Origin: Bacteroidetes bacterium GWF2_35_48
GTDB lineage: Bacteria > Bacteroidota > Bacteroidia > Bacteroidales > GWF2-35-48
DNA: 61,698 nt
Direction: 5' to 3'
NCBI GenBank assembly: GCA_001769125.1
Contig: MEOG01000099.1
Location: 11,220-72,917 of the forward strand
The position numbers and the translations under genes were made by a program. The notes under the pieces were generated by a model. It saw only the letters and a list, made by a program, of their open reading frames with translations, was not told the DNA's origin and did no database searches. Of the stretch, positions 1 to 61,698 are shown one piece after another (position 1 is the first letter of the stretch; the number at the start of each line of letters is the position of its first letter).

Positions 1-96
1 GCCAATTAAAGCCAATTAAAGCCAATTAAAGCCAATCAAAGCCAATCAAAGCCAATCAAAGCCAATTAAAGCCAATTAAAGCCAATTAAAGCCAAT
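1..96. repeat. 10-bp tandem repeat array at the window edge
   Basis: Nine consecutive 10-bp units plus a partial tenth. Units 1-3 and 7-9 read GCCAATTAAA; units 4-6 read GCCAATCAAA. The block-wise T/C difference suggests growth by duplication of three-unit blocks. There are no spacers, so it is not a CRISPR. The array may continue upstream of the window. Confidence 0.95.
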
Positions 97-222
97 CCCT
101 GAATTAAAATTTAATTAAAACATGTAGTTTATTAACAGGCTGTCGAAAAAAAAATGTTGAATTAAGTTCCTGAAAAAAAAATGTTATTAATTTAGCACGA
201 TTTTTAAGAAGTATGCGTTATT

Positions 223-441
223 ATGGGTAAATCGTTTTTAGCGAGGTTTATGTTTTATTTTGGATTGTCCATGATTGCGGTTTATTTTTTAATGGGTATC
301 GCATTTATTTTTTTTCCGGTTTTCAGGCATATTCCACAAAACATAAAAGTTGTCTTTGGAATTTTTTTTCTTGTTTATGGAGTATTTCGCCTGACACGAT
401 TGGTTTTAAAACTTAAAGAGCAAAAAAAATATGAGAAATAA
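223..441 (+). CDS. Small two-helix membrane protein
   Basis: This 72-residue protein has two hydrophobic stretches (about residues 8-32 and 40-58) and a Lys-rich C-terminus, so it is probably a small inner-membrane protein with two helices. No family is recognised. Its stop overlaps the start of the PstS-like lipoprotein gene by 11 bases, which implies translational coupling with the phosphate-binding-like lipoprotein and TPR protein that follow. No TAnnTTTG promoter was seen in the 130 bases upstream, so transcription may begin outside the inspected stretch. A function in envelope transport is inferred only from the neighbours. Confidence 0.7.
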   Translation: MGKSFLARFMFYFGLSMIAVYFLMGIAFIFFPVFRHIPQNIKVVFGIFFLVYGVFRLTRLVLKLKEQKKYEK

Positions 442-1369
442 AGTTGTTGTTATATTTTTTGTTTTAATTTCTATTTTTATTATTTCCTGTAGTCAGGGAG
501 ATGTAAAAAAGATTGATGAAACGCCAACCCGTGGAAATATTAAGATCGGCGTAGATGAATCGTTTCAGTTATTAGTCATGGCTGAAATAGATGCTTTTCA
601 ATCTATGTATAAATATGCAACGATAAATCCTTCCTATAGACCTGAAAACGATTTATTCTCTGACTTTTTCAAAGATTCAATTCGTTTAATGATTACCACG
701 AGAAAGCTTACCCCTCAGGAAGAAGAAGGACTGAAAAGCAATAATATTATTGCCAGAACAACAAAAATAGCGTATGACGCCTTGGCTTTCATAATTCACA
801 AAGAAAATCCTGATTCATTAATTAAATTTGAAACAATCAGAGAGATTTTTTCAGGTAATGTTTCACAATGGAATCAGATTAATTCAAAATCGAAACTAAA
901 GGAGATCAGGCTTGTTTTCGATAATCCGAAATCTGCCAATGTTCGTTTTATTATGGAGCGTTTTTCATTACCTGTTCAATTTCCCGATTACTGTGCTGCT
1001 GTGAATTCAAATGATGAAGTTATTAATTATGTTGAAAAAAATAAAAACGCAATAGGGGTAATAAGTGTGAATTGGATCAGTGATAAAGCAGATACTGTGT
1101 CAAATAAATTTTTAAGCAAGGTTAAAGTTGTTGCAGTAGGAAGCGCATTGGGAAATAATGAGTACATGTTGCCCTATCAGGCGTATATTGCAGAAAAATC
1201 ATACCCTTTTATAAGGGAAGTTTTCATGATAAACAGAGAATCTTTTTCAGGACTTGGATCCGGCTTTACAGCTTACGTGGCAGGAGAAATCGGACAGAGG
1301 GTTGTCCTTCGTTCAGGTCTTGTTCCGGCAACAATGCCCATTCGTTTAGTTCAGTTTAAAAAAGAGTAG
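431..1369 (+). CDS. PstS-like substrate-binding lipoprotein
   Basis: A 312-residue protein with a lipoprotein signal (hydrophobic run ending ISCS, Cys about residue 20). The rest resembles the PstS/PBP-like family of periplasmic solute-binding proteins: an early segment like that of phosphate binders, a central IREIFSGNVSQWNQI motif (typical 'F.G....W' of PstS), and a closing GQRVVLRSGLVPA motif also typical of PstS-type proteins. No PstABC permease genes are present. In Bacteroidota, such orphan PstS-like lipoproteins commonly sit beside ExbB/ExbD/TonB genes, as here, so a role accompanying TonB-dependent uptake is possible but unproven. It overlaps the preceding small membrane gene and lies 25 bp before a TPR gene. 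Confidence 0.85.
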   Translation: MRNKVVVIFFVLISIFIISCSQGDVKKIDETPTRGNIKIGVDESFQLLVMAEIDAFQSMYKYATINPSYRPENDLFSDFFKDSIRLMITTRKLTPQEEEGLKSNNIIARTTKIAYDALAFIIHKENPDSLIKFETIREIFSGNVSQWNQINSKSKLKEIRLVFDNPKSANVRFIMERFSLPVQFPDYCAAVNSNDEVINYVEKNKNAIGVISVNWISDKADTVSNKFLSKVKVVAVGSALGNNEYMLPYQAYIAEKSYPFIREVFMINRESFSGLGSGFTAYVAGEIGQRVVLRSGLVPATMPIRLVQFKKE

Positions 1370-1394
1370 TTAAATTTCAATTTAATTTTTTTTT

Positions 1395-3098
1395 ATGATT
1401 ACCAGATACCGTATTATTTCAGCTATTTTTGTATGTATTTTTTTATTAAATGTTACTGCTGTTTTGAAAGCGCAGGATTTGAAAAGCTCTATAAGGCTTA
1501 CGCATAGCGAGCAGTTTGAATTAGCCGAAAAAGCGTTCAGGGATTTGATTCAGAAAGATGCTAAGAATGGAGATAATTATTATTATTTCGGAGAGAATTT
1601 TTTGAAATCATATTTTACAGACACGCTAGCTGTATCTTTCAGCGAAATGCTTGATTCTGCTTTTTTGTATTATTCAAGAGGTATTAAAGCAGATGCTGCA
1701 TGCCCGTTAAATTATGTAGGTTTGGGAAGTGTTGCATTATACAAAAAAGATGTAGCCGGAGCCAAAGCGCAATTCAACCGCGCTATTTCTATATTACCAA
1801 GCAAAAAGTATAAAGACAGCCCTGTTTCAAAAGAAAAAGCTGCGCTTACCCTTGCTAAAATTGCTGAAGCATACATTTATATAGAACCCAAAGATATTCC
1901 TCAGGCAACTTTATTAATTAATCAGGCACTTGAGTTTGACAAAACAAATTACATGGTGTACATTATTGCAGGCGATATTTATCTTGAAGACAATGATGGC
2001 TCGAAAGCTATTCAGAATTACAAAAAAGCGCAGGAATATAATATGAATTCAACGCTTGCAAAAACTAAAACCGGAAACATTTACGTGAGGGTTAAAAACC
2101 TGAATGCAGCAATACCTTATTTTGAAGAAGCTGTAACCATTGACCCTAATTTTGCGCCTGTTTACAGGGAATTGGGAGACTTATACTACAAAGCCGGGAA
2201 ATACGACAAAGCAGAATCAAATTATCAAAAATTCCTTGAACTATCAAACAATTTTGCCGCGAAAACCAAGTACATTACTTTATTGTATCTAATACAGAAA
2301 TACGATGATGCGACAAAATATATTGATGAAGTTTTTAAAGTTGACACAAATTCAATTATTTTAAACCGAATTGCAGCATATTGTTTGTATGAATCGGGCA
2401 AATATCCTCAAGCCCAAAAAACGCTTGAACGCTTTTTTAGAAAAGTGAAACCAGAGAAAATTTTATCGAATGATTATGCCTATTTTGGGAAAATTCTAAC
2501 AAAACAAAATTTTGATTCACTTGCTATTGAAAAATTTGAACTTGCTGTAAAATTAGATTCAACAAATGCAGATGTTCTTTCAGAAATTGGTGCTGCTTAT
2601 ACACGGTTGAAAAAAGTTGAAATGGCTGTACCTTATTATGAAAAAAAGATAAATATTAACAAAGCGACTATTCTCGATTATTTCAATCTTGCCAAAATAT
2701 ATTACGGTTTGGTTGACTCTATCACAACAGCCCGCGATACTTTTAATATAATGAGATGTGATACGCTTTTTGGTCTTTTTGTTTCCAGGCAGCCGGAATC
2801 AATGAACGGTTTAGCATGGAAATCCAGAGTAAATGTAAAAATGGATCCGGATTCCAAAAAAGGTCTGGCTAAAGTTTGGTACGACAAAGTTCTTGAAAAG
2901 GCACTTTCAGATTCAGTTAAATACCGCAGAGATATGATAGAGGCTCTGGAATACATTGGTTCTTATCATCTATTTACCGTGGAGAATAAAGTTGAAGCGA
3001 AAAAAACTTTTTTAAGAATTATTGCCATAGACACAAAAAATACGAGGGCTAAAGCGGCTCTTGAATCTAAAGAATTAAAAAATGTGAAAATTGATTAG
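1395..3098 (+). CDS. Exported tetratricopeptide-repeat protein
   Basis: A 567-residue protein with an N-terminal signal peptide (cleavage probably after VLKAQ, about residue 27) followed by TPR helices for nearly the whole length; clear TPR units lie at about residues 75-110, 150-290 and 370-420 (A..Y...G....A patterns). TPR proteins are scaffolds for protein-protein contacts; nothing catalytic is seen. It is third in a tight co-directional set (membrane protein, PstS-like lipoprotein, TPR protein) just upstream of exbB. Because a full promoter lies between it and exbB, the two sets can be expressed separately although they are neighbours. A periplasmic scaffold associated with the TonB machinery is an inference from position. 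Confidence 0.85.
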   Translation: MITRYRIISAIFVCIFLLNVTAVLKAQDLKSSIRLTHSEQFELAEKAFRDLIQKDAKNGDNYYYFGENFLKSYFTDTLAVSFSEMLDSAFLYYSRGIKADAACPLNYVGLGSVALYKKDVAGAKAQFNRAISILPSKKYKDSPVSKEKAALTLAKIAEAYIYIEPKDIPQATLLINQALEFDKTNYMVYIIAGDIYLEDNDGSKAIQNYKKAQEYNMNSTLAKTKTGNIYVRVKNLNAAIPYFEEAVTIDPNFAPVYRELGDLYYKAGKYDKAESNYQKFLELSNNFAAKTKYITLLYLIQKYDDATKYIDEVFKVDTNSIILNRIAAYCLYESGKYPQAQKTLERFFRKVKPEKILSNDYAYFGKILTKQNFDSLAIEKFELAVKLDSTNADVLSEIGAAYTRLKKVEMAVPYYEKKININKATILDYFNLAKIYYGLVDSITTARDTFNIMRCDTLFGLFVSRQPESMNGLAWKSRVNVKMDPDSKKGLAKVWYDKVLEKALSDSVKYRRDMIEALEYIGSYHLFTVENKVEAKKTFLRIIAIDTKNTRAKAALESKELKNVKID

Positions 3099-3156
3099 GG
3101 TAAAATTACTGTCTTCGACCACTGCTTAAGAATGGCAGATAGGCTCAGTCAGCGAT

Positions 3157-3191
3157 AAACATTAAACCTGAAACATTAAACTTGAAACTGT
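3157..3191. repeat. Heptamer array (AAACATT/AAACCTG type)
   Basis: Five contiguous 7-bp units: AAACATT, AAACCTG, AAACATT, AAACTTG, AAACTGT. Just upstream lies GCTCAGTCAGCG, which is also beside the similar array at 32748-32768 before xthA. Both arrays sit immediately upstream of a gene start. Confidence 0.8.
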
Positions 3192-3201
3192 TTAATAATA
3201 A

Positions 3202-3232
3202 TTTGAAGTTTAATAAAAGAAATATATATTTG
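3202..3232 (+). promoter_or_regulatory. Bacteroidota-type promoter of exbB-exbD-exbD-tonB
   Basis: TTTG at 3202-3205 and TATATTTG at 3225-3232 are separated by exactly 19 nt, matching the Bacteroides -33 (TTTG) and -7 (TAnnTTTG) consensus. The exbB start codon follows 63 bases downstream. Confidence 0.8.
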
Positions 3233-3294
3233 TAGCATTTAAAACGAAATCAATAGAAATCAAAGTAAATTATTAATTTTTAAATTTTATAACT

Positions 3295-4110
3295 ATGGCT
3301 CAGAAAAAAAGTAGTGGATTAAAAGACGCATTACAATCAATTTTTGCATCTGGCGCAATTATCATAGCTATTGTGCTTGGTTTTGTTACCTGGAAATACA
3401 TCATGGGAAACCCTGTGAATTTTGAAGGAGGAAATCCTGCAGGTCACCCGATGCCTGGCAATTATCTTGCTATCATTTACAAAGGGGGATATATTGTTCC
3501 GCTACTGATTGCCTGCGTTCTTACAGCAATTATTTTCTTCATCGAAAGATCAATTTCTATTTCCAAAGCAAAAGGTAAAGGTAAATTAAATCTGTTTGTA
3601 TCTAACATTCGTGAATTACTTGCCAGCAATCAGATTGAAGAAGCAAAGGCCTTATGTGATAAACAAAAGGGATCATTAGCCAATGTTGTCAAAGCAGGTT
3701 TACACAGATATAAAGATCTTCAGGATGACACTACTTTAATGAAAGACCAAAAAGTCCTTGCGATTCAGAAAGAACTTGAAGAAGCAGCTGCTCTTGAGCT
3801 TCCAATGTTGTCAAAGAATTTGGTTATTTTATCAACGTTAACTTCTATCAGCGTGTTGATTGGTCTTATCGGAACAGTTCTTGGTATGATCAAGGCTTTT
3901 GCTGCACTTGCTACTGCCGGCGCTCCCGATGCTCTTGCTCTTGCAACAGGTATTTCTGAAGCGCTTATCAATACAGCTTTTGGTATCTCCGGTTCCACCT
4001 TGGCTCTTATTTTTTATAATTATTTTACAACAAAAGTTGATGCGCTTACATTTAAAATGGATGAAGCCAACTTTAGCGTAATTCAAACTTTTGGCTCAAG
4101 TTTAAAATAA
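3295..4110 (+). CDS. exbB: ExbB/TolQ/MotA-type proton channel protein
   Basis: A 271-residue inner-membrane protein of the MotA/TolQ/ExbB family. Helices lie at about residues 15-32, 53-77, 172-205 and 218-243. The segment around 180-230 has the family signature (L...T.LGMI.AF..L...G, then ISEAL..TA.G). It forms the pentameric channel that, with ExbD, converts proton flow into TonB movement. The N-terminal extra helix and Gly/Pro loop before the first canonical helix are usual in Bacteroidota. The gene opens an exbB-exbD-exbD-tonB operon with a full promoter upstream and 39 bp to the next gene. Confidence 0.95.
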   Translation: MAQKKSSGLKDALQSIFASGAIIIAIVLGFVTWKYIMGNPVNFEGGNPAGHPMPGNYLAIIYKGGYIVPLLIACVLTAIIFFIERSISISKAKGKGKLNLFVSNIRELLASNQIEEAKALCDKQKGSLANVVKAGLHRYKDLQDDTTLMKDQKVLAIQKELEEAAALELPMLSKNLVILSTLTSISVLIGLIGTVLGMIKAFAALATAGAPDALALATGISEALINTAFGISGSTLALIFYNYFTTKVDALTFKMDEANFSVIQTFGSSLK

Positions 4111-4149
4111 TTTGACCTTATTAAATATACACAAAAAATAGTTTAATAT

Positions 4150-4806
4150 ATGCCAAAAATTAAATTACCAACCAGTTCGCCGCATATTGATATGACGCCA
4201 ATGGTTGACCTTTTCTCTTTGCTTTTAACATTTTTCATGCTTACCACTTCTTTTAAACCGACGGAAGTTGCTGTAATTGATACTCCTGCCTCAATTTCAG
4301 AGAAGCAGGCTCCCGATAACAATATCATGACTATTTCTATTAGTAAAGTAAATAAACTTTATTTCAATATTGATAACGGGATTGATACAAGTAGGCATTA
4401 CAGAATTGAAACATTGAAAAAAATGGGGGAATATTATAAAATTGTATTTACCCCAAAGGAATTAGCAAAGTTTGAAAAGCTATCAGGATTTGGTTTCCCT
4501 ATTCAGGCTATGAAGGCTTGGATAAATGCGGCAGATCAGAAAGCCAGAGATGAAATTCAGGCTACTCTCGAAAAAGATAAAAAGGATGGAATTCCTATTG
4601 ACTCTACCGATAATCAGTTTTCAAACTGGATTCTGTTTGCAAGAACAGCAAATCCCGATTTGCAGGTAGCTATAAAAGCAGACCTTGAAACTGAATACGA
4701 AATCGTAAAAAAAGTACTTGATATTCTTCAGGAAAAACAGGTTAATAAGTTTAATCTTGTTACGAATATGGAGAAAGTTGAAGTTAAAATGGAAGATATT
4801 AAGTAA
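4150..4806 (+). CDS. exbD: ExbD/TolR-type biopolymer transport protein (first copy)
   Basis: A 218-residue protein beginning with the ExbD signature: a short cytoplasmic N-terminus, the SPHIDMTPMVDLFSLLLTF helix with the channel Asp (MVDL, about residue 19), and a periplasmic domain. The periplasmic part is longer than the usual 130-140-residue ExbD because of an insertion rich in Lys/Asp (about residues 90-160). It couples proton flux through ExbB to TonB. Two successive exbD genes are common in Bacteroidota Ton operons and probably form a heterodimer in the channel pore; this is inference from gene order. It is followed by the second exbD after 35 bp. Confidence 0.93.
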   Translation: MPKIKLPTSSPHIDMTPMVDLFSLLLTFFMLTTSFKPTEVAVIDTPASISEKQAPDNNIMTISISKVNKLYFNIDNGIDTSRHYRIETLKKMGEYYKIVFTPKELAKFEKLSGFGFPIQAMKAWINAADQKARDEIQATLEKDKKDGIPIDSTDNQFSNWILFARTANPDLQVAIKADLETEYEIVKKVLDILQEKQVNKFNLVTNMEKVEVKMEDIK

Positions 4807-4841
4807 TGCAGTTTTTAATTTTGAATTAAAAAAAAGAATAT

Positions 4842-5591
4842 ATGGCGCAAATAGAAGATCATGGCAATGACCATGGGAAAGGTGGAAAAAAACGACCCAA
4901 AAAGCATAGCACACATATAGACATGACTCCCATGGTGGATCTTATGTGTTTGCTTATCACTTTTTTTATGCTTACCACTGCTTTCAGCAAGCCAAAAGTT
5001 ATGGAAATTGTGTTGCCCGAAAAGAAAAAAGATGATAAAATAGAAGGGCCTAAAGTTCCAAAACACAGAACATTTAATATTTTAATTACTCAGAATAGTA
5101 CTATTTATTGGTATATCGGGAATTATAATCCTACTGATAAAACGGATACAATTCCTAATTTTTATAAAACGGATTTCAGTAAAGATGGAATCAGAAAAGT
5201 GTTGCTTGCCAGAAATAAAGAACTGTTTAAATCTATTGAGGAATTAAAGGAAAATGTTAAAAAAGGGGTTGTAAAACCAGAGGAAATTTTAACAAAAGAT
5301 TCTTTAGCTGTCTTGCAAAAGACTAAAACGCAAAACGAAATCGTTAATTTTATAACAATGAAAGCAATCAAGGAATTAAAGTCGAAAGATGAGATTGGTC
5401 CTATTGTTTTGATTAAAGCTGATAAAGAGCATACTAAATACAAAGATTTCGTTCGTATCATTGATGAAATGGCTATAGCAAGTATTGCCCGTTATGCAGT
5501 TGTTGATCCATCTTTTTATGAAATGCAGAAGCTTGCAGAGTTAACAGGTAATGCTCCTCCAGTTGCTGAAAATAAAGAAACAAAAAAATAA
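4842..5591 (+). CDS. exbD: ExbD/TolR-type biopolymer transport protein (second copy)
   Basis: A 249-residue paralogue of the previous gene. The N-terminus is His/Gly/Lys-rich, followed by the HIDMTPMVDLMCLLITFF transmembrane segment with the essential Asp retained (MVDL), then TTAFSKPKVMEIVLPEK, a typical ExbD exit from the membrane. The periplasmic region carries a long Lys/Glu-rich insertion (about residues 100-180) before the conserved ExbD C-terminal fold (PIVLIKADKE.T.Y.DFV.IIDEM). It sits 12 bp before tonB. Retention of the channel Asp in both copies argues that both are functional rather than one being decayed. Confidence 0.93.
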   Translation: MAQIEDHGNDHGKGGKKRPKKHSTHIDMTPMVDLMCLLITFFMLTTAFSKPKVMEIVLPEKKKDDKIEGPKVPKHRTFNILITQNSTIYWYIGNYNPTDKTDTIPNFYKTDFSKDGIRKVLLARNKELFKSIEELKENVKKGVVKPEEILTKDSLAVLQKTKTQNEIVNFITMKAIKELKSKDEIGPIVLIKADKEHTKYKDFVRIIDEMAIASIARYAVVDPSFYEMQKLAELTGNAPPVAENKETKK

Positions 5592-5603
5592 AAAGGAAAA
5601 ATT

Positions 5604-6377
5604 ATGTCAATATTTAATAGTGGAATGGATCTCGACGAAATTACCTTTGAAAAAAGGAATAAGGAGTACGGGGCTTATTGGTTAAGAAAAATATATAAAA
5701 AGAACATTACTGTTGCTTTTATTATAAGTTTTGTGATTCTTATCATTACAGTGGGAACTCCATTTCTTCTTGCAAGTATGCAGGAGCGAAAAAATGTTAT
5801 GGAAAACACTGTTGAAGCTGTACTTGCAGATGTGAACAGACAGGATGAGGATGAACCTCCTCCGCCACCTCCGCCGCCTCCGCCACCTCCGGCTTTGGAG
5901 CAACAGGTTAAATTTACAGCTCCCGTAGTTGTAGACTCTGTTGAAGAAAAAGTTGAGCTCGCTGTAACTGAAGAACAGGTTGATAATACTCAAAACGAAG
6001 AAGTGCGCGAGGAAGTTGTGGAAGTGAAAGAAGAGAAGAAAGAAGTGCAGGAAGAAGACATGCAGGTATTTACTGTGGTTGAAGAGCCTCCAACATTTCC
6101 GGGTGGTGAAGACGAATTGCTGAAATTTATTCAATCTAATACAAAATACCCTGAAATTGCAAAAGAAAATAATATACAGGGTAGAGTTTATGTGCAGTTT
6201 GTAATTAATTCGAAAGGGAAAGTCGGAGAGATTAAAGTAGTTCGTGGCGTTGACCCTGCTTTAGATGCAGAGGCAATCCGTGTAATAAAAAATTTACCTG
6301 ACTGGACTCCGGGAAAGCAAGCCGGTAGGGCTGTGAAAGTTGCTTTTACAGTCCCTATTAATTTCAAATTGCAATAA
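5604..6377 (+). CDS. tonB: TonB energy transducer
   Basis: A 257-residue TonB. The N-terminus MDLDEITFEKRNKEYGAYWL is the form usual in Bacteroidota, followed by one transmembrane helix (about residues 35-57). A run of twelve prolines starts near residue 85, then a Glu/Val-rich spacer, then the TonB C-terminal domain (about 160-257: FPGGEDELLKFI, YPEIAKENNIQGRVYVQFVI, VDPALDAEAIRVIK..P.W.PGKQ.G..V). It transmits force to outer-membrane TonB-dependent receptors, none of which is encoded here. A strong terminator follows the stop codon and closes the operon. Confidence 0.96.
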   Translation: MSIFNSGMDLDEITFEKRNKEYGAYWLRKIYKKNITVAFIISFVILIITVGTPFLLASMQERKNVMENTVEAVLADVNRQDEDEPPPPPPPPPPPPALEQQVKFTAPVVVDSVEEKVELAVTEEQVDNTQNEEVREEVVEVKEEKKEVQEEDMQVFTVVEEPPTFPGGEDELLKFIQSNTKYPEIAKENNIQGRVYVQFVINSKGKVGEIKVVRGVDPALDAEAIRVIKNLPDWTPGKQAGRAVKVAFTVPINFKLQ

Positions 6378-6390
6378 AAAATTTTATACA

Positions 6391-6426
6391 AAAAAAAGAA
6401 AGCCCGATTTATCGGGCTTTCTTTTT
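6391..6426 (+). terminator. Intrinsic terminator after tonB
   Basis: GAAAGCCCGAT (6398-6408) pairs with ATCGGGCTTTC (6411-6421), preceded by an A-tract and followed by a T-tract. It is symmetrical, so it could also stop transcription arriving from the minus strand. Confidence 0.9.
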
Positions 6427-6620
6427 GGTATACTCTAACAGGTCATATTTTATCAATCGGTTAAACCCTTGAGGTCTCATCGTGTCTATCCAGTGGAGAT
6501 ACCAAGGTTTTTTCTTATCGTAAACGAAAGTTTACTGACCGTAAATTGTGCCTTCATCCGAATATAGAGTTTTTTTTATTTTGTGATTTACCGACTTTTC
6601 TTTGAGCAGAAACTTTTTTA

Positions 6621-9600
6621 TTATTCTACAACAAGTTTTTTACTTATAATTCCATTGCCTGTTTTTATCTGAACAAAATAAATTCCTGAATTGAAAGCAG
6701 AGAGACAAATGGGAAGTACTGTCTGTTCTGAATCTTTCGTACAGGTTTTTGAAACTATTATTTTGCCGGTAATATCAATAATTTCAATACTGAAAACCAG
6801 ATGTTGTTCGTTTGAGATTTCAATAAAAGTTAAATCATTAGCAGGATTTGGGTAAACAGACAACATATTTGAACTAATAATATCTCTTATGGAACTTAAA
6901 ATAACATCAACATTTATTGCATCAGAAGCCATGCAGCCCTCTTCGTTTCTTACCTCAATATTGTAGGAATAAAATCCGGGTTGAATAGTAGATCCATCCA
7001 GTGTGATAAAATTTTCAGTTGCCCCATTGCTCCATAAATACGAATAATAATCGTCCGGTACTTCGATAACAAGGGTATCTCTGGTTGTCATGGATGTGTC
7101 GGGACCAAGTGATACTGTAGGTATAGGGTTTACAACTACAGCAACAGAATCTTTTGAAGTACAACCACCAGCAGCACTGACAACAAGAGTATACAAGCCA
7201 GTTTGGGTTACTGTAAATGTTTGAGATGTACCCTGTCCGTTATTCCAACTGTAAGACGAAGCAACAACTCCTGCATCTAAAATAATGCTGCCACAAACAG
7301 CAGTATCTTCAATAAGATTAATCTCTAAAACCGGATTGATAAAAACATAGACTGTATCTGATCCGTAACATGAATATGTATTGTATGCCTCAAGAATAAA
7401 AACGCCAGGCGTATCAACGGTTAGGGATGGTGTGTGCATTCCGTTATTCCATGTGTAGGTCATAAAGTCTCCACCATTTAAAATAGTCGAATCTCCAGCG
7501 CAAAGAGTAACATCGGAACCGAGGTCAACCTCAGGTGCGGGATTTACCGTAAGTGTCATAGTATTTGTTGCATCTGATCCACAATTATTAGTTGCTAGAC
7601 AATAATAGGTACCATCATCTGAGACTGATAATGATGGGAAGTGTAAAACAGAATCTGTGGCGCCGGAAATCGCATTTCCATCATGAAGCCATGAATAGGA
7701 AATTGTTCCTCCGGTAGCATTCGCTGTTAAAGTAATGGTATCACCCGCACAACGGGTTTTGTTTACAAGTATGCTGTTCATTTCTGGTTCTTCGTTGACA
7801 GATAATGTAGCGCTTTCGGTAATAGTATCTCCGCAGGTATTCCAAATTCTGCATGCATATTGACCGGCATTTAACGCGTTAACATTCGTTAAACTTAATG
7901 TCGTGCTTGTTTCTGAAGAAAGATCAGAGCCATTGAAAGTCCATGTGTATGATAAGGGAAGATTGCTTTCAGCACTCATGGAAAAAGAGGCATTTCCTCC
8001 TACGCATGTCTGTTGATCAACAGGCTGAAGCGTAACGTGGGGAAGTGTGTTAACAGAAATCACAACCGGATTTGAAGTATCAGCTCCACAATCATTACTT
8101 ACATAACAAATATAGTTTCCTTCAGTTGCAGAGGTAATATTATACAGAGTATAATGGTTGTGACCGGATCCTGGCAACACGTTATCATTGTGAGTCCAGT
8201 AATAGGAGAGGGGTTCTGATCCCTGCACTTGCATAGTAAGAACGATAACCTGTCCTTCACATTCTGTAAGGTTTATCGGTTCTAAAACAATAAGCGGTGG
8301 TGTTTGCACAATTAAATTTGCAGTATCTGAAATTGCAAAGCCACATTCATTTGTTACAAGGCAGGTGTAGTTTCCGGCATGACCGACATTAAGAATTGAA
8401 ATGGAATAATTTGTCGCATCAGCTCCCGAAATATTTGCGCCTTCTTTTCTCCATTGATATACAAAAGGCTCTGTTCCATCAACTTTAACAGAAAAGGAAA
8501 CGGTATCGCCGGTACATCTGATAGCATCCATGGGTTGTGTGTAAAAAGTTGGTGCTGTTTTTACATCAAATTGCGCTGTGTCAGTAGAAACTGTTCCACA
8601 CGTATTTGTTACAAGACAGAAATATTCACCCCCATCTGAAGCAGCAAAATTATTTAATGTAAGCGTGTTGTTTGTAGAATCAACAATGCTCGTGAGTCCA
8701 TGATACCATTGATAAGTGATTGGGGGCGTTCCATTCGCTGTAGTGATAAATTTTACAGTATCTCCTTCGCATTCATTAAAATCGTAGGGTTGTGCCGTTA
8801 TTGATGGGAGCGAGTTGGTAGTTAGAACTGCGGCAGAGGATGTTACTGTATCGCAATTGTTCCATACAACACATGAATACGCGGCTTCATCATTAACAGT
8901 TACTCCCGGAATAGAGAGATACGCAAGATTTGCTCCCGAAATATTACTGCCATCTTTTTTCCATTGGTAATTTACATTTGTTCCGCTGGTTGTAATAGTA
9001 AATTGGGCATTTGAGCCAAGACAAACGACTTGATTTGTGGGTTGTACCGTAATTGCGGGGGGTAAGTTTACAGTCAGGTTAGCTGTTGTGCTGGTAACAG
9101 AACCACAGGCATTGCTTACCTGACAGGAATATTGCCCGGAATTAGATGTCGTTGCGTTATACAGAACATAAAAAGAACCAAAGCCATTTGTAATATTTGA
9201 GCCGTTTTTCAACCATTGAAATCCCAGATAATCTCCGGTTGCTCCAATGGAAAAATATGCAGAATCTCCCTCACAAATAAATATTCCCGATGGATGGGTT
9301 GTAATAACAGGAACATCTGCCGCAACACGTACAAAAGCAGTATCTGTTGTTGCATTTCCATAGGCATTCGTAACAACGCATACATAGCCTGCTTCATCTG
9401 TGAGTTGCAAAGAAATGAAATTTAATAAATTGCTGGTTTCCCCGGATATTATAGTTCCATTTTTTTTCCACTGGTAGGAGAGGGGCTGCGAACCGTTTGC
9501 CTCAACCGTTAAAGTTGCAGAATTCCCGGCGCATTTTATCATGCTCATTGGAGGAGTTGTTATAGTGGGTACTATTTGAGCATAATTGTTAAATGCAAAA

Positions 9601-9635
9601 AAAAAGGATAATAAAAAAGGTAAATATTTTTTCAT
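6621..9635 (-). CDS. Secreted Ig-repeat protein with T9SS sorting domain
   Basis: About 1004 residues from the ATG at 9635 (an in-frame TTG lies three codons earlier; the ATG directly precedes a Lys-Lys signal peptide ending NYAQ). The mature protein has eight Ig-like domains of about 85 residues, each with a Cys near the start, a central W and a Y.C near the end, then three PKD-like units opening with LG.D/I.ED and C. The end (about 925-1004, beginning LSVYPNPANDLTFIE and finishing GIYFVQIKTGNG..SKKLVVE) is a type A T9SS C-terminal sorting domain. It should be exported by T9SS to the cell surface or medium, perhaps as an adhesin; no enzyme domain is visible. Confidence 0.9.
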   Translation of the reverse strand: MKKYLPFLLSFFFAFNNYAQIVPTITTPPMSMIKCAGNSATLTVEANGSQPLSYQWKKNGTIISGETSNLLNFISLQLTDEAGYVCVVTNAYGNATTDTAFVRVAADVPVITTHPSGIFICEGDSAYFSIGATGDYLGFQWLKNGSNITNGFGSFYVLYNATTSNSGQYSCQVSNACGSVTSTTANLTVNLPPAITVQPTNQVVCLGSNAQFTITTSGTNVNYQWKKDGSNISGANLAYLSIPGVTVNDEAAYSCVVWNNCDTVTSSAAVLTTNSLPSITAQPYDFNECEGDTVKFITTANGTPPITYQWYHGLTSIVDSTNNTLTLNNFAASDGGEYFCLVTNTCGTVSTDTAQFDVKTAPTFYTQPMDAIRCTGDTVSFSVKVDGTEPFVYQWRKEGANISGADATNYSISILNVGHAGNYTCLVTNECGFAISDTANLIVQTPPLIVLEPINLTECEGQVIVLTMQVQGSEPLSYYWTHNDNVLPGSGHNHYTLYNITSATEGNYICYVSNDCGADTSNPVVISVNTLPHVTLQPVDQQTCVGGNASFSMSAESNLPLSYTWTFNGSDLSSETSTTLSLTNVNALNAGQYACRIWNTCGDTITESATLSVNEEPEMNSILVNKTRCAGDTITLTANATGGTISYSWLHDGNAISGATDSVLHFPSLSVSDDGTYYCLATNNCGSDATNTMTLTVNPAPEVDLGSDVTLCAGDSTILNGGDFMTYTWNNGMHTPSLTVDTPGVFILEAYNTYSCYGSDTVYVFINPVLEINLIEDTAVCGSIILDAGVVASSYSWNNGQGTSQTFTVTQTGLYTLVVSAAGGCTSKDSVAVVVNPIPTVSLGPDTSMTTRDTLVIEVPDDYYSYLWSNGATENFITLDGSTIQPGFYSYNIEVRNEEGCMASDAINVDVILSSIRDIISSNMLSVYPNPANDLTFIEISNEQHLVFSIEIIDITGKIIVSKTCTKDSEQTVLPICLSAFNSGIYFVQIKTGNGIISKKLVVE

Positions 9636-9671
9636 GATTAACAATGAATTAATTTAATTTATAAGAGCAAA

Positions 9672-9679
9672 CAAATTTA
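9672..9679 (-). promoter_or_regulatory. Putative -7 element for the Ig-repeat T9SS gene
   Basis: Read on the minus strand, TAAATTTG matches TAnnTTTG and lies 36 bases before the start codon. No TTTG was found at the expected -33 spacing, so this is a half-match. Confidence 0.45.
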
Positions 9680-9690
9680 CACAAATTTTA

Positions 9691-9834
9691 ATAACTTATG
9701 TTACGCAAAATGCTTTTTTAAATCAGCTCAAAGTCCGAAGTCAGAAGCCGACTTACTACTTTCCACAGGATGAGCTTGTGAAAACCTGACTTCCAACCTT
9801 AACCCCTTTTCCACAATTTGCGTAAATCAGTTAT
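9691..9834. mobile_element. MITE-like element, copy 1 (TTACGCAAA ends)
   Basis: Inverted ends: ATAACT (9691-9696) and TTACGCAAA (9701-9709) on the left pair with TTTGCGTAA (9817-9825) and AGTTAT (9829-9834) on the right. The interior contains degenerate heptamer-like GTCCGAA/GTCAGAA motifs. The same termini, with an expanded heptamer core, recur at 33571-33917, and a single end recurs at 55965. It fills almost the whole gap between two minus-strand genes. It carries no coding capacity. Confidence 0.6.
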
Positions 9835-9841
9835 ATTTCGA

Positions 9842-12800
9842 CTACACTTTCAATGCAAATATAGTAACATCGTCAACCTGTTCATTTACTCCCTTCCACT
9901 CTTCAAAAGATTGATTAATATGAATTCTCTGTTCATCAATAGATTTGAGTTGAATATCGAGAATCATATCTTTAAATTGTTTAAGCAGGAATTTCTTTCC
10001 TTTTGACCCTCCAAACTGATCAGAATACCCGTCAGAGAATAAATAAAATGTATCTCCTTTTGCAAGTTGCAAATCATGTTTCGAAAAATTATCAATATTT
10101 TCGAGATACATTCCGATTGGAATTTTATCTGCTTTTATTTCGTCTAAAGTATATTGCTGTTCAGGGCTTAAAGGCTTTCTTACAATATATAATGGATGAT
10201 TTGCCGCAGAAAACTGAATTAATTTTTTATCAACATCATAAATTACAATTGCAACATCCATTCCGTCTTTGTTTTCGCCTTCCCTGCCTTTCAAATGAAG
10301 TGATTTAATAAATTTATCACGAAGCTGGTTTAAGATAAGGTCTGTTCGCAACTGGTCAAATGCCTGAGTCTCTATAATCTTATTATAAATTTCATTAACA
10401 AGAGCCACTCCCAACATACTCATAACTGCTCCAGGAACACCTGGTCCTGTACAATCTGCAACAACGATGATGAACAAATTTCTATTTGCATTGGTTACAG
10501 AATCATTATATTTTAAATTTTTAATCCAGTAAAAATCTCCGCTAACGACTTTTTTAGGTTTAAACAAAACAAAATGGTCTGGCAGAGCATCAATTACCTC
10601 ATCATCGGGCTGTAGTAAAGCTGACTGAATATGTTTTGCATAATTCACACTATCGTTTATTTCTTTAGCCTGAATCAATGCAAAGTCGCGCTGTTCTTTA
10701 ATTCTCACATTTTGCGAAGCAATCCTGTCTCCTTGCTTAATAACAAAATCGCGTTGTGTTTCTATTTCCTGTTTTTGCGCTTCTATAACTTTTTCGTGGG
10801 CTTTAATTACCTTAAAAGCTTTTTTCAAACGTCTGTAATTAAGAAGAAGAATTATAAAGAAAAATAAGAATACTGCAAGTCCTCCAAAAGAAAAATACTG
10901 AACCATGCGATTCTGTTTCATCAGTGCTTCAAGGCGCGCCATCTCTGCATTCTGCGCTTCATTTTTTAAGGCAATAGCCTGACTGTATAATTTCTGTTTA
11001 ATCAATTCCCCTTTTAACAAAGACAATTCAGAATCTTTAGTTATTGCATCGCCCTCATACTTAACAAGATTTTCAATAATCTGTCCCTCAATATCAGCAC
11101 CCTGTACTATCTGTGAGATACTGGAATAAAGTTTAAAATACTCAAGCGCTTTCTGGTGCTCTTTCTGTTGTGTGTATACTTCATTAAATGCAAAATAGCC
11201 ACGCGCTAAAACAACATTGTTACTTGATGTTCGGGCAAGCAATACACTTCGGTTAAAATTCCAGATTGCTTTATTTATATCTTTTTTGTTAATATATATG
11301 TACCCGATATTATGCAGAGAGGCAGATACACCGCTTTTGTTTGATAGCGACTCTTTAAGACTCATCGAAGCGTTATACGATTCAAGTGCTTTATCAAGAT
11401 TTCCTTTACTAAAGAAAACATTTCCAATATTATTAAGCAAAGCTGCTTTTTCTTTTTTCATGTTTAATCTTTCAAAAACAGCAAACGCCGAATTATAGCG
11501 ATCTTCAGACTCGCTAAACTTTCTCATTTCGTAGTAAATATTTCCTATCATAAAATCAGAGAGCGCAACTTCTTTTTCATTCTTTAATTCAGCATCTAAT
11601 TCGCAAGATTTCTCCATGTATTCAATAGCTCGTTTTAAATCCCTTTTTTTATAATATACTTTTGCCATTCTGTAATAAATTTTTGCCATCCCATCCTTGT
11701 CTTTCATATCTTTTTTAACTTCTAAAGAAGTTTGAAAATATGCAAGAGCCTTATCGGGGCTGGCAGCATTATCAGAAACAACACCTAAATTGTTAAGGGT
11801 TTTTGAAATCGCGACTTTATCTCCCAAGTCCTGATTCAGGCGAAGAGCCCTGTCGTAATAATCGTTTGCGGCATCAAAATCGCCAATACTCAAATACAAT
11901 TCTGCAAGAACATTAATAACCTCAACGGCTTCTTTTTTATTTCCAGATTTTTCTCTTGCATTCAAGACTATCAAACAAGAATCAATTTTTCTTTTAACTA
12001 TCAATTCTCTTCTGTCATTGTCATGAATAATGGTTTCAGCCGTTACCTTTTTTTCTTTTATATCATTAAGCGGGGGAGCTGATGTGTTGGCTGTCACGGT
12101 AGTAGTTGTCGTATTTTCAGCAAGATTATCATCGCTGGCAACAACAGTGCCGGAAGCAATCAATTTTTCCATTTCATGAATTTTATTAGATGCGTACATA
12201 TCTTCCGGTCTGTAAAGCATAGCCTTTTCGTAATCTTTTAATGCATCGTTAAGTTTGTTTTTTGAAGCCATATGATCTGCACTCGAAATTGCATTTTTAT
12301 ACAATTCATCAATGGATGAATTCTTCGTAAGTAATTTTTTTATTTCTTTAATTTTTTTATCCGGTTCTTTTGATTCGGGTTTTAATTCATCTGCTTTGTA
12401 ATAGCAAGCCCAAGCCTCTTCTAATTTATTTTGTTTCATTAATTCAGCGCCCATTGCAACATTCTTCTCGTAATGTTTATTTCTGAGTTCGAGCATTTGT
12501 TTTGCCATTGCATCCAGCTTTGGCTTAACTAAAGCATAAAAAGACTGATCATAATCAAATTCTTCTTCTGATTTATTATATTTAACAGCAGCAACAGGCT
12601 CTTTTAACGGAGAAACGTCTAATCCTTCGATATTTTCAAAAATCTGCAAACTCAATTCGTATTCCCACATAAAGCCTTTAGTTTCCTTTTGCGGAACTTT
12701 TGTGGAAAATTTAATTTTTTTTGTAACAAACCCACGTTTTGTCCCTTCTATAATGAAATCTTTGCTGTGTGGAAGCTCAAAAGCAAAATCACCCTTTCGT

Positions 12801-12991
12801 CCCGTTTTTACAGACTTAAAAACTTTATTCTCCAATAATACATTTACTGAAGCTCCCTTGATAGGTTTTTTTTCTAAATTCAAAATGCTGCCACTGACCT
12901 GTACAAAACTTTCCTGAGCATTGGAAACAGCAGAAAATAAGAAGATAAAAAATAAAATTGCAGTTAAATTTTTCAGATAATTGAGTTGCAT
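9842..12991 (-). CDS. TPR sensor with SpoIIE-type (PP2C) phosphatase domain
   Basis: A 1049-residue membrane protein. Order: signal peptide (cleavage near SNAQ, about residue 25); a carboxypeptidase-regulatory-like beta domain (about 28-110, GSILNLEKKPIKGASVNV); a TPR region with about ten repeats (about 170-640); one transmembrane helix (about 697-718); a coiled coil (about 725-790, E.Q..EI..QRDFVIKQGDR); and a SpoIIE/PP2C serine phosphatase domain (about 795-1049) with GDFYWIK, VVADCTGPGVPGAVMSMLG, GMDVAIVIYD and LFSDGYSDQFGG, which carry the metal-binding Asp residues. It probably senses a periplasmic signal and dephosphorylates a cytoplasmic anti-sigma or STAS-type target; no such target is nearby. 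A good promoter lies just upstream. Confidence 0.9.
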   Translation of the reverse strand: MQLNYLKNLTAILFFIFLFSAVSNAQESFVQVSGSILNLEKKPIKGASVNVLLENKVFKSVKTGRKGDFAFELPHSKDFIIEGTKRGFVTKKIKFSTKVPQKETKGFMWEYELSLQIFENIEGLDVSPLKEPVAAVKYNKSEEEFDYDQSFYALVKPKLDAMAKQMLELRNKHYEKNVAMGAELMKQNKLEEAWACYYKADELKPESKEPDKKIKEIKKLLTKNSSIDELYKNAISSADHMASKNKLNDALKDYEKAMLYRPEDMYASNKIHEMEKLIASGTVVASDDNLAENTTTTTVTANTSAPPLNDIKEKKVTAETIIHDNDRRELIVKRKIDSCLIVLNAREKSGNKKEAVEVINVLAELYLSIGDFDAANDYYDRALRLNQDLGDKVAISKTLNNLGVVSDNAASPDKALAYFQTSLEVKKDMKDKDGMAKIYYRMAKVYYKKRDLKRAIEYMEKSCELDAELKNEKEVALSDFMIGNIYYEMRKFSESEDRYNSAFAVFERLNMKKEKAALLNNIGNVFFSKGNLDKALESYNASMSLKESLSNKSGVSASLHNIGYIYINKKDINKAIWNFNRSVLLARTSSNNVVLARGYFAFNEVYTQQKEHQKALEYFKLYSSISQIVQGADIEGQIIENLVKYEGDAITKDSELSLLKGELIKQKLYSQAIALKNEAQNAEMARLEALMKQNRMVQYFSFGGLAVFLFFFIILLLNYRRLKKAFKVIKAHEKVIEAQKQEIETQRDFVIKQGDRIASQNVRIKEQRDFALIQAKEINDSVNYAKHIQSALLQPDDEVIDALPDHFVLFKPKKVVSGDFYWIKNLKYNDSVTNANRNLFIIVVADCTGPGVPGAVMSMLGVALVNEIYNKIIETQAFDQLRTDLILNQLRDKFIKSLHLKGREGENKDGMDVAIVIYDVDKKLIQFSAANHPLYIVRKPLSPEQQYTLDEIKADKIPIGMYLENIDNFSKHDLQLAKGDTFYLFSDGYSDQFGGSKGKKFLLKQFKDMILDIQLKSIDEQRIHINQSFEEWKGVNEQVDDVTIFALKV

Positions 12992-13017
12992 AAAAAGTTT
13001 TTTTAGGATTTATTTTT

Positions 13018-13047
13018 CAAAATTATAATTTATTTCCATTTTTCAAA
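13018..13047 (-). promoter_or_regulatory. Bacteroidota-type promoter of the TPR/SpoIIE gene
   Basis: On the minus strand TTTG (13047-13044) and TAATTTTG (13025-13018) are 18 nt apart, close to the 19-nt consensus; the start codon is 26 bases downstream. Confidence 0.7.
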
Positions 13048-13072
13048 AAAAGTATTTGGAGATAATATACTC

Positions 13073-13114
13073 AATTAATAATTAGGAATTAGGAATTAAG
13101 AATTAAAAATTAAG
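13073..13114. repeat. Heptamer array (AATTAGG type)
   Basis: Six in-phase 7-bp units: AATTAAT, AATTAGG, AATTAGG, AATTAAG, AATTAAA, AATTAAG. The reverse-oriented counterpart (AATTCCT type) is at 29041-29075. Confidence 0.8.
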
Positions 13115-13170
13115 AACCTGCCAGGCTTGCCGATTTTACACTGAGCGGAGTCCTGTGTACCGATTACAGC

Positions 13171-13995
13171 TCAAAATACAATACCAAAAGCAAGAAGAAA
13201 TCTATATACACAAACGAGGGCAGCCAGCACAAAAACCCAGCCCCATACGATCCCTGGTTTTGTCGGATCGCGCATTAACCGGATATGCGTATAGGCCTGT
13301 TTATCTCTGAAAGAAGGAATTATTAAAAGGATTAAAGAAATTAATACGGCCTGCTGATAAAAAGAATTAGAGGAATAATTTATTAATGTAAAAATACCGA
13401 ATCCAATAACAACTGGGAGTAGTAATGCAATGATTATGAACATAACCCGTTTACGTCTGGTTTCGGTAAAAGATCTTGAAAAAGTTGTAGTGTAAAAATA
13501 CTTGGAATTCGAATTTCCTATTAATACAATTAATAACATGGATACAAAAATCAGCATAATCTTCATCATATCTGAAAAGTGCAAACGCCATGTTATTTCT
13601 CCAAATCCGCTATCTGTGAGCAGACCGATAACCATATATGCAAGCAGCATATTAAAAGAATTAATGTAACCCCACAGAAAAAGAATTTTTAATATCCCCT
13701 TTTTTCTTTTTGCTACCCTGAATAAACTATAAAATATTATTCCGAGAGATAGCAACGTAACCGGACCGGATAAAAAAACAAAAATAATAGATGATAAAGA
13801 TGAATTCGGAGAATTAAAAGGTATCGTAAAATTATTAAGATTAACTTTAACTCCTGTAAAAAAGCCAACAAAACTCAATACTGCATTATGCGCCAAAAAT
13901 ACAATTAAAAATGTAAGAAGAAATAGAACCAGATTGTTGGAAAAAGCAATAATCCACTTCTTTAATTCCTGTTTTAAGACTGAATCAATTGGCAT
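13171..13995 (-). CDS. Polytopic membrane protein of unknown function
   Basis: About 274 residues from the ATG at 13995, with six or seven hydrophobic helices. An in-frame ATG at 14088 would add 31 residues, but that codon lies beside a perfect hairpin of a dispersed repeat (14078-14097), so the later start is preferred without strong proof. The protein has SSIIFVFLSGPVTLLSLG in the second helix pair and GYINSFNMLLAYMVIG further on. The order SGP then N..N faintly recalls M50 site-2 proteases, but there is no HExxH, so no protease call is made. The last helix ends four residues before the C-terminus. It stands alone between the SpoIIE gene and the MOSC-MogA gene. Confidence 0.7.
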   Translation of the reverse strand: MPIDSVLKQELKKWIIAFSNNLVLFLLTFLIVFLAHNAVLSFVGFFTGVKVNLNNFTIPFNSPNSSLSSIIFVFLSGPVTLLSLGIIFYSLFRVAKRKKGILKILFLWGYINSFNMLLAYMVIGLLTDSGFGEITWRLHFSDMMKIMLIFVSMLLIVLIGNSNSKYFYTTTFSRSFTETRRKRVMFIIIALLLPVVIGFGIFTLINYSSNSFYQQAVLISLILLIIPSFRDKQAYTHIRLMRDPTKPGIVWGWVFVLAALVCVYRFLLAFGIVF

Positions 13996-14077
13996 ATCTT
14001 TTTTTGTACGTGTTAATATTCTTTTCTGAAATAAAAACGATGGAAAATACGGTACCCATGATTGTCCTATTTTGTGC

Positions 14078-14120
14078 AAACGCTCCATGAAGCGTTTCTC
14101 CTATATTGTACTCCATATAG
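14078..14120. repeat. Two short hairpins of a dispersed palindrome family
   Basis: AAACGCT-CCATGA-AGCGTTT (14078-14097) and CTATAT...ATATAG (14101-14120) stand in tandem. The first shares its CCATGA loop and inner CGCT/AGCG stem with the hairpin at 49411-49440, where the outer stem bases differ but still pair. Confidence 0.7.
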
Positions 14121-14167
14121 CATTTCTCCCAATCCACTATTTTTTAATAAATTTTCCCTTTCCACCC

Positions 14168-15109
14168 TCAATGATTATCAATCCCTGCTCTCGTATAAAA
14201 CAAATGATTAAGGGTTTTTAGAATTTCTGACAAATACTCATTTACAGCTTTTACGCTTCCGGGTAATGTATAAATAAATGTTTCATCAATTATTCCTGCA
14301 ACTGATCTTGACAATAAAGCATTCGGTTTTTCTTGTCCGTATTTCATACGTATAAATTCCATTATGCCCGGCATTTCTTTGAATTCAAAACTCTTTACAG
14401 TATCAACAGTAATATCTCGCTGCCCTATTCCCGTTCCTCCGGTTGTAAAAATAACATCGCATTTTTGTTTTATGAAAATATCCAAAGATTCTTTCAGTTT
14501 TATTGAATCATCAGGAATAATAATATTTTCTATAACACATTTCTGATTTTGATCTTCAAAATATTTGTTCAGTAAACCTATTATCTCTGGTCCGCTTTTA
14601 TCCTGATATTCTCCTTTAAAAGCTCTGTCACTCAGAGTAATAACAGCTATTCTGAATGCCTGAGGAAAATATTCAATTGTATCATCTGCTGAAATTGTAC
14701 CATTTTGAAGTACTTTACAAAAAATTCCTTCTTTAGGCATGATACAATTTCCTACCTCTTCATAAATTGCGCAACCTGCGCCATGACACTTTTTCCCTAT
14801 CTGTGTAACTTCTAACTCTACCTCCCCTATTTTAAATATGTCGCCAACCTGCGTTTTATAAACCAGCAAACCTTCTGTTGTAATATTTTCTGCAAATTCA
14901 CCAAAATTGATTTTTCTACCTGATGATGCTTCAAATTTCCTTATGCTCTCAACGCCTAAAAGACTTATCTGCCTGTGCCATAAACCAGCATGAGCATCCT
15001 TCTCAATGCCTTCAGATGATATTTTAATTTCTGAAACCGATTTTTTTATGGTTCCCTTTTTTTCAGACATATTTACGGATAATATTCTGAAAATCAATTT
15101 ATTATTCAT
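14168..15109 (-). CDS. MOSC domain - MogA/MoaB fusion (molybdenum cofactor)
   Basis: A 313-residue two-domain protein. Residues about 1-150 form a MOSC domain (ISSEGIEKDAHAG, GEFAENITTEGL, GDIFKIGEVELEVTQ, KKCHGAGCAIY with the conserved Cys). Residues about 160-305 form a MogA/MoaB molybdopterin adenylyltransferase-like domain (IAVITLSDRAFKGEYQDKSG, IIPDD, DVIFTTGGTGIGQRDIT, MPGIMEFIR, LPGSVKAV). MogA-type enzymes adenylylate molybdopterin before metal insertion; MOSC domains bind or transfer sulfur or the cofactor. Fusion implies the steps are coupled. No other molybdenum cofactor gene or molybdoenzyme lies in the window. It is divergent from the OmpA-family gene. Confidence 0.92.
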   Translation of the reverse strand: MNNKLIFRILSVNMSEKKGTIKKSVSEIKISSEGIEKDAHAGLWHRQISLLGVESIRKFEASSGRKINFGEFAENITTEGLLVYKTQVGDIFKIGEVELEVTQIGKKCHGAGCAIYEEVGNCIMPKEGIFCKVLQNGTISADDTIEYFPQAFRIAVITLSDRAFKGEYQDKSGPEIIGLLNKYFEDQNQKCVIENIIIPDDSIKLKESLDIFIKQKCDVIFTTGGTGIGQRDITVDTVKSFEFKEMPGIMEFIRMKYGQEKPNALLSRSVAGIIDETFIYTLPGSVKAVNEYLSEILKTLNHLFYTRAGIDNH

Positions 15110-15133
15110 ACTTTATTCTTAAAATTTCTGTTT

Positions 15134-15141
15134 CAAAAGTA
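15134..15141 (-). promoter_or_regulatory. Putative -7 element for the MOSC-MogA gene
   Basis: TACTTTTG on the minus strand fits TAnnTTTG, 24 bases before the start codon. No clear -33 TTTG is seen. The divergent promoter of the OmpA-family gene begins 30 bases away. Confidence 0.45.
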
Positions 15142-15171
15142 ACATTAAAATAAATATCTACTAATAAAATA

Positions 15172-15202
15172 TTTGAAAATATAAGAGTTTATTTTAAATT
15201 TG
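15172..15202 (+). promoter_or_regulatory. Bacteroidota-type promoter of the OmpA-family gene
   Basis: TTTG at 15172-15175 and TAAATTTG at 15195-15202 are exactly 19 nt apart. An in-frame TTG that could be read as a start lies inside the -7 element itself, so translation must begin downstream, at the GTG at 15227. Confidence 0.8.
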
Positions 15203-15226
15203 TATCCCAAACAAATAGAAATTCTT

Positions 15227-18200
15227 GTGGTTCGTAAAATATTTTATACTTTAATTTTTTCTATTACGATTTTTTCTGCATACGCTCAAACAGCAGCATA
15301 TAAAGAAAAATTCAGCGATGCTGATTACTACTTTCTTTTTGAAGAATACGGCAAAGCATTGAAACTTTTTCAGGAGCTTTACACGAAAGATCAAAAAAAT
15401 GCAAACATCAATTATTTAATTGGATTGTGCTATATCCAATCCATTAAAGACAAAGAAAAAGTTCAAGCTATTCCCTATTTGGAATATGCAACCCAATTTA
15501 TTAACCCAAAATACAAGGAGGGAAAATATAAAGAAACACAGGCACCTGTCTATTCTCTGTATTATCTTGCGTTTGCATACAGGTTGGATAAAAAATTTGA
15601 AAAAGCTATTGAATGTTATAAAAAATATATTTCCTATCTCAAACCAAAAGATAAAGAGGTTGCAGATGCACTCAAAGAAATTGAATCCTGCGAGTATGCA
15701 ATTCAGCTTACCAAAGCACCTGTTAATCTGGAAAGTGTTAACAAAAATGAATTTGTAGATTCTTTAAAAGCTAAAGAAATAGCTGAAAAGGGAAATACAA
15801 ACGAAGTAACAGCAGATCAAATTCAAGACCTTTCTTTCATTAAAGCTTCTGTTACTGAATCCTGTCCTCTGATTTCAAATGATGGACAATTAATGATTTT
15901 TGCAATGGGACCCAATAATGTATTTCCATCGGATGTTGCATTTTCGGAAATTGACAATATGCACTATAAAACAGATGATATTTATTCTGCAACAAAAGAT
16001 GCAAATGGAAAATGGAATTCTCCTGTTAAAATAATGAGTCAGTTAAAACCTAAATCACAAATTATTCCTGTCAGCCTTTCTTATGATAAAAAAGAACTCT
16101 ACCTTGTTCAAGACGATAATGACAACGGAAATATTTATGTAAGTACTTTTGATAATGATAAATGGAGTCCCATTAAAAAATTGAATAGTAATATTAATTC
16201 TAAAGAGTGGGAATCCCATGCCAGCATTTCAGCAGATGGAAAAACCTTGTTTTTTTCAAGCGCGAGAAAAGGCGGTCAGGGCGGTCTTGATATTTATAAA
16301 TCAAAAAAAGACGATAAAGGAGAATGGGGCAAGGCTGAAAACCTTGGACTCATTATCAATACAAGCTATGATGAAGAAACCCCTGTAATTCTCGAAGACA
16401 ATAAAACTTTATTTTTCAGCTCCAAGGGGCATAAAGGGATGGGTGGTTTTGATATTTTTACCGCCACTATGGGAAGTGAAGGAAAATGGTCTGCTCCCAT
16501 GAATGTCGGATATTCGATCAATACAGTAAATAACGATTTTGCATACATTAATAAAGTTGACAATCAATATGCTTATGCGCCCCTTAACAGAACAGATTTA
16601 AGAAATGAATATTCAGGTAAAGAGGATGAAAATAATTCCTATAAACTTAATCTGAATCCCACAATTCCGAATAGTCCGCTTTTTAAAATTAATGGATTCG
16701 TTGTTTTTAAACCGGGAAGCAAACCTGCCCCTGAAAAATTCTTCTTAGCTGTTGTTGATTCTGTGAAAAAAGACACAATAATATTAACTAAAGATAATCT
16801 TACCGGTGAATATTCATTTCAGGCTTCATCAGGGAATTACCATTTGTACTACAAAGCTGATGGCTACAAACCATATACAAAATCATTGGTATTGCCTGAA
16901 ATATCTACTCCTGTTGAGTTAAGTATTAATGTCGAAATGTTACCTGAATCTGAAAAATCACAAGATTTAGCGCATGTGGATGTTATTTTCGATTATGAGA
17001 AAAAATTAGAAAAAAAGGAATCGAAAAAAGTTAAGATTGACCCTGTTGCTATCAAACATCGCTCTGATTCTATTATTCTTGTAGCTGAAAATCGTGAAAA
17101 ACAAAAACAAGCCGATGAAGAACGAAAAAAACAGGAACTTTTAGCTCAAAATGAAAAAAATAAAATCGAAGAAAATAAACTAAAGGATTCAAAAAATAAT
17201 AAAGATGATAAAAAATTAGAAGCTGAACGCAAAAAGCAAGAAGAAGCAGATAAGAAAAAACTGTTAGCAGAGGAGAAAAAATCAGATGCTGAAAGAAAAA
17301 AACAGGAAGAAGCAGATAAGAAAAAACTGTTAGCAGAGGAGAAAAAATCAGATGCTGAAAGAAAAAAACAGGAAGAAGCTGATAAGAAAAAATTGTTAGC
17401 AGAGGAGAATAATAAGTCTGCTGAACAAAAAAAATTAGAAGCTGAACGAAAGAAACAGGAAAATGCCGACAAAAAGAAACTGTTAGCAGAAGAGAAGAAA
17501 AAAGCGGATGATGAGAAGAAATTAGAAGCTGAACGGCGTCGCATTGAGCTTGTCGAAAAGAAAAAACAGGAAGAGGCTGACAGAAAGAAACAGCTTGCAG
17601 AAAACAAGAATAAAACGGATAACGGCAAAAAAGATACAAAGGAATCAAAGGATATGGGTCACGTTACTGTTAACAGCATTCTGTTTGACTTTAACCAAAC
17701 CACTCCCAAAGATTTCAAAGAGAATCTAAATACTCTGGCAAAATATCTGATTAACAATAAAACCTGTAAACTTATTGTAGAAGGTCATACAGATGCTAAA
17801 GGTTCAGATAAAATAAATCAGATGTTTTCTGAAAGAAGAGCAAATTATGTAAAAAATTATTTGATTCAAAAAGGCGTAAGAAGTACAACCATCATAGCAA
17901 CAGGAAAAGGCTCAACAGCACCTATTGCAGCTGATAGTCCTGAAACTGGTTCTGAATACAACCGTCGCGTTGATTTTGAAGCCTCAAATGATCTGTGCAG
18001 CAATATTACATTCAAACCCATTGCAATACCCGAACATGCAAAAATTGGCAGTAGTACTTCTATTTCTGGAACTATTTCTATAACAGGTATTCTTTTCGAT
18101 TTTGAATATGTGAAACCTGCCAGCAATGAAGTTGTTGAAAAATTAGCTGCATACATGGTTAAAAATCCCGATTGCCAGATTGAAATTATTGGTCATTCAG

Positions 18201-18460
18201 ATGCGCAGGGAGAAGCAGCCTTCAAAGAGCAAATTTCTAAAATGCGCGCTGAAAAAGTTAAAAAAATGCTTATTGAAAAAGGTGTAAATTCCAATAATAT
18301 TAAAACAAAAGGAATGGGAGATTCAAATCCGATTGCTATAAATACTTATCTCTATTCCAGAAAATACAATCGCAGAGTAGAATTCAAAGTACTAAAAGAA
18401 GGAACGCAAAAACTTATTGTTGCTCCTTTAGAAGTACCTGAAGAATTTAAGTTGAAATAA
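15227..18460 (+). CDS. Outer-membrane TPR / PD40 / double OmpA protein, PorE-like architecture
   Basis: About 1077 residues from GTG at 15227, chosen because the upstream TTG at 15200 lies within the promoter and because the GTG opens a compact signal peptide ending AYAQ. Domains: TPR (about 20-165), WD40-like PD40 propeller repeats (about 200-450; SADGKTLFFSSARKGGQGGLDIY, ITGVSSS-opposite motif FFSSKGHKGMGG), a carboxypeptidase-regulatory-like domain (about 484-578), a Lys/Glu coiled coil with 22-residue repeats (about 620-805), and two OmpA peptidoglycan-binding domains (about 818-920 and 953-1061; EGHTDAKGS, IGHSDAQGE). TPR-PD40-CRD-OmpA is the order of the T9SS protein PorE; the coil and second OmpA domain are extra, and there is no lipobox, so orthology is not claimed. 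It probably ties the outer membrane to peptidoglycan. Confidence 0.88.
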   Translation: MVRKIFYTLIFSITIFSAYAQTAAYKEKFSDADYYFLFEEYGKALKLFQELYTKDQKNANINYLIGLCYIQSIKDKEKVQAIPYLEYATQFINPKYKEGKYKETQAPVYSLYYLAFAYRLDKKFEKAIECYKKYISYLKPKDKEVADALKEIESCEYAIQLTKAPVNLESVNKNEFVDSLKAKEIAEKGNTNEVTADQIQDLSFIKASVTESCPLISNDGQLMIFAMGPNNVFPSDVAFSEIDNMHYKTDDIYSATKDANGKWNSPVKIMSQLKPKSQIIPVSLSYDKKELYLVQDDNDNGNIYVSTFDNDKWSPIKKLNSNINSKEWESHASISADGKTLFFSSARKGGQGGLDIYKSKKDDKGEWGKAENLGLIINTSYDEETPVILEDNKTLFFSSKGHKGMGGFDIFTATMGSEGKWSAPMNVGYSINTVNNDFAYINKVDNQYAYAPLNRTDLRNEYSGKEDENNSYKLNLNPTIPNSPLFKINGFVVFKPGSKPAPEKFFLAVVDSVKKDTIILTKDNLTGEYSFQASSGNYHLYYKADGYKPYTKSLVLPEISTPVELSINVEMLPESEKSQDLAHVDVIFDYEKKLEKKESKKVKIDPVAIKHRSDSIILVAENREKQKQADEERKKQELLAQNEKNKIEENKLKDSKNNKDDKKLEAERKKQEEADKKKLLAEEKKSDAERKKQEEADKKKLLAEEKKSDAERKKQEEADKKKLLAEENNKSAEQKKLEAERKKQENADKKKLLAEEKKKADDEKKLEAERRRIELVEKKKQEEADRKKQLAENKNKTDNGKKDTKESKDMGHVTVNSILFDFNQTTPKDFKENLNTLAKYLINNKTCKLIVEGHTDAKGSDKINQMFSERRANYVKNYLIQKGVRSTTIIATGKGSTAPIAADSPETGSEYNRRVDFEASNDLCSNITFKPIAIPEHAKIGSSTSISGTISITGILFDFEYVKPASNEVVEKLAAYMVKNPDCQIEIIGHSDAQGEAAFKEQISKMRAEKVKKMLIEKGVNSNNIKTKGMGDSNPIAINTYLYSRKYNRRVEFKVLKEGTQKLIVAPLEVPEEFKLK

Positions 18461-18484
18461 TAATAAAATTGATTATAAAATAAA

Positions 18485-18509
18485 GAGCGGATTTTTGTCC
18501 GCTTTTTTA
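18485..18509 (+). terminator. Intrinsic terminator after the OmpA-family gene
   Basis: AGCGGA (18486-18491) pairs with TCCGCT (18498-18503) around a TTTTTG loop and is followed by a T-run. Confidence 0.85.
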
Positions 18510-18672
18510 TTTATGTCAGCTACCAAACCCTCTCCATTTAATAACTGAACTTTCGTATAAATTAATTCGCTAAAAAATGAGTTCAGCAGCCATTTTCAAG
18601 AGAAGAATAATATTTTTTTTGCTTTTTCTGTTTTCATGAAAGATAAGAGCTGAAATCAAAAAAATAATATTT

Positions 18673-18835
18673 CGGTGTGCTGCACCTCTGTAAATAACGC
18701 AGCTATCGCTACAACAAATGTTATCGCAGCTATCGCTGCTACAAATGTTACTGCTATATTTGAAATTCAGCGGCAGAGCCGCAAAATATTTGTAAAATCA
18801 TAAAAGACATAGAAAAAAAAAGGTGCAGAGCACCG
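18673..18835. repeat. Palindrome cluster enclosed by a 15-bp inverted repeat
   Basis: CGGTGTGCTGCACCT (18673-18687) and AGGTGCAGAGCACCG (18821-18835) are inverted repeats (13/15). Between them are two 27-bp direct repeats containing GCAGCTATCGCT (18697-18750) and a GCGGCAGAGCCGC palindrome (18770-18782). No open reading frame is present. The rest of the 585-bp gap (18510-18672 and 18836-19046) is AT-rich with no other feature seen. Confidence 0.7.
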
Positions 18836-19046
18836 TAATATATACTGAAACTTGGCAGGTTTGCAAAAGGCTGCGTAGTTTCAGTTATACAGGGCGAATA
18901 CAAATTTGATGATATTTTGTAACCCTTTTTAGCTATGCAGTGCGTAAATCGACCCTGCGATGAACTGCCGAAGTATCTTTTGCATAGATTAATGTTAGCA
19001 ATAATTTCGAATTACAAAAATAAATAATTCTTTTTCATGCGAAAGT

Positions 19047-22016
19047 TCACTTTATAATAATCTCATCAATAAAAATAAAAGCTTCAAACCCTGCTCCCTG
19101 ATGCCATTTCGGAAGTATACCGTAATTTGTTGCTTTTACTTTCACATACCGTGCTTTATTTAAACCTGCAGGAAGAACCTTGCATTCACGGATGCGGATA
19201 TTGTAATCATCATCTGCTTCATCAAGCTTTGATTCAAAAGTTCTGTAATATTTTTCTCCATCTAAAGACAATGAAAATTCAACTCTTTTTGGAAACAATA
19301 TCCAGGAGCGCGTATCTTGTAAAAAACTTGCAATAAAAGTTCCCAGTAATTGTTCTTTTCCCATGTCAATTATTGCTTCAAAATCTTGCCCCTGATAGCC
19401 CTGCCACTCTCCCTTTCGCCAGTTTACATCACCCCTGATGCCATCTATTATTCCCTCATCTCCTCCTGCAGTGTATTGTGGATTGTATTTTGACAGAATT
19501 TTAATACGCCACTCATTTGGAAATTTTATAAAATGTGCTTTTACATATTTACTGCTCTGCTCCTCTGTATTGATTGCAATTGATGTTATCTGAACTGTAG
19601 AATCAATAAAAAAAGGCGCAGTATACAATTTCGATTTTGCTGTCGGAGTAGTTCCATCAAGCGTATAATAAATTTTATTTGATGAATCTGATGCCACAAT
19701 TTTAATTTCCTGCTTTTGCTTAAAACTCACTCCGGCAGATTGAATTAAAGGAACAGGAATAATTGAAAAATCACTCACTTTTGTTTCTGGAATATCGCCC
19801 GGCTTTACTCCAAAATCTTCGGAGTGTTTTTCGCCAAGAACAATTTTAAAATTTCCGCCCTGCATAATATCACTATAATCTATAAAAGATTTTGTATATG
19901 TAATATTGTTGAGCAGAGCTCTTTTTATATAGAAATCAGAGGGCTTTGATTTGGCGCCTTCTATAATAAAAGTTTTTCCGTTTTCAAGATGAATTTTTGC
20001 AGAAGGAAACAAGGGCGTTCCAATAATAAATTGCGTGTTTCCGGGATTTACAGAATAAAAGCCCAGTGCGCTCAAAATGTACCAGGCACTCATTTGTCCG
20101 CAATCTTCATTGCCAATGAGACCATCGGGATGAATGCTGTACATTTTATTCAGTAACTGATGCACGCGTTCCTGTGTTTTCCATGGCTTGCCTGCGTAAT
20201 TATACAAATAGGCAATATGATGACTCGGTTCGTTTCCATGCGCATATTGTCCCACAAGCCCTGTAATATCTACCTGTTCACGTCCTGTCGTTTTATTTTT
20301 TTCTGTAAATAACTGATCTAGTTTTGTAGAAAAATTTTCTGTGCCGCCATGCAATTGTATCAAGCCTGAAATATCATGAGGAACAAAAAATGAATATTGC
20401 CAGGAATTCGCTTCGGTATAATGATTGTTCACTTCTCTGGGATCAAAGGGCGTAATCCAGTTCCCGTTTTTCCGGGGTCGCATATAGCATGTTTCTTTAT
20501 CAAATAAATTCTTGTAAGCCTGCGAACGGATGGTAAAATTTTTATAATCTTTTTTTTTGCCCAGACTCTTCGCAACTTGCGCAATACACCAATCATTATA
20601 GCCGTATTCCAGCGTTTTTGAAACAGATTCATGCTCGTCATCTACTGCAATAAAGCCCTGCTCCATGTATGCAGGCAGTCCCAAATGATTCCATGTTGCG
20701 CTTTTTTTCATGGCTTCAAAAGCAAGAGAAATATCAAAATCATTTATTCCTTTCATGAATGCATCTGCAATAACAGACACAGAGTGATAACCTATCATGC
20801 AATCGGTTTCATTGGAAGAGAGCTCCCATACAGGCAAACGACCTCCCTGCTGGTATTGCACTAAAAAAGTTTTGATAAAATCAAGGGTGCGTTTTCTATC
20901 AATAATGGTGTACAGCGGATGTGCTGCGCGAAAAGTATCCCATAAAGAAAAAACAGTATAATACGTAAAGCCTTCTGCTTTGTGAATTTTATTATCCATT
21001 CCTCTATACCTACCATCAACATCCATGTTCACATTCGGCACCACCATTGTGTGATACAAAGCAGTATAAAAAATCTTCATCTGTTCTGCTGTTGCGCCTT
21101 TAATCTCAATTTTTGAAAGCTCGCTGTTCCACAAAACCGCAGCTTCTTTTTTTACTTTCAAAAAATCCCAATGATTGATTTCCATTTTAAGATTTTTCAT
21201 TGCGCCTTCTACACTGACAGATGAGATGCCAATACGCACCATCACTTGTTTTTCAGGCAGCGGATCAAAATGGAAACAAGCTTTGATAGCAGAAGAATTC
21301 GATTCTTTCAGCATGGGTTTCTGGTTTCCATTTTCATCAATTTCCCACTTTGAAAAAGGCTGTGAAAATTCTGCAACAAAATAAACGTGTTGATCTTTTG
21401 CCCAAGCCTCGCTGCGCCGCATTCCACTGATTCGCCTGTTATCAATAATTTTCAACGACGACTCCAAAACCTTGTCGCGGTGCATTAAATCAAGAACGAC
21501 AAACGCATCTTTCGCATCAGGAAAAGTATATTTATGAATGCCCGCCCTAGTGCTTACAGACAGCTCAACATCAATGCCGTTGTCGAACTTCACGGAATAA
21601 TATCCGGCAGCAGCCTTTTCATTTTTATGAGAAAAAGAAGCAGTATATTTTTTCGAGTCAGTAGTGGAGCTTCCGGTAACAGGCATCAACAGTATGTCTC
21701 CGTAATCGCTGCATCCGGTTCCGCTTAAATGCGTATGCGTGAAACCATAAATTACAGAATCAGAATAATGATATCCGGAACAGCCATCCCAACTATCAAG
21801 GCGCGTATCGGGACTGAGCTGCATCATTCCAAAAGGCACTACTGCGCCGGGATACGTGTGTCCATGCCCGCCTGTACCGATAAACGAATCTACGTATTTT
21901 GAATACTCAATTTTTTCTTTTTGTGCGAAACATACTATTTCAACAAGAAAAAAACATATAAAGATGATGGTGTATTTTAAAATTTTCAATTTTATTAATA
22001 TTAGAAATAAATTCAT
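19047..22016 (-). CDS. GH92 family exo-alpha-mannosidase with C-terminal binding modules
   Basis: A 989-residue secreted glycoside hydrolase family 92 enzyme, a calcium-dependent inverting alpha-mannosidase family. A signal peptide ends near VCFAQ (about residue 32). The GH92 N-terminal domain begins YVDSFIGTGGHGHTYPGA and PFGMMQLSPDTR; the catalytic (alpha/alpha)6 domain contains YTVFSLWDTFRAAHPLYT, GYNDWCIA and GNEDCGQMSAWYILSALGFY with the acid Glu (GNED). After about residue 740 follow a chitobiase-like C-terminal module (YYTLDGTTPTAKSKLY) and an F5/8-type discoidin-like domain (about 835-989). With the GH2 beta-mannosidase next door it could strip mannose from N-glycan-like or mannan oligosaccharides. 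No SusC/SusD pair is nearby. Confidence 0.94.
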   Translation of the reverse strand: MNLFLILIKLKILKYTIIFICFFLVEIVCFAQKEKIEYSKYVDSFIGTGGHGHTYPGAVVPFGMMQLSPDTRLDSWDGCSGYHYSDSVIYGFTHTHLSGTGCSDYGDILLMPVTGSSTTDSKKYTASFSHKNEKAAAGYYSVKFDNGIDVELSVSTRAGIHKYTFPDAKDAFVVLDLMHRDKVLESSLKIIDNRRISGMRRSEAWAKDQHVYFVAEFSQPFSKWEIDENGNQKPMLKESNSSAIKACFHFDPLPEKQVMVRIGISSVSVEGAMKNLKMEINHWDFLKVKKEAAVLWNSELSKIEIKGATAEQMKIFYTALYHTMVVPNVNMDVDGRYRGMDNKIHKAEGFTYYTVFSLWDTFRAAHPLYTIIDRKRTLDFIKTFLVQYQQGGRLPVWELSSNETDCMIGYHSVSVIADAFMKGINDFDISLAFEAMKKSATWNHLGLPAYMEQGFIAVDDEHESVSKTLEYGYNDWCIAQVAKSLGKKKDYKNFTIRSQAYKNLFDKETCYMRPRKNGNWITPFDPREVNNHYTEANSWQYSFFVPHDISGLIQLHGGTENFSTKLDQLFTEKNKTTGREQVDITGLVGQYAHGNEPSHHIAYLYNYAGKPWKTQERVHQLLNKMYSIHPDGLIGNEDCGQMSAWYILSALGFYSVNPGNTQFIIGTPLFPSAKIHLENGKTFIIEGAKSKPSDFYIKRALLNNITYTKSFIDYSDIMQGGNFKIVLGEKHSEDFGVKPGDIPETKVSDFSIIPVPLIQSAGVSFKQKQEIKIVASDSSNKIYYTLDGTTPTAKSKLYTAPFFIDSTVQITSIAINTEEQSSKYVKAHFIKFPNEWRIKILSKYNPQYTAGGDEGIIDGIRGDVNWRKGEWQGYQGQDFEAIIDMGKEQLLGTFIASFLQDTRSWILFPKRVEFSLSLDGEKYYRTFESKLDEADDDYNIRIRECKVLPAGLNKARYVKVKATNYGILPKWHQGAGFEAFIFIDEIIIK

Positions 22017-22383
22017 TTAACCCAATTCTCTAATTCTAATCCAAAATGCTCATGTATTTTCAGATAATCTTTGGTATTGTTGGTTGTTAATTTAAAGCCA
22101 TTAATCAATGCTGTTGATGCAATTAATATTACTTCTATTTTTGTATAATTCATTCATGTCTAGTTCAGGCTCATTAATTTGATTGTATTCTTCAACTAAA
22201 TTGTAGAATACAGTAAGCCTTTCATTTTCTTTTTTTGTTTTGGAGGGAAAGGTTTTTTCCTTGTTTGTTTTTTTGTTAATTTTTCCTCATTAGAAAGCGA
22301 AACAATTTTAACACCTATGGATTTAAAAAACTGTAAAAAGAATCGTACATTTTTTTATCTTCTATTTTTATCGTGAGTTCCAT
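22013..22383 (-). pseudogene. Wrecked VapBC-like (PIN domain) toxin-antitoxin pair
   Basis: Reading on the minus strand from ATG at 22383, an antitoxin-like start (MELTIKIEDKKMYDSFYSFL) runs into a stop after a one-base loss in an A/T run; the reading resumes in the next frame (KSIGVKIVSLSNEEK) and again in another (EEYNQINEPELDMNELYKN). The sequence then passes directly into the last 40 residues of a PIN toxin (VILIASTALINGFKLTTNN, then DYLKIHEHFGLELENWVK), whose stop TGA overlaps the GH92 start codon. Most of the toxin, with its first catalytic acids, is deleted. This is a decayed pair with an internal deletion. The short antitoxin reading is assigned by its position and is less certain than the PIN tail. 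Confidence 0.7.
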
Positions 22384-22479
22384 ATTAATCATTATATAAA
22401 GTATATTCCAAAAATATAAAATTTCAGCATAAAGTAAAAATTGCAGTTTAAACAATTGCCAGACATACATAAATTCCCC

Positions 22480-24993
22480 TCACTTCTCCTGCAAAGTATT
22501 AAACAACGAAATAACCTTCACTTTATCTCCAGATGCCGTTTTACACTTAATACTACGTTCCTCTCCCGGCAGCATATCGAAAAAATTATCTTCACAATGA
22601 CAGTCTTCTTCCGAATAAATGTAAACATTTTTTGCAAGCTTATCTACTTTTAGAAAAACTGTAACCAGCTCTTTTTCCTGATTGAAATCGAAACTGATTT
22701 TTGGCTCAGGCAATGCTAAGTCTTTTGGTGGAAGAAAATAATAAATATTGGATGCAAGAATTTCATCGCCGAATTTCAGCACAGCAGAAACAAGGGTTTC
22801 GTCTTTGGAGCGTTTGCCCACAATGTCTTCTATTTTTAATGAAAAATAAGACTTAGATGAATTTCCCGGCACTTCAACAATTATGCTCTTTTCAAATTTT
22901 ATTTTTCCGTTAAAATCCATTACTTTTACAACAAGACTGGCACTTTGTTTTTTCATTGCATCAGATACAAGCCAGAATTTCAATTCTCCATTTTCTTCAG
23001 TAATGGAAATCAAAAAATTCTGATATAATTTTTTAATAAAAAACTGCGATGCTTTCCATGTACCATAATAATCAATACCCGACCACGAGACAGCAGGCCA
23101 GCAATCGTTAAACTGCCAGTACATAGTTCCCATACAACGATGCCGCATCCTGCGGTGCGACTCTATAGCAGTCTTCATTCCATAAGCCTGTAAAAGTTGT
23201 GAAATGTAAATTAAATGTTCATTATCTGTTGGCATTTTATAATCTCGTGCCATATATTCGTTGATAATCTGATACCCTTTAAGATGTTTCTGATGTACCG
23301 CCATTACAGCCGATTCAGGAATAATTTCAGTCTTGTTCGCAAATTTCAGAAGAGAGGAAACAGCGGGAATAGATTGAAAGCCAAATTCACTCATGAAGCG
23401 ACCTGTTTTTTTTGAATACATTTCAAAAGGTTCATTTCCCCACCACACGCCCCAATAGTGTGAATCGCCTTCTGTCATTGAGGCTTCCCTGCCCCAGCCT
23501 ATTTTAGGCGATGTGGAAATATACGCACAAGATGGATGCAATTCGTTTACTGTTTCAGGAAATATTTTCTCAAAAATATTCAGATATGCATTCCATATTG
23601 CAGATGAATCTTCCGCAGAATAATTATACTGTTTCTGCCATCCCCAGTTTTTCCAGCCCTCGTCAACTTCATTATTGCCACACCACAATGCTATGCAAGG
23701 ATGTTTGCGCAAACGCGTAACCTGTTCTTCTGCTTCCATTTTTACATTTTCCGCAAATGCACTATCTGTAGGATACATGGCGCAGGCAAACATAAAATCC
23801 TGCCATACAAGCAATCCGTATTTATCGCACAAATCGTAAAAAATATCCGACTCGTAAATGCCTCCGCCCCATACGCGCAGCATGTTCATATTCGACAAAA
23901 TTGCATCCCGAATTGTTCTTTGATAAACGGCAGAATCATTCCTTGTTACAAATACATCCGGAGGTACATAATTGCTGCCCTTTATGAAAAAAGGAATACC
24001 GTTTACCTTGAAATAAAAAGATGTTCCAATGGTATCTTTTTCCTGTACAAGTTCTATATTTCGAAAGCCTAATGAAAAATTATCTGCAAAAATTGTTTCT
24101 TTTTTACTCTTTATTCCATAAGAAAATCCATACATGAAGGGATCGCCAAGTCCGCGTGGCCACCAGAGTTTCAAGGAATCCATATTAAATGAAGTGCTTA
24201 CCGTATTTTTTCCTCTTTTAAGTTTCAGCAATTTTTTAAAATATATTTTTCCTGAATTTTTATCTGAAATAAAAAAGTCATATTGCACAGGTTTGTCAGA
24301 ATAAAAATCAAGCGAAGCAGAAACAACAGCGTTGGTTTTACCCTCCATTTTGTATGAAACAGAAAAATTATCTGCATAAGGAATTTTAAATATTTTCAGA
24401 AAAACAGGCTTCCAAATCCCGCATGTAACAAGCCTTGGCGCAAAATCCCATCCAAACGGGAATGCCGCTTTTCGAACATACGATTTTTCGCCTCCGGGTA
24501 AAGAGTAGAGAATTTTTCGTGCAGCTTCTTTTGCCGTTTGAACAGCAGAAGCAAAATGCACCATAATTTCATTGCGCCCTTTTTTCAGTTTGCCTTTGCA
24601 GGGAATGCTCCAGGTGCGGAACATATTGTCTGCCAAAAAAATTTCTTTGCCATTGAGAAAAACTTTCGCGTATGTATCCAATCCTTCAAAAACAAGCTCA
24701 ATACGCTCTTTTTTCAACAGCTTTTCATCGGCTTCAAAAAAGGTTCTGTACTCCCATGCTTCACTCTCCACCCACTGCGCTTCCTTTTCATTGATGCGCA
24801 AAAAAGGATCTTCTAAAAGTTTGTTTGCAATAAGATCAAGATGAACACAACCGGGCACTTTAGCAGGAAGCCATTCTGATTTTCCGAATTGCCGGAACTC
24901 CCAATTATGGCTCAATTCAATAGTTTCTGCTTTCTGAGAAAAAACAGTTATTGAAAAAAATAAAAAACTGTATAGTGAAAATATCTGCTTCAT
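22480..24993 (-). CDS. GH2 family beta-mannosidase
   Basis: About 837 residues from the ATG at 24993; a TTG seven codons upstream is rejected because it overlaps the TATATTTG promoter element. A signal peptide ends near TVFSQ. It has the beta-mannosidase type of GH2 architecture: N-terminal jelly-roll (WLPAKVPGCVHLDLI, WEYRTFF), Ig-like domain, then a TIM barrel with RVWGGGIYESDIFYDLCDKYG, the acid/base Glu in CIALWCGNNEVDEGW and the nucleophile Glu in FMSEFGFQSIP. MYWQFNDCWPAVSWSGIDY is also typical. It removes terminal beta-mannose, for example Man-beta-1,4-GlcNAc left after alpha-mannosidases such as the GH92 neighbour. Location is predicted periplasmic. Confidence 0.94.
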   Translation of the reverse strand: MKQIFSLYSFLFFSITVFSQKAETIELSHNWEFRQFGKSEWLPAKVPGCVHLDLIANKLLEDPFLRINEKEAQWVESEAWEYRTFFEADEKLLKKERIELVFEGLDTYAKVFLNGKEIFLADNMFRTWSIPCKGKLKKGRNEIMVHFASAVQTAKEAARKILYSLPGGEKSYVRKAAFPFGWDFAPRLVTCGIWKPVFLKIFKIPYADNFSVSYKMEGKTNAVVSASLDFYSDKPVQYDFFISDKNSGKIYFKKLLKLKRGKNTVSTSFNMDSLKLWWPRGLGDPFMYGFSYGIKSKKETIFADNFSLGFRNIELVQEKDTIGTSFYFKVNGIPFFIKGSNYVPPDVFVTRNDSAVYQRTIRDAILSNMNMLRVWGGGIYESDIFYDLCDKYGLLVWQDFMFACAMYPTDSAFAENVKMEAEEQVTRLRKHPCIALWCGNNEVDEGWKNWGWQKQYNYSAEDSSAIWNAYLNIFEKIFPETVNELHPSCAYISTSPKIGWGREASMTEGDSHYWGVWWGNEPFEMYSKKTGRFMSEFGFQSIPAVSSLLKFANKTEIIPESAVMAVHQKHLKGYQIINEYMARDYKMPTDNEHLIYISQLLQAYGMKTAIESHRRMRHRCMGTMYWQFNDCWPAVSWSGIDYYGTWKASQFFIKKLYQNFLISITEENGELKFWLVSDAMKKQSASLVVKVMDFNGKIKFEKSIIVEVPGNSSKSYFSLKIEDIVGKRSKDETLVSAVLKFGDEILASNIYYFLPPKDLALPEPKISFDFNQEKELVTVFLKVDKLAKNVYIYSEEDCHCEDNFFDMLPGEERSIKCKTASGDKVKVISLFNTLQEK

Positions 24994-25011
24994 ACATATT
25001 TTATAACAAAG

Positions 25012-25019
25012 CAAATATA
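25012..25019 (-). promoter_or_regulatory. Putative -7 element for the GH2 gene
   Basis: TATATTTG on the minus strand, 18 bases before the chosen ATG. No -33 TTTG at proper spacing. Its position decides against the upstream TTG start. Confidence 0.5.
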
Positions 25020-25029
25020 AAAATTTATG

Positions 25030-25051
25030 AGGAAAAGAAAATTTATTATTA
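25030..25051 (+). repeat. 22-bp direct repeat, left copy
   Basis: AGGAAAAGAAAATTTATTaTTA; matches 26077-26098 at 21 of 22 positions. The two copies bracket the decayed regulator and toxin-antitoxin segment. The sequence is A/T-rich, so chance is possible. Confidence 0.5.
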
Positions 25052-25079
25052 TCGTAGCAGAAGGCATATTTACAACATT

Positions 25080-25336
25080 TTTAACGAAATAACTGTTGAT
25101 ATTGATACAATTTTACAAATAGGTAAATCATTCACTTCGATTTCACGAAAAAAATACCTGAAATAAAAAGCACTACTTCGAATATCGCATCAAACAATAT
25201 TGTAAACGAAGACAACGACAAACAAAAAATCATAGACTATTGGAAAGAAAAATATTTTGAATTGCTGGAGAAATACAATACTCTTCTCGAAAGCGTAAGT
25301 ATTGAAGGATATAAGAAGTTAAAAGATAAAAAATGA
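25080..25336 (+). pseudogene. Remnant of an XRE-type helix-turn-helix regulator
   Basis: Two fragments in different frames. The first (FNEITVDIDTILQIGKSF) resembles the end of an XRE helix-turn-helix domain. The second (after a shift near 25130; IPEIKSTTSNIAS, then DYWKEKYFELLEKYNTLLE) resembles the C-terminal coiled coil of Bacteroidota XRE regulators and stops at 25336. The N-terminal DNA-binding helices are missing. The assignment rests on pattern recognition of short segments. Confidence 0.55.
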
Positions 25337-25359
25337 GTGATAAGTAATTCAAAAAAATG

Positions 25360-25367
25360 TATATTTG
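25360..25367 (+). promoter_or_regulatory. Putative -7 element for the antitoxin gene
   Basis: TATATTTG 24 bases before the antitoxin ATG. No convincing -33 TTTG; weak alone, but the position is right. Confidence 0.5.
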
Positions 25368-25390
25368 CACTAAAATATATATTGAATTTT

Positions 25391-25603
25391 ATGAAACAAA
25401 TAGTATTAACAATACCAGAAAATAAGATCAGTTTCTTCATGGAGCTTGTTCGTAATTTCAAATTCATAAAAATTGAACAAACAGCAGATGTAAACGAAAG
25501 TGAAATAATTGAAGGAATAAGGCAGGGATTGAAAGAGGTGCAGCTTATTGAGCAAGGAAAAATGAATGCCACTCCTTTAAAAGATTTTCTCAATGAACTA
25601 TAA
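25391..25603 (+). CDS. Small antitoxin-like protein
   Basis: A 70-residue protein starting at the ATG at 25391 (MKQIVLTIPENKISFFMELV), which lies at a usual distance from a TATATTTG element. A longer in-frame reading from 25337 is rejected because it starts at a pseudogene boundary and passes through the promoter. The form (beta strand, helix, acidic middle, C-terminal PLKDFLNEL) is that of small antitoxins paired with RelE/ParE toxins in Bacteroidota. Its stop overlaps the start of the toxin reading frame (ATGAACTATAA). The partner toxin is broken, so it is now an orphan antitoxin that may still give immunity to a related toxin elsewhere. Confidence 0.75.
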   Translation: MKQIVLTIPENKISFFMELVRNFKFIKIEQTADVNESEIIEGIRQGLKEVQLIEQGKMNATPLKDFLNEL

Positions 25604-25921
25604 AGTTGAGACTACAGATAATTTTAAAAAGGAAGCCAAGGTTCTTTCAAAAAATATCGTTCTCTTAAAAACGACCTTGAAGAATTGGGCAGCACTCTTA
25701 CGCAGGAACCATGAACAGGGAAAAGTTTAGGCAACGATATATATAAAATCCGACTCCAAATTAAAAGTAAAAACAAAGGCAAATCAGGCGGCGCAAGGGT
25801 TCTTACTCAGGTTAAAATTGTAAAAGAAACCGTTTACCTTTTTTCTATCTACGACAAATCTGATAAATCCGATATCCCTGATAAAATTATTCAACAACTC
25901 ATTAAAGAGATACCTCTCTAA
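25593..25921 (+). pseudogene. Broken RelE/ParE-type toxin
   Basis: Begins MNYKVETTDNFKKEAKVLSK, overlapping the antitoxin stop. One A is missing from the run near 25650; the next frame continues YRSLKNDLEELGSTLTQEP, meets a TGA at about 25711, and then reads GKSLGNDIYKIRLQIKSKNK and GKSGGARVLTQVKIVKETVY to TAA at 25921. GKSGGAR.. and VYL..IYDKS are typical of the RelE/ParE fold. Two independent lesions (frameshift and stop) make a sequencing error alone unlikely, although the homopolymer indel could be one. Confidence 0.78.
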
Positions 25922-26076
25922 AAAACTAACCGCTTGCGTTCGTCTCCAAATAATGCTTTGCGTGGAGGAAATGTGTACGCTTACTGGTAATTATTTTTTG
26001 TTTTCAAAAACAATTTCTATTCAAGTACTCGTATGCCTGCTTACTTGCTTGCCCAAAGACGAGCACGAACTTTGAA

Positions 26077-26098
26077 AGGAAAAGAAAATTTATTGTTA
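26077..26098 (+). repeat. 22-bp direct repeat, right copy
   Basis: Right-hand partner of 25030-25051, with one difference (A to G at the third-last T-rich block). Confidence 0.5.
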
Positions 26099-26163
26099 AT
26101 AAATGATTATTAAAAAATAACTTATTGCTTTGATATTTATTTCTGTTTTATATTTTTACAATT

Positions 26164-26853
26164 TCAATCCCTTTTCTTGTCAGGGTTTCGCGTGATTTCG
26201 GGAAAATCTTTTTCCACCGTTTCACGAATAAATTGACTTATTTCAAGATTACTTATTTTATATTCAGGAGCTAATTCAGAAAAATTCTTTTCTTGTTTAA
26301 AATTATCTCCATTCAGTAAAAATAACAAAGCATTTTTTGTTTTTAAAGCATAATTTGAATATTTAGATGCTTTTAATAACAAGGATTTTAAGGATCGTCC
26401 CTCTTTTAATATTGAGTAAATATCATAATAATCACGGAATGCTGATCTTCTTAAAATCAATTCAATTTTCATTGCGCCTATTGCATCTATATCTGCAAGC
26501 TTAATATTATTTAAAAATAAAACAGGATTTTCAACAGGGGAAAGATTTTGCTGTTTTGTAAAAAAAGACAACTTTACGCCATCCACAATAAAATCTACAT
26601 GATCGAAGCCTAAAATATTTTGATTTTGTACTGAACCAATAGTTTCCAATTCCGCTTTAATAAGAGGCCAATCAACAATCGGTTTGTCAGATTTGAGATT
26701 GGAAGACCATCTGCAAAAATCAAAATCCTCGCTTAATCTTTTCCCAATCTGCAATGACAAGGCAGTACCTCCAACAAGCGTATATTCTTTGATGCATGAA
26801 AGTAATGTTATTTTTTCAAATATCTTACCCGTATTTGGTGCAAGTCCTTTCAT
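26164..26853 (-). CDS. AbiEii/AbiGii-type nucleotidyltransferase
   Basis: A 229-residue protein of the AbiEii/AbiGii toxin family (DUF1814). The nucleotidyltransferase motif LVGGTALSLQIGKRLSEDFDF (GG.AL...R.SEDFDF, about residues 21-41) carries the metal-binding Asp pair; IDAIGAMKIELILRRSAFRDYYDI is the second signature, with the Lys and Asp. Members are toxins of type IV-like or tRNA-modifying toxin-antitoxin pairs and are used against phage. Its start overlaps the upstream small gene by 4 bp. The pair follows an S41 protease gene by 13 bp, so it may be expressed with it. Confidence 0.88.
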   Translation of the reverse strand: MKGLAPNTGKIFEKITLLSCIKEYTLVGGTALSLQIGKRLSEDFDFCRWSSNLKSDKPIVDWPLIKAELETIGSVQNQNILGFDHVDFIVDGVKLSFFTKQQNLSPVENPVLFLNNIKLADIDAIGAMKIELILRRSAFRDYYDIYSILKEGRSLKSLLLKASKYSNYALKTKNALLFLLNGDNFKQEKNFSELAPEYKISNLEISQFIRETVEKDFPEITRNPDKKRD

Positions 26854-27173
26854 AAAGCCATTGATTTCAGAATTTCCTTTTTCTTCCTTTGTAAATACCG
26901 CTTCGGGTTTTTAATATTGAAAAACAAAAGGGCAATCATATTATTAAGATTATGATACATGGGTTCCTGCCTGACCAGCCTGTTTATCCATGCTGCTTTA
27001 ATTTTACTTTTAGGATAATTGTTAAACAATAAAATTATATCTTCAAACTCTAGATGAATCAATACATTTTCTATTAAAACCTCCTCATCAATTGAATTAA
27101 TAACAGACGAATCATAAGACCAAAACGCATTAACATCTTTAAGTTTGTTTATATAATATTCTTGTAATGACAT
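26850..27173 (-). CDS. Putative antitoxin partner of the AbiEii-type gene
   Basis: About 107 residues from the ATG at 27173 (MSLQEYYINKL). An upstream in-frame start at 27227 would lie inside the S41 protease gene and adds a hydrophobic stretch without parallel, so it is rejected. The protein contains FWSYD....I.DE.LIENVLIHLEFEDIILLF...PKSKIKAAW, a pattern I associate with small Bacteroidota proteins encoded directly before AbiEii-like genes, and ends in a basic tail (KNPKRYLQRKKKEILKS). The 4-bp overlap with the nucleotidyltransferase gene fits a two-gene toxin-antitoxin operon. The antitoxin role is inferred. Confidence 0.7.
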   Translation of the reverse strand: MSLQEYYINKLKDVNAFWSYDSSVINSIDEEVLIENVLIHLEFEDIILLFNNYPKSKIKAAWINRLVRQEPMYHNLNNMIALLFFNIKNPKRYLQRKKKEILKSMAL

Positions 27174-27186
27174 TAAATTATTTTTT

Positions 27187-28857
27187 TTACTTTGAGGTAG
27201 ATGTAGCAGAACCATCAAGAATAGCACTGTATTTCTTGGGGTCTTTTAAAACCTCGACTGCTTTTTTTACTGCTTCGTCTTTTGCAAGTGATGCCTCTAC
27301 TCTACCGCTCTGGAAATAGTAGCGACCAATGATTTCATCTTCTATCAGCTCTTTTATTTCTTCTTTAAAAGAACGCAAATCCTTTTCTTTGTCATGGGCA
27401 AGTTTTTTTTGCAGCGCATCAAACTCACTTTGCGCAATGTCTAAATATTTTTCATTTTTTGCAATTTCCTTTAACTGCTTGAGCGTTTCTTCACTTTTGG
27501 TTTCATAATCAAAATTTTTTCCTGATAAAAATTTGATAAAATCATCATACTCTGCATCGCTTAAATGGAATTCTTTTGCTGCTACAATTTGTTTCTTTTC
27601 GTTTGCAAATTTTGTTGCATAATCGAAAATATAATTTTTAATAAACAGGCTCTCTGAAATTTTACTCAGACGCTCAGGTTCTATTGTAATATCAGGGTTT
27701 ACACCACCGCCGTCGTATACTTTACGTCCTTTTTTTGTTTTAAATTCGGTAATAAGAGAATCGGGCACCTTGCCTACACTACCATCAATATTGCGATGCG
27801 AATAATCGAGTGCCTGAATACAACGCCCGCTAGGAATGTAATACTTTGCAGTTGTAACTTTCAGTTTCGCATTGTAAGTAAGATCGCGTGTAGTTTGTAC
27901 AAGACCTTTACCAAATGTACGCTGACCAATAACAACACCCCTGTCAATATCCTGAATAGCGCCAGAGACAATTTCAGAAGCAGAAGCAGAACCGCTGTTT
28001 ACAAGAACGACAATGGGAATTTCTTTATCAATAGGAGAACTTGTTGCTTTGTATGTTTTGTCCCACTGCTTAACTTTTCCTTTTGTACTTACAATATCCT
28101 GACCCTGGTCTACAAAAAGATTGACGATATTTACAGCTTCCATAAGTAATCCTCCTGGATTTCCGCGTAAATCAAGAATTAAATACTTTGCATTTTTTTT
28201 CTCTTTCAATTCCTGCAAAGCGTCTTTAACTTCTTTGCCTGCCTGCTCTGTAAAATTCATCAAACGGATGTAGGCGACCTGATCATCTATCATCCCGGAA
28301 TAATTAACATTTTTAATTTTAATTTCTTCTCTTTGTAACGTCTTTTCAAATTGTTCATCGGGAAAAGGTCTTTTAATAAGCAATTTCACGGGAGTGTTGG
28401 GTTGCCCTTTCAGAAGCTCACTAATGTCGCTTGAATTTTTTCCTTTTGTTGTTTTCCCATCAATTTCAAGTATCATATCTCCTGCTTTCAAACCCGCTTT
28501 ATTAGCAGGATATCCTTCATAAGGATCTGTAATCACAACATATTCTGTTGCGCCGCGAATCAATGCTCCGATACCTCCATACTGTCCTGTTGTCATAAAA
28601 CGATAATCTTCAATTTCAGATTCTGTTATATAACTAGTATAAGGATCGAGAGATTGTAGCATCTCGTCAATACTTTTCTTTACAAGATCTCCGGGTTTTA
28701 TTTCATCAACGTAATAGAGATTTAATTCCTTGAAAAGTGTGTAATAAATGTCAAGATTTTTTACAATTTCAAAACTATCATCTTTGAAACTGTAAAAAAA
28801 TAAAGAAGATACAGCAATGGAGGCTGTAATTATTATTAATCTAGCTTTTTTAAACAT
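27187..28857 (-). CDS. S41-family C-terminal processing protease
   Basis: A 556-residue Ctp/Prc-type serine protease. An N-terminal membrane anchor or signal (about residues 7-24), an N-terminal helical domain (LYYVDEIKPGDLVKKSIDEMLQSLDPYTSY), a PDZ domain (about 90-165; GGIGALIRG, PANKAGLKAGDMILEIDG) and the S41 core follow. The catalytic Ser is in VLVNSGSASASEIVSGA and the Lys in GQRTFGKGLVQ. RGNPGGLL is also diagnostic. A long helical C-terminal extension (about 410-550) is typical of Bacteroidota members. It trims C-termini of envelope proteins in the periplasm. It follows yidD after the repeat-rich gap 28858-29082. Confidence 0.94.
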   Translation of the reverse strand: MFKKARLIIITASIAVSSLFFYSFKDDSFEIVKNLDIYYTLFKELNLYYVDEIKPGDLVKKSIDEMLQSLDPYTSYITESEIEDYRFMTTGQYGGIGALIRGATEYVVITDPYEGYPANKAGLKAGDMILEIDGKTTKGKNSSDISELLKGQPNTPVKLLIKRPFPDEQFEKTLQREEIKIKNVNYSGMIDDQVAYIRLMNFTEQAGKEVKDALQELKEKKNAKYLILDLRGNPGGLLMEAVNIVNLFVDQGQDIVSTKGKVKQWDKTYKATSSPIDKEIPIVVLVNSGSASASEIVSGAIQDIDRGVVIGQRTFGKGLVQTTRDLTYNAKLKVTTAKYYIPSGRCIQALDYSHRNIDGSVGKVPDSLITEFKTKKGRKVYDGGGVNPDITIEPERLSKISESLFIKNYIFDYATKFANEKKQIVAAKEFHLSDAEYDDFIKFLSGKNFDYETKSEETLKQLKEIAKNEKYLDIAQSEFDALQKKLAHDKEKDLRSFKEEIKELIEDEIIGRYYFQSGRVEASLAKDEAVKKAVEVLKDPKKYSAILDGSATSTSK

Positions 28858-28884
28858 AATTCTTTTTTTTGATATTTTTTTTTC

Positions 28885-29028
28885 AATAGATGTTCAATAG
28901 ATGTACAATAGTGCAACGATAGATGTTCGGTAGATGTACAATTGTTAGTTCAATAGAGGTACAATTGTATTCCTACCGAGTCTCTATTGTATTTCTATTG
29001 TATTCCTATTGTATTCCTACTGAATATC
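28885..29028. repeat. 11-bp phased array forming a long imperfect inverted repeat
   Basis: Thirteen units, all 11 bp except one of 12. The left seven follow CAATAGATGTA; the right half follows CTATTGTATTC, its approximate reverse complement. The array can therefore fold on itself as one long hairpin or act as helically phased DNA. It lies downstream of yidD and upstream of the S41 gene, inside a minus-strand run. Confidence 0.8.
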
Positions 29029-29040
29029 AAATAAATTTTT

Positions 29041-29075
29041 AATTTTTAATTCTAAATTCTTAATTCCTAATTATA
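29041..29075. repeat. Heptamer array (AATTCCT type)
   Basis: Five in-phase 7-bp units: AATTTTT, AATTCTA, AATTCTT, AATTCCT, AATTATA. It is the reverse-oriented counterpart of the array at 13073-13114. Confidence 0.75.
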
Positions 29076-29082
29076 TTAAACA

Positions 29083-29304
29083 TTAAGGCACCGGATCATA
29101 CCCATGTCCTCCCCAGGGATTACAAGAGGCGATTCTTTTTACAGAATAATATAATCCTTTAAATGGTCCATGTTTTTTTAATGCTTCAATACTGTAAACA
29201 GAGCATGTAGGCGTATAACGGCATGCTTTCCCGAACCATGGAGATAAAACATACTGATACACTTTGATTAAACCGATAAAAAAATAACTAAGAACCTTTA
29301 GCAT
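29083..29304 (-). CDS. yidD: YidD membrane protein insertion efficiency factor
   Basis: A 73-residue YidD. A short amphipathic N-terminus ([24 protein letters not shown]) is followed by the conserved [13 protein letters not shown] and [12 protein letters not shown] ending. It assists YidC-dependent insertion of inner-membrane proteins. The gene overlaps the end of rnpA by 17 bp, the usual arrangement, and yidC is not in the window. Confidence 0.96.
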
Positions 29305-29710
29305 GCTGTGTTTTTATTTTCTGTAAAATTAATACAATTTTTGATTCGACATCGGAATAATCAGGCATTTCATTGCTTGTATAAACGAACCCAACAGCCA
29401 TTTTAATATTTTGAGCTGTTAAATAATTGTAAAATTCTGATTTATTTTTCCGGTAAGATTCTCTAATAAGCCTTTTGATTCTGTTTCTGTCTACCGCTTT
29501 TTTAAAATTCTTTTTTGGAACGCTGACAATTATCTGTGCAGGAAAAGATGATTCAAAAACAGCATCAATCCAAACAACTTTTATTGGGAAATTATTAAAA
29601 TACCGTCCCTTCTCGAAAAGTAAATCAATCTGAATTTTACTTGACAAACGCTCTTCTTTGCAAAAAGTATTTCTTAAACAGTTACTCAATTTATAAGATT
29701 TTAAAGGCAT
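29288..29710 (-). CDS. rnpA: Ribonuclease P protein component
   Basis: A 140-residue RnpA, the protein subunit that helps RNase P RNA mature tRNA 5' ends. The family core starts at [21 protein letters not shown], and the basic RNR motif is [14 protein letters not shown]. About 14 residues precede the usual start ([14 protein letters not shown]) and no other ATG is available. The ATG directly follows a hairpin and T-run read on the same strand (29711-29733), an odd position for a start codon. It overlaps yidD. Confidence 0.94.
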
Positions 29711-29733
29711 AAAAAAAGGGGAATATTCCCCTT
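29711..29733 (-). terminator. Terminator-like hairpin between hemD and rnpA
   Basis: A perfect 18-nt palindrome, AAGGGGAATATTCCCCTT, followed on the minus strand by a seven-base T-run that touches the rnpA ATG. It can end hemD transcription but also sits in the 5' leader of rnpA, where it could act as an attenuator. Confidence 0.75.
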
Positions 29734-29759
29734 GTAAAAATACTAAAATTTCGCAATAA

Positions 29760-30518
29760 TTATTTTTTCAGGTTTTTAAAATGATTTTTCAGAAAAATAT
29801 CTAATGCCATGGTCATAGAAGGAGCTTCTTTTGAAGGGGCAGGAATATCAAGACGCAGACCGGCATCTTTAACTGCTTTGCATGCAGCAGGACCGAAAGC
29901 TGCAATTATTGTTTCCTGTTGCTTGTACCTTGGAAAATTTTTCTTCAAAGATGGAATTTCATTAGGGCTGAAAAAAACAAGGATATCGTAAGAAAAATCT
30001 TTTTTTAAATCAGAAAGGTCGCTGTTTACAGTTCGGTATAATATCGTCTTCGTAAATTTAATTTTACTTTGTTCTAACCGGGTTGCGAAATCGTCTTTGT
30101 GAACATCTGAGCAGGGAATCAGAAAATATTGCTCGCTGTGTTTTTTTATTATCTCAATTAAATCCTGCATTACACCATTGCCGTAAAATATTTTCCGCTT
30201 TCTGTAAACAATATACTTCTGAAGAAAAAATGCGGTTGACTCAGAGATACAAAAATATTTCATATCGTCAGGAACAGTAACTTTTAACTCTTCACACAAT
30301 TTGAAAAAATGCGTTACAGCAGTTTTACTGTTAAAAATAATAGCACTGTGGTCAAGTATCGTAATTTTAGTTTGCCTGAACTCTTTTAAAGTTACAGGTT
30401 CAATCTGTATAAATGGCTTAAAGTCTATTTTCAAACCATACCTTTCAGCAAGTTCAAAATAAGGAGACTTATCAGTCTCGGGTTTTGGCTGTGATATTAA
30501 AACTCTTTTGATCTTCAA
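29760..30518 (-). CDS. hemD: Uroporphyrinogen-III synthase
   Basis: A 252-residue HemD-family protein with a TTG start (MKIKRVLISQPKP); no ATG is nearby. The fold is recognised by the alternating two-domain pattern: VLISQPKPETDKSPYFELAERYGLKIDF, ITILDHSAIIFNSKTAVTHFF, ILYRTVNSDL, DILVFFSPNEIPSLKKNFP, then AFGPAACKAVKDAGLRLDI and TMALDIFLK. It cyclises hydroxymethylbilane to uroporphyrinogen III in haem synthesis. Sequence conservation in this family is low, but the AFGPAACKA segment and its place between DUF4271 and rnpA in Bacteroidota fit. It overlaps none of its neighbours; 32 bp from DUF4271. Confidence 0.88.
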   Translation of the reverse strand: MKIKRVLISQPKPETDKSPYFELAERYGLKIDFKPFIQIEPVTLKEFRQTKITILDHSAIIFNSKTAVTHFFKLCEELKVTVPDDMKYFCISESTAFFLQKYIVYRKRKIFYGNGVMQDLIEIIKKHSEQYFLIPCSDVHKDDFATRLEQSKIKFTKTILYRTVNSDLSDLKKDFSYDILVFFSPNEIPSLKKNFPRYKQQETIIAAFGPAACKAVKDAGLRLDIPAPSKEAPSMTMALDIFLKNHFKNLKK

Positions 30519-30550
30519 GGCAGAAAAATTTTTTAAGAAAACTTTTAAAT

Positions 30551-31669
30551 TTAACTGTTAATCAATCTGTGAAAGAATTTACCAATGAGAAACAAAGGTA
30601 AAATTTCAACGGCACAAAGGTATAAAATCAAATAGAAACCAGAAAAATTTATTTTCATACTTAGTTGAAAAATTCTGAAAAGCCTGAATAAAAACGAAAT
30701 AACAAACAATATACTTCCAAAAATGATAAAATAACGGATAAAAGTATCATCTAAAAAGGGAATTATTATTACAACAGGGAATAAAATAAGTCCTAAAATT
30801 TTATTATAAAGGAGAATATTATGTACGAATAAGGACACTTCTTTTGTATGATTTAATAGAAATCCCATAAAGTGATAAAAAAGATATTTAAACAAATAAA
30901 TAAACAATAGCAAAACCGCAATGATTCCAAAAAGAGTAAAATTTGTTTTATCTAAAATATCAATACCCCAAAAAACTGCTGCTTCATAAACAAACAATGT
31001 CAAATTGATGATAAATAAAACATTCAGAGAAAATAAAACCCGCTCGGTTATTGTATTTTTTTCTTCCCTGAGTCTGAAAGAAACTTTTTCATCATAGGAG
31101 GATTGAAAAATAGTGTAAATATGTTTTCTGAAAAAAGCATAAACCCATCCGAATATCACTAATGACAAAATAAAAATAACAATCATCCAGTCTGATGGAT
31201 AGCGTGAATAAAATTTTTCGGGAAAATTAAAAACTGCCTTTCCGGTTGTATATTTATACGAATAAGTAGAATCTCTAAAAGGAATAATTAATTTCGCTTG
31301 ACTAATATTCAATGATTGAGTTGGAAATGAAAAATCATATAAAGAAAATGCAGCAGTATCTTTATAGACAAAGCAATCTTGTCTGCTTGCTACGTTAATA
31401 TCTTTATATTTCTTATGTTTTATCGCCTCATCGGCTACAAATTCTTTTTGTGTTGAATCAGAAAAAGTAATTTCCGAATTATTTAAGCCTTTATCAGAAA
31501 TAGAGTCTTTTGATCCTTGTTTTTTTGTTTTTTCATGCAAAGAATCGGCAGAATGCTTTTTGTGCTTCTGTTTTCCCTTTTCTTTTTTTTTAACAGGCAG
31601 CGAATCCTGCTGGAAAAAAGAAAAATCATTGCTGTAGAAACAAATATTATTTTCTGTGTTTATTGTCAT
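30551..31669 (-). CDS. DUF4271 membrane protein
   Basis: A 372-residue protein. The first 150 residues are soluble and rich in Lys/Ser/Asp; five to seven helices follow from about residue 160 (FIILSLVIFGWVYAFF). This matches the Bacteroidota DUF4271 family, usually encoded beside hemD, and of unknown function. The soluble part probably lies on one side of the inner membrane. The start overlaps the end of rsgA by 23 bp, which suggests coupling. No motif for catalysis is seen. Confidence 0.85.
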   Translation of the reverse strand: MTINTENNICFYSNDFSFFQQDSLPVKKKEKGKQKHKKHSADSLHEKTKKQGSKDSISDKGLNNSEITFSDSTQKEFVADEAIKHKKYKDINVASRQDCFVYKDTAAFSLYDFSFPTQSLNISQAKLIIPFRDSTYSYKYTTGKAVFNFPEKFYSRYPSDWMIVIFILSLVIFGWVYAFFRKHIYTIFQSSYDEKVSFRLREEKNTITERVLFSLNVLFIINLTLFVYEAAVFWGIDILDKTNFTLFGIIAVLLLFIYLFKYLFYHFMGFLLNHTKEVSLFVHNILLYNKILGLILFPVVIIIPFLDDTFIRYFIIFGSILFVISFLFRLFRIFQLSMKINFSGFYLILYLCAVEILPLFLIGKFFHRLINS

Positions 31670-32573
31670 CTCCTGATAAAATGCTTAAATAGCTATTGTA
31701 ACGTGAAATACTTATTAAATCTTTATCCAACGCATCTTTTACCGCGCAATTAGGCTCATGCAAATGCGTACAATTGTAATATTGACATTGAGATGAAAGT
31801 TTGAAAAACTCAGGAAAAAAATGGTAAACTTCTTCTTTATTGATATCTATTACTCCAAAACCTTTTATTCCGGGAGTATCAATAATAAAAGTATTATTCT
31901 CCAACTCAAACATTTCGGAATGAGTTGTTGTATGCTTTCCTTTATGGTGTGCGTCTGAAATAGGGCTGATGCGAATATTTTTTGATGGGTCAAGATATCT
32001 GATTAATGAGCTTTTCCCAACTCCTGAATGGCCTGAAAGAAGACAAATTTTTCCCTGCATTAATTCCCTTACTTTTGTCATATTCATTTCCTTTTCAATA
32101 GAAATGGCAAGACAAGGATAACCAATCTGCTCATAAACGTACATCATTGCATTATTATATTCGATTTCATCTTCATTGAACAAATCAATTTTATTGAAAA
32201 GAAGAACTGCAGGTATTCTGTAAGCTTCTGCGGTAACAAGAAACCTGTCAATAAAAGTTGTCAGTGTAGAAGGATATTTTACTGTAACAATTAAAACAGC
32301 CAAGTCAATGTTTGATGCAATAATATGTCCCTGACGGGAAAGATTGGAAGATTTTCTGATAATATAATTCTTTCGTTGCTCAATGCTTTTTATAATTCCG
32401 TAATCGCCATTTATTTCATAAGTAACAAAATCGCCAACTGCAACGGGATTCGTAATTTTACTATCCTGTATCCTTAATTTTCCTCCAATAAGACATTCAA
32501 GGTAAGTGCCTTTTCCATCCTTGACAGTATATCTGCTTCCTGTTGATTTTATTACAATCCCTCTGTTCATCAT
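31647..32573 (-). CDS. rsgA: Ribosome small subunit-dependent GTPase A
   Basis: About 308 residues from the ATG at 32573 (the next codon is also ATG; a TTG six codons upstream lies in the promoter). RsgA is a circularly permuted GTPase. An OB-fold precedes the GTPase domain, in which NKID (LLFNKIDL, G4) comes before the P-loop GHSGVGKSSL (G1) and DTPGIKGFG (G3). A C-terminal zinc-binding segment follows (C..YNCTHLHEPNC). It acts late in 30S subunit maturation. It is the first gene in a minus-strand run to the S41 protease. Confidence 0.96.
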   Translation of the reverse strand: MMNRGIVIKSTGSRYTVKDGKGTYLECLIGGKLRIQDSKITNPVAVGDFVTYEINGDYGIIKSIEQRKNYIIRKSSNLSRQGHIIASNIDLAVLIVTVKYPSTLTTFIDRFLVTAEAYRIPAVLLFNKIDLFNEDEIEYNNAMMYVYEQIGYPCLAISIEKEMNMTKVRELMQGKICLLSGHSGVGKSSLIRYLDPSKNIRISPISDAHHKGKHTTTHSEMFELENNTFIIDTPGIKGFGVIDINKEEVYHFFPEFFKLSSQCQYYNCTHLHEPNCAVKDALDKDLISISRYNSYLSILSGDDNKHRK

Positions 32574-32588
32574 TATTAAATAAGTGTG

Positions 32589-32596
32589 CAAAAATA
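32589..32596 (-). promoter_or_regulatory. Putative -7 element for rsgA
   Basis: TATTTTTG on the minus strand, 15 bases before the chosen ATG. No -33 partner at the consensus spacing. Confidence 0.45.
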
Positions 32597-32676
32597 AGAA
32601 TATTTAAACAATTTGCCTATTAAAATTATTTACGATATTTGCCGTAATAAAATCTGTCAAAATTTATTGACATGAC

Positions 32677-32768
32677 AAACTTGAAACGTTGATTTCGTCG
32701 TCGCTGACTTCGCTGACTTCGACTTCGCTCAGTCAGCGGTTAACGTGAAACATTAAACGTGAAACAAA
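32677..32768. repeat. Heptamer array next to xthA
   Basis: AAACTTG, AAACGTT, GATTTCG at 32677-32697, several GACTTCGCT-like units, then AAACATT, AAACGTG, AAACAAA (32748-32768) running up to the xthA start. The intervening GCTCAGTCAGCG also appears at the array before exbB (3144-3155). Confidence 0.65.
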
Positions 32769-32769
32769 A

Positions 32770-33534
32770 ATGAAAATAATATCATACAACGTAAATGGAA
32801 TAAGAGCTGCTCTCAGCAAAGGACTTGACCAATGGATAAAAGAAGAAAACCCGGATATTCTCTGCATTCAAGAAATAAAAGCCAATATTGAACAAATCAA
32901 CACACAGGCTTTTGAATCGCTCGGTTACTATCATTTCTGGTTTCCGGCTGAAAAAAAAGGATACAGCGGAGTAGCTATTCTTTCAAAAATCAAACCCGAT
33001 AATGTTATCTACGGTATAGGAATTGAAAAATTTGATGCTGAAGGAAGAATAATCCAGGCAGATTTTGGATCCCTTACAATTATAAATTCTTATTTTCCTT
33101 CAGGCACAACAGGTGAGGTAAGGCAGGCTTTTAAAATGGAATACCTTGATGCATTTCTAAATTTCACGGGCAATCTTTTAAAAAAACGTCCGAGACTTAT
33201 TTTATCAGGCGACTATAATATCTGCCACAAGCCCATTGATATCAACCATCCTGAACTACATGAAGATGTATCAGGTTTCTTGCCAGAAGAAAGAGCCTGG
33301 ATGGATACATTTGTTGATAACGGATTTATTGATTCATTCAGAGTCTTCAATAATAAACCCGCACAGTACAGTTGGTGGAGTTATCGAGCCGGTGCAAGAC
33401 CCAAAAATTTAGGATGGAGAATAGATTATCACATGGTAAGCATTGCGTTAAAAAATAATCTTAAAAATGCAGCTATTTTAAAAGATATTGTTCATTCAGA
33501 CCATTGCCCTGTTTTTGTTGAAATTGAAGAATAA
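32770..33534 (+). CDS. xthA: Exodeoxyribonuclease III
   Basis: A 254-residue ExoIII/AP endonuclease. Family motifs: ISYNVNGIRAA, LCIQEIKA with the metal-binding Glu (about residue 34), LSGDYNICHKPIDI with the catalytic Asp/Asn, NLGWRIDYHMVS, and the terminal SDHCPVFVEI with the active His. It cuts at abasic sites and degrades 3' ends during base-excision repair. Its start is directly preceded by a heptamer array instead of a recognised promoter. It stands alone, divergent from rsgA. Confidence 0.96.
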   Translation: MKIISYNVNGIRAALSKGLDQWIKEENPDILCIQEIKANIEQINTQAFESLGYYHFWFPAEKKGYSGVAILSKIKPDNVIYGIGIEKFDAEGRIIQADFGSLTIINSYFPSGTTGEVRQAFKMEYLDAFLNFTGNLLKKRPRLILSGDYNICHKPIDINHPELHEDVSGFLPEERAWMDTFVDNGFIDSFRVFNNKPAQYSWWSYRAGARPKNLGWRIDYHMVSIALKNNLKNAAILKDIVHSDHCPVFVEIEE

Positions 33535-33570
33535 ATTTTTTCTTAACTATTATGATATCATTAAACTGTT

Positions 33571-33917
33571 TTACGCAAATTGTGGAAATTGATGTTTAAG
33601 TTGGAAGTTGATAGTCAGAAGTTGGAAGTCGGAAGTCAAAGAGTCGGCAGTCGGCAGTCAAAGAGTCAGCAGTCGGAAAAGTCGGCAGTCGGCAGTCAAA
33701 AAAAGTCGGCAGTCAGCAGTCAAAGAGTCGGCAGTCGGCAGTCAAAGAGTCGGCAGTCGGCAGTCGGTATTCAGGCAGACTGTAGACTGTAGACTTTAGA
33801 CTGTAGACTGTAGACTGTAGACTGTAGACTGTAGACTGTAGACTGTAGACTGTAGACTGTAGACTGTAGACTGTAGACTGTAGACTGTAGACTGGTTGAA
33901 AAAAGCATTTTACGTAA
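33571..33917. mobile_element. MITE-like element, copy 2, with expanded heptamer core
   Basis: Ends match copy 1: TTACGCAAATTGTGGAAA (33571-33588) on the left and GCATTTTACGTAA (33905-33917) on the right, an inverted pair with one mismatch. Inside, units AGTCGGC / AGTCAAAG (33618-33773) pass into about 17 copies of GTAGACT (33776-33894), period 7. Three-fold reading of the 7-bp period produces false reading frames in several phases. The element is 347 bp against 144 bp for copy 1, the difference being heptamers. Confidence 0.65.
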
Positions 33918-33971
33918 AATAAATAATAACATATATAAAATGTATAGGTCTCATAATCCGGGGTCTTTTTC

Positions 33972-34856
33972 ATGAAAAATTATTTGTCTCAATGTAATAT
34001 ATGCCCCCATAATTGTGTTGTAAACAGGCATGAAAGCAAAGGTTTTTGCAGGGCGGGAAATAAGATAAAAGTTAATATTTCGCAGCTTCATTTTGGAGAA
34101 GAGCCTATATTGTCTAGAACAAAGGGAAGCGGTACTATTTTTTTTTCGCATTGCAACCTCAGATGTGTTTTTTGTCAGAATTTTTTAATCAGTCATAGGG
34201 GAGAGGGGAGCGAAATCAGCATAACTGAATTAGCAGAAATGATGCTCGATTTGCAGAATAGAGGCGCGCATAATATTAACCTTGTTTCTCCTTCTCATTT
34301 TTCGGTTCAGATTATTCAAGCACTGCAAGAGGCAAAGAAAAAGGGTTTATCTGTTCCCATTATTTGGAATAGCAATGCTTATGAAAATACTGAAATAATA
34401 AAGCAATTAGATGGGCTGGTAGATATTTATTTGCCCGATTTAAAGTATTGGGATAATCAACATGCGGAGAAATATTCCGGTATTTTAAATTACCGAGAGC
34501 ATTCTTGTGCTGCAATTCGTGAAATGTTCTGGCAGGTAGGAAATATCAGAGCAGAAGAGGGACTGGCTAAAAGAGGAATGATGATACGGATTTTAAATTT
34601 GCCACACAATATTAATAATGTTGAAAAATCGTTAAGTTGGATAAAAGAAAATTTTGGAACCGATATTTGGATAAGCCTGATGTTTCAGTATTATCCGGCA
34701 TTTAAAGCTAATAAATATCCTGAAATTAACAAAGGCATAACAAAGGAAGAATATGATTATGCTGTTTCAATCTTTTACATACTTGGTTTTCACAACGGAT
34801 ACATTCAGGAAATTTCATGCAGCGATGAATACACCCCCGATTTTATCAAATATTAA
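33972..34856 (+). CDS. Radical SAM protein of the PflA/PflX-like type
   Basis: A 294-residue radical SAM protein. An N-terminal Cys pair set (C8..C11...C15, C26) comes before the radical SAM signature CNLRCVFCQN (Cys 61, 65, 68), which binds the [4Fe-4S] cluster. SIIWNSNAYE, GLVDIYLPDLKYW and the terminal GYIQE are as in the COG1313 (PflX-like) group. That group is related to pyruvate formate-lyase activating enzymes, but no glycyl-radical enzyme is encoded here and the substrate is unknown. It is 33 kb-side of, and not adjacent to, the peptide cassette at 42 kb (about 7 kb away), so it is not assigned to it. Confidence 0.88.
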   Translation: MKNYLSQCNICPHNCVVNRHESKGFCRAGNKIKVNISQLHFGEEPILSRTKGSGTIFFSHCNLRCVFCQNFLISHRGEGSEISITELAEMMLDLQNRGAHNINLVSPSHFSVQIIQALQEAKKKGLSVPIIWNSNAYENTEIIKQLDGLVDIYLPDLKYWDNQHAEKYSGILNYREHSCAAIREMFWQVGNIRAEEGLAKRGMMIRILNLPHNINNVEKSLSWIKENFGTDIWISLMFQYYPAFKANKYPEINKGITKEEYDYAVSIFYILGFHNGYIQEISCSDEYTPDFIKY

Positions 34857-34884
34857 ATTTTCTAAGCAACTCTCCACACTGTAC

Positions 34885-35066
34885 AATCGCGCCACTTGTC
34901 CTTAGCGAAGTCGAAGTATGGTGCGATTTGTATTTTTAAACCTGAATCCACTCTGAAAACCCCATAAATGACACTAATTTCACGAATTTAATAAGTTGAT
35001 TATTAGTTGTTTTTTCAGAGACAATTTGTGCAATTCGTGTCAAAAACACTTTGCGGAGTGGATTCA
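34885..35066. repeat. Inverted repeats in the radical SAM - glycosyltransferase gap
   Basis: AATCGCGCCA (34885-34894) pairs with TGGTGCGATT (34919-34928). A second pair, TGAATCCACTC (34943-34953) with GAGTGGATTCA (35056-35066), encloses CACGAATT (34981) and AATTCGTG (35032). These convergent-gene stem-loops might serve as a two-way terminator, although there is no strong T-run. Confidence 0.6.
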
Positions 35067-35069
35067 AAC

Positions 35070-36170
35070 TCACAACCCATAAACCCCCAACAAAACTTTC
35101 TTCTCATTTTCCCACGTTAATTCTTCTTTTGCATGAGCAATATTTTTCAACCAAATAGAACGCAGACTGTCATCTGTAAGCATTTTTTGAATTTGAAACG
35201 CCAGTTTTTTCGGTTCTCGAGATTCACAAATTTCGCCTGTTTTATATTGTTCAACAATTTTTCGCATTTCCGGCAAATCTGAAATCAGTACAGGTATTCC
35301 GGCATGCAGGTAATCAAACAATTTATTGGGCAGAGAAAAATAGTAATTCAGACCTTCCGGCTCTTCAAGCGAAATCCCGATATGTGCTTGTTTTGTATAA
35401 CGCTGTAATTCTGCAAAAGGAACTTTTCCCACAAATAGAACTTTTTCACTTACATTGTATTTGAATACTAATTGTTTTAATCCTTCACGAATATCGCCGT
35501 CTCCGATTATCCAGAATATTGCATTCTCAATGTATTGCATTGCCTCAATCACGTTTTCAATACCTCTGCCTACATTAAGCGCTCCCTGATATATAATTAC
35601 TTTTTTTGCGGATGCTTTTGTTTTAGAAATACCGATCTGAATTCTATTGTTTTTTTCAGGAATATTTCTGACAACTTTCATGTCAATTCCGTATTTTTCT
35701 TTATAAATACTGGCGATGCTTTCACATACGGTGTATGAATATTTAATTTTTGGCAGTAAAAATTTTTCTATTTTCAACCAAAAGCTTTGAATATTTTTTC
35801 TGTGTATAAGTTCGGGTACTTCAGTAAAATATTCATGACTGTCGTACACTAATTTTTTAAAGCGTATTTTTGATGCAAGAAAACATGCCGGAAGTGTATC
35901 TAAATCATTCGCTACAACAATATCAAAACGTGAAAACAAAAGAAATAAAAATAGCCGGATATTGTAGAAAGCATAAAAAGCCGGACCTTTTGTAAATGGC
36001 AAAGAAAATCTTTTGGTTTTATATTTTCTTTCTCCAACAGGCAAGCTTTTCGGAAGAACACGACCAACAAGTTTAACAGAACAACCTGTTTCATGCAGCG
36101 ACATAGCAATTTTATGAACACGCTGGTCCGATACTAAATCATTCGTTACTGCAAGAATTATCCTTTTCAC
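35070..36170 (-). CDS. Glycosyltransferase family 4 protein
   Basis: A 366-residue GT-B fold glycosyltransferase with a GTG start. The N-terminal half has VTNDLVSDQRVHKIAMSL and DIVVANDLDTLPACFLAS; the C-terminal half has VIIYQGALNVGRGIENVIEAM, IIGDGDIREGLKQLV, VLFVGKVPFAELQRY and the donor-binding GISLEEPEGLNYYFSLPNKLFDYLHAGIPVL with the E...N.K.FEY-like motif. GT4 enzymes transfer sugars from nucleotide donors, often into surface polysaccharide. It is isolated, and acceptor and donor cannot be told. Confidence 0.9.
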   Translation of the reverse strand: MKRIILAVTNDLVSDQRVHKIAMSLHETGCSVKLVGRVLPKSLPVGERKYKTKRFSLPFTKGPAFYAFYNIRLFLFLLFSRFDIVVANDLDTLPACFLASKIRFKKLVYDSHEYFTEVPELIHRKNIQSFWLKIEKFLLPKIKYSYTVCESIASIYKEKYGIDMKVVRNIPEKNNRIQIGISKTKASAKKVIIYQGALNVGRGIENVIEAMQYIENAIFWIIGDGDIREGLKQLVFKYNVSEKVLFVGKVPFAELQRYTKQAHIGISLEEPEGLNYYFSLPNKLFDYLHAGIPVLISDLPEMRKIVEQYKTGEICESREPKKLAFQIQKMLTDDSLRSIWLKNIAHAKEELTWENEKKVLLGVYGL

Positions 36171-37026
36171 AAGAAATTTTTCTGTAAAATAAATAAAAAA
36201 AGATTACAAAAAATAATGCTGCTTATTCGAGAAATTTAATAGTGCTATACCACGGCTATAATTTGCACTTGAGAGCCCTGTAAAGTAGTAATACGGGCAG
36301 AAAATACTTTTCTTTTTCTACTCCTACTCGCCACACTGCGATGCGCTGAGCTTGCCGAAGTGAGCGTAGTCGAAGTGCTATTCCTACTCCAAATTTGAAA
36401 ATTACATATTAAGCAATCACAAATTCAAAAAATAAAGCATGAGACCACTCAGAAAACCTTTCTGCCACAGACCTGCCTTGTCGGCAGACAGGTTACGCCA
36501 ATTTTCACAGATTATTAATTCTATTAATCAGTTAATTAAATCTGTGTTAATTCGTGAAATCAATGGCAAATTAATAAAATAATACTTTTCGGAGGAGACT
36601 CATAATTAATGGAGCAAATATATTTACTTATTTTGTTTTTTCAATAGATTCTTTTTGGTATAAAATCTTTACCGCTTTTTTTTTGGATATTTAGTGTTTG
36701 TCCAAAAGATGTGTCCACACGGTAGCTTGTCGGCAGATTTACCTGATGTAAATTTACCTGTAGTAAACAGGCAGGCAGGTTTGTATAACCAGCCTGCGTC
36801 TGGCAGGTCATCGGCAAATATCAAAAAAAAAACCTTTTCAGAGGGAATTCAAGTATATGCAGAAATTGGCGTTTTCTTGCTGACATTTATAGTAATATTT
36901 AGGCTAACCCCTACATGCAACCATTGGAAGCTATTGTTAGTCTATTGAATAGCATCATAATGATAAATATCATATCAATAACATAAAAAACCCATTGAAA
37001 TAGAATTTTAAATACTTTTTTTTTAT
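36171..37026. other. Gene-free repeat-rich gap
   Basis: No gene is supported here. It holds a GCTTGCCGAAGTGAGC/GTAGTCGAAGTG segment (36350-36380), CCTGCC/GGCAGG-type motifs (36470-36495 and 36765-36815), TCTGTGTTAATTCGTG (36540-36555) and one copy of the GTGTCCACACGGTAGC repeat (36711). A short open frame at 36694-36948 is translated repeat sequence. Confidence 0.7.
36711..36726 (+). repeat. GTGTCCACACGGTAGC repeat, copy 1
   Basis: Identical 16-mers occur inverted at 42574-42589 and direct at 42766-42781. The last is also preceded by AAAAGAT, as here. The first two copies bracket the T9SS giant, PqqD and peptide genes as an inverted pair. Confidence 0.75.
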
Positions 37027-37034
37027 TAAATTTG
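37027..37034 (+). promoter_or_regulatory. Putative -7 element of the 1600-residue T9SS gene
   Basis: TAAATTTG, 37 bases before the ATG. No -33 TTTG at standard distance. If used, the transcript would include the PqqD gene. Confidence 0.5.
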
Positions 37035-37070
37035 TGAGATTTTAAATAGTAAAATATAAAATATCTTAAT

Positions 37071-40000
37071 ATGAAAACATTTATACGTTTATCGCTTTTA
37101 ATTAGCTTTGTTGTTTGTTTTATTACTTCATCTTATGCTCAGACTCAATGGTACTGGACAAACACAGGAGGAGACAATGCATGGAGTAATTCTGACAACT
37201 GGGACGATGGTTATGGTGGAACCGGATCACCTGCAGCTGGAGATGATATTATTTTTGACGGTGACATTTCTACAGGAAACTGTAATTTAGATGTAACTAC
37301 ATTTAATACTCCCACCTCCAGAATAAATTCGATAACCTTTTACAATGGCTTTTCCAATTCATTTAATCAAAATATTGTCTTTTATGTTTTAACTGTAACT
37401 CTTTCAGCAGGAACATTCGCACAGGGAGCAGCTTTGTATGTAGGCGATCAAACTTTGGTTGATGGCACTTTAACTATTGATGGAGGTACTTTTTCAGGAG
37501 CTACGCAAGCTATATATATAAATGGGACATTTACAATATCCAGTGGAACATTTAATGCCACTACTGGAACAACCAGATTTATTAGAGATTTTTCTGTTTC
37601 AGGGGGAACTTTTGATGCTGGCACAGGTACTTGTCTTTTTACAACTATGTCATCATCCGTCCTAAGCTTAACAATTGCAGGAACTGTAGATTTTTATAAA
37701 TTAACCCTTTCTGCAGCAAATATCCTTAATAATACCGATAATTATACTTTTGTAATTAGCAATACGATAACAGCAAATAACACACTGATGTTAGCTACAG
37801 GTTTATCAGCCGGATCCCGATCTATTTCAATAAATACCGGCACTATAAATGTTGAAGCAGGTTTAACCATTTCAAATACATCAACCTCAACAAATGGAGG
37901 AGGAAATGGAACCCTGAACTTCAACGGTACTATAGATCAGACTTTAACCGGACCCATTACAGACGGTCAAAAAAAACTTCCTGGTATTAAAATAGATAAA
38001 TCAAGTGGAACATTAACAATCTCGAATTACATAACAACCGCAGGAAACTGGGAATATGCCAGTGGTACAATTGACTTTGGGACATCTACTGTTACATTTG
38101 CAGGATCAAGTTCACAAACTATAAAAGGCGCACAAAATACCAGTTTTTACAATCTTACTAAAAACACTTCCCAAATCCTCACTATTGGCGACGCTTCTAC
38201 TTCTGGAAATACTATTCAGGCAACCAATGCATTCACATGGACCGACAATAACGACAAAATAACCGTTGGCAATGGGCAAAATGTAACTTTTAAAGTTCCG
38301 GGTGCTATTACCATTAATGGTGGGCAAACTCTTGAATCTACTTCAAACGGCACATTTGATTGCAACGGCACATGGACGAATGACGGTACTTTCACTCATG
38401 GTAACGGAACTGTTATTATGCGCGGAACTGCTGCAAGTATAACCGGATCAGCATCTGTTAATTCATTTTATAATCTTACATTAAATCATTCATCTGCAGG
38501 AACAGTTACTATTCCTTCACAAAAAGCAGTAACTGTAACCAATACACTTACTTTAACAAGTGCAAATTCCTCTCTTTTGGTGGATGGCTCTGCATCCGGT
38601 ACTAGTGTTTACTCCGGTTCTTTAATAACAGGCAGCATCTCAAATACAGGGGGAGCTTGTAAATTTAAAACCGGAATTTTAAAAGAAAAGTGGCATTGTA
38701 TTTCTTCACCTGTAAGTACTGCAAGTATTCCTTCTGTTTTTGACGATCTGGCCACACATAATGATAATTTATACTGGTACAACGAAACCGTTGCTGATGG
38801 TTATTGGACGCAGATAACTTCCGGGAATATGGGAGTAGCTAAAGGGTATTACATCTATTACTTTAATAATAAATTTAAAACCTATACAGGTGGAACTTTT
38901 AATACAGGAACACAAGGTCCTGCTTTAAGTTATACAACTTCGGGGAGGGACGGTTGGAATTTTATAGGAAACCCTTACCCATCAGCAATAGACTGGAAAG
39001 CTTCTTCCGGATGGACAAAAACAAACTTAAATGATGCAATTTATGTTAGAAATGGTTCGACTTGGGCTTCTTATGTTGGCGGTGTTGGTACAAACGGCGG
39101 TACTCGCTATGTTCAGCCAGGTCAGGGCTTTTTTGTAGTTGCCAATGCTTCGAGTCCAGTTATTAGTATGACAAATGATGTCAGGGTTCACAATACTGCA
39201 TCTTCTCTTTTAAAAGAAGCAACACAGGATTTACTTGCGCGAATAAATATTTCATGGGAAGACAGCTTGTTTTCTGATGCTGTTGTAAGGTTTAATGAAA
39301 ATGCTACAACTTCTTTTGACCCTAATTATGATGCGTATAAATTTTTCTCTGAAAATTCCAATATGCCTGAAGTTTACACTTTAGCGAATGAAGATTCAAT
39401 GTCAATAAATTCATTCCCGATATTTATTCAGGATTTTGTAATTCCACTCGGTGTGAAAACTGGTCTTGCAGGCGAATACACAATCTCTACGAATGAAATT
39501 GAGAATTTACCTACCAATGCGCAAGTTCTTCTTGAAGATATTTTGCTTGATTCTATCATTGTAATGACTACTGAAAATTCTTACATATTTACAACTATAC
39601 AAAATGATATTAATACAACTGGAAGATTTAATCTCAGATTTAACATTGTAAACCCTCCTGAAATATCTGTACAACCTACTTCACAAACAGTATGCTCTAA
39701 TGAAGCAGTTTCGTTAAGCGTTGATGTTGCATATCCTAACAGCGAAACATACCAGTGGTACAATTCAGAAGGTATTTTAGATGGAGCAATACAAAATACA
39801 TATACGATTAGTTCTGCAACATCAGCAGATCAGGATTCGTATTATTGCGTAGTTACTAATGATGATGGTTCTGTTCAGAGTGATGCTGCGGTTCTTACAG
39901 TTAATAACTCTGTTGCCGTAAGTAATCAACCAGCAGGAATCAGTATTTGCGAAAACGAAAATTACTCTTTATCTGTTAATGCAGATGGCACTGGAATAGC

Positions 40001-41873
40001 TTACCAATGGTATAAAGACAATACACTCTTAACCGGAGAAACTTCTTCTTCCGTTTCTTTAAATATTATTTCTTCCGAAGAAGCCGGAACATACTATTGT
40101 GAAATTACAGGAGTTTGTAACACAATCAATACGGATAATGCAGTTGTAGCAGTAAAACCTCTTCCAATAGTTGATTTAGGAACAAACCAAACTGTTTGCG
40201 AAGGTACACCCGTAACTTTAGATGCTGGAAACACCGGTGCTGAATTTTTATGGTCTACCGAAGAAACAACGCAAACCATCAGCCTTGCAACATCAGGTAC
40301 GTATATTGTTGTTGTTTCTAAAGATAATTGCACTACAACAGCGCAGGTTGATGTTACGATTAATCCATTACCTATAGTTGATTTAGGAAACGACAACACG
40401 CTTTGTGAAACATCTTCTGTTGTTTTACAGGCAGGAAACCCCGGCGCTACGTATGAGTGGAGTACTGGAACAACAGGTTCGCAAATTACTGTAACCACTA
40501 CAGGTACGTACTCTGTAACTGTAACAAAAGATGCTTGTTCTGCTACAGATGAAGTTTCGTATGTTTTCAATCCGTTCCCTGTTGTGAATCTTGGAGCAAA
40601 TCAGGCTATTTGTAATGGAACAACGCTGACATTGGATGCTGGAAATACCGGCGCAAGCTATATCTGGTCAAACAATGCAAACGCTCAAACGCTTGATGTA
40701 ACAACCGCTGGCACTTACGAAGTTACAGTTACTGTTGATGGCTGCTCTGCTATTGATGCAATAACTATCACAACAAAACCTACTCCTTATGTTGATTTAG
40801 GCTCTGACTCTGAAGTGTGCCAGGGAACGTATGTTTCTCTTGATGCAGGTTTTGTAACAGGTAATACGTATTTGTGGAGTACTGGCTCTCAAAATCAGAT
40901 ATTAAATCCAACACAAACGGGTATTTATTCTGTAACCGTAACGCGTGATGGTTGTTCAGGTGAAGGCACTGTAGGTATTGTTTTCAATGCGATTCCAACG
41001 GTAGATTTAGGTCAGAATATTACTGCCTGTGATAATGAAAATATTTCTCTATATGCAGGAATTTCAGGAGCGCAGTATTTATGGTCATCAAATGAGACGA
41101 CACAGACAATTGTTCCCTTATACACCGGTTCATATTCTGTAACTGTTACACAAAACGGCTGTTCAAATTACGATGCTGTTTATGTTCAAATCAAGTCCAC
41201 TCCTTATGTTGAGCTTGGTTCCGATATTGAAACTTGCGAAGGCTTACCTGTAGCACTTGATGCAGGTTATATCAACGGAAATAGTTATACATGGAGTTCC
41301 GGTTCGCATTATCAGACAATTTCTGTTAGTGAATCTGGAACTTATTCTGTTACTGTTACAAACAATGGTTGCTCAAGCACCGATGAAATTGGTGTAACAA
41401 TCAATCTGCTTCCTGTTGTTGATTTGGGAACAAGTATTGAGTTATGCGCAGGTTGTTCAACAATTTTCGATGCAGGAAATTCAGGATCAATTTATGCATG
41501 GTCAACTTCTGAAACAACACAAACAATTTCAGTTTCGGAAGCAGGTACTTATACCGTTACCGTAACATCGCCTGAAGGTTGCTCAACAATCGAAAGTGTT
41601 GTTGTGGATATTTCTACTGGCAACAATTCATTAACATTATCAGAGCAAATAGATATTTTCCCGAACCCTGTTATTAATGTATTAAATGTACATACTAATT
41701 ATACCGGTTTTTACAAAATCGTACTTTCGGATATTCAGGGCAAGGTAAAAATGAGTATAAATACTGATAAAAATCACAGTGTTCTTGATATGAATTCTAT
41801 AGAAAATGGCGTATATTTGTTGCAAATTATTTCAGCAGAAAAAACAACTATTGAAAAAATTATAAAACACTAA
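37071..41873 (+). CDS. Giant T9SS-sorted surface protein (1600 residues)
   Basis: Signal peptide ending SSYAQ, then a beta-rich region opening WYWTNTGGDNAWSNSDNWDDG (a 'G8-like' head), repeated beta-helix-type strands (about 60-510) and a module at about 515-745 (LITGSISNTGGACKFKTG, WNFIGNPYPSAIDW, QPGQGFFVVAN) shared with the giant at 50336. Two Ig-like domains (about 860-1030) and seven units starting VDLG....C (about 1030-1510) follow. Residues about 1520-1600 are a type A T9SS sorting domain (IDIFPNPVINVLNVH...GVYLLQI). It should be attached to the cell surface or released, perhaps as an adhesin. The PqqD-like gene begins 4 bp after its stop, which suggests co-transcription. Confidence 0.9.
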   Translation: MKTFIRLSLLISFVVCFITSSYAQTQWYWTNTGGDNAWSNSDNWDDGYGGTGSPAAGDDIIFDGDISTGNCNLDVTTFNTPTSRINSITFYNGFSNSFNQNIVFYVLTVTLSAGTFAQGAALYVGDQTLVDGTLTIDGGTFSGATQAIYINGTFTISSGTFNATTGTTRFIRDFSVSGGTFDAGTGTCLFTTMSSSVLSLTIAGTVDFYKLTLSAANILNNTDNYTFVISNTITANNTLMLATGLSAGSRSISINTGTINVEAGLTISNTSTSTNGGGNGTLNFNGTIDQTLTGPITDGQKKLPGIKIDKSSGTLTISNYITTAGNWEYASGTIDFGTSTVTFAGSSSQTIKGAQNTSFYNLTKNTSQILTIGDASTSGNTIQATNAFTWTDNNDKITVGNGQNVTFKVPGAITINGGQTLESTSNGTFDCNGTWTNDGTFTHGNGTVIMRGTAASITGSASVNSFYNLTLNHSSAGTVTIPSQKAVTVTNTLTLTSANSSLLVDGSASGTSVYSGSLITGSISNTGGACKFKTGILKEKWHCISSPVSTASIPSVFDDLATHNDNLYWYNETVADGYWTQITSGNMGVAKGYYIYYFNNKFKTYTGGTFNTGTQGPALSYTTSGRDGWNFIGNPYPSAIDWKASSGWTKTNLNDAIYVRNGSTWASYVGGVGTNGGTRYVQPGQGFFVVANASSPVISMTNDVRVHNTASSLLKEATQDLLARINISWEDSLFSDAVVRFNENATTSFDPNYDAYKFFSENSNMPEVYTLANEDSMSINSFPIFIQDFVIPLGVKTGLAGEYTISTNEIENLPTNAQVLLEDILLDSIIVMTTENSYIFTTIQNDINTTGRFNLRFNIVNPPEISVQPTSQTVCSNEAVSLSVDVAYPNSETYQWYNSEGILDGAIQNTYTISSATSADQDSYYCVVTNDDGSVQSDAAVLTVNNSVAVSNQPAGISICENENYSLSVNADGTGIAYQWYKDNTLLTGETSSSVSLNIISSEEAGTYYCEITGVCNTINTDNAVVAVKPLPIVDLGTNQTVCEGTPVTLDAGNTGAEFLWSTEETTQTISLATSGTYIVVVSKDNCTTTAQVDVTINPLPIVDLGNDNTLCETSSVVLQAGNPGATYEWSTGTTGSQITVTTTGTYSVTVTKDACSATDEVSYVFNPFPVVNLGANQAICNGTTLTLDAGNTGASYIWSNNANAQTLDVTTAGTYEVTVTVDGCSAIDAITITTKPTPYVDLGSDSEVCQGTYVSLDAGFVTGNTYLWSTGSQNQILNPTQTGIYSVTVTRDGCSGEGTVGIVFNAIPTVDLGQNITACDNENISLYAGISGAQYLWSSNETTQTIVPLYTGSYSVTVTQNGCSNYDAVYVQIKSTPYVELGSDIETCEGLPVALDAGYINGNSYTWSSGSHYQTISVSESGTYSVTVTNNGCSSTDEIGVTINLLPVVDLGTSIELCAGCSTIFDAGNSGSIYAWSTSETTQTISVSEAGTYTVTVTSPEGCSTIESVVVDISTGNNSLTLSEQIDIFPNPVINVLNVHTNYTGFYKIVLSDIQGKVKMSINTDKNHSVLDMNSIENGVYLLQIISAEKTTIEKIIKH

Positions 41874-41877
41874 AGCC

Positions 41878-42162
41878 ATGAGAGAATTATTAATGAGAAT
41901 ACTGCGAAAAAAGCAAAATCTTGTTGCCCGTAGAGTTGGCGACGAGTACATTCTTGTTCCTGTTGTCAATAAAGTAGCAGAAATGGACAAGGTTTACACA
42001 CTGAATGAGGTGGGCGCTTTTATCTGGGATCAGATAGACGGGAAAAAAACTGTTGATGAAATAATTCAGGCAGTAACACATCAGTATGAGGTTAAACGTA
42101 TTATTGCTCAGGATGATGTGATAAATTTTATTAAAAAAACTGAAAATATAATTTTGAATTAA
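41878..42162 (+). CDS. PqqD-family peptide-binding (RRE) protein
   Basis: A 94-residue protein with the PqqD fold: a basic start (RKKQNLVARRVGDEYILVPV), a beta-hairpin, then YTLNEVGAFIWDQIDGKKTVDEIIQAV, the characteristic PqqD helix region, and a C-terminal helix. PqqD-like domains act as RiPP recognition elements, binding the leader of a precursor peptide and presenting it to modifying enzymes. Here it lies 4 bp after the giant T9SS gene and 41 bp before a 52-residue peptide gene with a matching YxxP motif. A kinase-like protein, a peptidase and an exporter follow, so a chaperone for that peptide is the best-supported role. It is not a PQQ biosynthesis gene, since no pqqACE is present. Confidence 0.88.
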   Translation: MRELLMRILRKKQNLVARRVGDEYILVPVVNKVAEMDKVYTLNEVGAFIWDQIDGKKTVDEIIQAVTHQYEVKRIIAQDDVINFIKKTENIILN

Positions 42163-42181
42163 AGAAATAATTATATTTTTG
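42153..42181 (+). promoter_or_regulatory. Promoter of the small peptide gene
   Basis: TTTG at 42153-42156 and TATTTTTG at 42174-42181, 17 nt apart (slightly short of 19). The peptide ATG is 23 bases on. The -33 element overlaps the end of the PqqD gene. Confidence 0.55.
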
Positions 42182-42203
42182 AAAATTATTTGAATGCGAC
42201 TTG

Positions 42204-42362
42204 ATGATTGAAACTAAAATAGTAACCAAAAAAAAGAATTACATCTCACCTGATTTTGAGGAGATACTAATTGACTCAAGCATCACGCTTATAATGCAAT
42301 CTCCCGGAGGCGATCCTGATCCCGGAAGCAGTAGTGGCGACCCCGGCGATGATGAATGGTAA
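42204..42362 (+). CDS. Candidate 52-residue precursor peptide (RiPP-like)
   Basis: A short gene encoding 52 residues. It opens MIETKIVTKKKNYISPDFEE and continues ILIDSSITLIMQ, then a tail from residue 33 of Ser/Pro/Gly/Asp only, apart from the final Glu-Trp (SPGGDPDPGSSSGDPGDDEW). A basic, amphipathic leader with YISPDF (residues 13-18; YxxPxF) resembles the YxxPxL recognition motif of lasso-peptide leaders bound by PqqD-type RREs. The change from hydrophobic leader to acidic Gly/Pro tail near residue 32 marks a likely cleavage zone. Own promoter upstream, strong terminator 18 bp after the stop. It has no Cys or Thr-rich core and no known modifying enzyme beside it. A coding role is supported by composition and position; no homologue can be checked here. 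Confidence 0.7.
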   Translation: MIETKIVTKKKNYISPDFEEILIDSSITLIMQSPGGDPDPGSSSGDPGDDEW

Positions 42363-42380
42363 AAAGAAAATAATAAGCAA

Positions 42381-42413
42381 AAAAGAAGAAACATTGTTTC
42401 TTCTTTTTTTTTA
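42381..42413 (+). terminator. Terminator of the small peptide gene
   Basis: AAAAGAAGAAAC (42381-42392) pairs with GTTTCTTCTTTT (42396-42407) around ATT, followed by more Ts. It lies 18 bases after the peptide stop and isolates that transcript from the kinase gene. Confidence 0.9.
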
Positions 42414-42425
42414 AAATGGATACTA

Positions 42426-42849
42426 TTGTCCGATAAAATTTTATTAATCACTTTAAACATGTCACTACAACACGTTTTCATGACAGGATGCTCCTACCTG
42501 CTTGTCGGTCTGGCAAGTGGAGCTAATAAATTATTTTTCCCATAAACAATACGTCCTTACCTGCCAGACAGCAGCTACCGTGTGGACACAAATAATGAAA
42601 AACGACTCCGGAGGAGTCGAAGGTTTATAACCCCGAGCTCAAGCTCGGGGTATAAACAAATGAGAATAAAAAGATTTTGGCGGAAAATTTGCGTAATACC
42701 TATGCTTAGCCTGACAAAACAATATTAGTATGCAAATTTTGTGACAAAATCAAGCAAAAAAAGATGTGTCCACACGGTAGCAGACAGCAGGCTGGCGGGA
42801 CTTAAAATTAAGGAACTCCATAGGAGCGCCCTGTTTATTTATCGGACAA
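42426..42849. repeat. Repeat island between the peptide and kinase genes
   Basis: Bounded by inverted TTGTCCGATAA (42426-42436) and TTATCGGACAA (42839-42849), the latter ending two bases before the kinase ATG. It contains the inverted pair GCTACCGTGTGGACAC (42574) / GTGTCCACACGGTAGC (42766), a CCTGCC/CTGGCAGG set, the two-hairpin element copy A and a GGAACTCC...AGGAGCGCCCTG palindrome (42812-42834) related to the 46.5-kb repeats. No gene is present. Confidence 0.7.
42603..42751. repeat. Two-hairpin plus long-stem element, copy A
   Basis: Hairpin 1: CGACTCC-GGA-GGAGTCG (42603-42619). Hairpin 2: CCCCGAGC-TCAA-GCTCGGGG (42631-42650). Long stem: GATTTTGGCGGAAAATTTGC (42673-42692) with GCAAATTTTGTGACAAAATC (42732-42751), 17 of 20 paired. 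The same layout recurs at 44388-44530 with compensatory changes. Confidence 0.8.
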
Positions 42850-42851
42850 CA

Positions 42852-43733
42852 ATGAAAATGAATACTACAAAAAATATATATCTTTCAATTGCCGATCACC
42901 AGGTGTGTATTGACGTTTGTAATTTTAAAAGCGATATATGTATAGGTGCTTATTGTCGTAATTTTTTAACCGATAATTTTGCAGATATAAATTTAACAAT
43001 TAAATGTTTTTCAGGATTACCGAACCTAAATTTAACGGAAGAATTTTGTTTATTTAATGCAGAAGAATTAAATGACGCGGGCTTTGAAAATAAATGGGGT
43101 GTTTACAAGCAAAATCAAAACATTTATATTTCTGCCGTGTTGCCACAGAATGGCAGCGTAATTCTTCATCTTGTTTCTGAATCAGAAATGCATCTTTTTT
43201 TTGAAAAAGAGAGCCTCCTCATTGATCCTTTTTTACCACCCTTAGGACCGCTTATCTATTATTATCTGGCAAGTTTTAACAAAGGATTTCTTTTGCATGC
43301 TTCGGGAGTGGCGGATAACAACCACGGATATATTTTTACCGGAGTTTCAGGAATTGGTAAATCAACAATGGCAAATTTATGGAAAGATAACGGAGCGCAG
43401 GTAATTCATGATGATCGCTTGTTTATCCGTAAAAATAAAGAGGAGTTTTTCTTTTACAATACGCCCCTGTATGATGATGATACACCAAAATCTGCTCCGA
43501 TAAACGCGGTTTTTATTTTATCGCAATCGAAAGAAAATACAATTAAAAAAATTAATGGAGCAATAGCTGCTTCAAAAATTTTAGCAAATTGTATTCAACA
43601 CCCCTATGATGAAAAATTGATTTCTTCTTTGCTTGATACTGTAAGCAAGCTTAGTTTATCAGTCCCTGTATATGAATTGGGTTTTTATCCTGATTCAAAA
43701 ATCATTGATTTTATAAAAGAACATATTGGATGA
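42852..43733 (+). CDS. HPr-kinase-like (PEPCK-fold) protein
   Basis: About 293 residues from the ATG at 42852. A longer in-frame reading from 42741 is rejected because its first 37 codons are the repeat island. A strand-rich N-terminal half precedes an HprK-C-like domain: LHASGVADNNHGYIFTG, P-loop GVSGIGKST (about 164-172) and VIHDDR (about 185-190), the nucleotide- and metal-binding residues of the HPr kinase/PEPCK fold. HPr-kinase-like proteins occur in RiPP clusters, for example the paeninodin kinase that phosphorylates a precursor. With PqqD and a Ser-rich peptide upstream, peptide kinase activity is an attractive inference. Its stop overlaps the peptidase start (ATGA). Confidence 0.82.
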   Translation: MKMNTTKNIYLSIADHQVCIDVCNFKSDICIGAYCRNFLTDNFADINLTIKCFSGLPNLNLTEEFCLFNAEELNDAGFENKWGVYKQNQNIYISAVLPQNGSVILHLVSESEMHLFFEKESLLIDPFLPPLGPLIYYYLASFNKGFLLHASGVADNNHGYIFTGVSGIGKSTMANLWKDNGAQVIHDDRLFIRKNKEEFFFYNTPLYDDDTPKSAPINAVFILSQSKENTIKKINGAIAASKILANCIQHPYDEKLISSLLDTVSKLSLSVPVYELGFYPDSKIIDFIKEHIG

Positions 43734-44158
43734 TGAATATTGAGGATCGCGAGCAAATATGGGAGCTTAACAAAAAAGTTTTGCAATCGGGAGCTACCGT
43801 GAAAATACAACTTTCCGGCACCAGCATGTTTCCTTATCTGAAAAAAAACGACATCGGGTATTATCAATTTATTGCTCCGGAACTATTGCAAAAAGGGGAT
43901 ATTGTCGCTTTTGAACAGCATGAAAATTTTATTACGCACAGGTTGATAAAAATATCAAATTCAAATTTATTTTTAACACGCGGAGATGCTTGCATTGATT
44001 TCGACAAGACGATTGGAGCGAGTGCTATCATTGGGAAATTAATAAAAATTGAAAGAAACGGAAAGCTAATTTCTCTTATAACTCCTTACCGGAATTTTCT
44101 ACACAAACTTTTTGCAACACACCGGATTTTTATCCGATTGTATGCGAAATTTATTTGA
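43730..44158 (+). CDS. SipW-like S24/S26 peptidase without membrane anchor
   Basis: A 142-residue S24/S26-fold peptidase. The catalytic Ser32 is in LSGTSMFPYL, and the second active residue is His70 in NFITHRLIKI instead of the Lys of bacterial LepB, so it uses the Ser-His dyad of SipW/ER-type signal peptidases. GDIVAFEQHEN precedes it and LTRGDAC is the third motif. No transmembrane segment is seen; the protein appears cytoplasmic or peripherally attached. The start overlaps the kinase stop. In this setting it is the natural candidate to remove the leader from the 52-residue peptide, perhaps at the membrane near the exporter. Confidence 0.83.
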   Translation: MMNIEDREQIWELNKKVLQSGATVKIQLSGTSMFPYLKKNDIGYYQFIAPELLQKGDIVAFEQHENFITHRLIKISNSNLFLTRGDACIDFDKTIGASAIIGKLIKIERNGKLISLITPYRNFLHKLFATHRIFIRLYAKFI

Positions 44159-44159
44159 T

Positions 44160-44191
44160 TTTGTAAATATCCTTAATTTCTGCTATTTTTG
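44160..44191 (+). promoter_or_regulatory. Candidate promoter of the exporter gene
   Basis: TTTG (44160-44163) and TATTTTTG (44184-44191), 20 nt apart. It would give a leader of about 350 nt before the ABC gene, containing copy B of the two-hairpin element. Confidence 0.55.
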
Positions 44192-44387
44192 AATAGTGAA
44201 AATGGGTTTTTTATATAAAAATTTTTGAGTTTAATATTGGTAATTTGCCATAATTAGTGGGTACTATTTTTCAAAATTGAAATACAAAAGAGTTGCGAAT
44301 TTCATGTTTAGTAATAATTAAACGCACCCACAGTTTTTGTTGAATAAGCATAATATTAATATCAGCAGAAAAATAAATTAGCAAAAG

Positions 44388-44530
44388 CGACTACGAAGTA
44401 GTCGAATGTTAATTACCCCGAGCGGAGCTCGGGGTATAAACAACATATTAAAGTGATTTTGGCGAAAAATTTGCACAGTTTTATTCTTCTATTTTTTTAA
44501 GAGCATATCCGCAAATTTTATGACAAAATC
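44388..44530. repeat. Two-hairpin plus long-stem element, copy B
   Basis: Hairpin 1: CGACTAC-GAA-GTAGTCG (44388-44404). Hairpin 2: CCCCGAGC-GGA-GCTCGGGG (44416-44434). Long stem: GATTTTGGCGAAAAATTTGC (44455-44474) with GCAAATTTTATGACAAAATC (44511-44530). It ends 18 bases before the exporter start. The hairpin-1 change from C:G to A:T relative to copy A preserves pairing. Confidence 0.8.
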
Positions 44531-44548
44531 TTTACGAAATAATTAATA

Positions 44549-46345
44549 GTGAATATACATTATAATATATTATCAAATCTCAAGCGAAGCATAAAATTCG
44601 TTTATTCTGTTCGGAAAAAATGGCCCATACTGAATACCGGTATTTCTGTATTTAATGGCATTCTTCCTTTATGTTTTATATTATTGATTAAACAAATTAT
44701 TGATGCGATAACAAATGTATCTCAATCACAGAATAATAGTTTTCAATTTGATTATCTTATTATTCTTATAGCAATTGCCGGGCTTGTTTTTTTAATAAAT
44801 GAAATTTTATCGAATTTAGCGCAACTGACAAAAGAAAACCACATTCAGGAAGTAAACGATCTTGTTTTTGATAAGCTTCATGAAAAATCTTCACAGCTCG
44901 ATCTTGAGCATTTTGAAAATCAGAAATATCAGGATATTTTATTTCGCGCACGAACAGAGGCTGTTTTCAGACCGGCAAGAATTATTAACAGTATTCTTGC
45001 AATCTGGCAAAATTCTTTTTCTCTTATTCTTTCAATCGTAATTCTTTTTTGGGTGCATTGGAGTATCGCTTTGATTCTATTAGCCGCGATTATTCCGGGC
45101 GTTTTTATTCGCGTAAAATATGCAAGATTTTTATTTGAATGGAATAAGAAAAATACTTCAAAAGAAAGGCGATCCCGGTATTTGAATTTTCTCGCAGTAG
45201 GTGAGAAGTATATTAAAGATATTCGTTTATTCGGATTGGAAAATTATTTTAAAACTGAATTTAAAACTGTACGGAAAGAGCTTAAACAAGAGCGTTTAAA
45301 ATTAATGTCCCGTCGCGTTGGAATTGAAATATTAGGACAGGTTTTTACAGCTCTTGCAATTTTTGGTTCTTTTATTTTTATTGCCAAACAAACCATTGAT
45401 GGCGCAATGACAGCCGGTACCATGGTTTTGTTTTTTCTTGCATTTCAACGCGGGTTTACCTATTTCAGAGGGGTTGTAAACAATCTTGCGAATCTTTACG
45501 AAGACAGTCTTTTTCTCAATTATTATCATGAATTTCTTTCATTAGAACCAAAAATAAATAGGCAGCCTGATTCGATTTCTTTTGGGAAAAAGTTCTTAGT
45601 TGATGGTATGAAAATCGAAAACCTTAGTTTTACTTATCCCGGCTCTGATATAAAAATTTTACAAAATATAAATTTTGAAATTAAAGCAGGAGAAACGCTT
45701 GCAATTGTGGGAGAAAATGGCGCAGGCAAAAGTACGCTGATTAAATTGCTGTGCAGATTTTATGATCCCGACACCGGAAAAATACTGCTTGATGGAACAG
45801 ACATTAAAAATATTGAATTGGATACGTACAGAAATTCAATCAGCGCATTGTTTCAGGATTTTTCACAATTCCATTTTTCAATTAAAGATAACATTGCTTT
45901 CGGAAATGTACAAAGTGAATTTTCTTATGATGATTTTTCAAAAGCCACTAATGGAGCAGGAATTGAAAAGTTATTACGAAAATTTCCTGATAAAGAAAAT
46001 ACTTTGCTCGGAAATACTTTTGAAAAAAGCAGTGAGTTAAGTATTGGAGAATGGCAGAAAATAGCCCTTGCGCGTTTTTTTTACAGGCAATCCTTGCTTG
46101 TTTTTATGGATGAACCAACAAGTCACCTTGATTCAGAAACGGAAGCACTGTTTCATTCCTATCTTACAACGTATTTAAAAGATAAGACTGCTGTAATAAT
46201 AAGTCATAAAATACCAACACTTCAAATTGCCGACAGGATAATTGTTTTAGCGCAAAACACAATTGCAGAAACCGGAACATACGAAGAATTGATGAGCAAA
46301 AAGGGAGCGTATTATTCTATGATTGTGAAAGGAAGTAATTGTTGA
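44549..46345 (+). CDS. ABC exporter (fused permease-ATPase)
   Basis: A 598-residue half-exporter with a GTG start; no ATG lies near. Six transmembrane helices fall in about residues 20-325. The ATPase domain begins at about 350 with Walker A GENGAGKST (about 387), a Q-loop in ALFQDFSQFHF, the signature LSIGEWQKIALAR (about 496; E replaces the usual GGQ) and Walker B VFMDEPTSHLD (about 518), then ISHK. There is no N-terminal C39 peptidase, so any leader must be removed by another protein, consistent with the peptidase gene upstream. It is the last gene of the peptide cassette and probably exports the peptide as a homodimer. Confidence 0.92.
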   Translation: MNIHYNILSNLKRSIKFVYSVRKKWPILNTGISVFNGILPLCFILLIKQIIDAITNVSQSQNNSFQFDYLIILIAIAGLVFLINEILSNLAQLTKENHIQEVNDLVFDKLHEKSSQLDLEHFENQKYQDILFRARTEAVFRPARIINSILAIWQNSFSLILSIVILFWVHWSIALILLAAIIPGVFIRVKYARFLFEWNKKNTSKERRSRYLNFLAVGEKYIKDIRLFGLENYFKTEFKTVRKELKQERLKLMSRRVGIEILGQVFTALAIFGSFIFIAKQTIDGAMTAGTMVLFFLAFQRGFTYFRGVVNNLANLYEDSLFLNYYHEFLSLEPKINRQPDSISFGKKFLVDGMKIENLSFTYPGSDIKILQNINFEIKAGETLAIVGENGAGKSTLIKLLCRFYDPDTGKILLDGTDIKNIELDTYRNSISALFQDFSQFHFSIKDNIAFGNVQSEFSYDDFSKATNGAGIEKLLRKFPDKENTLLGNTFEKSSELSIGEWQKIALARFFYRQSLLVFMDEPTSHLDSETEALFHSYLTTYLKDKTAVIISHKIPTLQIADRIIVLAQNTIAETGTYEELMSKKGAYYSMIVKGSNC

Positions 46346-46541
46346 TTTCCGAAGTATTATTATACATCTTCGTCTTGGCGCCTCGAATCTGGCACACGAA
46401 AGACTTTTTCAGCAAACACTAATTAGCCCGTAAACTAAATTGTCGTAAAATTCGTAAAGTTGTCGTTAATGCAATCCTGTTATTGTTGATTATCAGATAT
46501 AAAATTTCATTATGCTGTACTCTCGACTTAATACAAAAACT

Positions 46542-46871
46542 GCGACATTCATAGGGCGCTCCTAACGGAGCTTATTATACAGGACTCTGTTATTTATTAT
46601 AAACAGTATCGTTCCTATCGGAACTTGAATCTAAAAAATCCGTTAGGATTTTACTGTTTATTGAAAAATTTATATGTTAGTTGAATATAAGCTCCATCGG
46701 AGCGACATTCACAGGGCACTCCTAACGGAGCTTATTATACAGGACTCTGTTATTTATTATAAACAGTATCCGTTCCTATCGGAACTTGAATCCAAAAAAT
46801 CCGTTAGGATTTTACTGTTTATTGAAAAATTAATATGTTAGTTGAATATAAGCTCCATCGGAGCGCCCTGT
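46542..46871. repeat. Tandem duplication of a 160-bp palindrome-rich unit
   Basis: Unit 1 (46542-46701) and unit 2 (46702-46862) differ at a few positions. Each contains GCTCCTAACGGAGC, GTTCCTATCGGAAC, ATCCGTTAGGAT and GCTCCATCGGAGC, all forms of TCC..NN..GGA. The left end (AGGGCGCTCC) and right end (GGAGCGCCCT) are inverted, so the whole 330 bp is terminally symmetrical. There is no coding frame. The flanking 46346-46541 and 46872-46969 show nothing else. Confidence 0.85.
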
Positions 46872-46969
46872 AATCTGTAAAGGAATAAACATGCGTTTAC
46901 AATGGCAACATTTTAGTCTGCTGCCAAGTCAGGAGTTCTGAAATTAAAAAAACATCTTGCGCAACCGAT

Positions 46970-47533
46970 TTATTTATTATTGTAATTATTCATTGCAAAA
47001 GCAAGCCCCGACGCTCCGAAGCATTTGATTGCATCAATAGCAATTTTTATTCTGTCCGGTAATAATTTTAATTCTTCATCAGACCATTCTCCAAGAACAT
47101 AATCAATCTGACCGCCCGTGTGAAAGTCGCTTCCGACTCCGAAACGCAGCCGCGCATAATTCTGATGTCCTAGCGTTTCACTAATATGTTTCAACCCATT
47201 ATGTCCGGCGTCTCCTCCTTTTTGGCGGATTCGGATAGTCCCGAAAGGCAGGGCTATATCATCATTTATAACAAGTAAATTTTCAACCGGAATATTTTCT
47301 TTCTGAAGCCAGTAATTTACAGCCTTTCCGCTCAGGTTCACATAAGTTGTTGGTTTTACAAGTACAAATTTTTTCCCTTTAAAGGAATAGTCTGTTTTAT
47401 GCGCGTAACGTTCACTCGTAAAAACAAGATTGGACGCCTTAGCAAGAACGTCCAAAATTGTAAAACCAATATTATGTCTGGTATTTTGATATTCGAACCC
47501 AATATTACCCAGACCGGCAATAAGAAATTTCAC
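46970..47533 (-). CDS. pth: Peptidyl-tRNA hydrolase
   Basis: A 187-residue Pth. It starts MKFLIAGLGNIGFEYQNTRHNIGF, with the conserved Asn and catalytic His of NTRHNIG; DDIALPFGTIRIRQKGGDAGHNGLKHI carries the Asp and Asn that complete the active site. It releases peptides from tRNA after abortive translation. It lies 6 bp after rplY on the same strand, a common pairing with prs-rplY-pth in bacteria. Confidence 0.97.
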   Translation of the reverse strand: MKFLIAGLGNIGFEYQNTRHNIGFTILDVLAKASNLVFTSERYAHKTDYSFKGKKFVLVKPTTYVNLSGKAVNYWLQKENIPVENLLVINDDIALPFGTIRIRQKGGDAGHNGLKHISETLGHQNYARLRFGVGSDFHTGGQIDYVLGEWSDEELKLLPDRIKIAIDAIKCFGASGLAFAMNNYNNK

Positions 47534-47539
47534 GAATAA

Positions 47540-48232
47540 TTACTTTTTAGTTTCAGATTTTTTAGCTTCAGGTTTTTTAGCATCAGGTTTTTTAGCTTCT
47601 GTTTTTTCAGCAGCAGGAGCAGCACCGGCAGCAGGAGTAGTAGCAGCAGCAGCACCTTCCTGACCAGGAGTTACTTCTTCAACAACATTTCTGGTTACTT
47701 TAACCGTTGCAATAACTGCATTTTTAAGATCTAAACAATCAATGTTATCAACTTTTACATCCTGAACTTTTATGGAATGTCCGATTTTTAAGTCATCAAT
47801 ATTAAGATTGATAACATCGGGAAGATCTTTCATGAAACCGCGAACTTTTAATTTTCTTCTGATTTGAGTTAGTTTTCCGCCTTCTTTTACTCCAATAGCA
47901 AAACCATGAAGTTTAACAGGGACTTCTATATCTACTTTTTTATCTTCGTAAATACGAATAAAATCTATATGCTGAATTTTTTCAGTTACCGGATGGTACT
48001 GAATGTCTTGCAATATTGCATCGTATTTTTCACCATCAACATCTAATTTTACAGTATATACCAATGGTGTATACACTAATTTTTTTACTTCATTTTCAAA
48101 AGTTGTAAAAAACACATTTTCGCTTCCTTTACCATACAATACGCAAGGAATGTAATTTGCTTTTCTTGATTTTTTTGATAATTTTCTGCCAACGCCTTCT
48201 CTTTTCAGAGCTTTTAATTCAAATGTTCTCAT
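47540..48232 (-). CDS. rplY: 50S ribosomal protein L25 (Ctc form)
   Basis: A 230-residue L25/Ctc protein. The N-terminal 5S rRNA-binding beta domain (about 1-95; LKALKREGVGRKLSKKSRK, IPCVLYGKG, IQHIDFIRI) is followed by the TL5/CTC C-terminal domain (about 96-185). The last 45 residues are low-complexity Ala/Pro/Lys/Glu, with AKKP repeats, an extension not found in short L25. Binds 5S rRNA in the large ribosomal subunit. Between prs and pth in a minus-strand run. Confidence 0.96.
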   Translation of the reverse strand: MRTFELKALKREGVGRKLSKKSRKANYIPCVLYGKGSENVFFTTFENEVKKLVYTPLVYTVKLDVDGEKYDAILQDIQYHPVTEKIQHIDFIRIYEDKKVDIEVPVKLHGFAIGVKEGGKLTQIRRKLKVRGFMKDLPDVINLNIDDLKIGHSIKVQDVKVDNIDCLDLKNAVIATVKVTRNVVEEVTPGQEGAAAATTPAAGAAPAAEKTEAKKPDAKKPEAKKSETKK

Positions 48233-48355
48233 TTTTTTACAAATTGTGTGCTACTAAAATTCGCTTTACGAACGAACTCCCATTACACGTGTTAATAAAT
48301 ATTTTATTTTAAAAGGCTGCAAAGATATAAAAAAAAGTATAGATTGATTTAAATC

Positions 48356-49291
48356 CTAAAAAATAAATTTCGAACTTATAGATTCAAAATTGTAAACCTT
48401 GTGTATCACATCAGCAAACAGCTCTGCGCAAGAGATTACTTTAATTTTGCTGCATTCTTTTTGTAAAGGAATTGAATCTGTAACAACAACTTCTTCAATG
48501 GCAGAATCCATAATTCGTTCATAAGCGGGACCGGATAATACAGGATGTGTTGCAACCACGCGCACACTTCTGGCTCCGTTTTGCATCATTTGATCGGCTG
48601 CCATAGTAATGGTACCGGCCGTATCTATCATATCGTCAAGAATAATTACATTTTTATCTTTAATTTCGCCAATGATGGTAATTCTTTCAACAACATTTTC
48701 TTTTTTCCGGGTTTTGTAGCAGATCGCCATTTCTGTTTTCAGAAAGCGTGAGTATGCATTTGCTCTTTTTGAGCCGCCCATATCGGGAGCAGCAACAATC
48801 ATGTTGTCAAGATGCAGGTCTGCAACATATTTTGCAAACAATGTTGAGGCATACACATGGTCAACCGGAAAATTAAAAAATCCCTGAATCTGGTCTGCAT
48901 GCAAATCCATGGTCATTATGCGGTCAAGACCAACAGAATGAAGCATGTCTGCTACAGCTTTTGCAGCAATTGAAACACGGGGCTTATCTTTACGATCCTG
49001 TCGTGCAAATCCGAAATAAGGAATAACTGCAACAACTTTGTAGGCAGAAGCTCTTTTTGCTGCATCAATCATAAATATCAGCTCCAGTAAATTTTCTGCA
49101 GGAGGGCAGGTTGACTGAATGAGAAAAACAGTTGTCCCTCTTACTGTTTCTTCAAAACAAGGTTGAAATTCCCCATCACTGAATTTTATGATGGTTGACT
49201 TACCGAGTTCAGCTCCGTAGGCTTTGACAATTTTTTCTGCTAAATACCGTGATTGGGTTCCTGCAAAGAATTTGGCGGGTGATGTTGGCAT
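48356..49291 (-). CDS. prs: Ribose-phosphate pyrophosphokinase
   Basis: A 311-residue class I PRPP synthetase, making PRPP from ribose 5-phosphate and ATP. Motifs: SDGEFQPCFEETVRGTTVFLIQS, YFGFARQDRK (ATP-binding flexible loop), MDLHADQIQGFF, and the PRPP loop VIILDDMIDTAGTI. The full length matches the family. The product feeds nucleotide, His and Trp synthesis. A TATTTTTG element lies 26 bases upstream. Confidence 0.97.
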   Translation of the reverse strand: MPTSPAKFFAGTQSRYLAEKIVKAYGAELGKSTIIKFSDGEFQPCFEETVRGTTVFLIQSTCPPAENLLELIFMIDAAKRASAYKVVAVIPYFGFARQDRKDKPRVSIAAKAVADMLHSVGLDRIMTMDLHADQIQGFFNFPVDHVYASTLFAKYVADLHLDNMIVAAPDMGGSKRANAYSRFLKTEMAICYKTRKKENVVERITIIGEIKDKNVIILDDMIDTAGTITMAADQMMQNGARSVRVVATHPVLSGPAYERIMDSAIEEVVVTDSIPLQKECSKIKVISCAELFADVIHKVYNFESISSKFIF

Positions 49292-49316
49292 ATATATATG
49301 AATTTTAATTGCTTTG

Positions 49317-49324
49317 CAAAAATA
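49317..49324 (-). promoter_or_regulatory. Putative -7 element for prs
   Basis: TATTTTTG on the minus strand, 25 bases before the prs ATG; no -33 match at the standard distance. Confidence 0.45.
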
Positions 49325-49410
49325 GAAACTTATATCAGGGAAAAAATGATTATTTATTAACCGTTATTAACAAGGAGGGAAATTTGAAATATATTTGACA
49401 AGGGGTGTAT

Positions 49411-49440
49411 TGTAACATCGCTCCATGAAGCGATGCTACA
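49411..49440. repeat. Palindrome of the CCATGA-loop family
   Basis: TGTA-A-CATCGCT-CCATGA-AGCGATG-C-TACA. It lies one base after the ABC gene stop (minus strand) but has no T-run, so it is a repeat of the 14078 family rather than a clear terminator. Confidence 0.75.
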
Positions 49441-49441
49441 T

Positions 49442-50161
49442 TTACACCCCCGAAAAAGCTGCTAATTTCATATCGGACACATTCGTTTCGTCTGATTCAA
49501 CTATACCGTCACGCAAACGCACAATTCTTCTGGAACATTTTGCAATATCTTCTTCGTGTGTTACAAGAATAATTGTATTTCCATTTCTGTGAATTTCCTC
49601 CAAAAGTTTCATTATATCATAGGATGTTTTTGTGTCGAGATTTCCTGTTGGTTCATCTGCTAGAATAATAGATGGATGATTTACTAATGCCCTCGCTATT
49701 GCTACTCGCTGTCTTTGCCCCCCGGATAGTTCATTTGGTTTATGCGTTACTCTGTCGCCGAGTCCTACTTGTTCTAATACTTCCATTGCCCTGTCATGAC
49801 GTTCTTTCTTGTTTTTTCCTGCATAAATAAGAGGCAATTCAACATTCTCAAGCGCAGTGTAGCGGGGGAGCAAATTAAATGTCTGAAAAATGAACCCGAT
49901 TTCTTTGTTGCGAATCTCTGCAAGATCATTGTCGTGAAGCTTACTTACATCTGTTCCATTCAGTATGTATTGACCTTTGGTTATTGTATCTAAACAACCA
50001 ATAATATTCATTAAGGTAGACTTTCCCGAACCCGATGGTCCCATAATGGCCACATACTCATTTTTTGAAATGCTTAATGATACAGACCGTAAAGCCCTGA
50101 TAACCTCAGTTCCTACAAAATAATTTTTAATTATATTATCTAATGTGATTATGTTTTCCAT
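49442..50161 (-). CDS. LolD/MacB-type ABC transporter ATPase
   Basis: About 239 residues from the ATG at 50161 (MENIITLDN). An upstream in-frame TTG lies in the promoter region and is rejected. Walker [11 protein letters not shown]-loop [23 protein letters not shown], signature [15 protein letters not shown], Walker [13 protein letters not shown], and H-loop VTHEEDIA are all present. The [15 protein letters not shown] segment is characteristic of the LolD/MacB/FtsE group. No permease gene is beside it, so the partner (lipoprotein release, or antibiotic or peptide export) cannot be determined. Confidence 0.9.
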
Positions 50162-50179
50162 GTTGATAAGTATTTGCAA

Positions 50180-50187
50180 CAAAAGTA
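50180..50187 (-). promoter_or_regulatory. Putative -7 element for the LolD-like gene
   Basis: TACTTTTG on the minus strand, 18 bases before the chosen ATG; supports this start over the upstream one. Confidence 0.45.
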
Positions 50188-50304
50188 TAATTATTTCGTA
50201 AAAAAATTTGTTATACCATTTTTTATTAACAAAATGAGTATAAATACTTGTGAAATTTGATAAAAGTCAATGTTTTTATACATTATAAATTGAGACTTTT
50301 GATT

Positions 50305-50312
50305 TATATTTG
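50305..50312 (+). promoter_or_regulatory. Putative -7 element of the 1863-residue T9SS gene
   Basis: TATATTTG, 23 bases before the ATG. The -33 TTTG is absent at 19 nt. Confidence 0.5.
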
Positions 50313-50335
50313 CTGAATAAATATTTGAAACCCCA

Positions 50336-53300
50336 ATGAGGTTATTTTTTAAATTAGTATTTTTATTTTTTATTTCTATAAGTATTTTTAATTCTTATGG
50401 AGCAACGTTCTATTCAAGGGTTTCAGGAGGAGAATGGGGGAGTGCAGATTCCTGGTCTCAGGTTGGCTGCGGAGGAGAAGTTTCGCCAACAGTTCCGGGA
50501 GAATTTGATGATGTTATTATTTGTGCAGGCTATAATGTTTTGGTAAAAGCCAATGAATCCTGTCGTTCTATAACCATTTATGGTTCTTTGCTTTGGAGCT
50601 CCAAGAAAATTTTAACAATAGGAGCGGAAGGTCTTACTATTAATGGCGGAACAATTACATCTAGCAGCCAGATAGGAACATTGAATGTTGGGGGAAATTT
50701 TGTTGCTACAGGTGGTACCAACAATATCGGAAGTGTTGATTTAACCATTTCTGGTATAACAACTGTAAATTCAGGAGCTACATTAAATATCAGCGAAACC
50801 GGAGGGGTAAAGGTATTTTCAACTTTAATAATTTATGGCACTTTTAATAATGCCGTAAATCAGGATATAACAATAAACGGAAGTTTACGAAATGATGGTA
50901 CATATTCTGTGGGAACAGGAAGAGTTACTTTTGGCGGCGCATCTAATAATACTGTTACCGGTACTTCTGCAATCGCTTTTAATACAATAACAATTAATAA
51001 AGGTGTAAGCAAAGACAATGTACTTGATGCGCAGTCTTTAATTACATTAACTGATGGTGGTTTAACACTTACTAACGGAACATTGAAATTAAGCAATACC
51101 TCTATTTCTCTTACACCTTTTCTTTCGGATGTTATAGCGGCTCCTTTCAGAATACCCGAAACAGCAGGTTTGTGGTGTAATGGAGCAACAATAAATTCGG
51201 GGAATTTTAACTGGACTGTCGCTGGATTATTGCGAATTTCTGCCGGAACAGTAAATCTTGGAACAAGTTCTGATAATTCATTCAGGGCAGTTAATGGTAC
51301 AACACAGCTTATTGTTGAAGGCGGAACATTTAATGTTGCCGGAGCAATTACCCGTGTTGCAATTACAGATAATATAGTTTTTTCTATGTCTGGTGGTACT
51401 GTTTTAGTTTCCGCTTTCGGTGTAACAACAGTAGGCGTGTCTCCTTTGCAAATAGATCAGGCGGGTTCAAATTTTTCTATGACATCCGGTACTATTGTTA
51501 TAAGAGGTGCTGGTGCTGCGAATTTAGGGGTTACACTAACTGCCGGTACTATCTCTTTGTCTGCCGGTACAATTCAGATTGGAGATGCTTCTTCCCCGGC
51601 AGCACAAATAATAAATATTAATACTGCTTCTACTGTTCCCAATTTAACAATTAATAGTTCGACTGTAACTGCTCGTTTAGTTTCAAATCTTACAGTTTTA
51701 CAGAATTTAACAATAAGTACTGGTACTTTAGATGCGAATAATTTTAATCTTTTTGTTGGCAATTCATGGACCAATAATGGAAGTTTTTTATCCGGTTCCG
51801 GAACATTGACTTTCAATGGTACAGGAATACAGTCTGTTTCGAATCCGAGTGGTGAAGTTTTTAGTAATTTTACTATAAATAAAACAAGCGGATATATTGC
51901 ATTATCAGGTAATTTGAATGTTACCTCTGTATTTACAATGACTCAGGGAAATATTGATTGTGGATCTTCTGCATTAACATTAGGAACAGATGTTGTATCA
52001 ACCGGGTCTTTGGTTTATTCTTCCGGTAATATTATTGGGACTTTCACACGATGGATAAATTCAACCGGCTCTGAAATCTTGTTCCCTATTGGTACTTCAA
52101 CGTCTTCGCGATCTGTTTCTGTAAATTTTTCAAACCTTACGAATGGAAGTCTTACAATTAAGTTTTTTGATACAGACCCGGGTTCTTTAGGATTGCCTTT
52201 GATAGATGCCGGAATAAATATTGCAAATCAATTTACGGATGGGTATTGGGAGTTTTCACCTACAGGGTTATCAAGTACAAATTATAATCTTAGTTTAACA
52301 GGCAATGGGTTCTCAAGTTATACTATCAGTGATGCCACACGAATTTTATACCGGACAGGTTCTTCTGGTTCTTGGGCTTTAAACGGAACACATGCTATTG
52401 CCGTGGGTTCTATTGCTAATAGGACTTCTTTAAGTGGAATTTCTGGTCAGTTTGCTTTCGGAAATCCTACTTGTTCATCATATTCAGCAGATGCAATATC
52501 AGGGAATTCTTCGGTTTGTATTAGTACTACTGAAAATTATTATGTAACTAACACTTTGGGGAACATATACACATGGGTTGTTTCGGGTGGTGTAATTGCT
52601 TCAGGTCAGGGAACTTCATCTATAACTGTTAATTGGGGAGCAATTGGCATGATTGGCAGCGTACAGGTTACTGAAAAAAATTCATGTGGGACAGACAACA
52701 CTCCTGTTGTTTTATCTGTTAATCTAAACCCAATTGCTACTTCTTCAATTTCCGGAGATGCGCTGGTTGTTGTTAATCAGGTTGGTGTTGTATATTCTGT
52801 AACTAATACTACGGGTTATTCTTATACCTGGTCATTTCCCTCCGGAGGTGGATCTGTTACTACAGGTCAGGGCACCAACACTGTTACTGTAACCTGGGGC
52901 GCTACATCGGGTACTTATCCTATCAGAGTTGATGCAACAAGGCTTTGTGGTTCGTCAGATTTTCAAACTTTATCTGTTTCTGTAAGTCCAATAATTATTA
53001 GTTTAGCATCGGGAAATTGGAATAATGCAGCTATCTGGCTTGGTGGAGTTGTTCCTTCTGCTGGTTCTTTTGTTGAAATTTCAGCAGGGCATACTGTAAC
53101 AATAAATCTGACAGCCAGTTGTTACCAGTTTGCTATCAAAGGAAATGCAGAATGGTCTACAAATCCGTCAAAAACTCTAAACGTTGGAAATGGTGGGATA
53201 ATTATTTATTCGACGGGCAATGTAACAGGAGCCAATGCAGGTGTTTTAACTACTACAGGGGGAATAACAGGAAGTAGTAATCCGAACATCTCCAGTACTC

Positions 53301-55927
53301 TTGTAGACATTCAAGTTGTAACAGTGGCAGGTCAGTCAATTACTGCTACAGGATCTTTTAATACATTAACCATAAATGCAAACGCAACAAATACCGGCAC
53401 TATTAAAATTGCTGGAGGAGGTACGCTCGCGGGTTCTGCAACACTTACACAAGGCGAAAATTCAACACTGACTTTAGAGGGAGCGAATTTTACATTAACA
53501 AACCTCAATGCGGCTGCAAATGGGAATACTGTTGTTTATGGGGCTAACGCGGCGCAAGCTGTTCGGACAGGTACGTATCATAATTTAACAGTTTCAACAA
53601 CTGGTTCTGCAAATACAAAAACATTTGCGGGTGCTATTGTTGTGAATGGAAATATAAATATTTCGGGTGTTACTCTTGATGTAAGTGCCAGTAATTATGC
53701 AATTGATGTTAAAGGAAATTGGACAAATACTGGAACTTTTACTCCGCGTGGAGGTTCTGTTACTTTTAGCGGGAATTCTGATCAGGCGATAACGAATACA
53801 ACTGGTGAAGTATTTAATAATTTGAATATGTCCGGCAGCGGAGCAAAAAACCTTACGAATCCGATTACAATTAATTTTGATTTTTATTTAAGTTCGACAT
53901 TAAATGCAGGGGCTAATAATGTCTCTATTCGGGGAAACTGGAATAATACCGGATATTATTACTGCGATAACAATACTGTTACTTTTACGAATGCAACAAC
54001 TTTAATGGGTACTGCTGTTAATGTTTTTCAAAATGTTGTAATTTCCGGATCTTTAACCGGACATTCCAATAATTTTTATGTTACAGGAAACTGGACTAAT
54101 AATGGAGTATTTAATCATAATGGAGGTATTGTTATTTTTAATGGAAATGCTGCTCAAGCTATTTCAGGAACAGCAAATACAACATTTTATAGTTTAACAG
54201 TTAACAATTCATCAGGTGTTTCATTAAGTAATCCGATAACTGTTGAAAATAATTTTTTAATTGAAGGGGGTGCCTTCTCTAATTCTTCCAATAATGTTAC
54301 AATTAGCGGTGATCTAACAAATAATGCCAGCATCAATTCTGGTTCTGGTACATTTACGTTTAATGGTACAAGTAAATACTTGAGAGGTACATCGCCAATA
54401 AACCTTACGAATGTAGTAGTAAACGGAACATATATTTTTGACTGTGACGAACCTTCAACATTCGGAGCTTTGACTGTGAATGCCACTAAATCATTAAATA
54501 TTGCAAAAGACAGAGGTCTATCTGTTTCTTCATCTCTTTCAAATGCCGGGTCTATGCTTGTTGATGCTGGTCCAAACGGTCATTCTGGTTCCCTTATCAC
54601 TACAAATACGATGACAAATACGGGCGCCTGCACATTTAAAACGTCCATAGCAAAAAATATGTGGCATGGTCTTACTTCTCCTGTAAGCAATGATGATGTA
54701 CAAACTGTATTTTCTGATATTGGAAGCCATAATAATAATTGCTATATTTATAATGAAGCTTCAACCGGAACTGATTATTGGGTGCAGACAACAACAGGTG
54801 CATTAACTCCCGGAAAAGGATTTTATGTCTATTACTTTAGTAATAAATACAAAACATATACAGCAACTTCCGGGGAAGTGTATAATTCGGGTAATTATAT
54901 TATTCCTGTTACATACAGTGATCCAGGAAGAAAAGGTTGGAATTTTATTGGCAATCCTTTTCCTTCTGCTATTGATTGGGATGACGAGGCAAATGTTATT
55001 CTAAATAATGTTAACAGTGCTATGTATATTAAAAATGGAAGCGCTTGGGAGTCATATACAAGAGGACTGGGAGAAAGCGGCGATGGTTTTATTTATCCGG
55101 GACAGGGATTTTTTGTTGTTGCTACTGCAAATGGAAGTGTAACCATTAACAATGCATCAAGAGTTCATGCTACAACAGGAAACCTGAAAAATCTTAAAAG
55201 TAAAAAAGCCGCAAAAAGTACTACCCAACCTGTAATTCGTTTGGATTTATCTAACGACAGTACTCTTAATAAAACATTTTTTCGTTTTATGTCAGAAGCA
55301 ACTTCTGCTTTTGATGGAAGTTATGATGCATATAAGATTTTTTCTGAAGACGAAAATTATAATGAAATTTATTCTCTTTCATCAACAAATGATACACTTT
55401 CTATTAATACGCTTCCTGTTTTATCATCATCAACAATTATTCCTGTTGGAATAAAAATTCGCAAGCCTGGCGTATATTTTATCAATGCATCCAGAATTAT
55501 GCATTTTCCGGATTCTCTTGATGTATTTCTTCATGATACACAATTGCAATTAATGATCAACCTTAAAACCGATTCTTCATACACTTTTTATAGTGATGTT
55601 GTAAATACAAACTCTCGTTTTCGCTTAGTATTCTCTGCGTCTTCTACAAATATTGCAGAAGAAATCAGCGACAAATTCAGTATAACGCAACCTTACTTTA
55701 ATGGTGATGAAATTTGGATTTTAATAAATTATTGCAATTGTAATGCAATTAATGTTGAACTTTTTGATATTACCGGAAAATTAATTTTTACAAATAAATA
55801 TCCGATAGGAAGCGCCAGCGATTTGATTTCTATTAAATATCATAATATACAAAGTGGCTACTACTTAATAAAATTAGATAATAGTAAAGAAACCATTGTC
55901 CGCAAGCTGTTATACATTTCGAAATAA
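50336..55927 (+). CDS. Giant T9SS-sorted surface protein (1863 residues)
   Basis: Signal peptide ending SYGA, then a head module like that of the 37-kb giant (SGGEWGSADSWSQVGCGGEVSPTVPG), occurring again near residue 885 (ASGNWNNAAIWLGGVVPSAG). Most of the rest is beta-helix-like repeats of the kind F.G...Q.I.G...F..L.....G. Two PKD-like units lie at about 720-880, and the module shared with the other giant at about 1400-1620 (NTGACTFKTS, WNFIGNPFPSAIDW, YPGQGFFVVA). The C-terminus (about 1780-1863, INVELFDITGKLIF...SGYYLIKL) is a T9SS sorting domain. Predicted cell-surface adhesin or matrix protein; no enzyme motif. Alone in its operon, with a hairpin terminator downstream. Confidence 0.9.
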   Translation: MRLFFKLVFLFFISISIFNSYGATFYSRVSGGEWGSADSWSQVGCGGEVSPTVPGEFDDVIICAGYNVLVKANESCRSITIYGSLLWSSKKILTIGAEGLTINGGTITSSSQIGTLNVGGNFVATGGTNNIGSVDLTISGITTVNSGATLNISETGGVKVFSTLIIYGTFNNAVNQDITINGSLRNDGTYSVGTGRVTFGGASNNTVTGTSAIAFNTITINKGVSKDNVLDAQSLITLTDGGLTLTNGTLKLSNTSISLTPFLSDVIAAPFRIPETAGLWCNGATINSGNFNWTVAGLLRISAGTVNLGTSSDNSFRAVNGTTQLIVEGGTFNVAGAITRVAITDNIVFSMSGGTVLVSAFGVTTVGVSPLQIDQAGSNFSMTSGTIVIRGAGAANLGVTLTAGTISLSAGTIQIGDASSPAAQIININTASTVPNLTINSSTVTARLVSNLTVLQNLTISTGTLDANNFNLFVGNSWTNNGSFLSGSGTLTFNGTGIQSVSNPSGEVFSNFTINKTSGYIALSGNLNVTSVFTMTQGNIDCGSSALTLGTDVVSTGSLVYSSGNIIGTFTRWINSTGSEILFPIGTSTSSRSVSVNFSNLTNGSLTIKFFDTDPGSLGLPLIDAGINIANQFTDGYWEFSPTGLSSTNYNLSLTGNGFSSYTISDATRILYRTGSSGSWALNGTHAIAVGSIANRTSLSGISGQFAFGNPTCSSYSADAISGNSSVCISTTENYYVTNTLGNIYTWVVSGGVIASGQGTSSITVNWGAIGMIGSVQVTEKNSCGTDNTPVVLSVNLNPIATSSISGDALVVVNQVGVVYSVTNTTGYSYTWSFPSGGGSVTTGQGTNTVTVTWGATSGTYPIRVDATRLCGSSDFQTLSVSVSPIIISLASGNWNNAAIWLGGVVPSAGSFVEISAGHTVTINLTASCYQFAIKGNAEWSTNPSKTLNVGNGGIIIYSTGNVTGANAGVLTTTGGITGSSNPNISSTLVDIQVVTVAGQSITATGSFNTLTINANATNTGTIKIAGGGTLAGSATLTQGENSTLTLEGANFTLTNLNAAANGNTVVYGANAAQAVRTGTYHNLTVSTTGSANTKTFAGAIVVNGNINISGVTLDVSASNYAIDVKGNWTNTGTFTPRGGSVTFSGNSDQAITNTTGEVFNNLNMSGSGAKNLTNPITINFDFYLSSTLNAGANNVSIRGNWNNTGYYYCDNNTVTFTNATTLMGTAVNVFQNVVISGSLTGHSNNFYVTGNWTNNGVFNHNGGIVIFNGNAAQAISGTANTTFYSLTVNNSSGVSLSNPITVENNFLIEGGAFSNSSNNVTISGDLTNNASINSGSGTFTFNGTSKYLRGTSPINLTNVVVNGTYIFDCDEPSTFGALTVNATKSLNIAKDRGLSVSSSLSNAGSMLVDAGPNGHSGSLITTNTMTNTGACTFKTSIAKNMWHGLTSPVSNDDVQTVFSDIGSHNNNCYIYNEASTGTDYWVQTTTGALTPGKGFYVYYFSNKYKTYTATSGEVYNSGNYIIPVTYSDPGRKGWNFIGNPFPSAIDWDDEANVILNNVNSAMYIKNGSAWESYTRGLGESGDGFIYPGQGFFVVATANGSVTINNASRVHATTGNLKNLKSKKAAKSTTQPVIRLDLSNDSTLNKTFFRFMSEATSAFDGSYDAYKIFSEDENYNEIYSLSSTNDTLSINTLPVLSSSTIIPVGIKIRKPGVYFINASRIMHFPDSLDVFLHDTQLQLMINLKTDSSYTFYSDVVNTNSRFRLVFSASSTNIAEEISDKFSITQPYFNGDEIWILINYCNCNAINVELFDITGKLIFTNKYPIGSASDLISIKYHNIQSGYYLIKLDNSKETIVRKLLYISK

Positions 55928-55964
55928 TTTAATCAGGGTTTTTCTAAAATTTGTTGTTAACCTA

Positions 55965-56024
55965 TTACGCAAAATGTTTTTTTATACATAAGTCGGTGGC
56001 TGAGCCTGTCCCGACTTTTTTTTT
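55965..56024 (+). terminator. Terminator formed with a solo MITE end
   Basis: TTACGCAAAATG (55965-55976) is the end sequence of the 9691 and 33571 elements, followed by T-run and hairpin AAGTCGG (55990-55996) / CCGACTT (56011-56017) and Ts to 56024. The hairpin can terminate the giant T9SS gene. Only one element end is present. Confidence 0.7.
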
Positions 56025-56070
56025 ATAAATTATTCAGTCAGACTACATTTTTTATTTTTTGTATTTATTT

Positions 56071-56078
56071 TAATTTTG
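56071..56078 (+). promoter_or_regulatory. Putative -7 element of the START-like operon
   Basis: TAATTTTG, 32 bases before the ATG. No good -33 TTTG. Confidence 0.5.
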
Positions 56079-56110
56079 TATATTGCAAAACACTAAAAAT
56101 TGTTTTTGCA

Positions 56111-56494
56111 ATGAGTGAAAAAATAAAATATACGCTAGAGTATAATATTAAAACTTCGACAAAAGTTTTATACGAGCGCTTAAGCACTCCCTCTGGGCTA
56201 TCGGAATGGTTTGCTGAGGATGTTAATATTAATAAAAATATATATACTTTTATTTGGGATGGCTCGCAGGAACACGCGGAACTAATTACAAAAAAAGCTG
56301 AGAAATATGTTAAATTTCGCTGGGTAGACGATATCCCAAAATATTATTTTGAGTTTAAAATTGATATTGATGATTTAACCGGAGGATTAGCATTAAATAT
56401 AACAGATTTCGACTTTGAAGAAGATCTTGAAGAAGCTAAAGAAATGTGGGATTACCATGTGAATGACCTGAAACACGCGTTGGGAATTATCTGA
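56111..56494 (+). CDS. START-like (SRPBCC) domain protein
   Basis: A 127-residue protein of the SRPBCC/START-like type: YTLEYNIKTSTKVLYERLSTPSGLSEWFAEDV, a central TFIWDG...A.L..K...VKFRW strand set, then ALNITDFDFEEDLEEAKEMWDYHVNDLKHAL, the helix over the hydrophobic cavity. Such domains bind hydrophobic ligands or resemble Hsp90 activators; the family form ending in 'W..HV..LK' is widespread in Bacteroidota and not characterised. It is cytoplasmic and is followed after 11 bp by a T9SS protein gene and then by an exported deformylase gene. Confidence 0.85.
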   Translation: MSEKIKYTLEYNIKTSTKVLYERLSTPSGLSEWFAEDVNINKNIYTFIWDGSQEHAELITKKAEKYVKFRWVDDIPKYYFEFKIDIDDLTGGLALNITDFDFEEDLEEAKEMWDYHVNDLKHALGII

Positions 56495-56505
56495 TTTAAT
56501 ATAAA

Positions 56506-57126
56506 ATGAAATATATTTATTTATTATTACTTGGTTTTTATACAGCTTCTGTATTCGCGCAAATGCACAAATACGTTAGCATACAGCAGCCTGCGGCTCT
56601 GGTTGTGAGTGCCGGAGATGATAAAATTGTTGCTCCGAATCAAAGCATTTTGCTTGGTGGAACTCCTACTGCTCAATTTGGGAATGCTGGTTATTCGTAT
56701 CTCTGGCAACCTGCGACTGGACTTTCTGATATTACTTTTTCTAATCCTACGGCTACGATTCAAACAACAACCGTTTACACTGTTTTGGTTACAGATGCAA
56801 ATAATTGTACCAGCACTGATACAATAAGGGTTACGGTTGATGCTTCGGGTGTAGCAGAATTGCTTACTCCTGCTGATATAAAAATTTATCAGGATATTTC
56901 AGGTAAAATTTTACACGTTGAATTTGAAAAACAATCTGAAATTATTGATGGAAAAATTGCTATTTATAATTTACTCGGGCAGGAATTGCAACGCAAAAAT
57001 ATTTTAAAAACCGGATTGAAAACCTCTGTCTCTTTTGACATTTCATCTTATTCAAAAGGAGTTTATGTAATAAAAGTCGGTGGACAAAATATGGATGTTA
57101 CGAAGAAGTTTTCTTTAATGAATTAA
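56506..57126 (+). CDS. Short T9SS-sorted PKD-domain protein
   Basis: A 206-residue secreted protein: signal peptide ending SVFAQ, one PKD-like domain (about 28-112; VSAGDDKIVAPNQSILLGG, YSYLWQPATGLSD, YTVLVTDANNCTSTDTIRVTV) and a T9SS sorting domain (about 120-206; IKIYQDISGKILHVEF, IYNLLGQELQ, SKGVYVIKVGG). It is reduced to one domain and a sorting tag, with no catalytic region. Only 4 bp separate its stop from the exported deformylase start, and 11 bp the START-like gene. A partner or anchor for the deformylase is possible but inferred. Confidence 0.85.
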   Translation: MKYIYLLLLGFYTASVFAQMHKYVSIQQPAALVVSAGDDKIVAPNQSILLGGTPTAQFGNAGYSYLWQPATGLSDITFSNPTATIQTTTVYTVLVTDANNCTSTDTIRVTVDASGVAELLTPADIKIYQDISGKILHVEFEKQSEIIDGKIAIYNLLGQELQRKNILKTGLKTSVSFDISSYSKGVYVIKVGGQNMDVTKKFSLMN

Positions 57127-57130
57127 GTGT

Positions 57131-58015
57131 ATGACGAATTTAAAGTATATATTTTCAATATTTTTTTCTGCATTTTTTCTGACAGTTTTCTCTCAGACTT
57201 TAAAATGCGATTCAGTTGTATTATACCTTGAAGGTTATCAGGGTGGAACTATCCAATGGCAATCATCTGCAGACGGAACTACATGGACAGATGTAAGTGG
57301 CGAAGATACTGTCAATATTACCGTTCCTTATTCAAATACCTTAACCTATCGCGCTGTTGTAATTGATGGATCATGCGACCCTGTAATTTCTTCGCCCATT
57401 TCAAATTTTACGCCTCCTGCGTTTACACAACCGGAAATAGATACCATTAATAATGGTGATGAAAATACTTTTATGCGGGTAATGAATATTTATCTGCAAC
57501 CGGATTCTGCAATTCTTCGTTCGGTTTCTTTACCCATTATGCCTTGCGATACAACAACATTAACACATCTGATGAACCGCATGTATAAAACTGTACGCAA
57601 TCCTGCTCATCCGGGTGTCGGTATTGCTGCGCCTCAGGTTGGTATTAACCGCCGCGCATTCTGGATTCAGCGTTATGATAAACTCCCGGCAAATAATCCT
57701 CCTTTTGAATTTTATATCAACCCACGTATTATTGCTCACTCTGATACAACTTTTCTTGATCCGGATGGTTGTCTTTCTGTTCCCACAGGCTCGGGGTATC
57801 CTGTTTTAGTTACAAAAACCTATCGCTGGATTTGGGTACTTGTAGAATATAATTTAATTGACGGGACTTTTATTTGCGAAAAGATTGTGCATCCTTATAC
57901 TTCTCACATTTTTCAACACGAATACGATCATTTAGACGGTACCATGTATTTCGACCACTCCGGCTCAAAAAATCTTCGGATTGTTGTTCATGGATATACA
58001 GAAACCGTAAAATAA
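57131..58015 (+). CDS. Exported peptide deformylase with N-terminal Ig-like domain
   Basis: A 294-residue protein. A signal peptide (hydrophobic to about residue 21, ending TVFSQ) precedes an Ig-like domain (about 25-95) and a peptide deformylase domain (about 115-294). All three PDF motifs are there: GVGIAAPQ (162-169), DGCLS (212-216; Cys214 metal ligand, Asp replacing the usual Glu) and QHEYDHLDG (262-270; His263, His267, catalytic Glu264). Peptide deformylases normally act on nascent chains in the cytoplasm, so a secreted one must meet another substrate. There is no T9SS tag on this protein itself. The gene ends with 28 bp convergent overlap with the histidine kinase gene. Confidence 0.88.
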   Translation: MTNLKYIFSIFFSAFFLTVFSQTLKCDSVVLYLEGYQGGTIQWQSSADGTTWTDVSGEDTVNITVPYSNTLTYRAVVIDGSCDPVISSPISNFTPPAFTQPEIDTINNGDENTFMRVMNIYLQPDSAILRSVSLPIMPCDTTTLTHLMNRMYKTVRNPAHPGVGIAAPQVGINRRAFWIQRYDKLPANNPPFEFYINPRIIAHSDTTFLDPDGCLSVPTGSGYPVLVTKTYRWIWVLVEYNLIDGTFICEKIVHPYTSHIFQHEYDHLDGTMYFDHSGSKNLRIVVHGYTETVK

Positions 58016-59925
58016 AACACCGATCCTTTCCCTTCTTCTGAATCAACCCATATTTTGCCATCCATCAATTCGACAAGTTGTTGGCAAATTGCAAGCCCAA
58101 GACCTGTGCCTCCGAATTTTTTTGTAAAAGAATTGTCTGCCTGCACAAACCTCTGAAAAATTTGCTCTTTTTTATCCTGAGATATTCCGATGCCGGTATC
58201 TCTTACATAAAATTGCAATGTTGTGTTATCATATTGAATGCAGCCTACTTCAATACTTCCCTGATTTGTGAATTTGATTGCATTTCCAATAAGGTTTGTT
58301 AATATTTGTCTGAGCCGGAGTTCATCAACCATTCTTTTGGGGGTTTCTTCTTCAAGCATTTGTGTAAGGAGAATTTGAACATCTTTATTGATTTTTCCTT
58401 TTATAATTCCTTCAAAGGAAACATGAATTTCTTTTAAAAGAATGTTGATGTCAACAAGACTTTTATCAATAATAAGTTGGCCTGCTTCTATTTTTGATAT
58501 GTCAATAATATCATTAATAAGATCAAGTAAATGGTCTCCGCAGTTTTTTATGATTTCAATATACTCCTCTCTTTCTTCTGATGTGAGAGTAGGGTCTTTT
58601 AATAAATCAGAAAAACCCAGCATTCCATTAAGGGGTGTTCTTATTTCATGACTCATATTTGCAAGGAATGCTGTTTTCAAACGATCGGCTTCTTCTGCTT
58701 TTTGCTTTGCGCTTAATAATTCGGTTTTCGCTTTTTTGTGTTCTGTAATTTCATAAATTAATTCGTGGTTCACATTTGTAAGATCGTAAGTTCTTTCTAT
58801 TACTCGCTTTTCAAGTTCGTCGTGCGCATTTTTTAAGTCAGTTTGTGCTGTTTTTCTTTCAAAAATTTCTTCTTCAAGCTGTTTTTTTTGCCGTATGTCA
58901 TGACCAACAATTACAGTTCCAATAATGTCTCCGGTGTTATCATGAATAGTTGAGAATGATAATTCGACAGGAATATTTATACCTGATACTGGTATCAATG
59001 TAAAATCAGCAACAGGTTTTTGATGTTGGATTTTTTCCAGAATAAGTTCTTCTATTATTTTTTCTTTTTCTTTAAAAAAGTAATCTATGCTTTTCCCGAC
59101 AATATATTCGTCTTCTGTTTCGAGTATATCTTCAGTGAATTTATTTACTCTGATTATTTTATCATGTGAATCTACAAAGAAAAGAAGTTCTTTCATGTTA
59201 GAAACGATTTCATTCGCGGCAACTTTTGGAGTGAGTACCATGAGGCGGTATTTCATTATTGAATAACCAACACCTCCAACCCAAAAAATCGATATAATAT
59301 GAGCGACATTAGGAATATCTCCCAGATTAAAAATCGGAGCAATAAAATTGGTTGAATAACCTCCGATAATAGATATTCCAAGCGTTATTAAAAAGATTTT
59401 TGATTGAATTTTTACTCTTTTACTGTTCTCCTTTTTTCGCCAGTCAAAAATCATCCAAACAGAAAGGAGAACTGATATTATCATGAAAATATTAAATGCC
59501 CAGTACCAGAGCGATGAAGTGTTTTCCTTAAAAGGAATCCATGTGAAGTTATTATAATACCAGTCGCTTGTTAAGAGGTGTGAAGTAAACGATTTATAGA
59601 TGAAAACTATAGATAAAATAACGAAAAGCCATACAATAATTTTAATGATTAATGCATTTTGTTTTGTGAGTTTTGAGTAAAAGAATACTAGAAGCGCAGG
59701 AAAGGAAGTCCAGCCGATAGAGGCTATTCTGTCCCAATAAAAAACAGATTCTTTATACTCTGCCTGATAAAGAAAAATATACGCATACGACCAGATTGAA
59801 ATTGCTAATGTAAAATAAAAAAAAGATCGGTTGATGTGAGATCTGAAATTTTGCCCCAGCACAAATATCCCTGCTCCAAAATATAGGATAAAAACAATAA
59901 ATGATAATAAGGACAGAATGTGCAT
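57988..59925 (-). CDS. Sensor histidine kinase with 7TM and PAS domains
   Basis: A 645-residue kinase. Residues about 1-225 form a seven-helix N-terminal region of the His-kinase N-7TM type ([27 protein letters not shown]). A PAS domain (about 235-345) and a coiled coil lead to HisKA (His in [15 protein letters not shown], about residue 425) and HATPase_c (about 525-645: [40 protein letters not shown]). No receiver domain follows, and no response regulator gene is nearby. Just upstream, TCTGATT-AAG-AATCAGA (59936-59952) is a palindrome in the leader. It overlaps the deformylase gene end to end by 28 bp. Confidence 0.93.
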
Positions 59926-60032
59926 TGTTTTAAATTCTGATTAAGAATCAGATTATTGGTTTGTTTATTATGCAATGTTAATTAAGTTTTTTAAATATCA
60001 AATAAAACATAACATAATTTATAAATGATTCT

Positions 60033-60040
60033 TATTTTTG
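60033..60040 (+). promoter_or_regulatory. Putative -7 element of the beta-propeller lipoprotein
   Basis: TATTTTTG, 16 bases before the ATG. -33 not recognised. Confidence 0.45.
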
Positions 60041-60056
60041 TGAAAAACGGAAGCAA

Positions 60057-61121
60057 ATGAAGTCTCTTTTATTAATTACATTTTTCTTTTTATTATTAAT
60101 TTCCTGTAAAAAGTATCCGATAGGGCCTCAGCCTGTGAATCCTCAAAACCCCGTTACTATTACAAAAACGAATAAAGCATTTATTATATGCGAAGGAAAT
60201 TATAATTGGGGTAATGCGTCTCTTTCTGTGTATAATATCGCTGAAAAACAAATTGCAAATAATGTTTTTCAGAATGTAAACCAATCGGCTTTGGGAGATG
60301 TTGCACAGTCTTTTTCTTTGATAGATTCCACCGGTTTCATTGTTGTGAATAATTCGTCGAAAATTGAAGTGATAAATACAAATTCTTTTAAAGTTATTTC
60401 ATCAATTACAGGATTGAATTCACCGCGCTACATGACTTTTTTTAATGAAGAAAAAGCATTCGTCAGCAGTTTGTATGGAAATAAATTGTATATTGTAAAC
60501 CCTAAAACATTTTTAAAAACTGGAGAAATACAGACAGGTTGCTCCACTGAAAAAATGCTGGTTTATTATGAAAGAATTTTTATTTGTAACTGGAGTGGAG
60601 GAAATAAAGTTTTGGTAATAAACGGAAATATCGATCAGATTATTCACACAATAAATGTTGTGAAAGAGCCAAACAGCATAGTCCTTGATAAAAATAATAA
60701 GATTTGGATTTTATGCAGCGGAGGTTTTCAACATGAAGAAAATGCAGCTTTGTTAAGAATAAATCCAGATACGTATGAAATTGAAACGAGTATGTCTTTT
60801 CAGAATTTGAATTCTTATCCTGTAAAATTGAGCATCAATAAAACAAAAGATACACTTTATTATTTGAATCAACACGTGTTTCAAATGTCAATTAATGAAA
60901 ATGGGCTTCCCGCATCGGAGCTTATATCCGGAACAGGAAAAATATTTTATGGGTTAAACGTAAGTCCTGAATCGGAGATTTTTGTAAGCGATGCAGCCGA
61001 CTATGTGCAACCCGGAACTGTTTTTCGGTATAATGCAAATGGAGTATTAATTGATTCTTTTAATACTGGCGTTAATCCTGGTGAAATTGTATTTGCCGGA
61101 TCTGTGCCGATTGGAATGTAG
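60057..61121 (+). CDS. Beta-propeller lipoprotein (YncE/DUF5074-like)
   Basis: A 354-residue lipoprotein: hydrophobic N-terminus ending LLISC (Cys about 17), then a Pro/Asn linker and a seven-bladed propeller with YncE-like blades (KAFIICEGNYNWGNASLSVYNI, NSPRYMTFFNEEKAFVSSLYG.KLYIVNP, CNWSGGNKVLVIN, PNSIVLDKNNKIWILCSGG, YQ/HVFQMSINE). DUF5074-like proteins in Bacteroidota often lie by TonB-dependent receptors, particularly for corrinoids, but no receptor is in the window; that link is weak. It is predicted on the outer membrane or periplasmic. Confidence 0.85.
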   Translation: MKSLLLITFFFLLLISCKKYPIGPQPVNPQNPVTITKTNKAFIICEGNYNWGNASLSVYNIAEKQIANNVFQNVNQSALGDVAQSFSLIDSTGFIVVNNSSKIEVINTNSFKVISSITGLNSPRYMTFFNEEKAFVSSLYGNKLYIVNPKTFLKTGEIQTGCSTEKMLVYYERIFICNWSGGNKVLVINGNIDQIIHTINVVKEPNSIVLDKNNKIWILCSGGFQHEENAALLRINPDTYEIETSMSFQNLNSYPVKLSINKTKDTLYYLNQHVFQMSINENGLPASELISGTGKIFYGLNVSPESEIFVSDAADYVQPGTVFRYNANGVLIDSFNTGVNPGEIVFAGSVPIGM

Positions 61122-61133
61122 ATACCATTGGTT

Positions 61134-61197
61134 GGTATTGTAAATGCGTTGCACTTGTGCTGAGCGGAGTCGAAGCATGCAACGCATCTACATTACC
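61134..61197. repeat. Long palindrome, CTGAGCGGAGTCGAAG loop
   Basis: GGTATTGTAAATGCGTTGCA (61134-61153) pairs with TGCAACGCATCTACATTACC (61178-61197) with two mismatches, around a loop CTTGTGCTGAGCGGAGTCGA. A CTGAGCGGAGTC motif also occurs at 13142-13153. The arm layout matches the 49411 palindrome (TTGTA...TACATT). Confidence 0.8.
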
Positions 61198-61233
61198 AAA
61201 CCATTATTATATAATCACAAAAACCCCAACATT

Positions 61234-61509
61234 ATGACCATTAAAAAGACACAAACCCCAAAAATTATTCAGGAAGACCCTCAGGAACTTTTTGAAGATG
61301 AATTAGACATTGCGTTAATGTACATTTGTGAAATTTATGAAAAGTACAGCAAGGCTTTTGATTCTTATACTGATTATGAAGGAGAATACGAGAACGGTCC
61401 TTCTTTTAATATCTCAGTTAATACAGATAAAAAAGGAAAACTGCTAAGTACAGATATTCATCTTGAGTTTAAAAATCTGAAAAAGTTTGTTGCCGGAATT
61501 AAAGCCTAA
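61234..61509 (+). CDS. Small acidic protein of unknown function
   Basis: A 91-residue protein from the ATG at 61234. An in-frame ATG at 61144 would start inside the long palindrome and is rejected. It reads EDPQELFEDELDIALMYICEIYEKYSKAFD, an acidic helix, then ISVNTDKKGKLLSTDIHLEF and a basic end (KKFVAGIKA). No domain is recognised. It may be monocistronic; no promoter match was found. The coding call rests on the composition, codon pattern and lack of stops. Confidence 0.6.
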   Translation: MTIKKTQTPKIIQEDPQELFEDELDIALMYICEIYEKYSKAFDSYTDYEGEYENGPSFNISVNTDKKGKLLSTDIHLEFKNLKKFVAGIKA

Positions 61510-61698
61510 CCTGCAACCTGGGTTTCGACTCCCTGCCTACCGGACAGGCAGGCGCTTAACCCCCGGTTACCCTACAACCTGCAACAACCTTTTATAAAAT
61601 CATATCATTTACTAACATTTCTCACTTCAAATAATAGAATAAGAGATGTTTTGCTAACAGATGCCTGTGCGATGGATTGGCCAAACAGCGGGCAATGA
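61510..61698. other. Unassigned 3' end of the window
   Basis: Contains CCTGCCTACCGGACAGGCAGG-type palindrome (61531-61551) and GC-richer sequence ending TGTGCGATGGATTGGCC...GCGGGCAATGA. The last 50 bases might belong to a structured RNA or a gene continuing beyond the window, but nothing can be supported. Confidence 0.5.

Follow-up and report, generated by a model that had tools for sequence, protein, structure and literature searches.

A candidate LPP-type RiPP cassette of Bacteroidota with precursor genes behind type IX secretion cargo genes

Organization of the locus

The analyzed stretch of DNA (the window) comprises 61,698 nucleotides of contig MEOG01000099.1 from Bacteroidetes bacterium GWF2_35_48. 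It contains a five-gene cassette that encodes a PqqD-family RiPP recognition element (RRE), a 52-residue peptide, an HprK-fold kinase, a signal-peptidase-like protease and an MsbA-like ABC exporter. The cassette starts 4 bases after the stop codon of a gene for a 1600-residue cargo protein of the type IX secretion system (T9SS), and the unit opens upstream with this gene. The five consecutive genes listed in a first-pass annotation are all present, as judged from coordinates, profile searches and a kinase fold model. That annotation did not contain the T9SS cargo gene, nor the precursors and the nucleotidyltransferase encoded in trans. The features are as follows.

37071–41873, + strand: T9SS cargo protein, 1600 residues, with Ig-like repeats and a C-terminal sorting domain (Por_Secre_tail, PF18962, 3e-9, above cut-off)
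38622–39596, + strand: unnamed module of ~325 residues with a G-W-N-x-x-G-N-P-Y-P-S motif, found in partner proteins of the peptides (profile and alignment A6)
41878–42162, + strand: PqqD-family RRE, 94 residues (PF05402, 4.7e-17, above cut-off)
42204–42362, + strand: precursor peptide, 52 residues, ATG start, with leader residues 1–33 and a presumed 19-residue acidic core, PGGDPDPGSSSGDPGDDEW
42379–42409, + strand: terminator-like hairpin 3′ of the peptide gene, with perfect 15-bp arms followed by a T run
42852–43733, + strand: HprK-fold kinase, 293 residues (weak profiles and fold)
43730–44158, + strand: signal-peptidase-like (SipW/Sec11 type, S26-like) leader peptidase, overlapping the kinase gene as ATGA
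44549–46345, + strand: MsbA-like ABC exporter, 598 residues (ABC_tran, 4e-32)
50336–55927, + strand: second protein with the same ~325-residue module, 4 kb behind the cassette, with no recognized companion gene

The hairpin after the peptide gene makes a single T9SS–PqqD–peptide transcript plausible. The peptide–HprK and S26–ABC gaps each hold one repeat element, and the two elements are similar. Radical SAM enzymes had been reported as missing; none is found in the cassette, but one is encoded in the wider neighborhood (33972–34856; PF04055, 34.2 bits). This gene lies upstream of the T9SS gene, separated from it by 2.2 kb that include a glycosyltransferase gene on the opposite strand; it was therefore placed outside the cassette, and a radical SAM pathway was rejected. 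A graspetide pathway was likewise rejected, as no ATP-grasp gene was recognized by eye near the cassette. The genome contains two T9SS sortase genes above cut-off and, on another contig, a PF14907-type nucleotidyltransferase gene that completes the gene set. It also has a second PqqD gene, but neither the kinase nor the protease was matched in the 19-kb stretch around that gene.

Precursor peptide and its conserved motif

The window precursor carries YISP at residues 13–16, D24 and S33 and has no Pfam or NCBIfam match at E 1. One further genome of the genus was searched (L030/L052), and there a homologue sharing this tail (SPG.DPDPGSSS..DEW) is encoded between PqqD and HprK. All 45 related peptides found by profile retain Y-x2-P-x7-D-x8-[S/T] in a fixed register, a constancy that is partly a selection effect of the profile search, and the consensus of this set is YxxPx[IV]xx[IV]x[IL]DxxISLxMx[ST]. 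The homologue and the retained motif together indicate that the window peptide is more than a chance reading frame. No fusion of the peptide to a larger protein was detected among ORFs of >130 residues in the scanned loci (peptide model, E <1). Precursors can sit far from the cassette, and one genome contains five of them.

The residue at the S33 position, Ser in 28 and Thr in 17 peptides and never Ala or Gly, is the sole invariant Ser/Thr and directly precedes the presumed core. We infer that the window precursor is most likely cut after S33. Counting from this presumed cut, the third residue of the window peptide is Gly; only three of the 45 peptides have Ser there.

RRE, kinase, protease and exporter

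The N43 and D80 residues of the window RRE align with N33 and D70 of LppB (alignment to PDB 9x8z), and each of the two positions is retained in 61 of 62 rows. In a PDB search, the RRE matched the lasso RREs PbaB1 (6.4e-5) and TbiB1 (0.0011) better than LppB (9x8z, E 0.012), which speaks against a close relation to LPP. The kinase matches TIGR04355 (8.9e-9) and PF07475 (0.0045) weakly, both below cut-off, and the protein read from its ATG start reaches no Pfam family at E 0.001. Its AlphaFold2 model (pLDDT 88.8) resembles PEPCK and HPr-kinase folds with modest TM-scores below 0.6. The H148, G163-x-S-G-x-G-K169 and D186-D187-R188 residues (numbering from K42855) are invariant in 10 rows, and the protein thereby combines an HprK fold with a P-loop and an Asp pair. 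It does not reach the curated HprK models and is accordingly classified as an HprK relative rather than HprK itself. The kinase and RRE also give weak matches to SynChlorMet cassette profiles (ScmC/ScmD).

The protease matches TIGR02228 just below cut-off (2e-12); its S32, H70 and D86 residues are invariant in 11 rows and D92 is nearly so. The best NCBIfam name for the exporter is MsbA, below its cut-off. The Pfam matches of the exporter include no peptidase domain, in agreement with the earlier description of an ABC protein without its own peptidase.

The lasso peptide pathway shares several of these components. Paeninodin-type phosphorylated lasso clusters have a Y/WxxP leader, a discrete RRE, an HprK-like kinase and an NTP transferase (PMC13381572). 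A lasso peptide or other cyclized RiPP made with enzymes encoded elsewhere would share these parts, and the radical SAM gene 2.2 kb before the T9SS gene could be read in the same sense. A genome-wide search for the lasso B2 protease (PF13471), already noted as missing, gave nothing at E 0.001; this search was positive in two of 14 controls. A macrolactam cyclase of the asparagine-synthetase-like type is absent from the nine neighboring window proteins scanned with Pfam and was not seen by eye among ORFs of at least 150 residues. Moreover, the protease slot is occupied by a signal-peptidase-like enzyme, and the RRE has N and D where the lasso RRE PbaB1 has G and Q. The lasso pathway was rejected on the genome-wide B2 protease result and on the cyclase result for the window proteins scanned, and cyclization is the least probable of the alternatives considered here.

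Kinase, RRE and S26-like genes also occur together outside Bacteroidota, in Acidobacteria and other loci, but radical SAM genes flank the three loci of this kind that were scanned with Pfam, and Cys peptides are present in several. A plasmid search in Bacillota identified a Butyrivibrio plasmid on which genes for an HprK-like protein, a short peptide, PqqD, S24/S26 and a nucleotidyltransferase lie close to capsule glycosyltransferase genes. This cluster was dropped as a standard for the comparison below because its peptide contains Cys and no S/T motif.

Comparison with linear polyphosphorylated peptides

Linear polyphosphorylated peptides (LPP) were characterized in Bacillota in 2026 and described as restricted to that phylum (PMC13381572). 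For the LPP of Paenibacillus alginolyticus, experiments demonstrated binding by the RRE, phosphorylation and removal of the leader, and the defining gene set comprises an RRE, an HprK-like kinase, SpI, an NTP transferase and an MsbA-like pump (PMC13381572). All of these core genes are present in the window genome, with the kinase and protease assigned from sub-threshold profiles and fold and the NTP transferase located on another contig. Like the lpp cluster, the Bacteroidota system has a YxxP-leader precursor, a discrete RRE, an HprK-like kinase, an MsbA-like pump and an NTP transferase, with no cyclase seen. The SipW-like leader peptidases have corresponding Ser, His and Asp residues (S29, H68 and D93 in LppS; S32, H70 and D86 or D92 here). 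The RRE retains the Asp and Asn that fix the leader Tyr and Pro in LppB, a feature not exclusive to LPP because many lasso and PQQ RREs also have these residues (PMC13381572).

The precursors differ in leader consensus and spacing. The LPP consensus YxxPxVLxHQxIxFETxxS is not reproduced, and the shared elements are YxxP and a hydrophobic residue two positions after Pro. The LPP phosphosite, Ser at core position 3, is matched by position in only three of the 45 peptides if the cut follows the invariant Ser/Thr. Cleavage of LPP leaders follows a Thr that is preceded by Phe at the second and, in the consensus, by Ile at the fourth residue before it (PMC13381572); the same offsets here are mostly occupied by Met/Leu and Leu/Met/Ile, respectively. 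The systems also differ in phylum, in the genes next to the precursor (T9SS cargo genes here, capsule genes in LPP), in the scattering of precursors in some genomes and in protease–exporter fusions at 15 of 66 loci. The gene set matches LPP, and the earlier description of an unfamiliar kind of cassette is not supported. Because the precursors depart from LPP in leader consensus and in the position of the phosphosite, the system is classified as an LPP-type sister variant.

These data bear on the role of S33. The residue could instead be the phospho-acceptor, with cleavage elsewhere and the phosphorylated residue kept on the product. Signal peptidases commonly accept Ala or Gly before the cut, and the restriction of this position to Ser or Thr in 45 of 45 peptides, together with the HPr-kinase fold of the enzyme, gives this reading some weight. 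It is opposed by the LPP cut after Thr, with Phe and Ile upstream where Met/Leu and Leu/Met/Ile stand here, and by the failure of LppK to phosphorylate an S3T variant (PMC13381572), given that 17 of the 45 peptides have Thr. An acceptor role for S33 is possible but less probable than cleavage after it. The first-pass proposal that a C-terminal Ser is phosphorylated is not supported, since the only Ser/Thr position kept in all peptides is that of S33.

Distribution of the cassette and peptide

Kinase loci were taken from the best 80 of 152 relatives. Excluding duplicate contigs, 66 loci (L052–L111, the window, L031, L032, L033, L036 and L037) were compared; they are labeled mostly Bacteroidales or Bacteroidota, with a few odd ones (a Chlorobiota and an archaeal bin). 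PqqD is present at 57 of 61 kinase loci with at least 700 bases upstream (own profiles). Where at least 2.5 kb was available downstream, an S26-like gene on either strand is found at 55 of 59 loci and an ABC gene at 50 of 59. Of the 39 loci whose flanks are complete on both sides, 17 contain a PF14907-type nucleotidyltransferase. The protease is fused to the exporter at 15 of the 66 loci, two of which were checked with Pfam, and these fusions suggest that cleavage is tied to export.

The first-pass annotation had named loss of the peptide gene from relatives that keep the other genes as a point against its model, and the outcome is mixed. A local peptide is present at 23 of the 66 loci; 16 genomes from the 43 remaining loci were searched, of which eight encode a peptide elsewhere and eight have none detectable anywhere. 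These losses could indicate that the peptide ORF is a spurious neighbor and that the enzymes have a different substrate, for instance the T9SS protein. That view is very unlikely given the fixed motif in 45 of 45 peptides, the peptides in trans where the cassette has none, and the co-occurrence with the kinase. Among 119 genomes, strong peptide matches (E 2.5e-9 or better) occur in 10, all of which belong to the 12 genomes that match the kinase strongly (E 2.1e-32 or better; p 6e-13). After removal of the five genomes that supplied A3 rows, all five peptide genomes fall within the seven kinase genomes out of 114 (p 1.4e-7). G112 and G039 have no detectable peptide, nor does G246, a strong-kinase genome of a phylum sample. 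In that thin phylum-wide sample of 395 genomes, 14 have kinase matches at 1e-10 and three are better than 1e-60, the window genome included; the peptide was found at 1e-5 in two, again including the window genome, both kinase-positive.

T9SS neighbors and the unnamed module

The T9SS sorting signal TIGR04183 (E 0.01) is found in 29 of 37 genes upstream of peptides and in 13 of 120 control genes (p 1.2e-14; 120 of 249 control genes scanned), leaving eight of the 37 without it. The 37 neighbors of the 45 peptides comprise 35 same-strand genes within 400 bases and two truncated tails. The eight remaining peptides are four at contig ends, three with an opposite-strand neighbor and one whose neighbor is 1063 bases away. 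A T9SS-type gene also directly precedes PqqD in L030/L052, L053 and L098.

An unnamed module of ~325 residues is common to 25 of the 35 whole upstream neighbors. Its profile, derived from 20 partners plus two further proteins, detected the module in five more partners. The corresponding stretch of the window T9SS protein has no Pfam match at E 1. A simple module pattern, which undercounts, is present in 19 of 26 T9SS partners and two of 20 other T9SS ORFs. The module is not exclusive to cassette genomes, since it is present in 71 of 119 genomes, and it was not matched in G048, which has both the cassette and a peptide.

The adjacency could also reflect a common regulon of a free secreted phosphopeptide (a signal, antimicrobial or biofilm factor) with no physical partnership. 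Bacillota, the LPP phylum, are not known to have a T9SS. The Butyrivibrio cluster lies near capsule glycosyltransferases, and the hairpin is compatible with cotranscription of the T9SS, PqqD and peptide genes. LPP of Bacillota are often encoded at capsule loci, where their role is unknown and a biofilm factor has been speculated (PMC13381572). A shared regulon alone, however, does not predict one module in 25 of 35 neighbors, and several genomes show the T9SS adjacency at more than one separate site (G086 has four; G013, G028 and G120 have two each). A free peptide is accordingly rather unlikely.

PID-CTERM-like proteins in the same slot

In sampled genomes that lack the cassette, a small, signal-peptide-bearing, PID-CTERM-like protein is encoded directly behind approximately half of the T9SS-type module genes among the matches listed (four many-hit genomes; 42 of 45 listed hits, three partial ones excluded). 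Among 10 such proteins scanned with the PID-CTERM model (NF046080), two reach the cut-off, four match below it and four have no match. These proteins resemble the peptides described here in having a Pro-rich segment, positioned just after the apparent signal peptide, but differ in the apparent Sec signal peptide itself, a hydrophobic C-terminal end and the lack of a YxxP leader.

Discussion

The best explanation, with a probability of roughly two-thirds, is that the cassette belongs to a Bacteroidota RiPP pathway of the LPP type and that its product accompanies T9SS surface proteins. The YxxP leader would be gripped by the PqqD-type RRE and a precursor Ser/Thr phosphorylated by the HprK-fold kinase. 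The RRE would then present the leader, and the signal-peptidase-like protease would remove it, with the cut most probably immediately behind the invariant Ser/Thr (S33). Leader gripping, phosphorylation and leader cleavage were demonstrated for the Bacillota pathway (PMC13381572). The short Pro/Gly-rich core would pass to the periplasm via the MsbA-like exporter and might be modified further, possibly by the nucleotidyltransferase encoded elsewhere. The core may act with the T9SS cargo protein encoded upstream, in which the unnamed module precedes the sorting signal; this last role is wholly inferred. The first-pass model of RRE recognition, HprK-like phosphorylation, SipW-like cleavage and export without a lasso cyclase survives in outline and would run close to the P. 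alginolyticus LPP pathway.

A broader proposal, tentative and more probably wrong than right, is that module surface proteins of Bacteroidota each pair with a small Pro-rich companion. The companion would arrive by one of two unrelated routes, either RiPP maturation of the LPP type (leader removal, phosphorylation and ABC export) or Sec with a PID-CTERM-like anchor. It would dock on or be joined to the T9SS protein and be needed for surface assembly or anchoring, with one cassette serving many pairs.

The new elements are the fixed motif, the kinase–peptide co-occurrence, the distant precursors, the T9SS and module adjacency, the PID-CTERM-like alternative and the protease–exporter fusions; none of these links was found in searches of open PubMed Central papers. 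In the fusions, a leader protease resembling signal peptidases is joined to an ABC exporter, and the PID-CTERM-like protein is a second kind of small protein in the same genomic slot. A RiPP-type maturation cassette appears to serve scattered precursors, and a sister pathway in Bacteroidota with precursors behind T9SS genes of one kind provides a concrete, testable hypothesis for the role of its product.

Genes and extent of the cassette

The five genes of the cassette were confirmed at the positions assigned in the first-pass annotation, with slightly shifted start sites.

Genes of the cassette (window positions)
41878-42162, RRE/PqqD protein, direct profile support
42204-42362, precursor peptide
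42852-43733, HprK-like kinase, distant relative by profiles
43730-44158, S26-like protease, start overlapping the kinase end (ATGA), distant relative by profiles
44549-46345, ABC exporter, direct profile support

AlphaFold2 models of the kinase and the protease, built from family alignments, are confident (pLDDT 88.8 and 87.1, respectively). The PDB fold matches, with modest TM-scores, place PEPCK first with HPr kinase among the matches for the kinase, and LexA first followed by signal peptidases for the protease. In the alignments, the P-loop, His and Asp pair of the kinase active site are retained in 10/10 kinases, and the Ser, His and an Asp of the protease active site in 11/11 proteases.

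The unit is larger than the five genes initially reported and includes the upstream T9SS gene. This 1600-residue gene (37071-41873) encodes a T9SS C-terminal sorting domain and ends 4 bases 5' of the PqqD gene. A hairpin followed by a T run lies directly 3' of the peptide gene, and the T9SS, PqqD and peptide genes may therefore form one transcript. Two repeat elements that resemble each other (80% identity over 103 bases) lie in gaps of the cassette, one 5' of the kinase gene (42590-42692) and one 5' of the exporter gene (44375-44474). Both copies contain a CCCCGAG..CTCGGGG hairpin, and short further matches are observed near 36704-36736.

The initial report of no radical SAM enzyme holds for the cassette itself but not for its surroundings, as a radical SAM protein (PF04055, 34.2 bits; 33972-34856) is encoded 2.2 kb 5' of the T9SS gene; a glycosyltransferase gene on the opposite strand separates the two. 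A genome search found no lasso B2 protease in the window genome. The PF14907 nucleotidyltransferase, present beside many related cassettes, is encoded on a separate contig of this genome, and two T9SS sortase genes are located outside the window contig. A second PqqD-like gene of the genome (locus L048, 9806-10048) has an unrelated setting with ATP-grasp-like and decarboxylase-like neighbours, named by eye.

Cassettes in relatives

A kinase profile search identified relatives, of which the best 80 of 152 were taken as loci. Using our own profiles, 66 cassette loci were counted (L052-L111, the window and five others). The PqqD gene is found upstream of the kinase gene in 57 of the 61 loci whose sequence extends far enough; the protease gene lies close by in 55/59 and the exporter gene in 50/59. 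The protease and exporter are fused in 15/66 loci (L035, identical to L075; L037, L074, L076, L078-L083, L091, L099, L100, L103 and L104), two of which were confirmed with Pfam. In the fusions, the signal-peptidase-like domain forms the N-terminal part of the ABC exporter, the place held by C39 in peptidase-containing exporters.

A local peptide gene is observed in 23/66 loci. It is located in the PqqD-kinase gap, 5' of the PqqD gene, 3' of the nucleotidyltransferase gene or beside the protease gene, and this variable placement argues that the peptide belongs to the system rather than reflecting mere synteny.

Gut-type Bacteroidales relatives of the cassette were also observed (L042-L047, L188 and L205), with YTSPEIEVVEV..-type peptides near two of them (L046 and L047). 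Outside Bacteroidota, loci L112-L131 contain HprK-like, PqqD and S26-like clusters, often with a ∼365-residue protein, which is a radical SAM protein in the three scanned; some contain Cys-bearing YxxP peptides. A Butyrivibrio plasmid (L187, 6590-8613) encodes an HprK-like protein, a 57-residue Cys-containing peptide, PqqD and an S24/S26 peptidase adjoining capsule glycosyltransferases.

Co-occurrence of the peptide and the kinase

Co-occurrence was analyzed in 119 genomes, including the window genome, almost all of them sampled at order level. The kinase profile matched 26/119 genomes at E 0.001, 12 of them strongly (E 2.1e-32 or better), and the peptide profile matched 12/119 at E 0.01, 10 of them strongly (E 2.5e-9 or better). 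The ten strong-peptide genomes all belong to the strong-kinase set of 12 (p 6e-13). The peptide alignment had drawn rows from five of these ten; with the five source genomes removed, 5/5 strong-peptide genomes still fall within the 7 strong-kinase genomes of 114 (p 1.4e-7). The two weak peptide matches (genomes G056 and G111) coincide with weaker kinase matches, and the other 12 weak-kinase genomes gave no peptide match in the profile search of this sample. Where the cassette lacks a local peptide, one was found elsewhere in 8 of the 16 such genomes searched, and none was detected genome-wide in the remaining 8. Precursors in trans number five in genome G086, three each in G013 and G028 and two in G030. 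Counting against the association, along with these last 8, the profile search detected no peptide in kinase-bearing genomes G112, G039 and G246 (the last from the phylum-wide sample).

Precursor peptide and comparison with LPP

The 45 peptides gathered by profile search all contain Tyr, Pro (+3), Asp (+11) and Ser/Thr (+20; 28 Ser and 17 Thr) in a fixed register. The tail behind the Ser/Thr residue is variable and Pro-rich, with PP or PxP within its first nine residues in 41/45. The presumed core in the window, PGGDPDPGSSSGDPGDDEW, contains six acidic residues and lacks basic ones.

Among known systems, LPP (PMC13381572) is the closest. There, the kinase adds several phosphates to core Ser3, and leader cleavage by the SpI-like peptidase occurs behind Thr(-1), requires the RRE and in cells is poor on the unphosphorylated precursor. 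The window cassette matches LPP in gene content and in its RRE and catalytic residues, but differs in leader consensus and phosphosite position; the window system is thus classified as LPP-type, not as an LPP member. The authors state that LPP is restricted to Bacillota, and a text search of the main text found no word starting with "Bacteroid". No HprK-type cluster appears in the passages seen of PMC10352776, which deals with Bacteroidales RiPPs, or of PMC12710340, which deals with RREs.

By analogy with LPP and from the gene set, the RRE would bind the YxxP motif of the leader, the precursor would be phosphorylated, the leader would be cut off after the invariant Ser/Thr and the peptide would be exported. 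Alternatively, the invariant Ser/Thr may itself accept the phosphate. The cut-site reading is favored by the hydrophobic residues at the second and fourth positions ahead of this Ser/Thr, which are reminiscent of Ile-x-Phe-Glu-Thr at the LPP cut site.

Pairing with T9SS proteins and candidate companion proteins

TIGR04183 was matched at E 0.01 by 29 of the 37 scanned upstream neighbors of peptide genes, which are not fully independent because several genomes are represented by two or more pairs, versus 13/120 other genes of at least 300 residues in the same loci (Fisher p 1.2e-14). The non-T9SS neighbors are apparently four TsaD genes, two nucleotidyltransferases, one peptidoglycan peptidase and one unnamed gene. 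A ∼325-residue module, mostly directly before the sorting signal, is common to 25/35 whole upstream neighbors (20 in the profile and five found by it); two other T9SS-like neighbors are fragments of 85 and 117 residues. Six module copies scanned with Pfam gave no convincing match. The module is present in 71/119 genomes and is not specific to the cassette. Genome G048 contains the cassette and peptide with no module match, and the second module protein of the window (50336-55927) has no recognized companion gene.

Twenty stretches behind module genes were inspected, 19 from genomes without a kinase match in the 119-genome search and one from G020, a genome with a gut-type cassette. In 10/20 (within L194-L207), the directly downstream gene encodes a small protein that combines an apparent signal peptide with a Pro-rich segment and a hydrophobic, Gly-rich end, in the slot filled by the YxxP peptide in cassette genomes. 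Seven of these proteins are near PPxPxGG...PVGGGAPIxGG (L194, L195, L197, L198, L200, L204 and L206), and three are looser (L202, L203 and L207). An NCBIfam PID-CTERM scan of ten proteins of this kind placed two above the cut-off and four below (one at E 0.75), with four unmatched. In G020, which also contains L046, a YxxP peptide (L205) lies behind the module gene.

Small proteins of this kind are found in 43/119 genomes at E 1e-4, 42 of which also contain the module (lists compared by eye). In four genomes rich in them, 19/42 hits follow a listed module match at a distance of no more than 515 bases, and 19/38 listed module matches have such a protein behind them, the lists being partial. Four of the 43 genomes (G000, G001, G036 and G078) also carry an LPP-type peptide, and the PID-CTERM-like and LPP-type kinds are therefore not mutually exclusive. 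In both, the presumed processing site is soon followed by a segment rich in Pro. The genome context suggests that the LPP-type peptide would act with the upstream T9SS protein.
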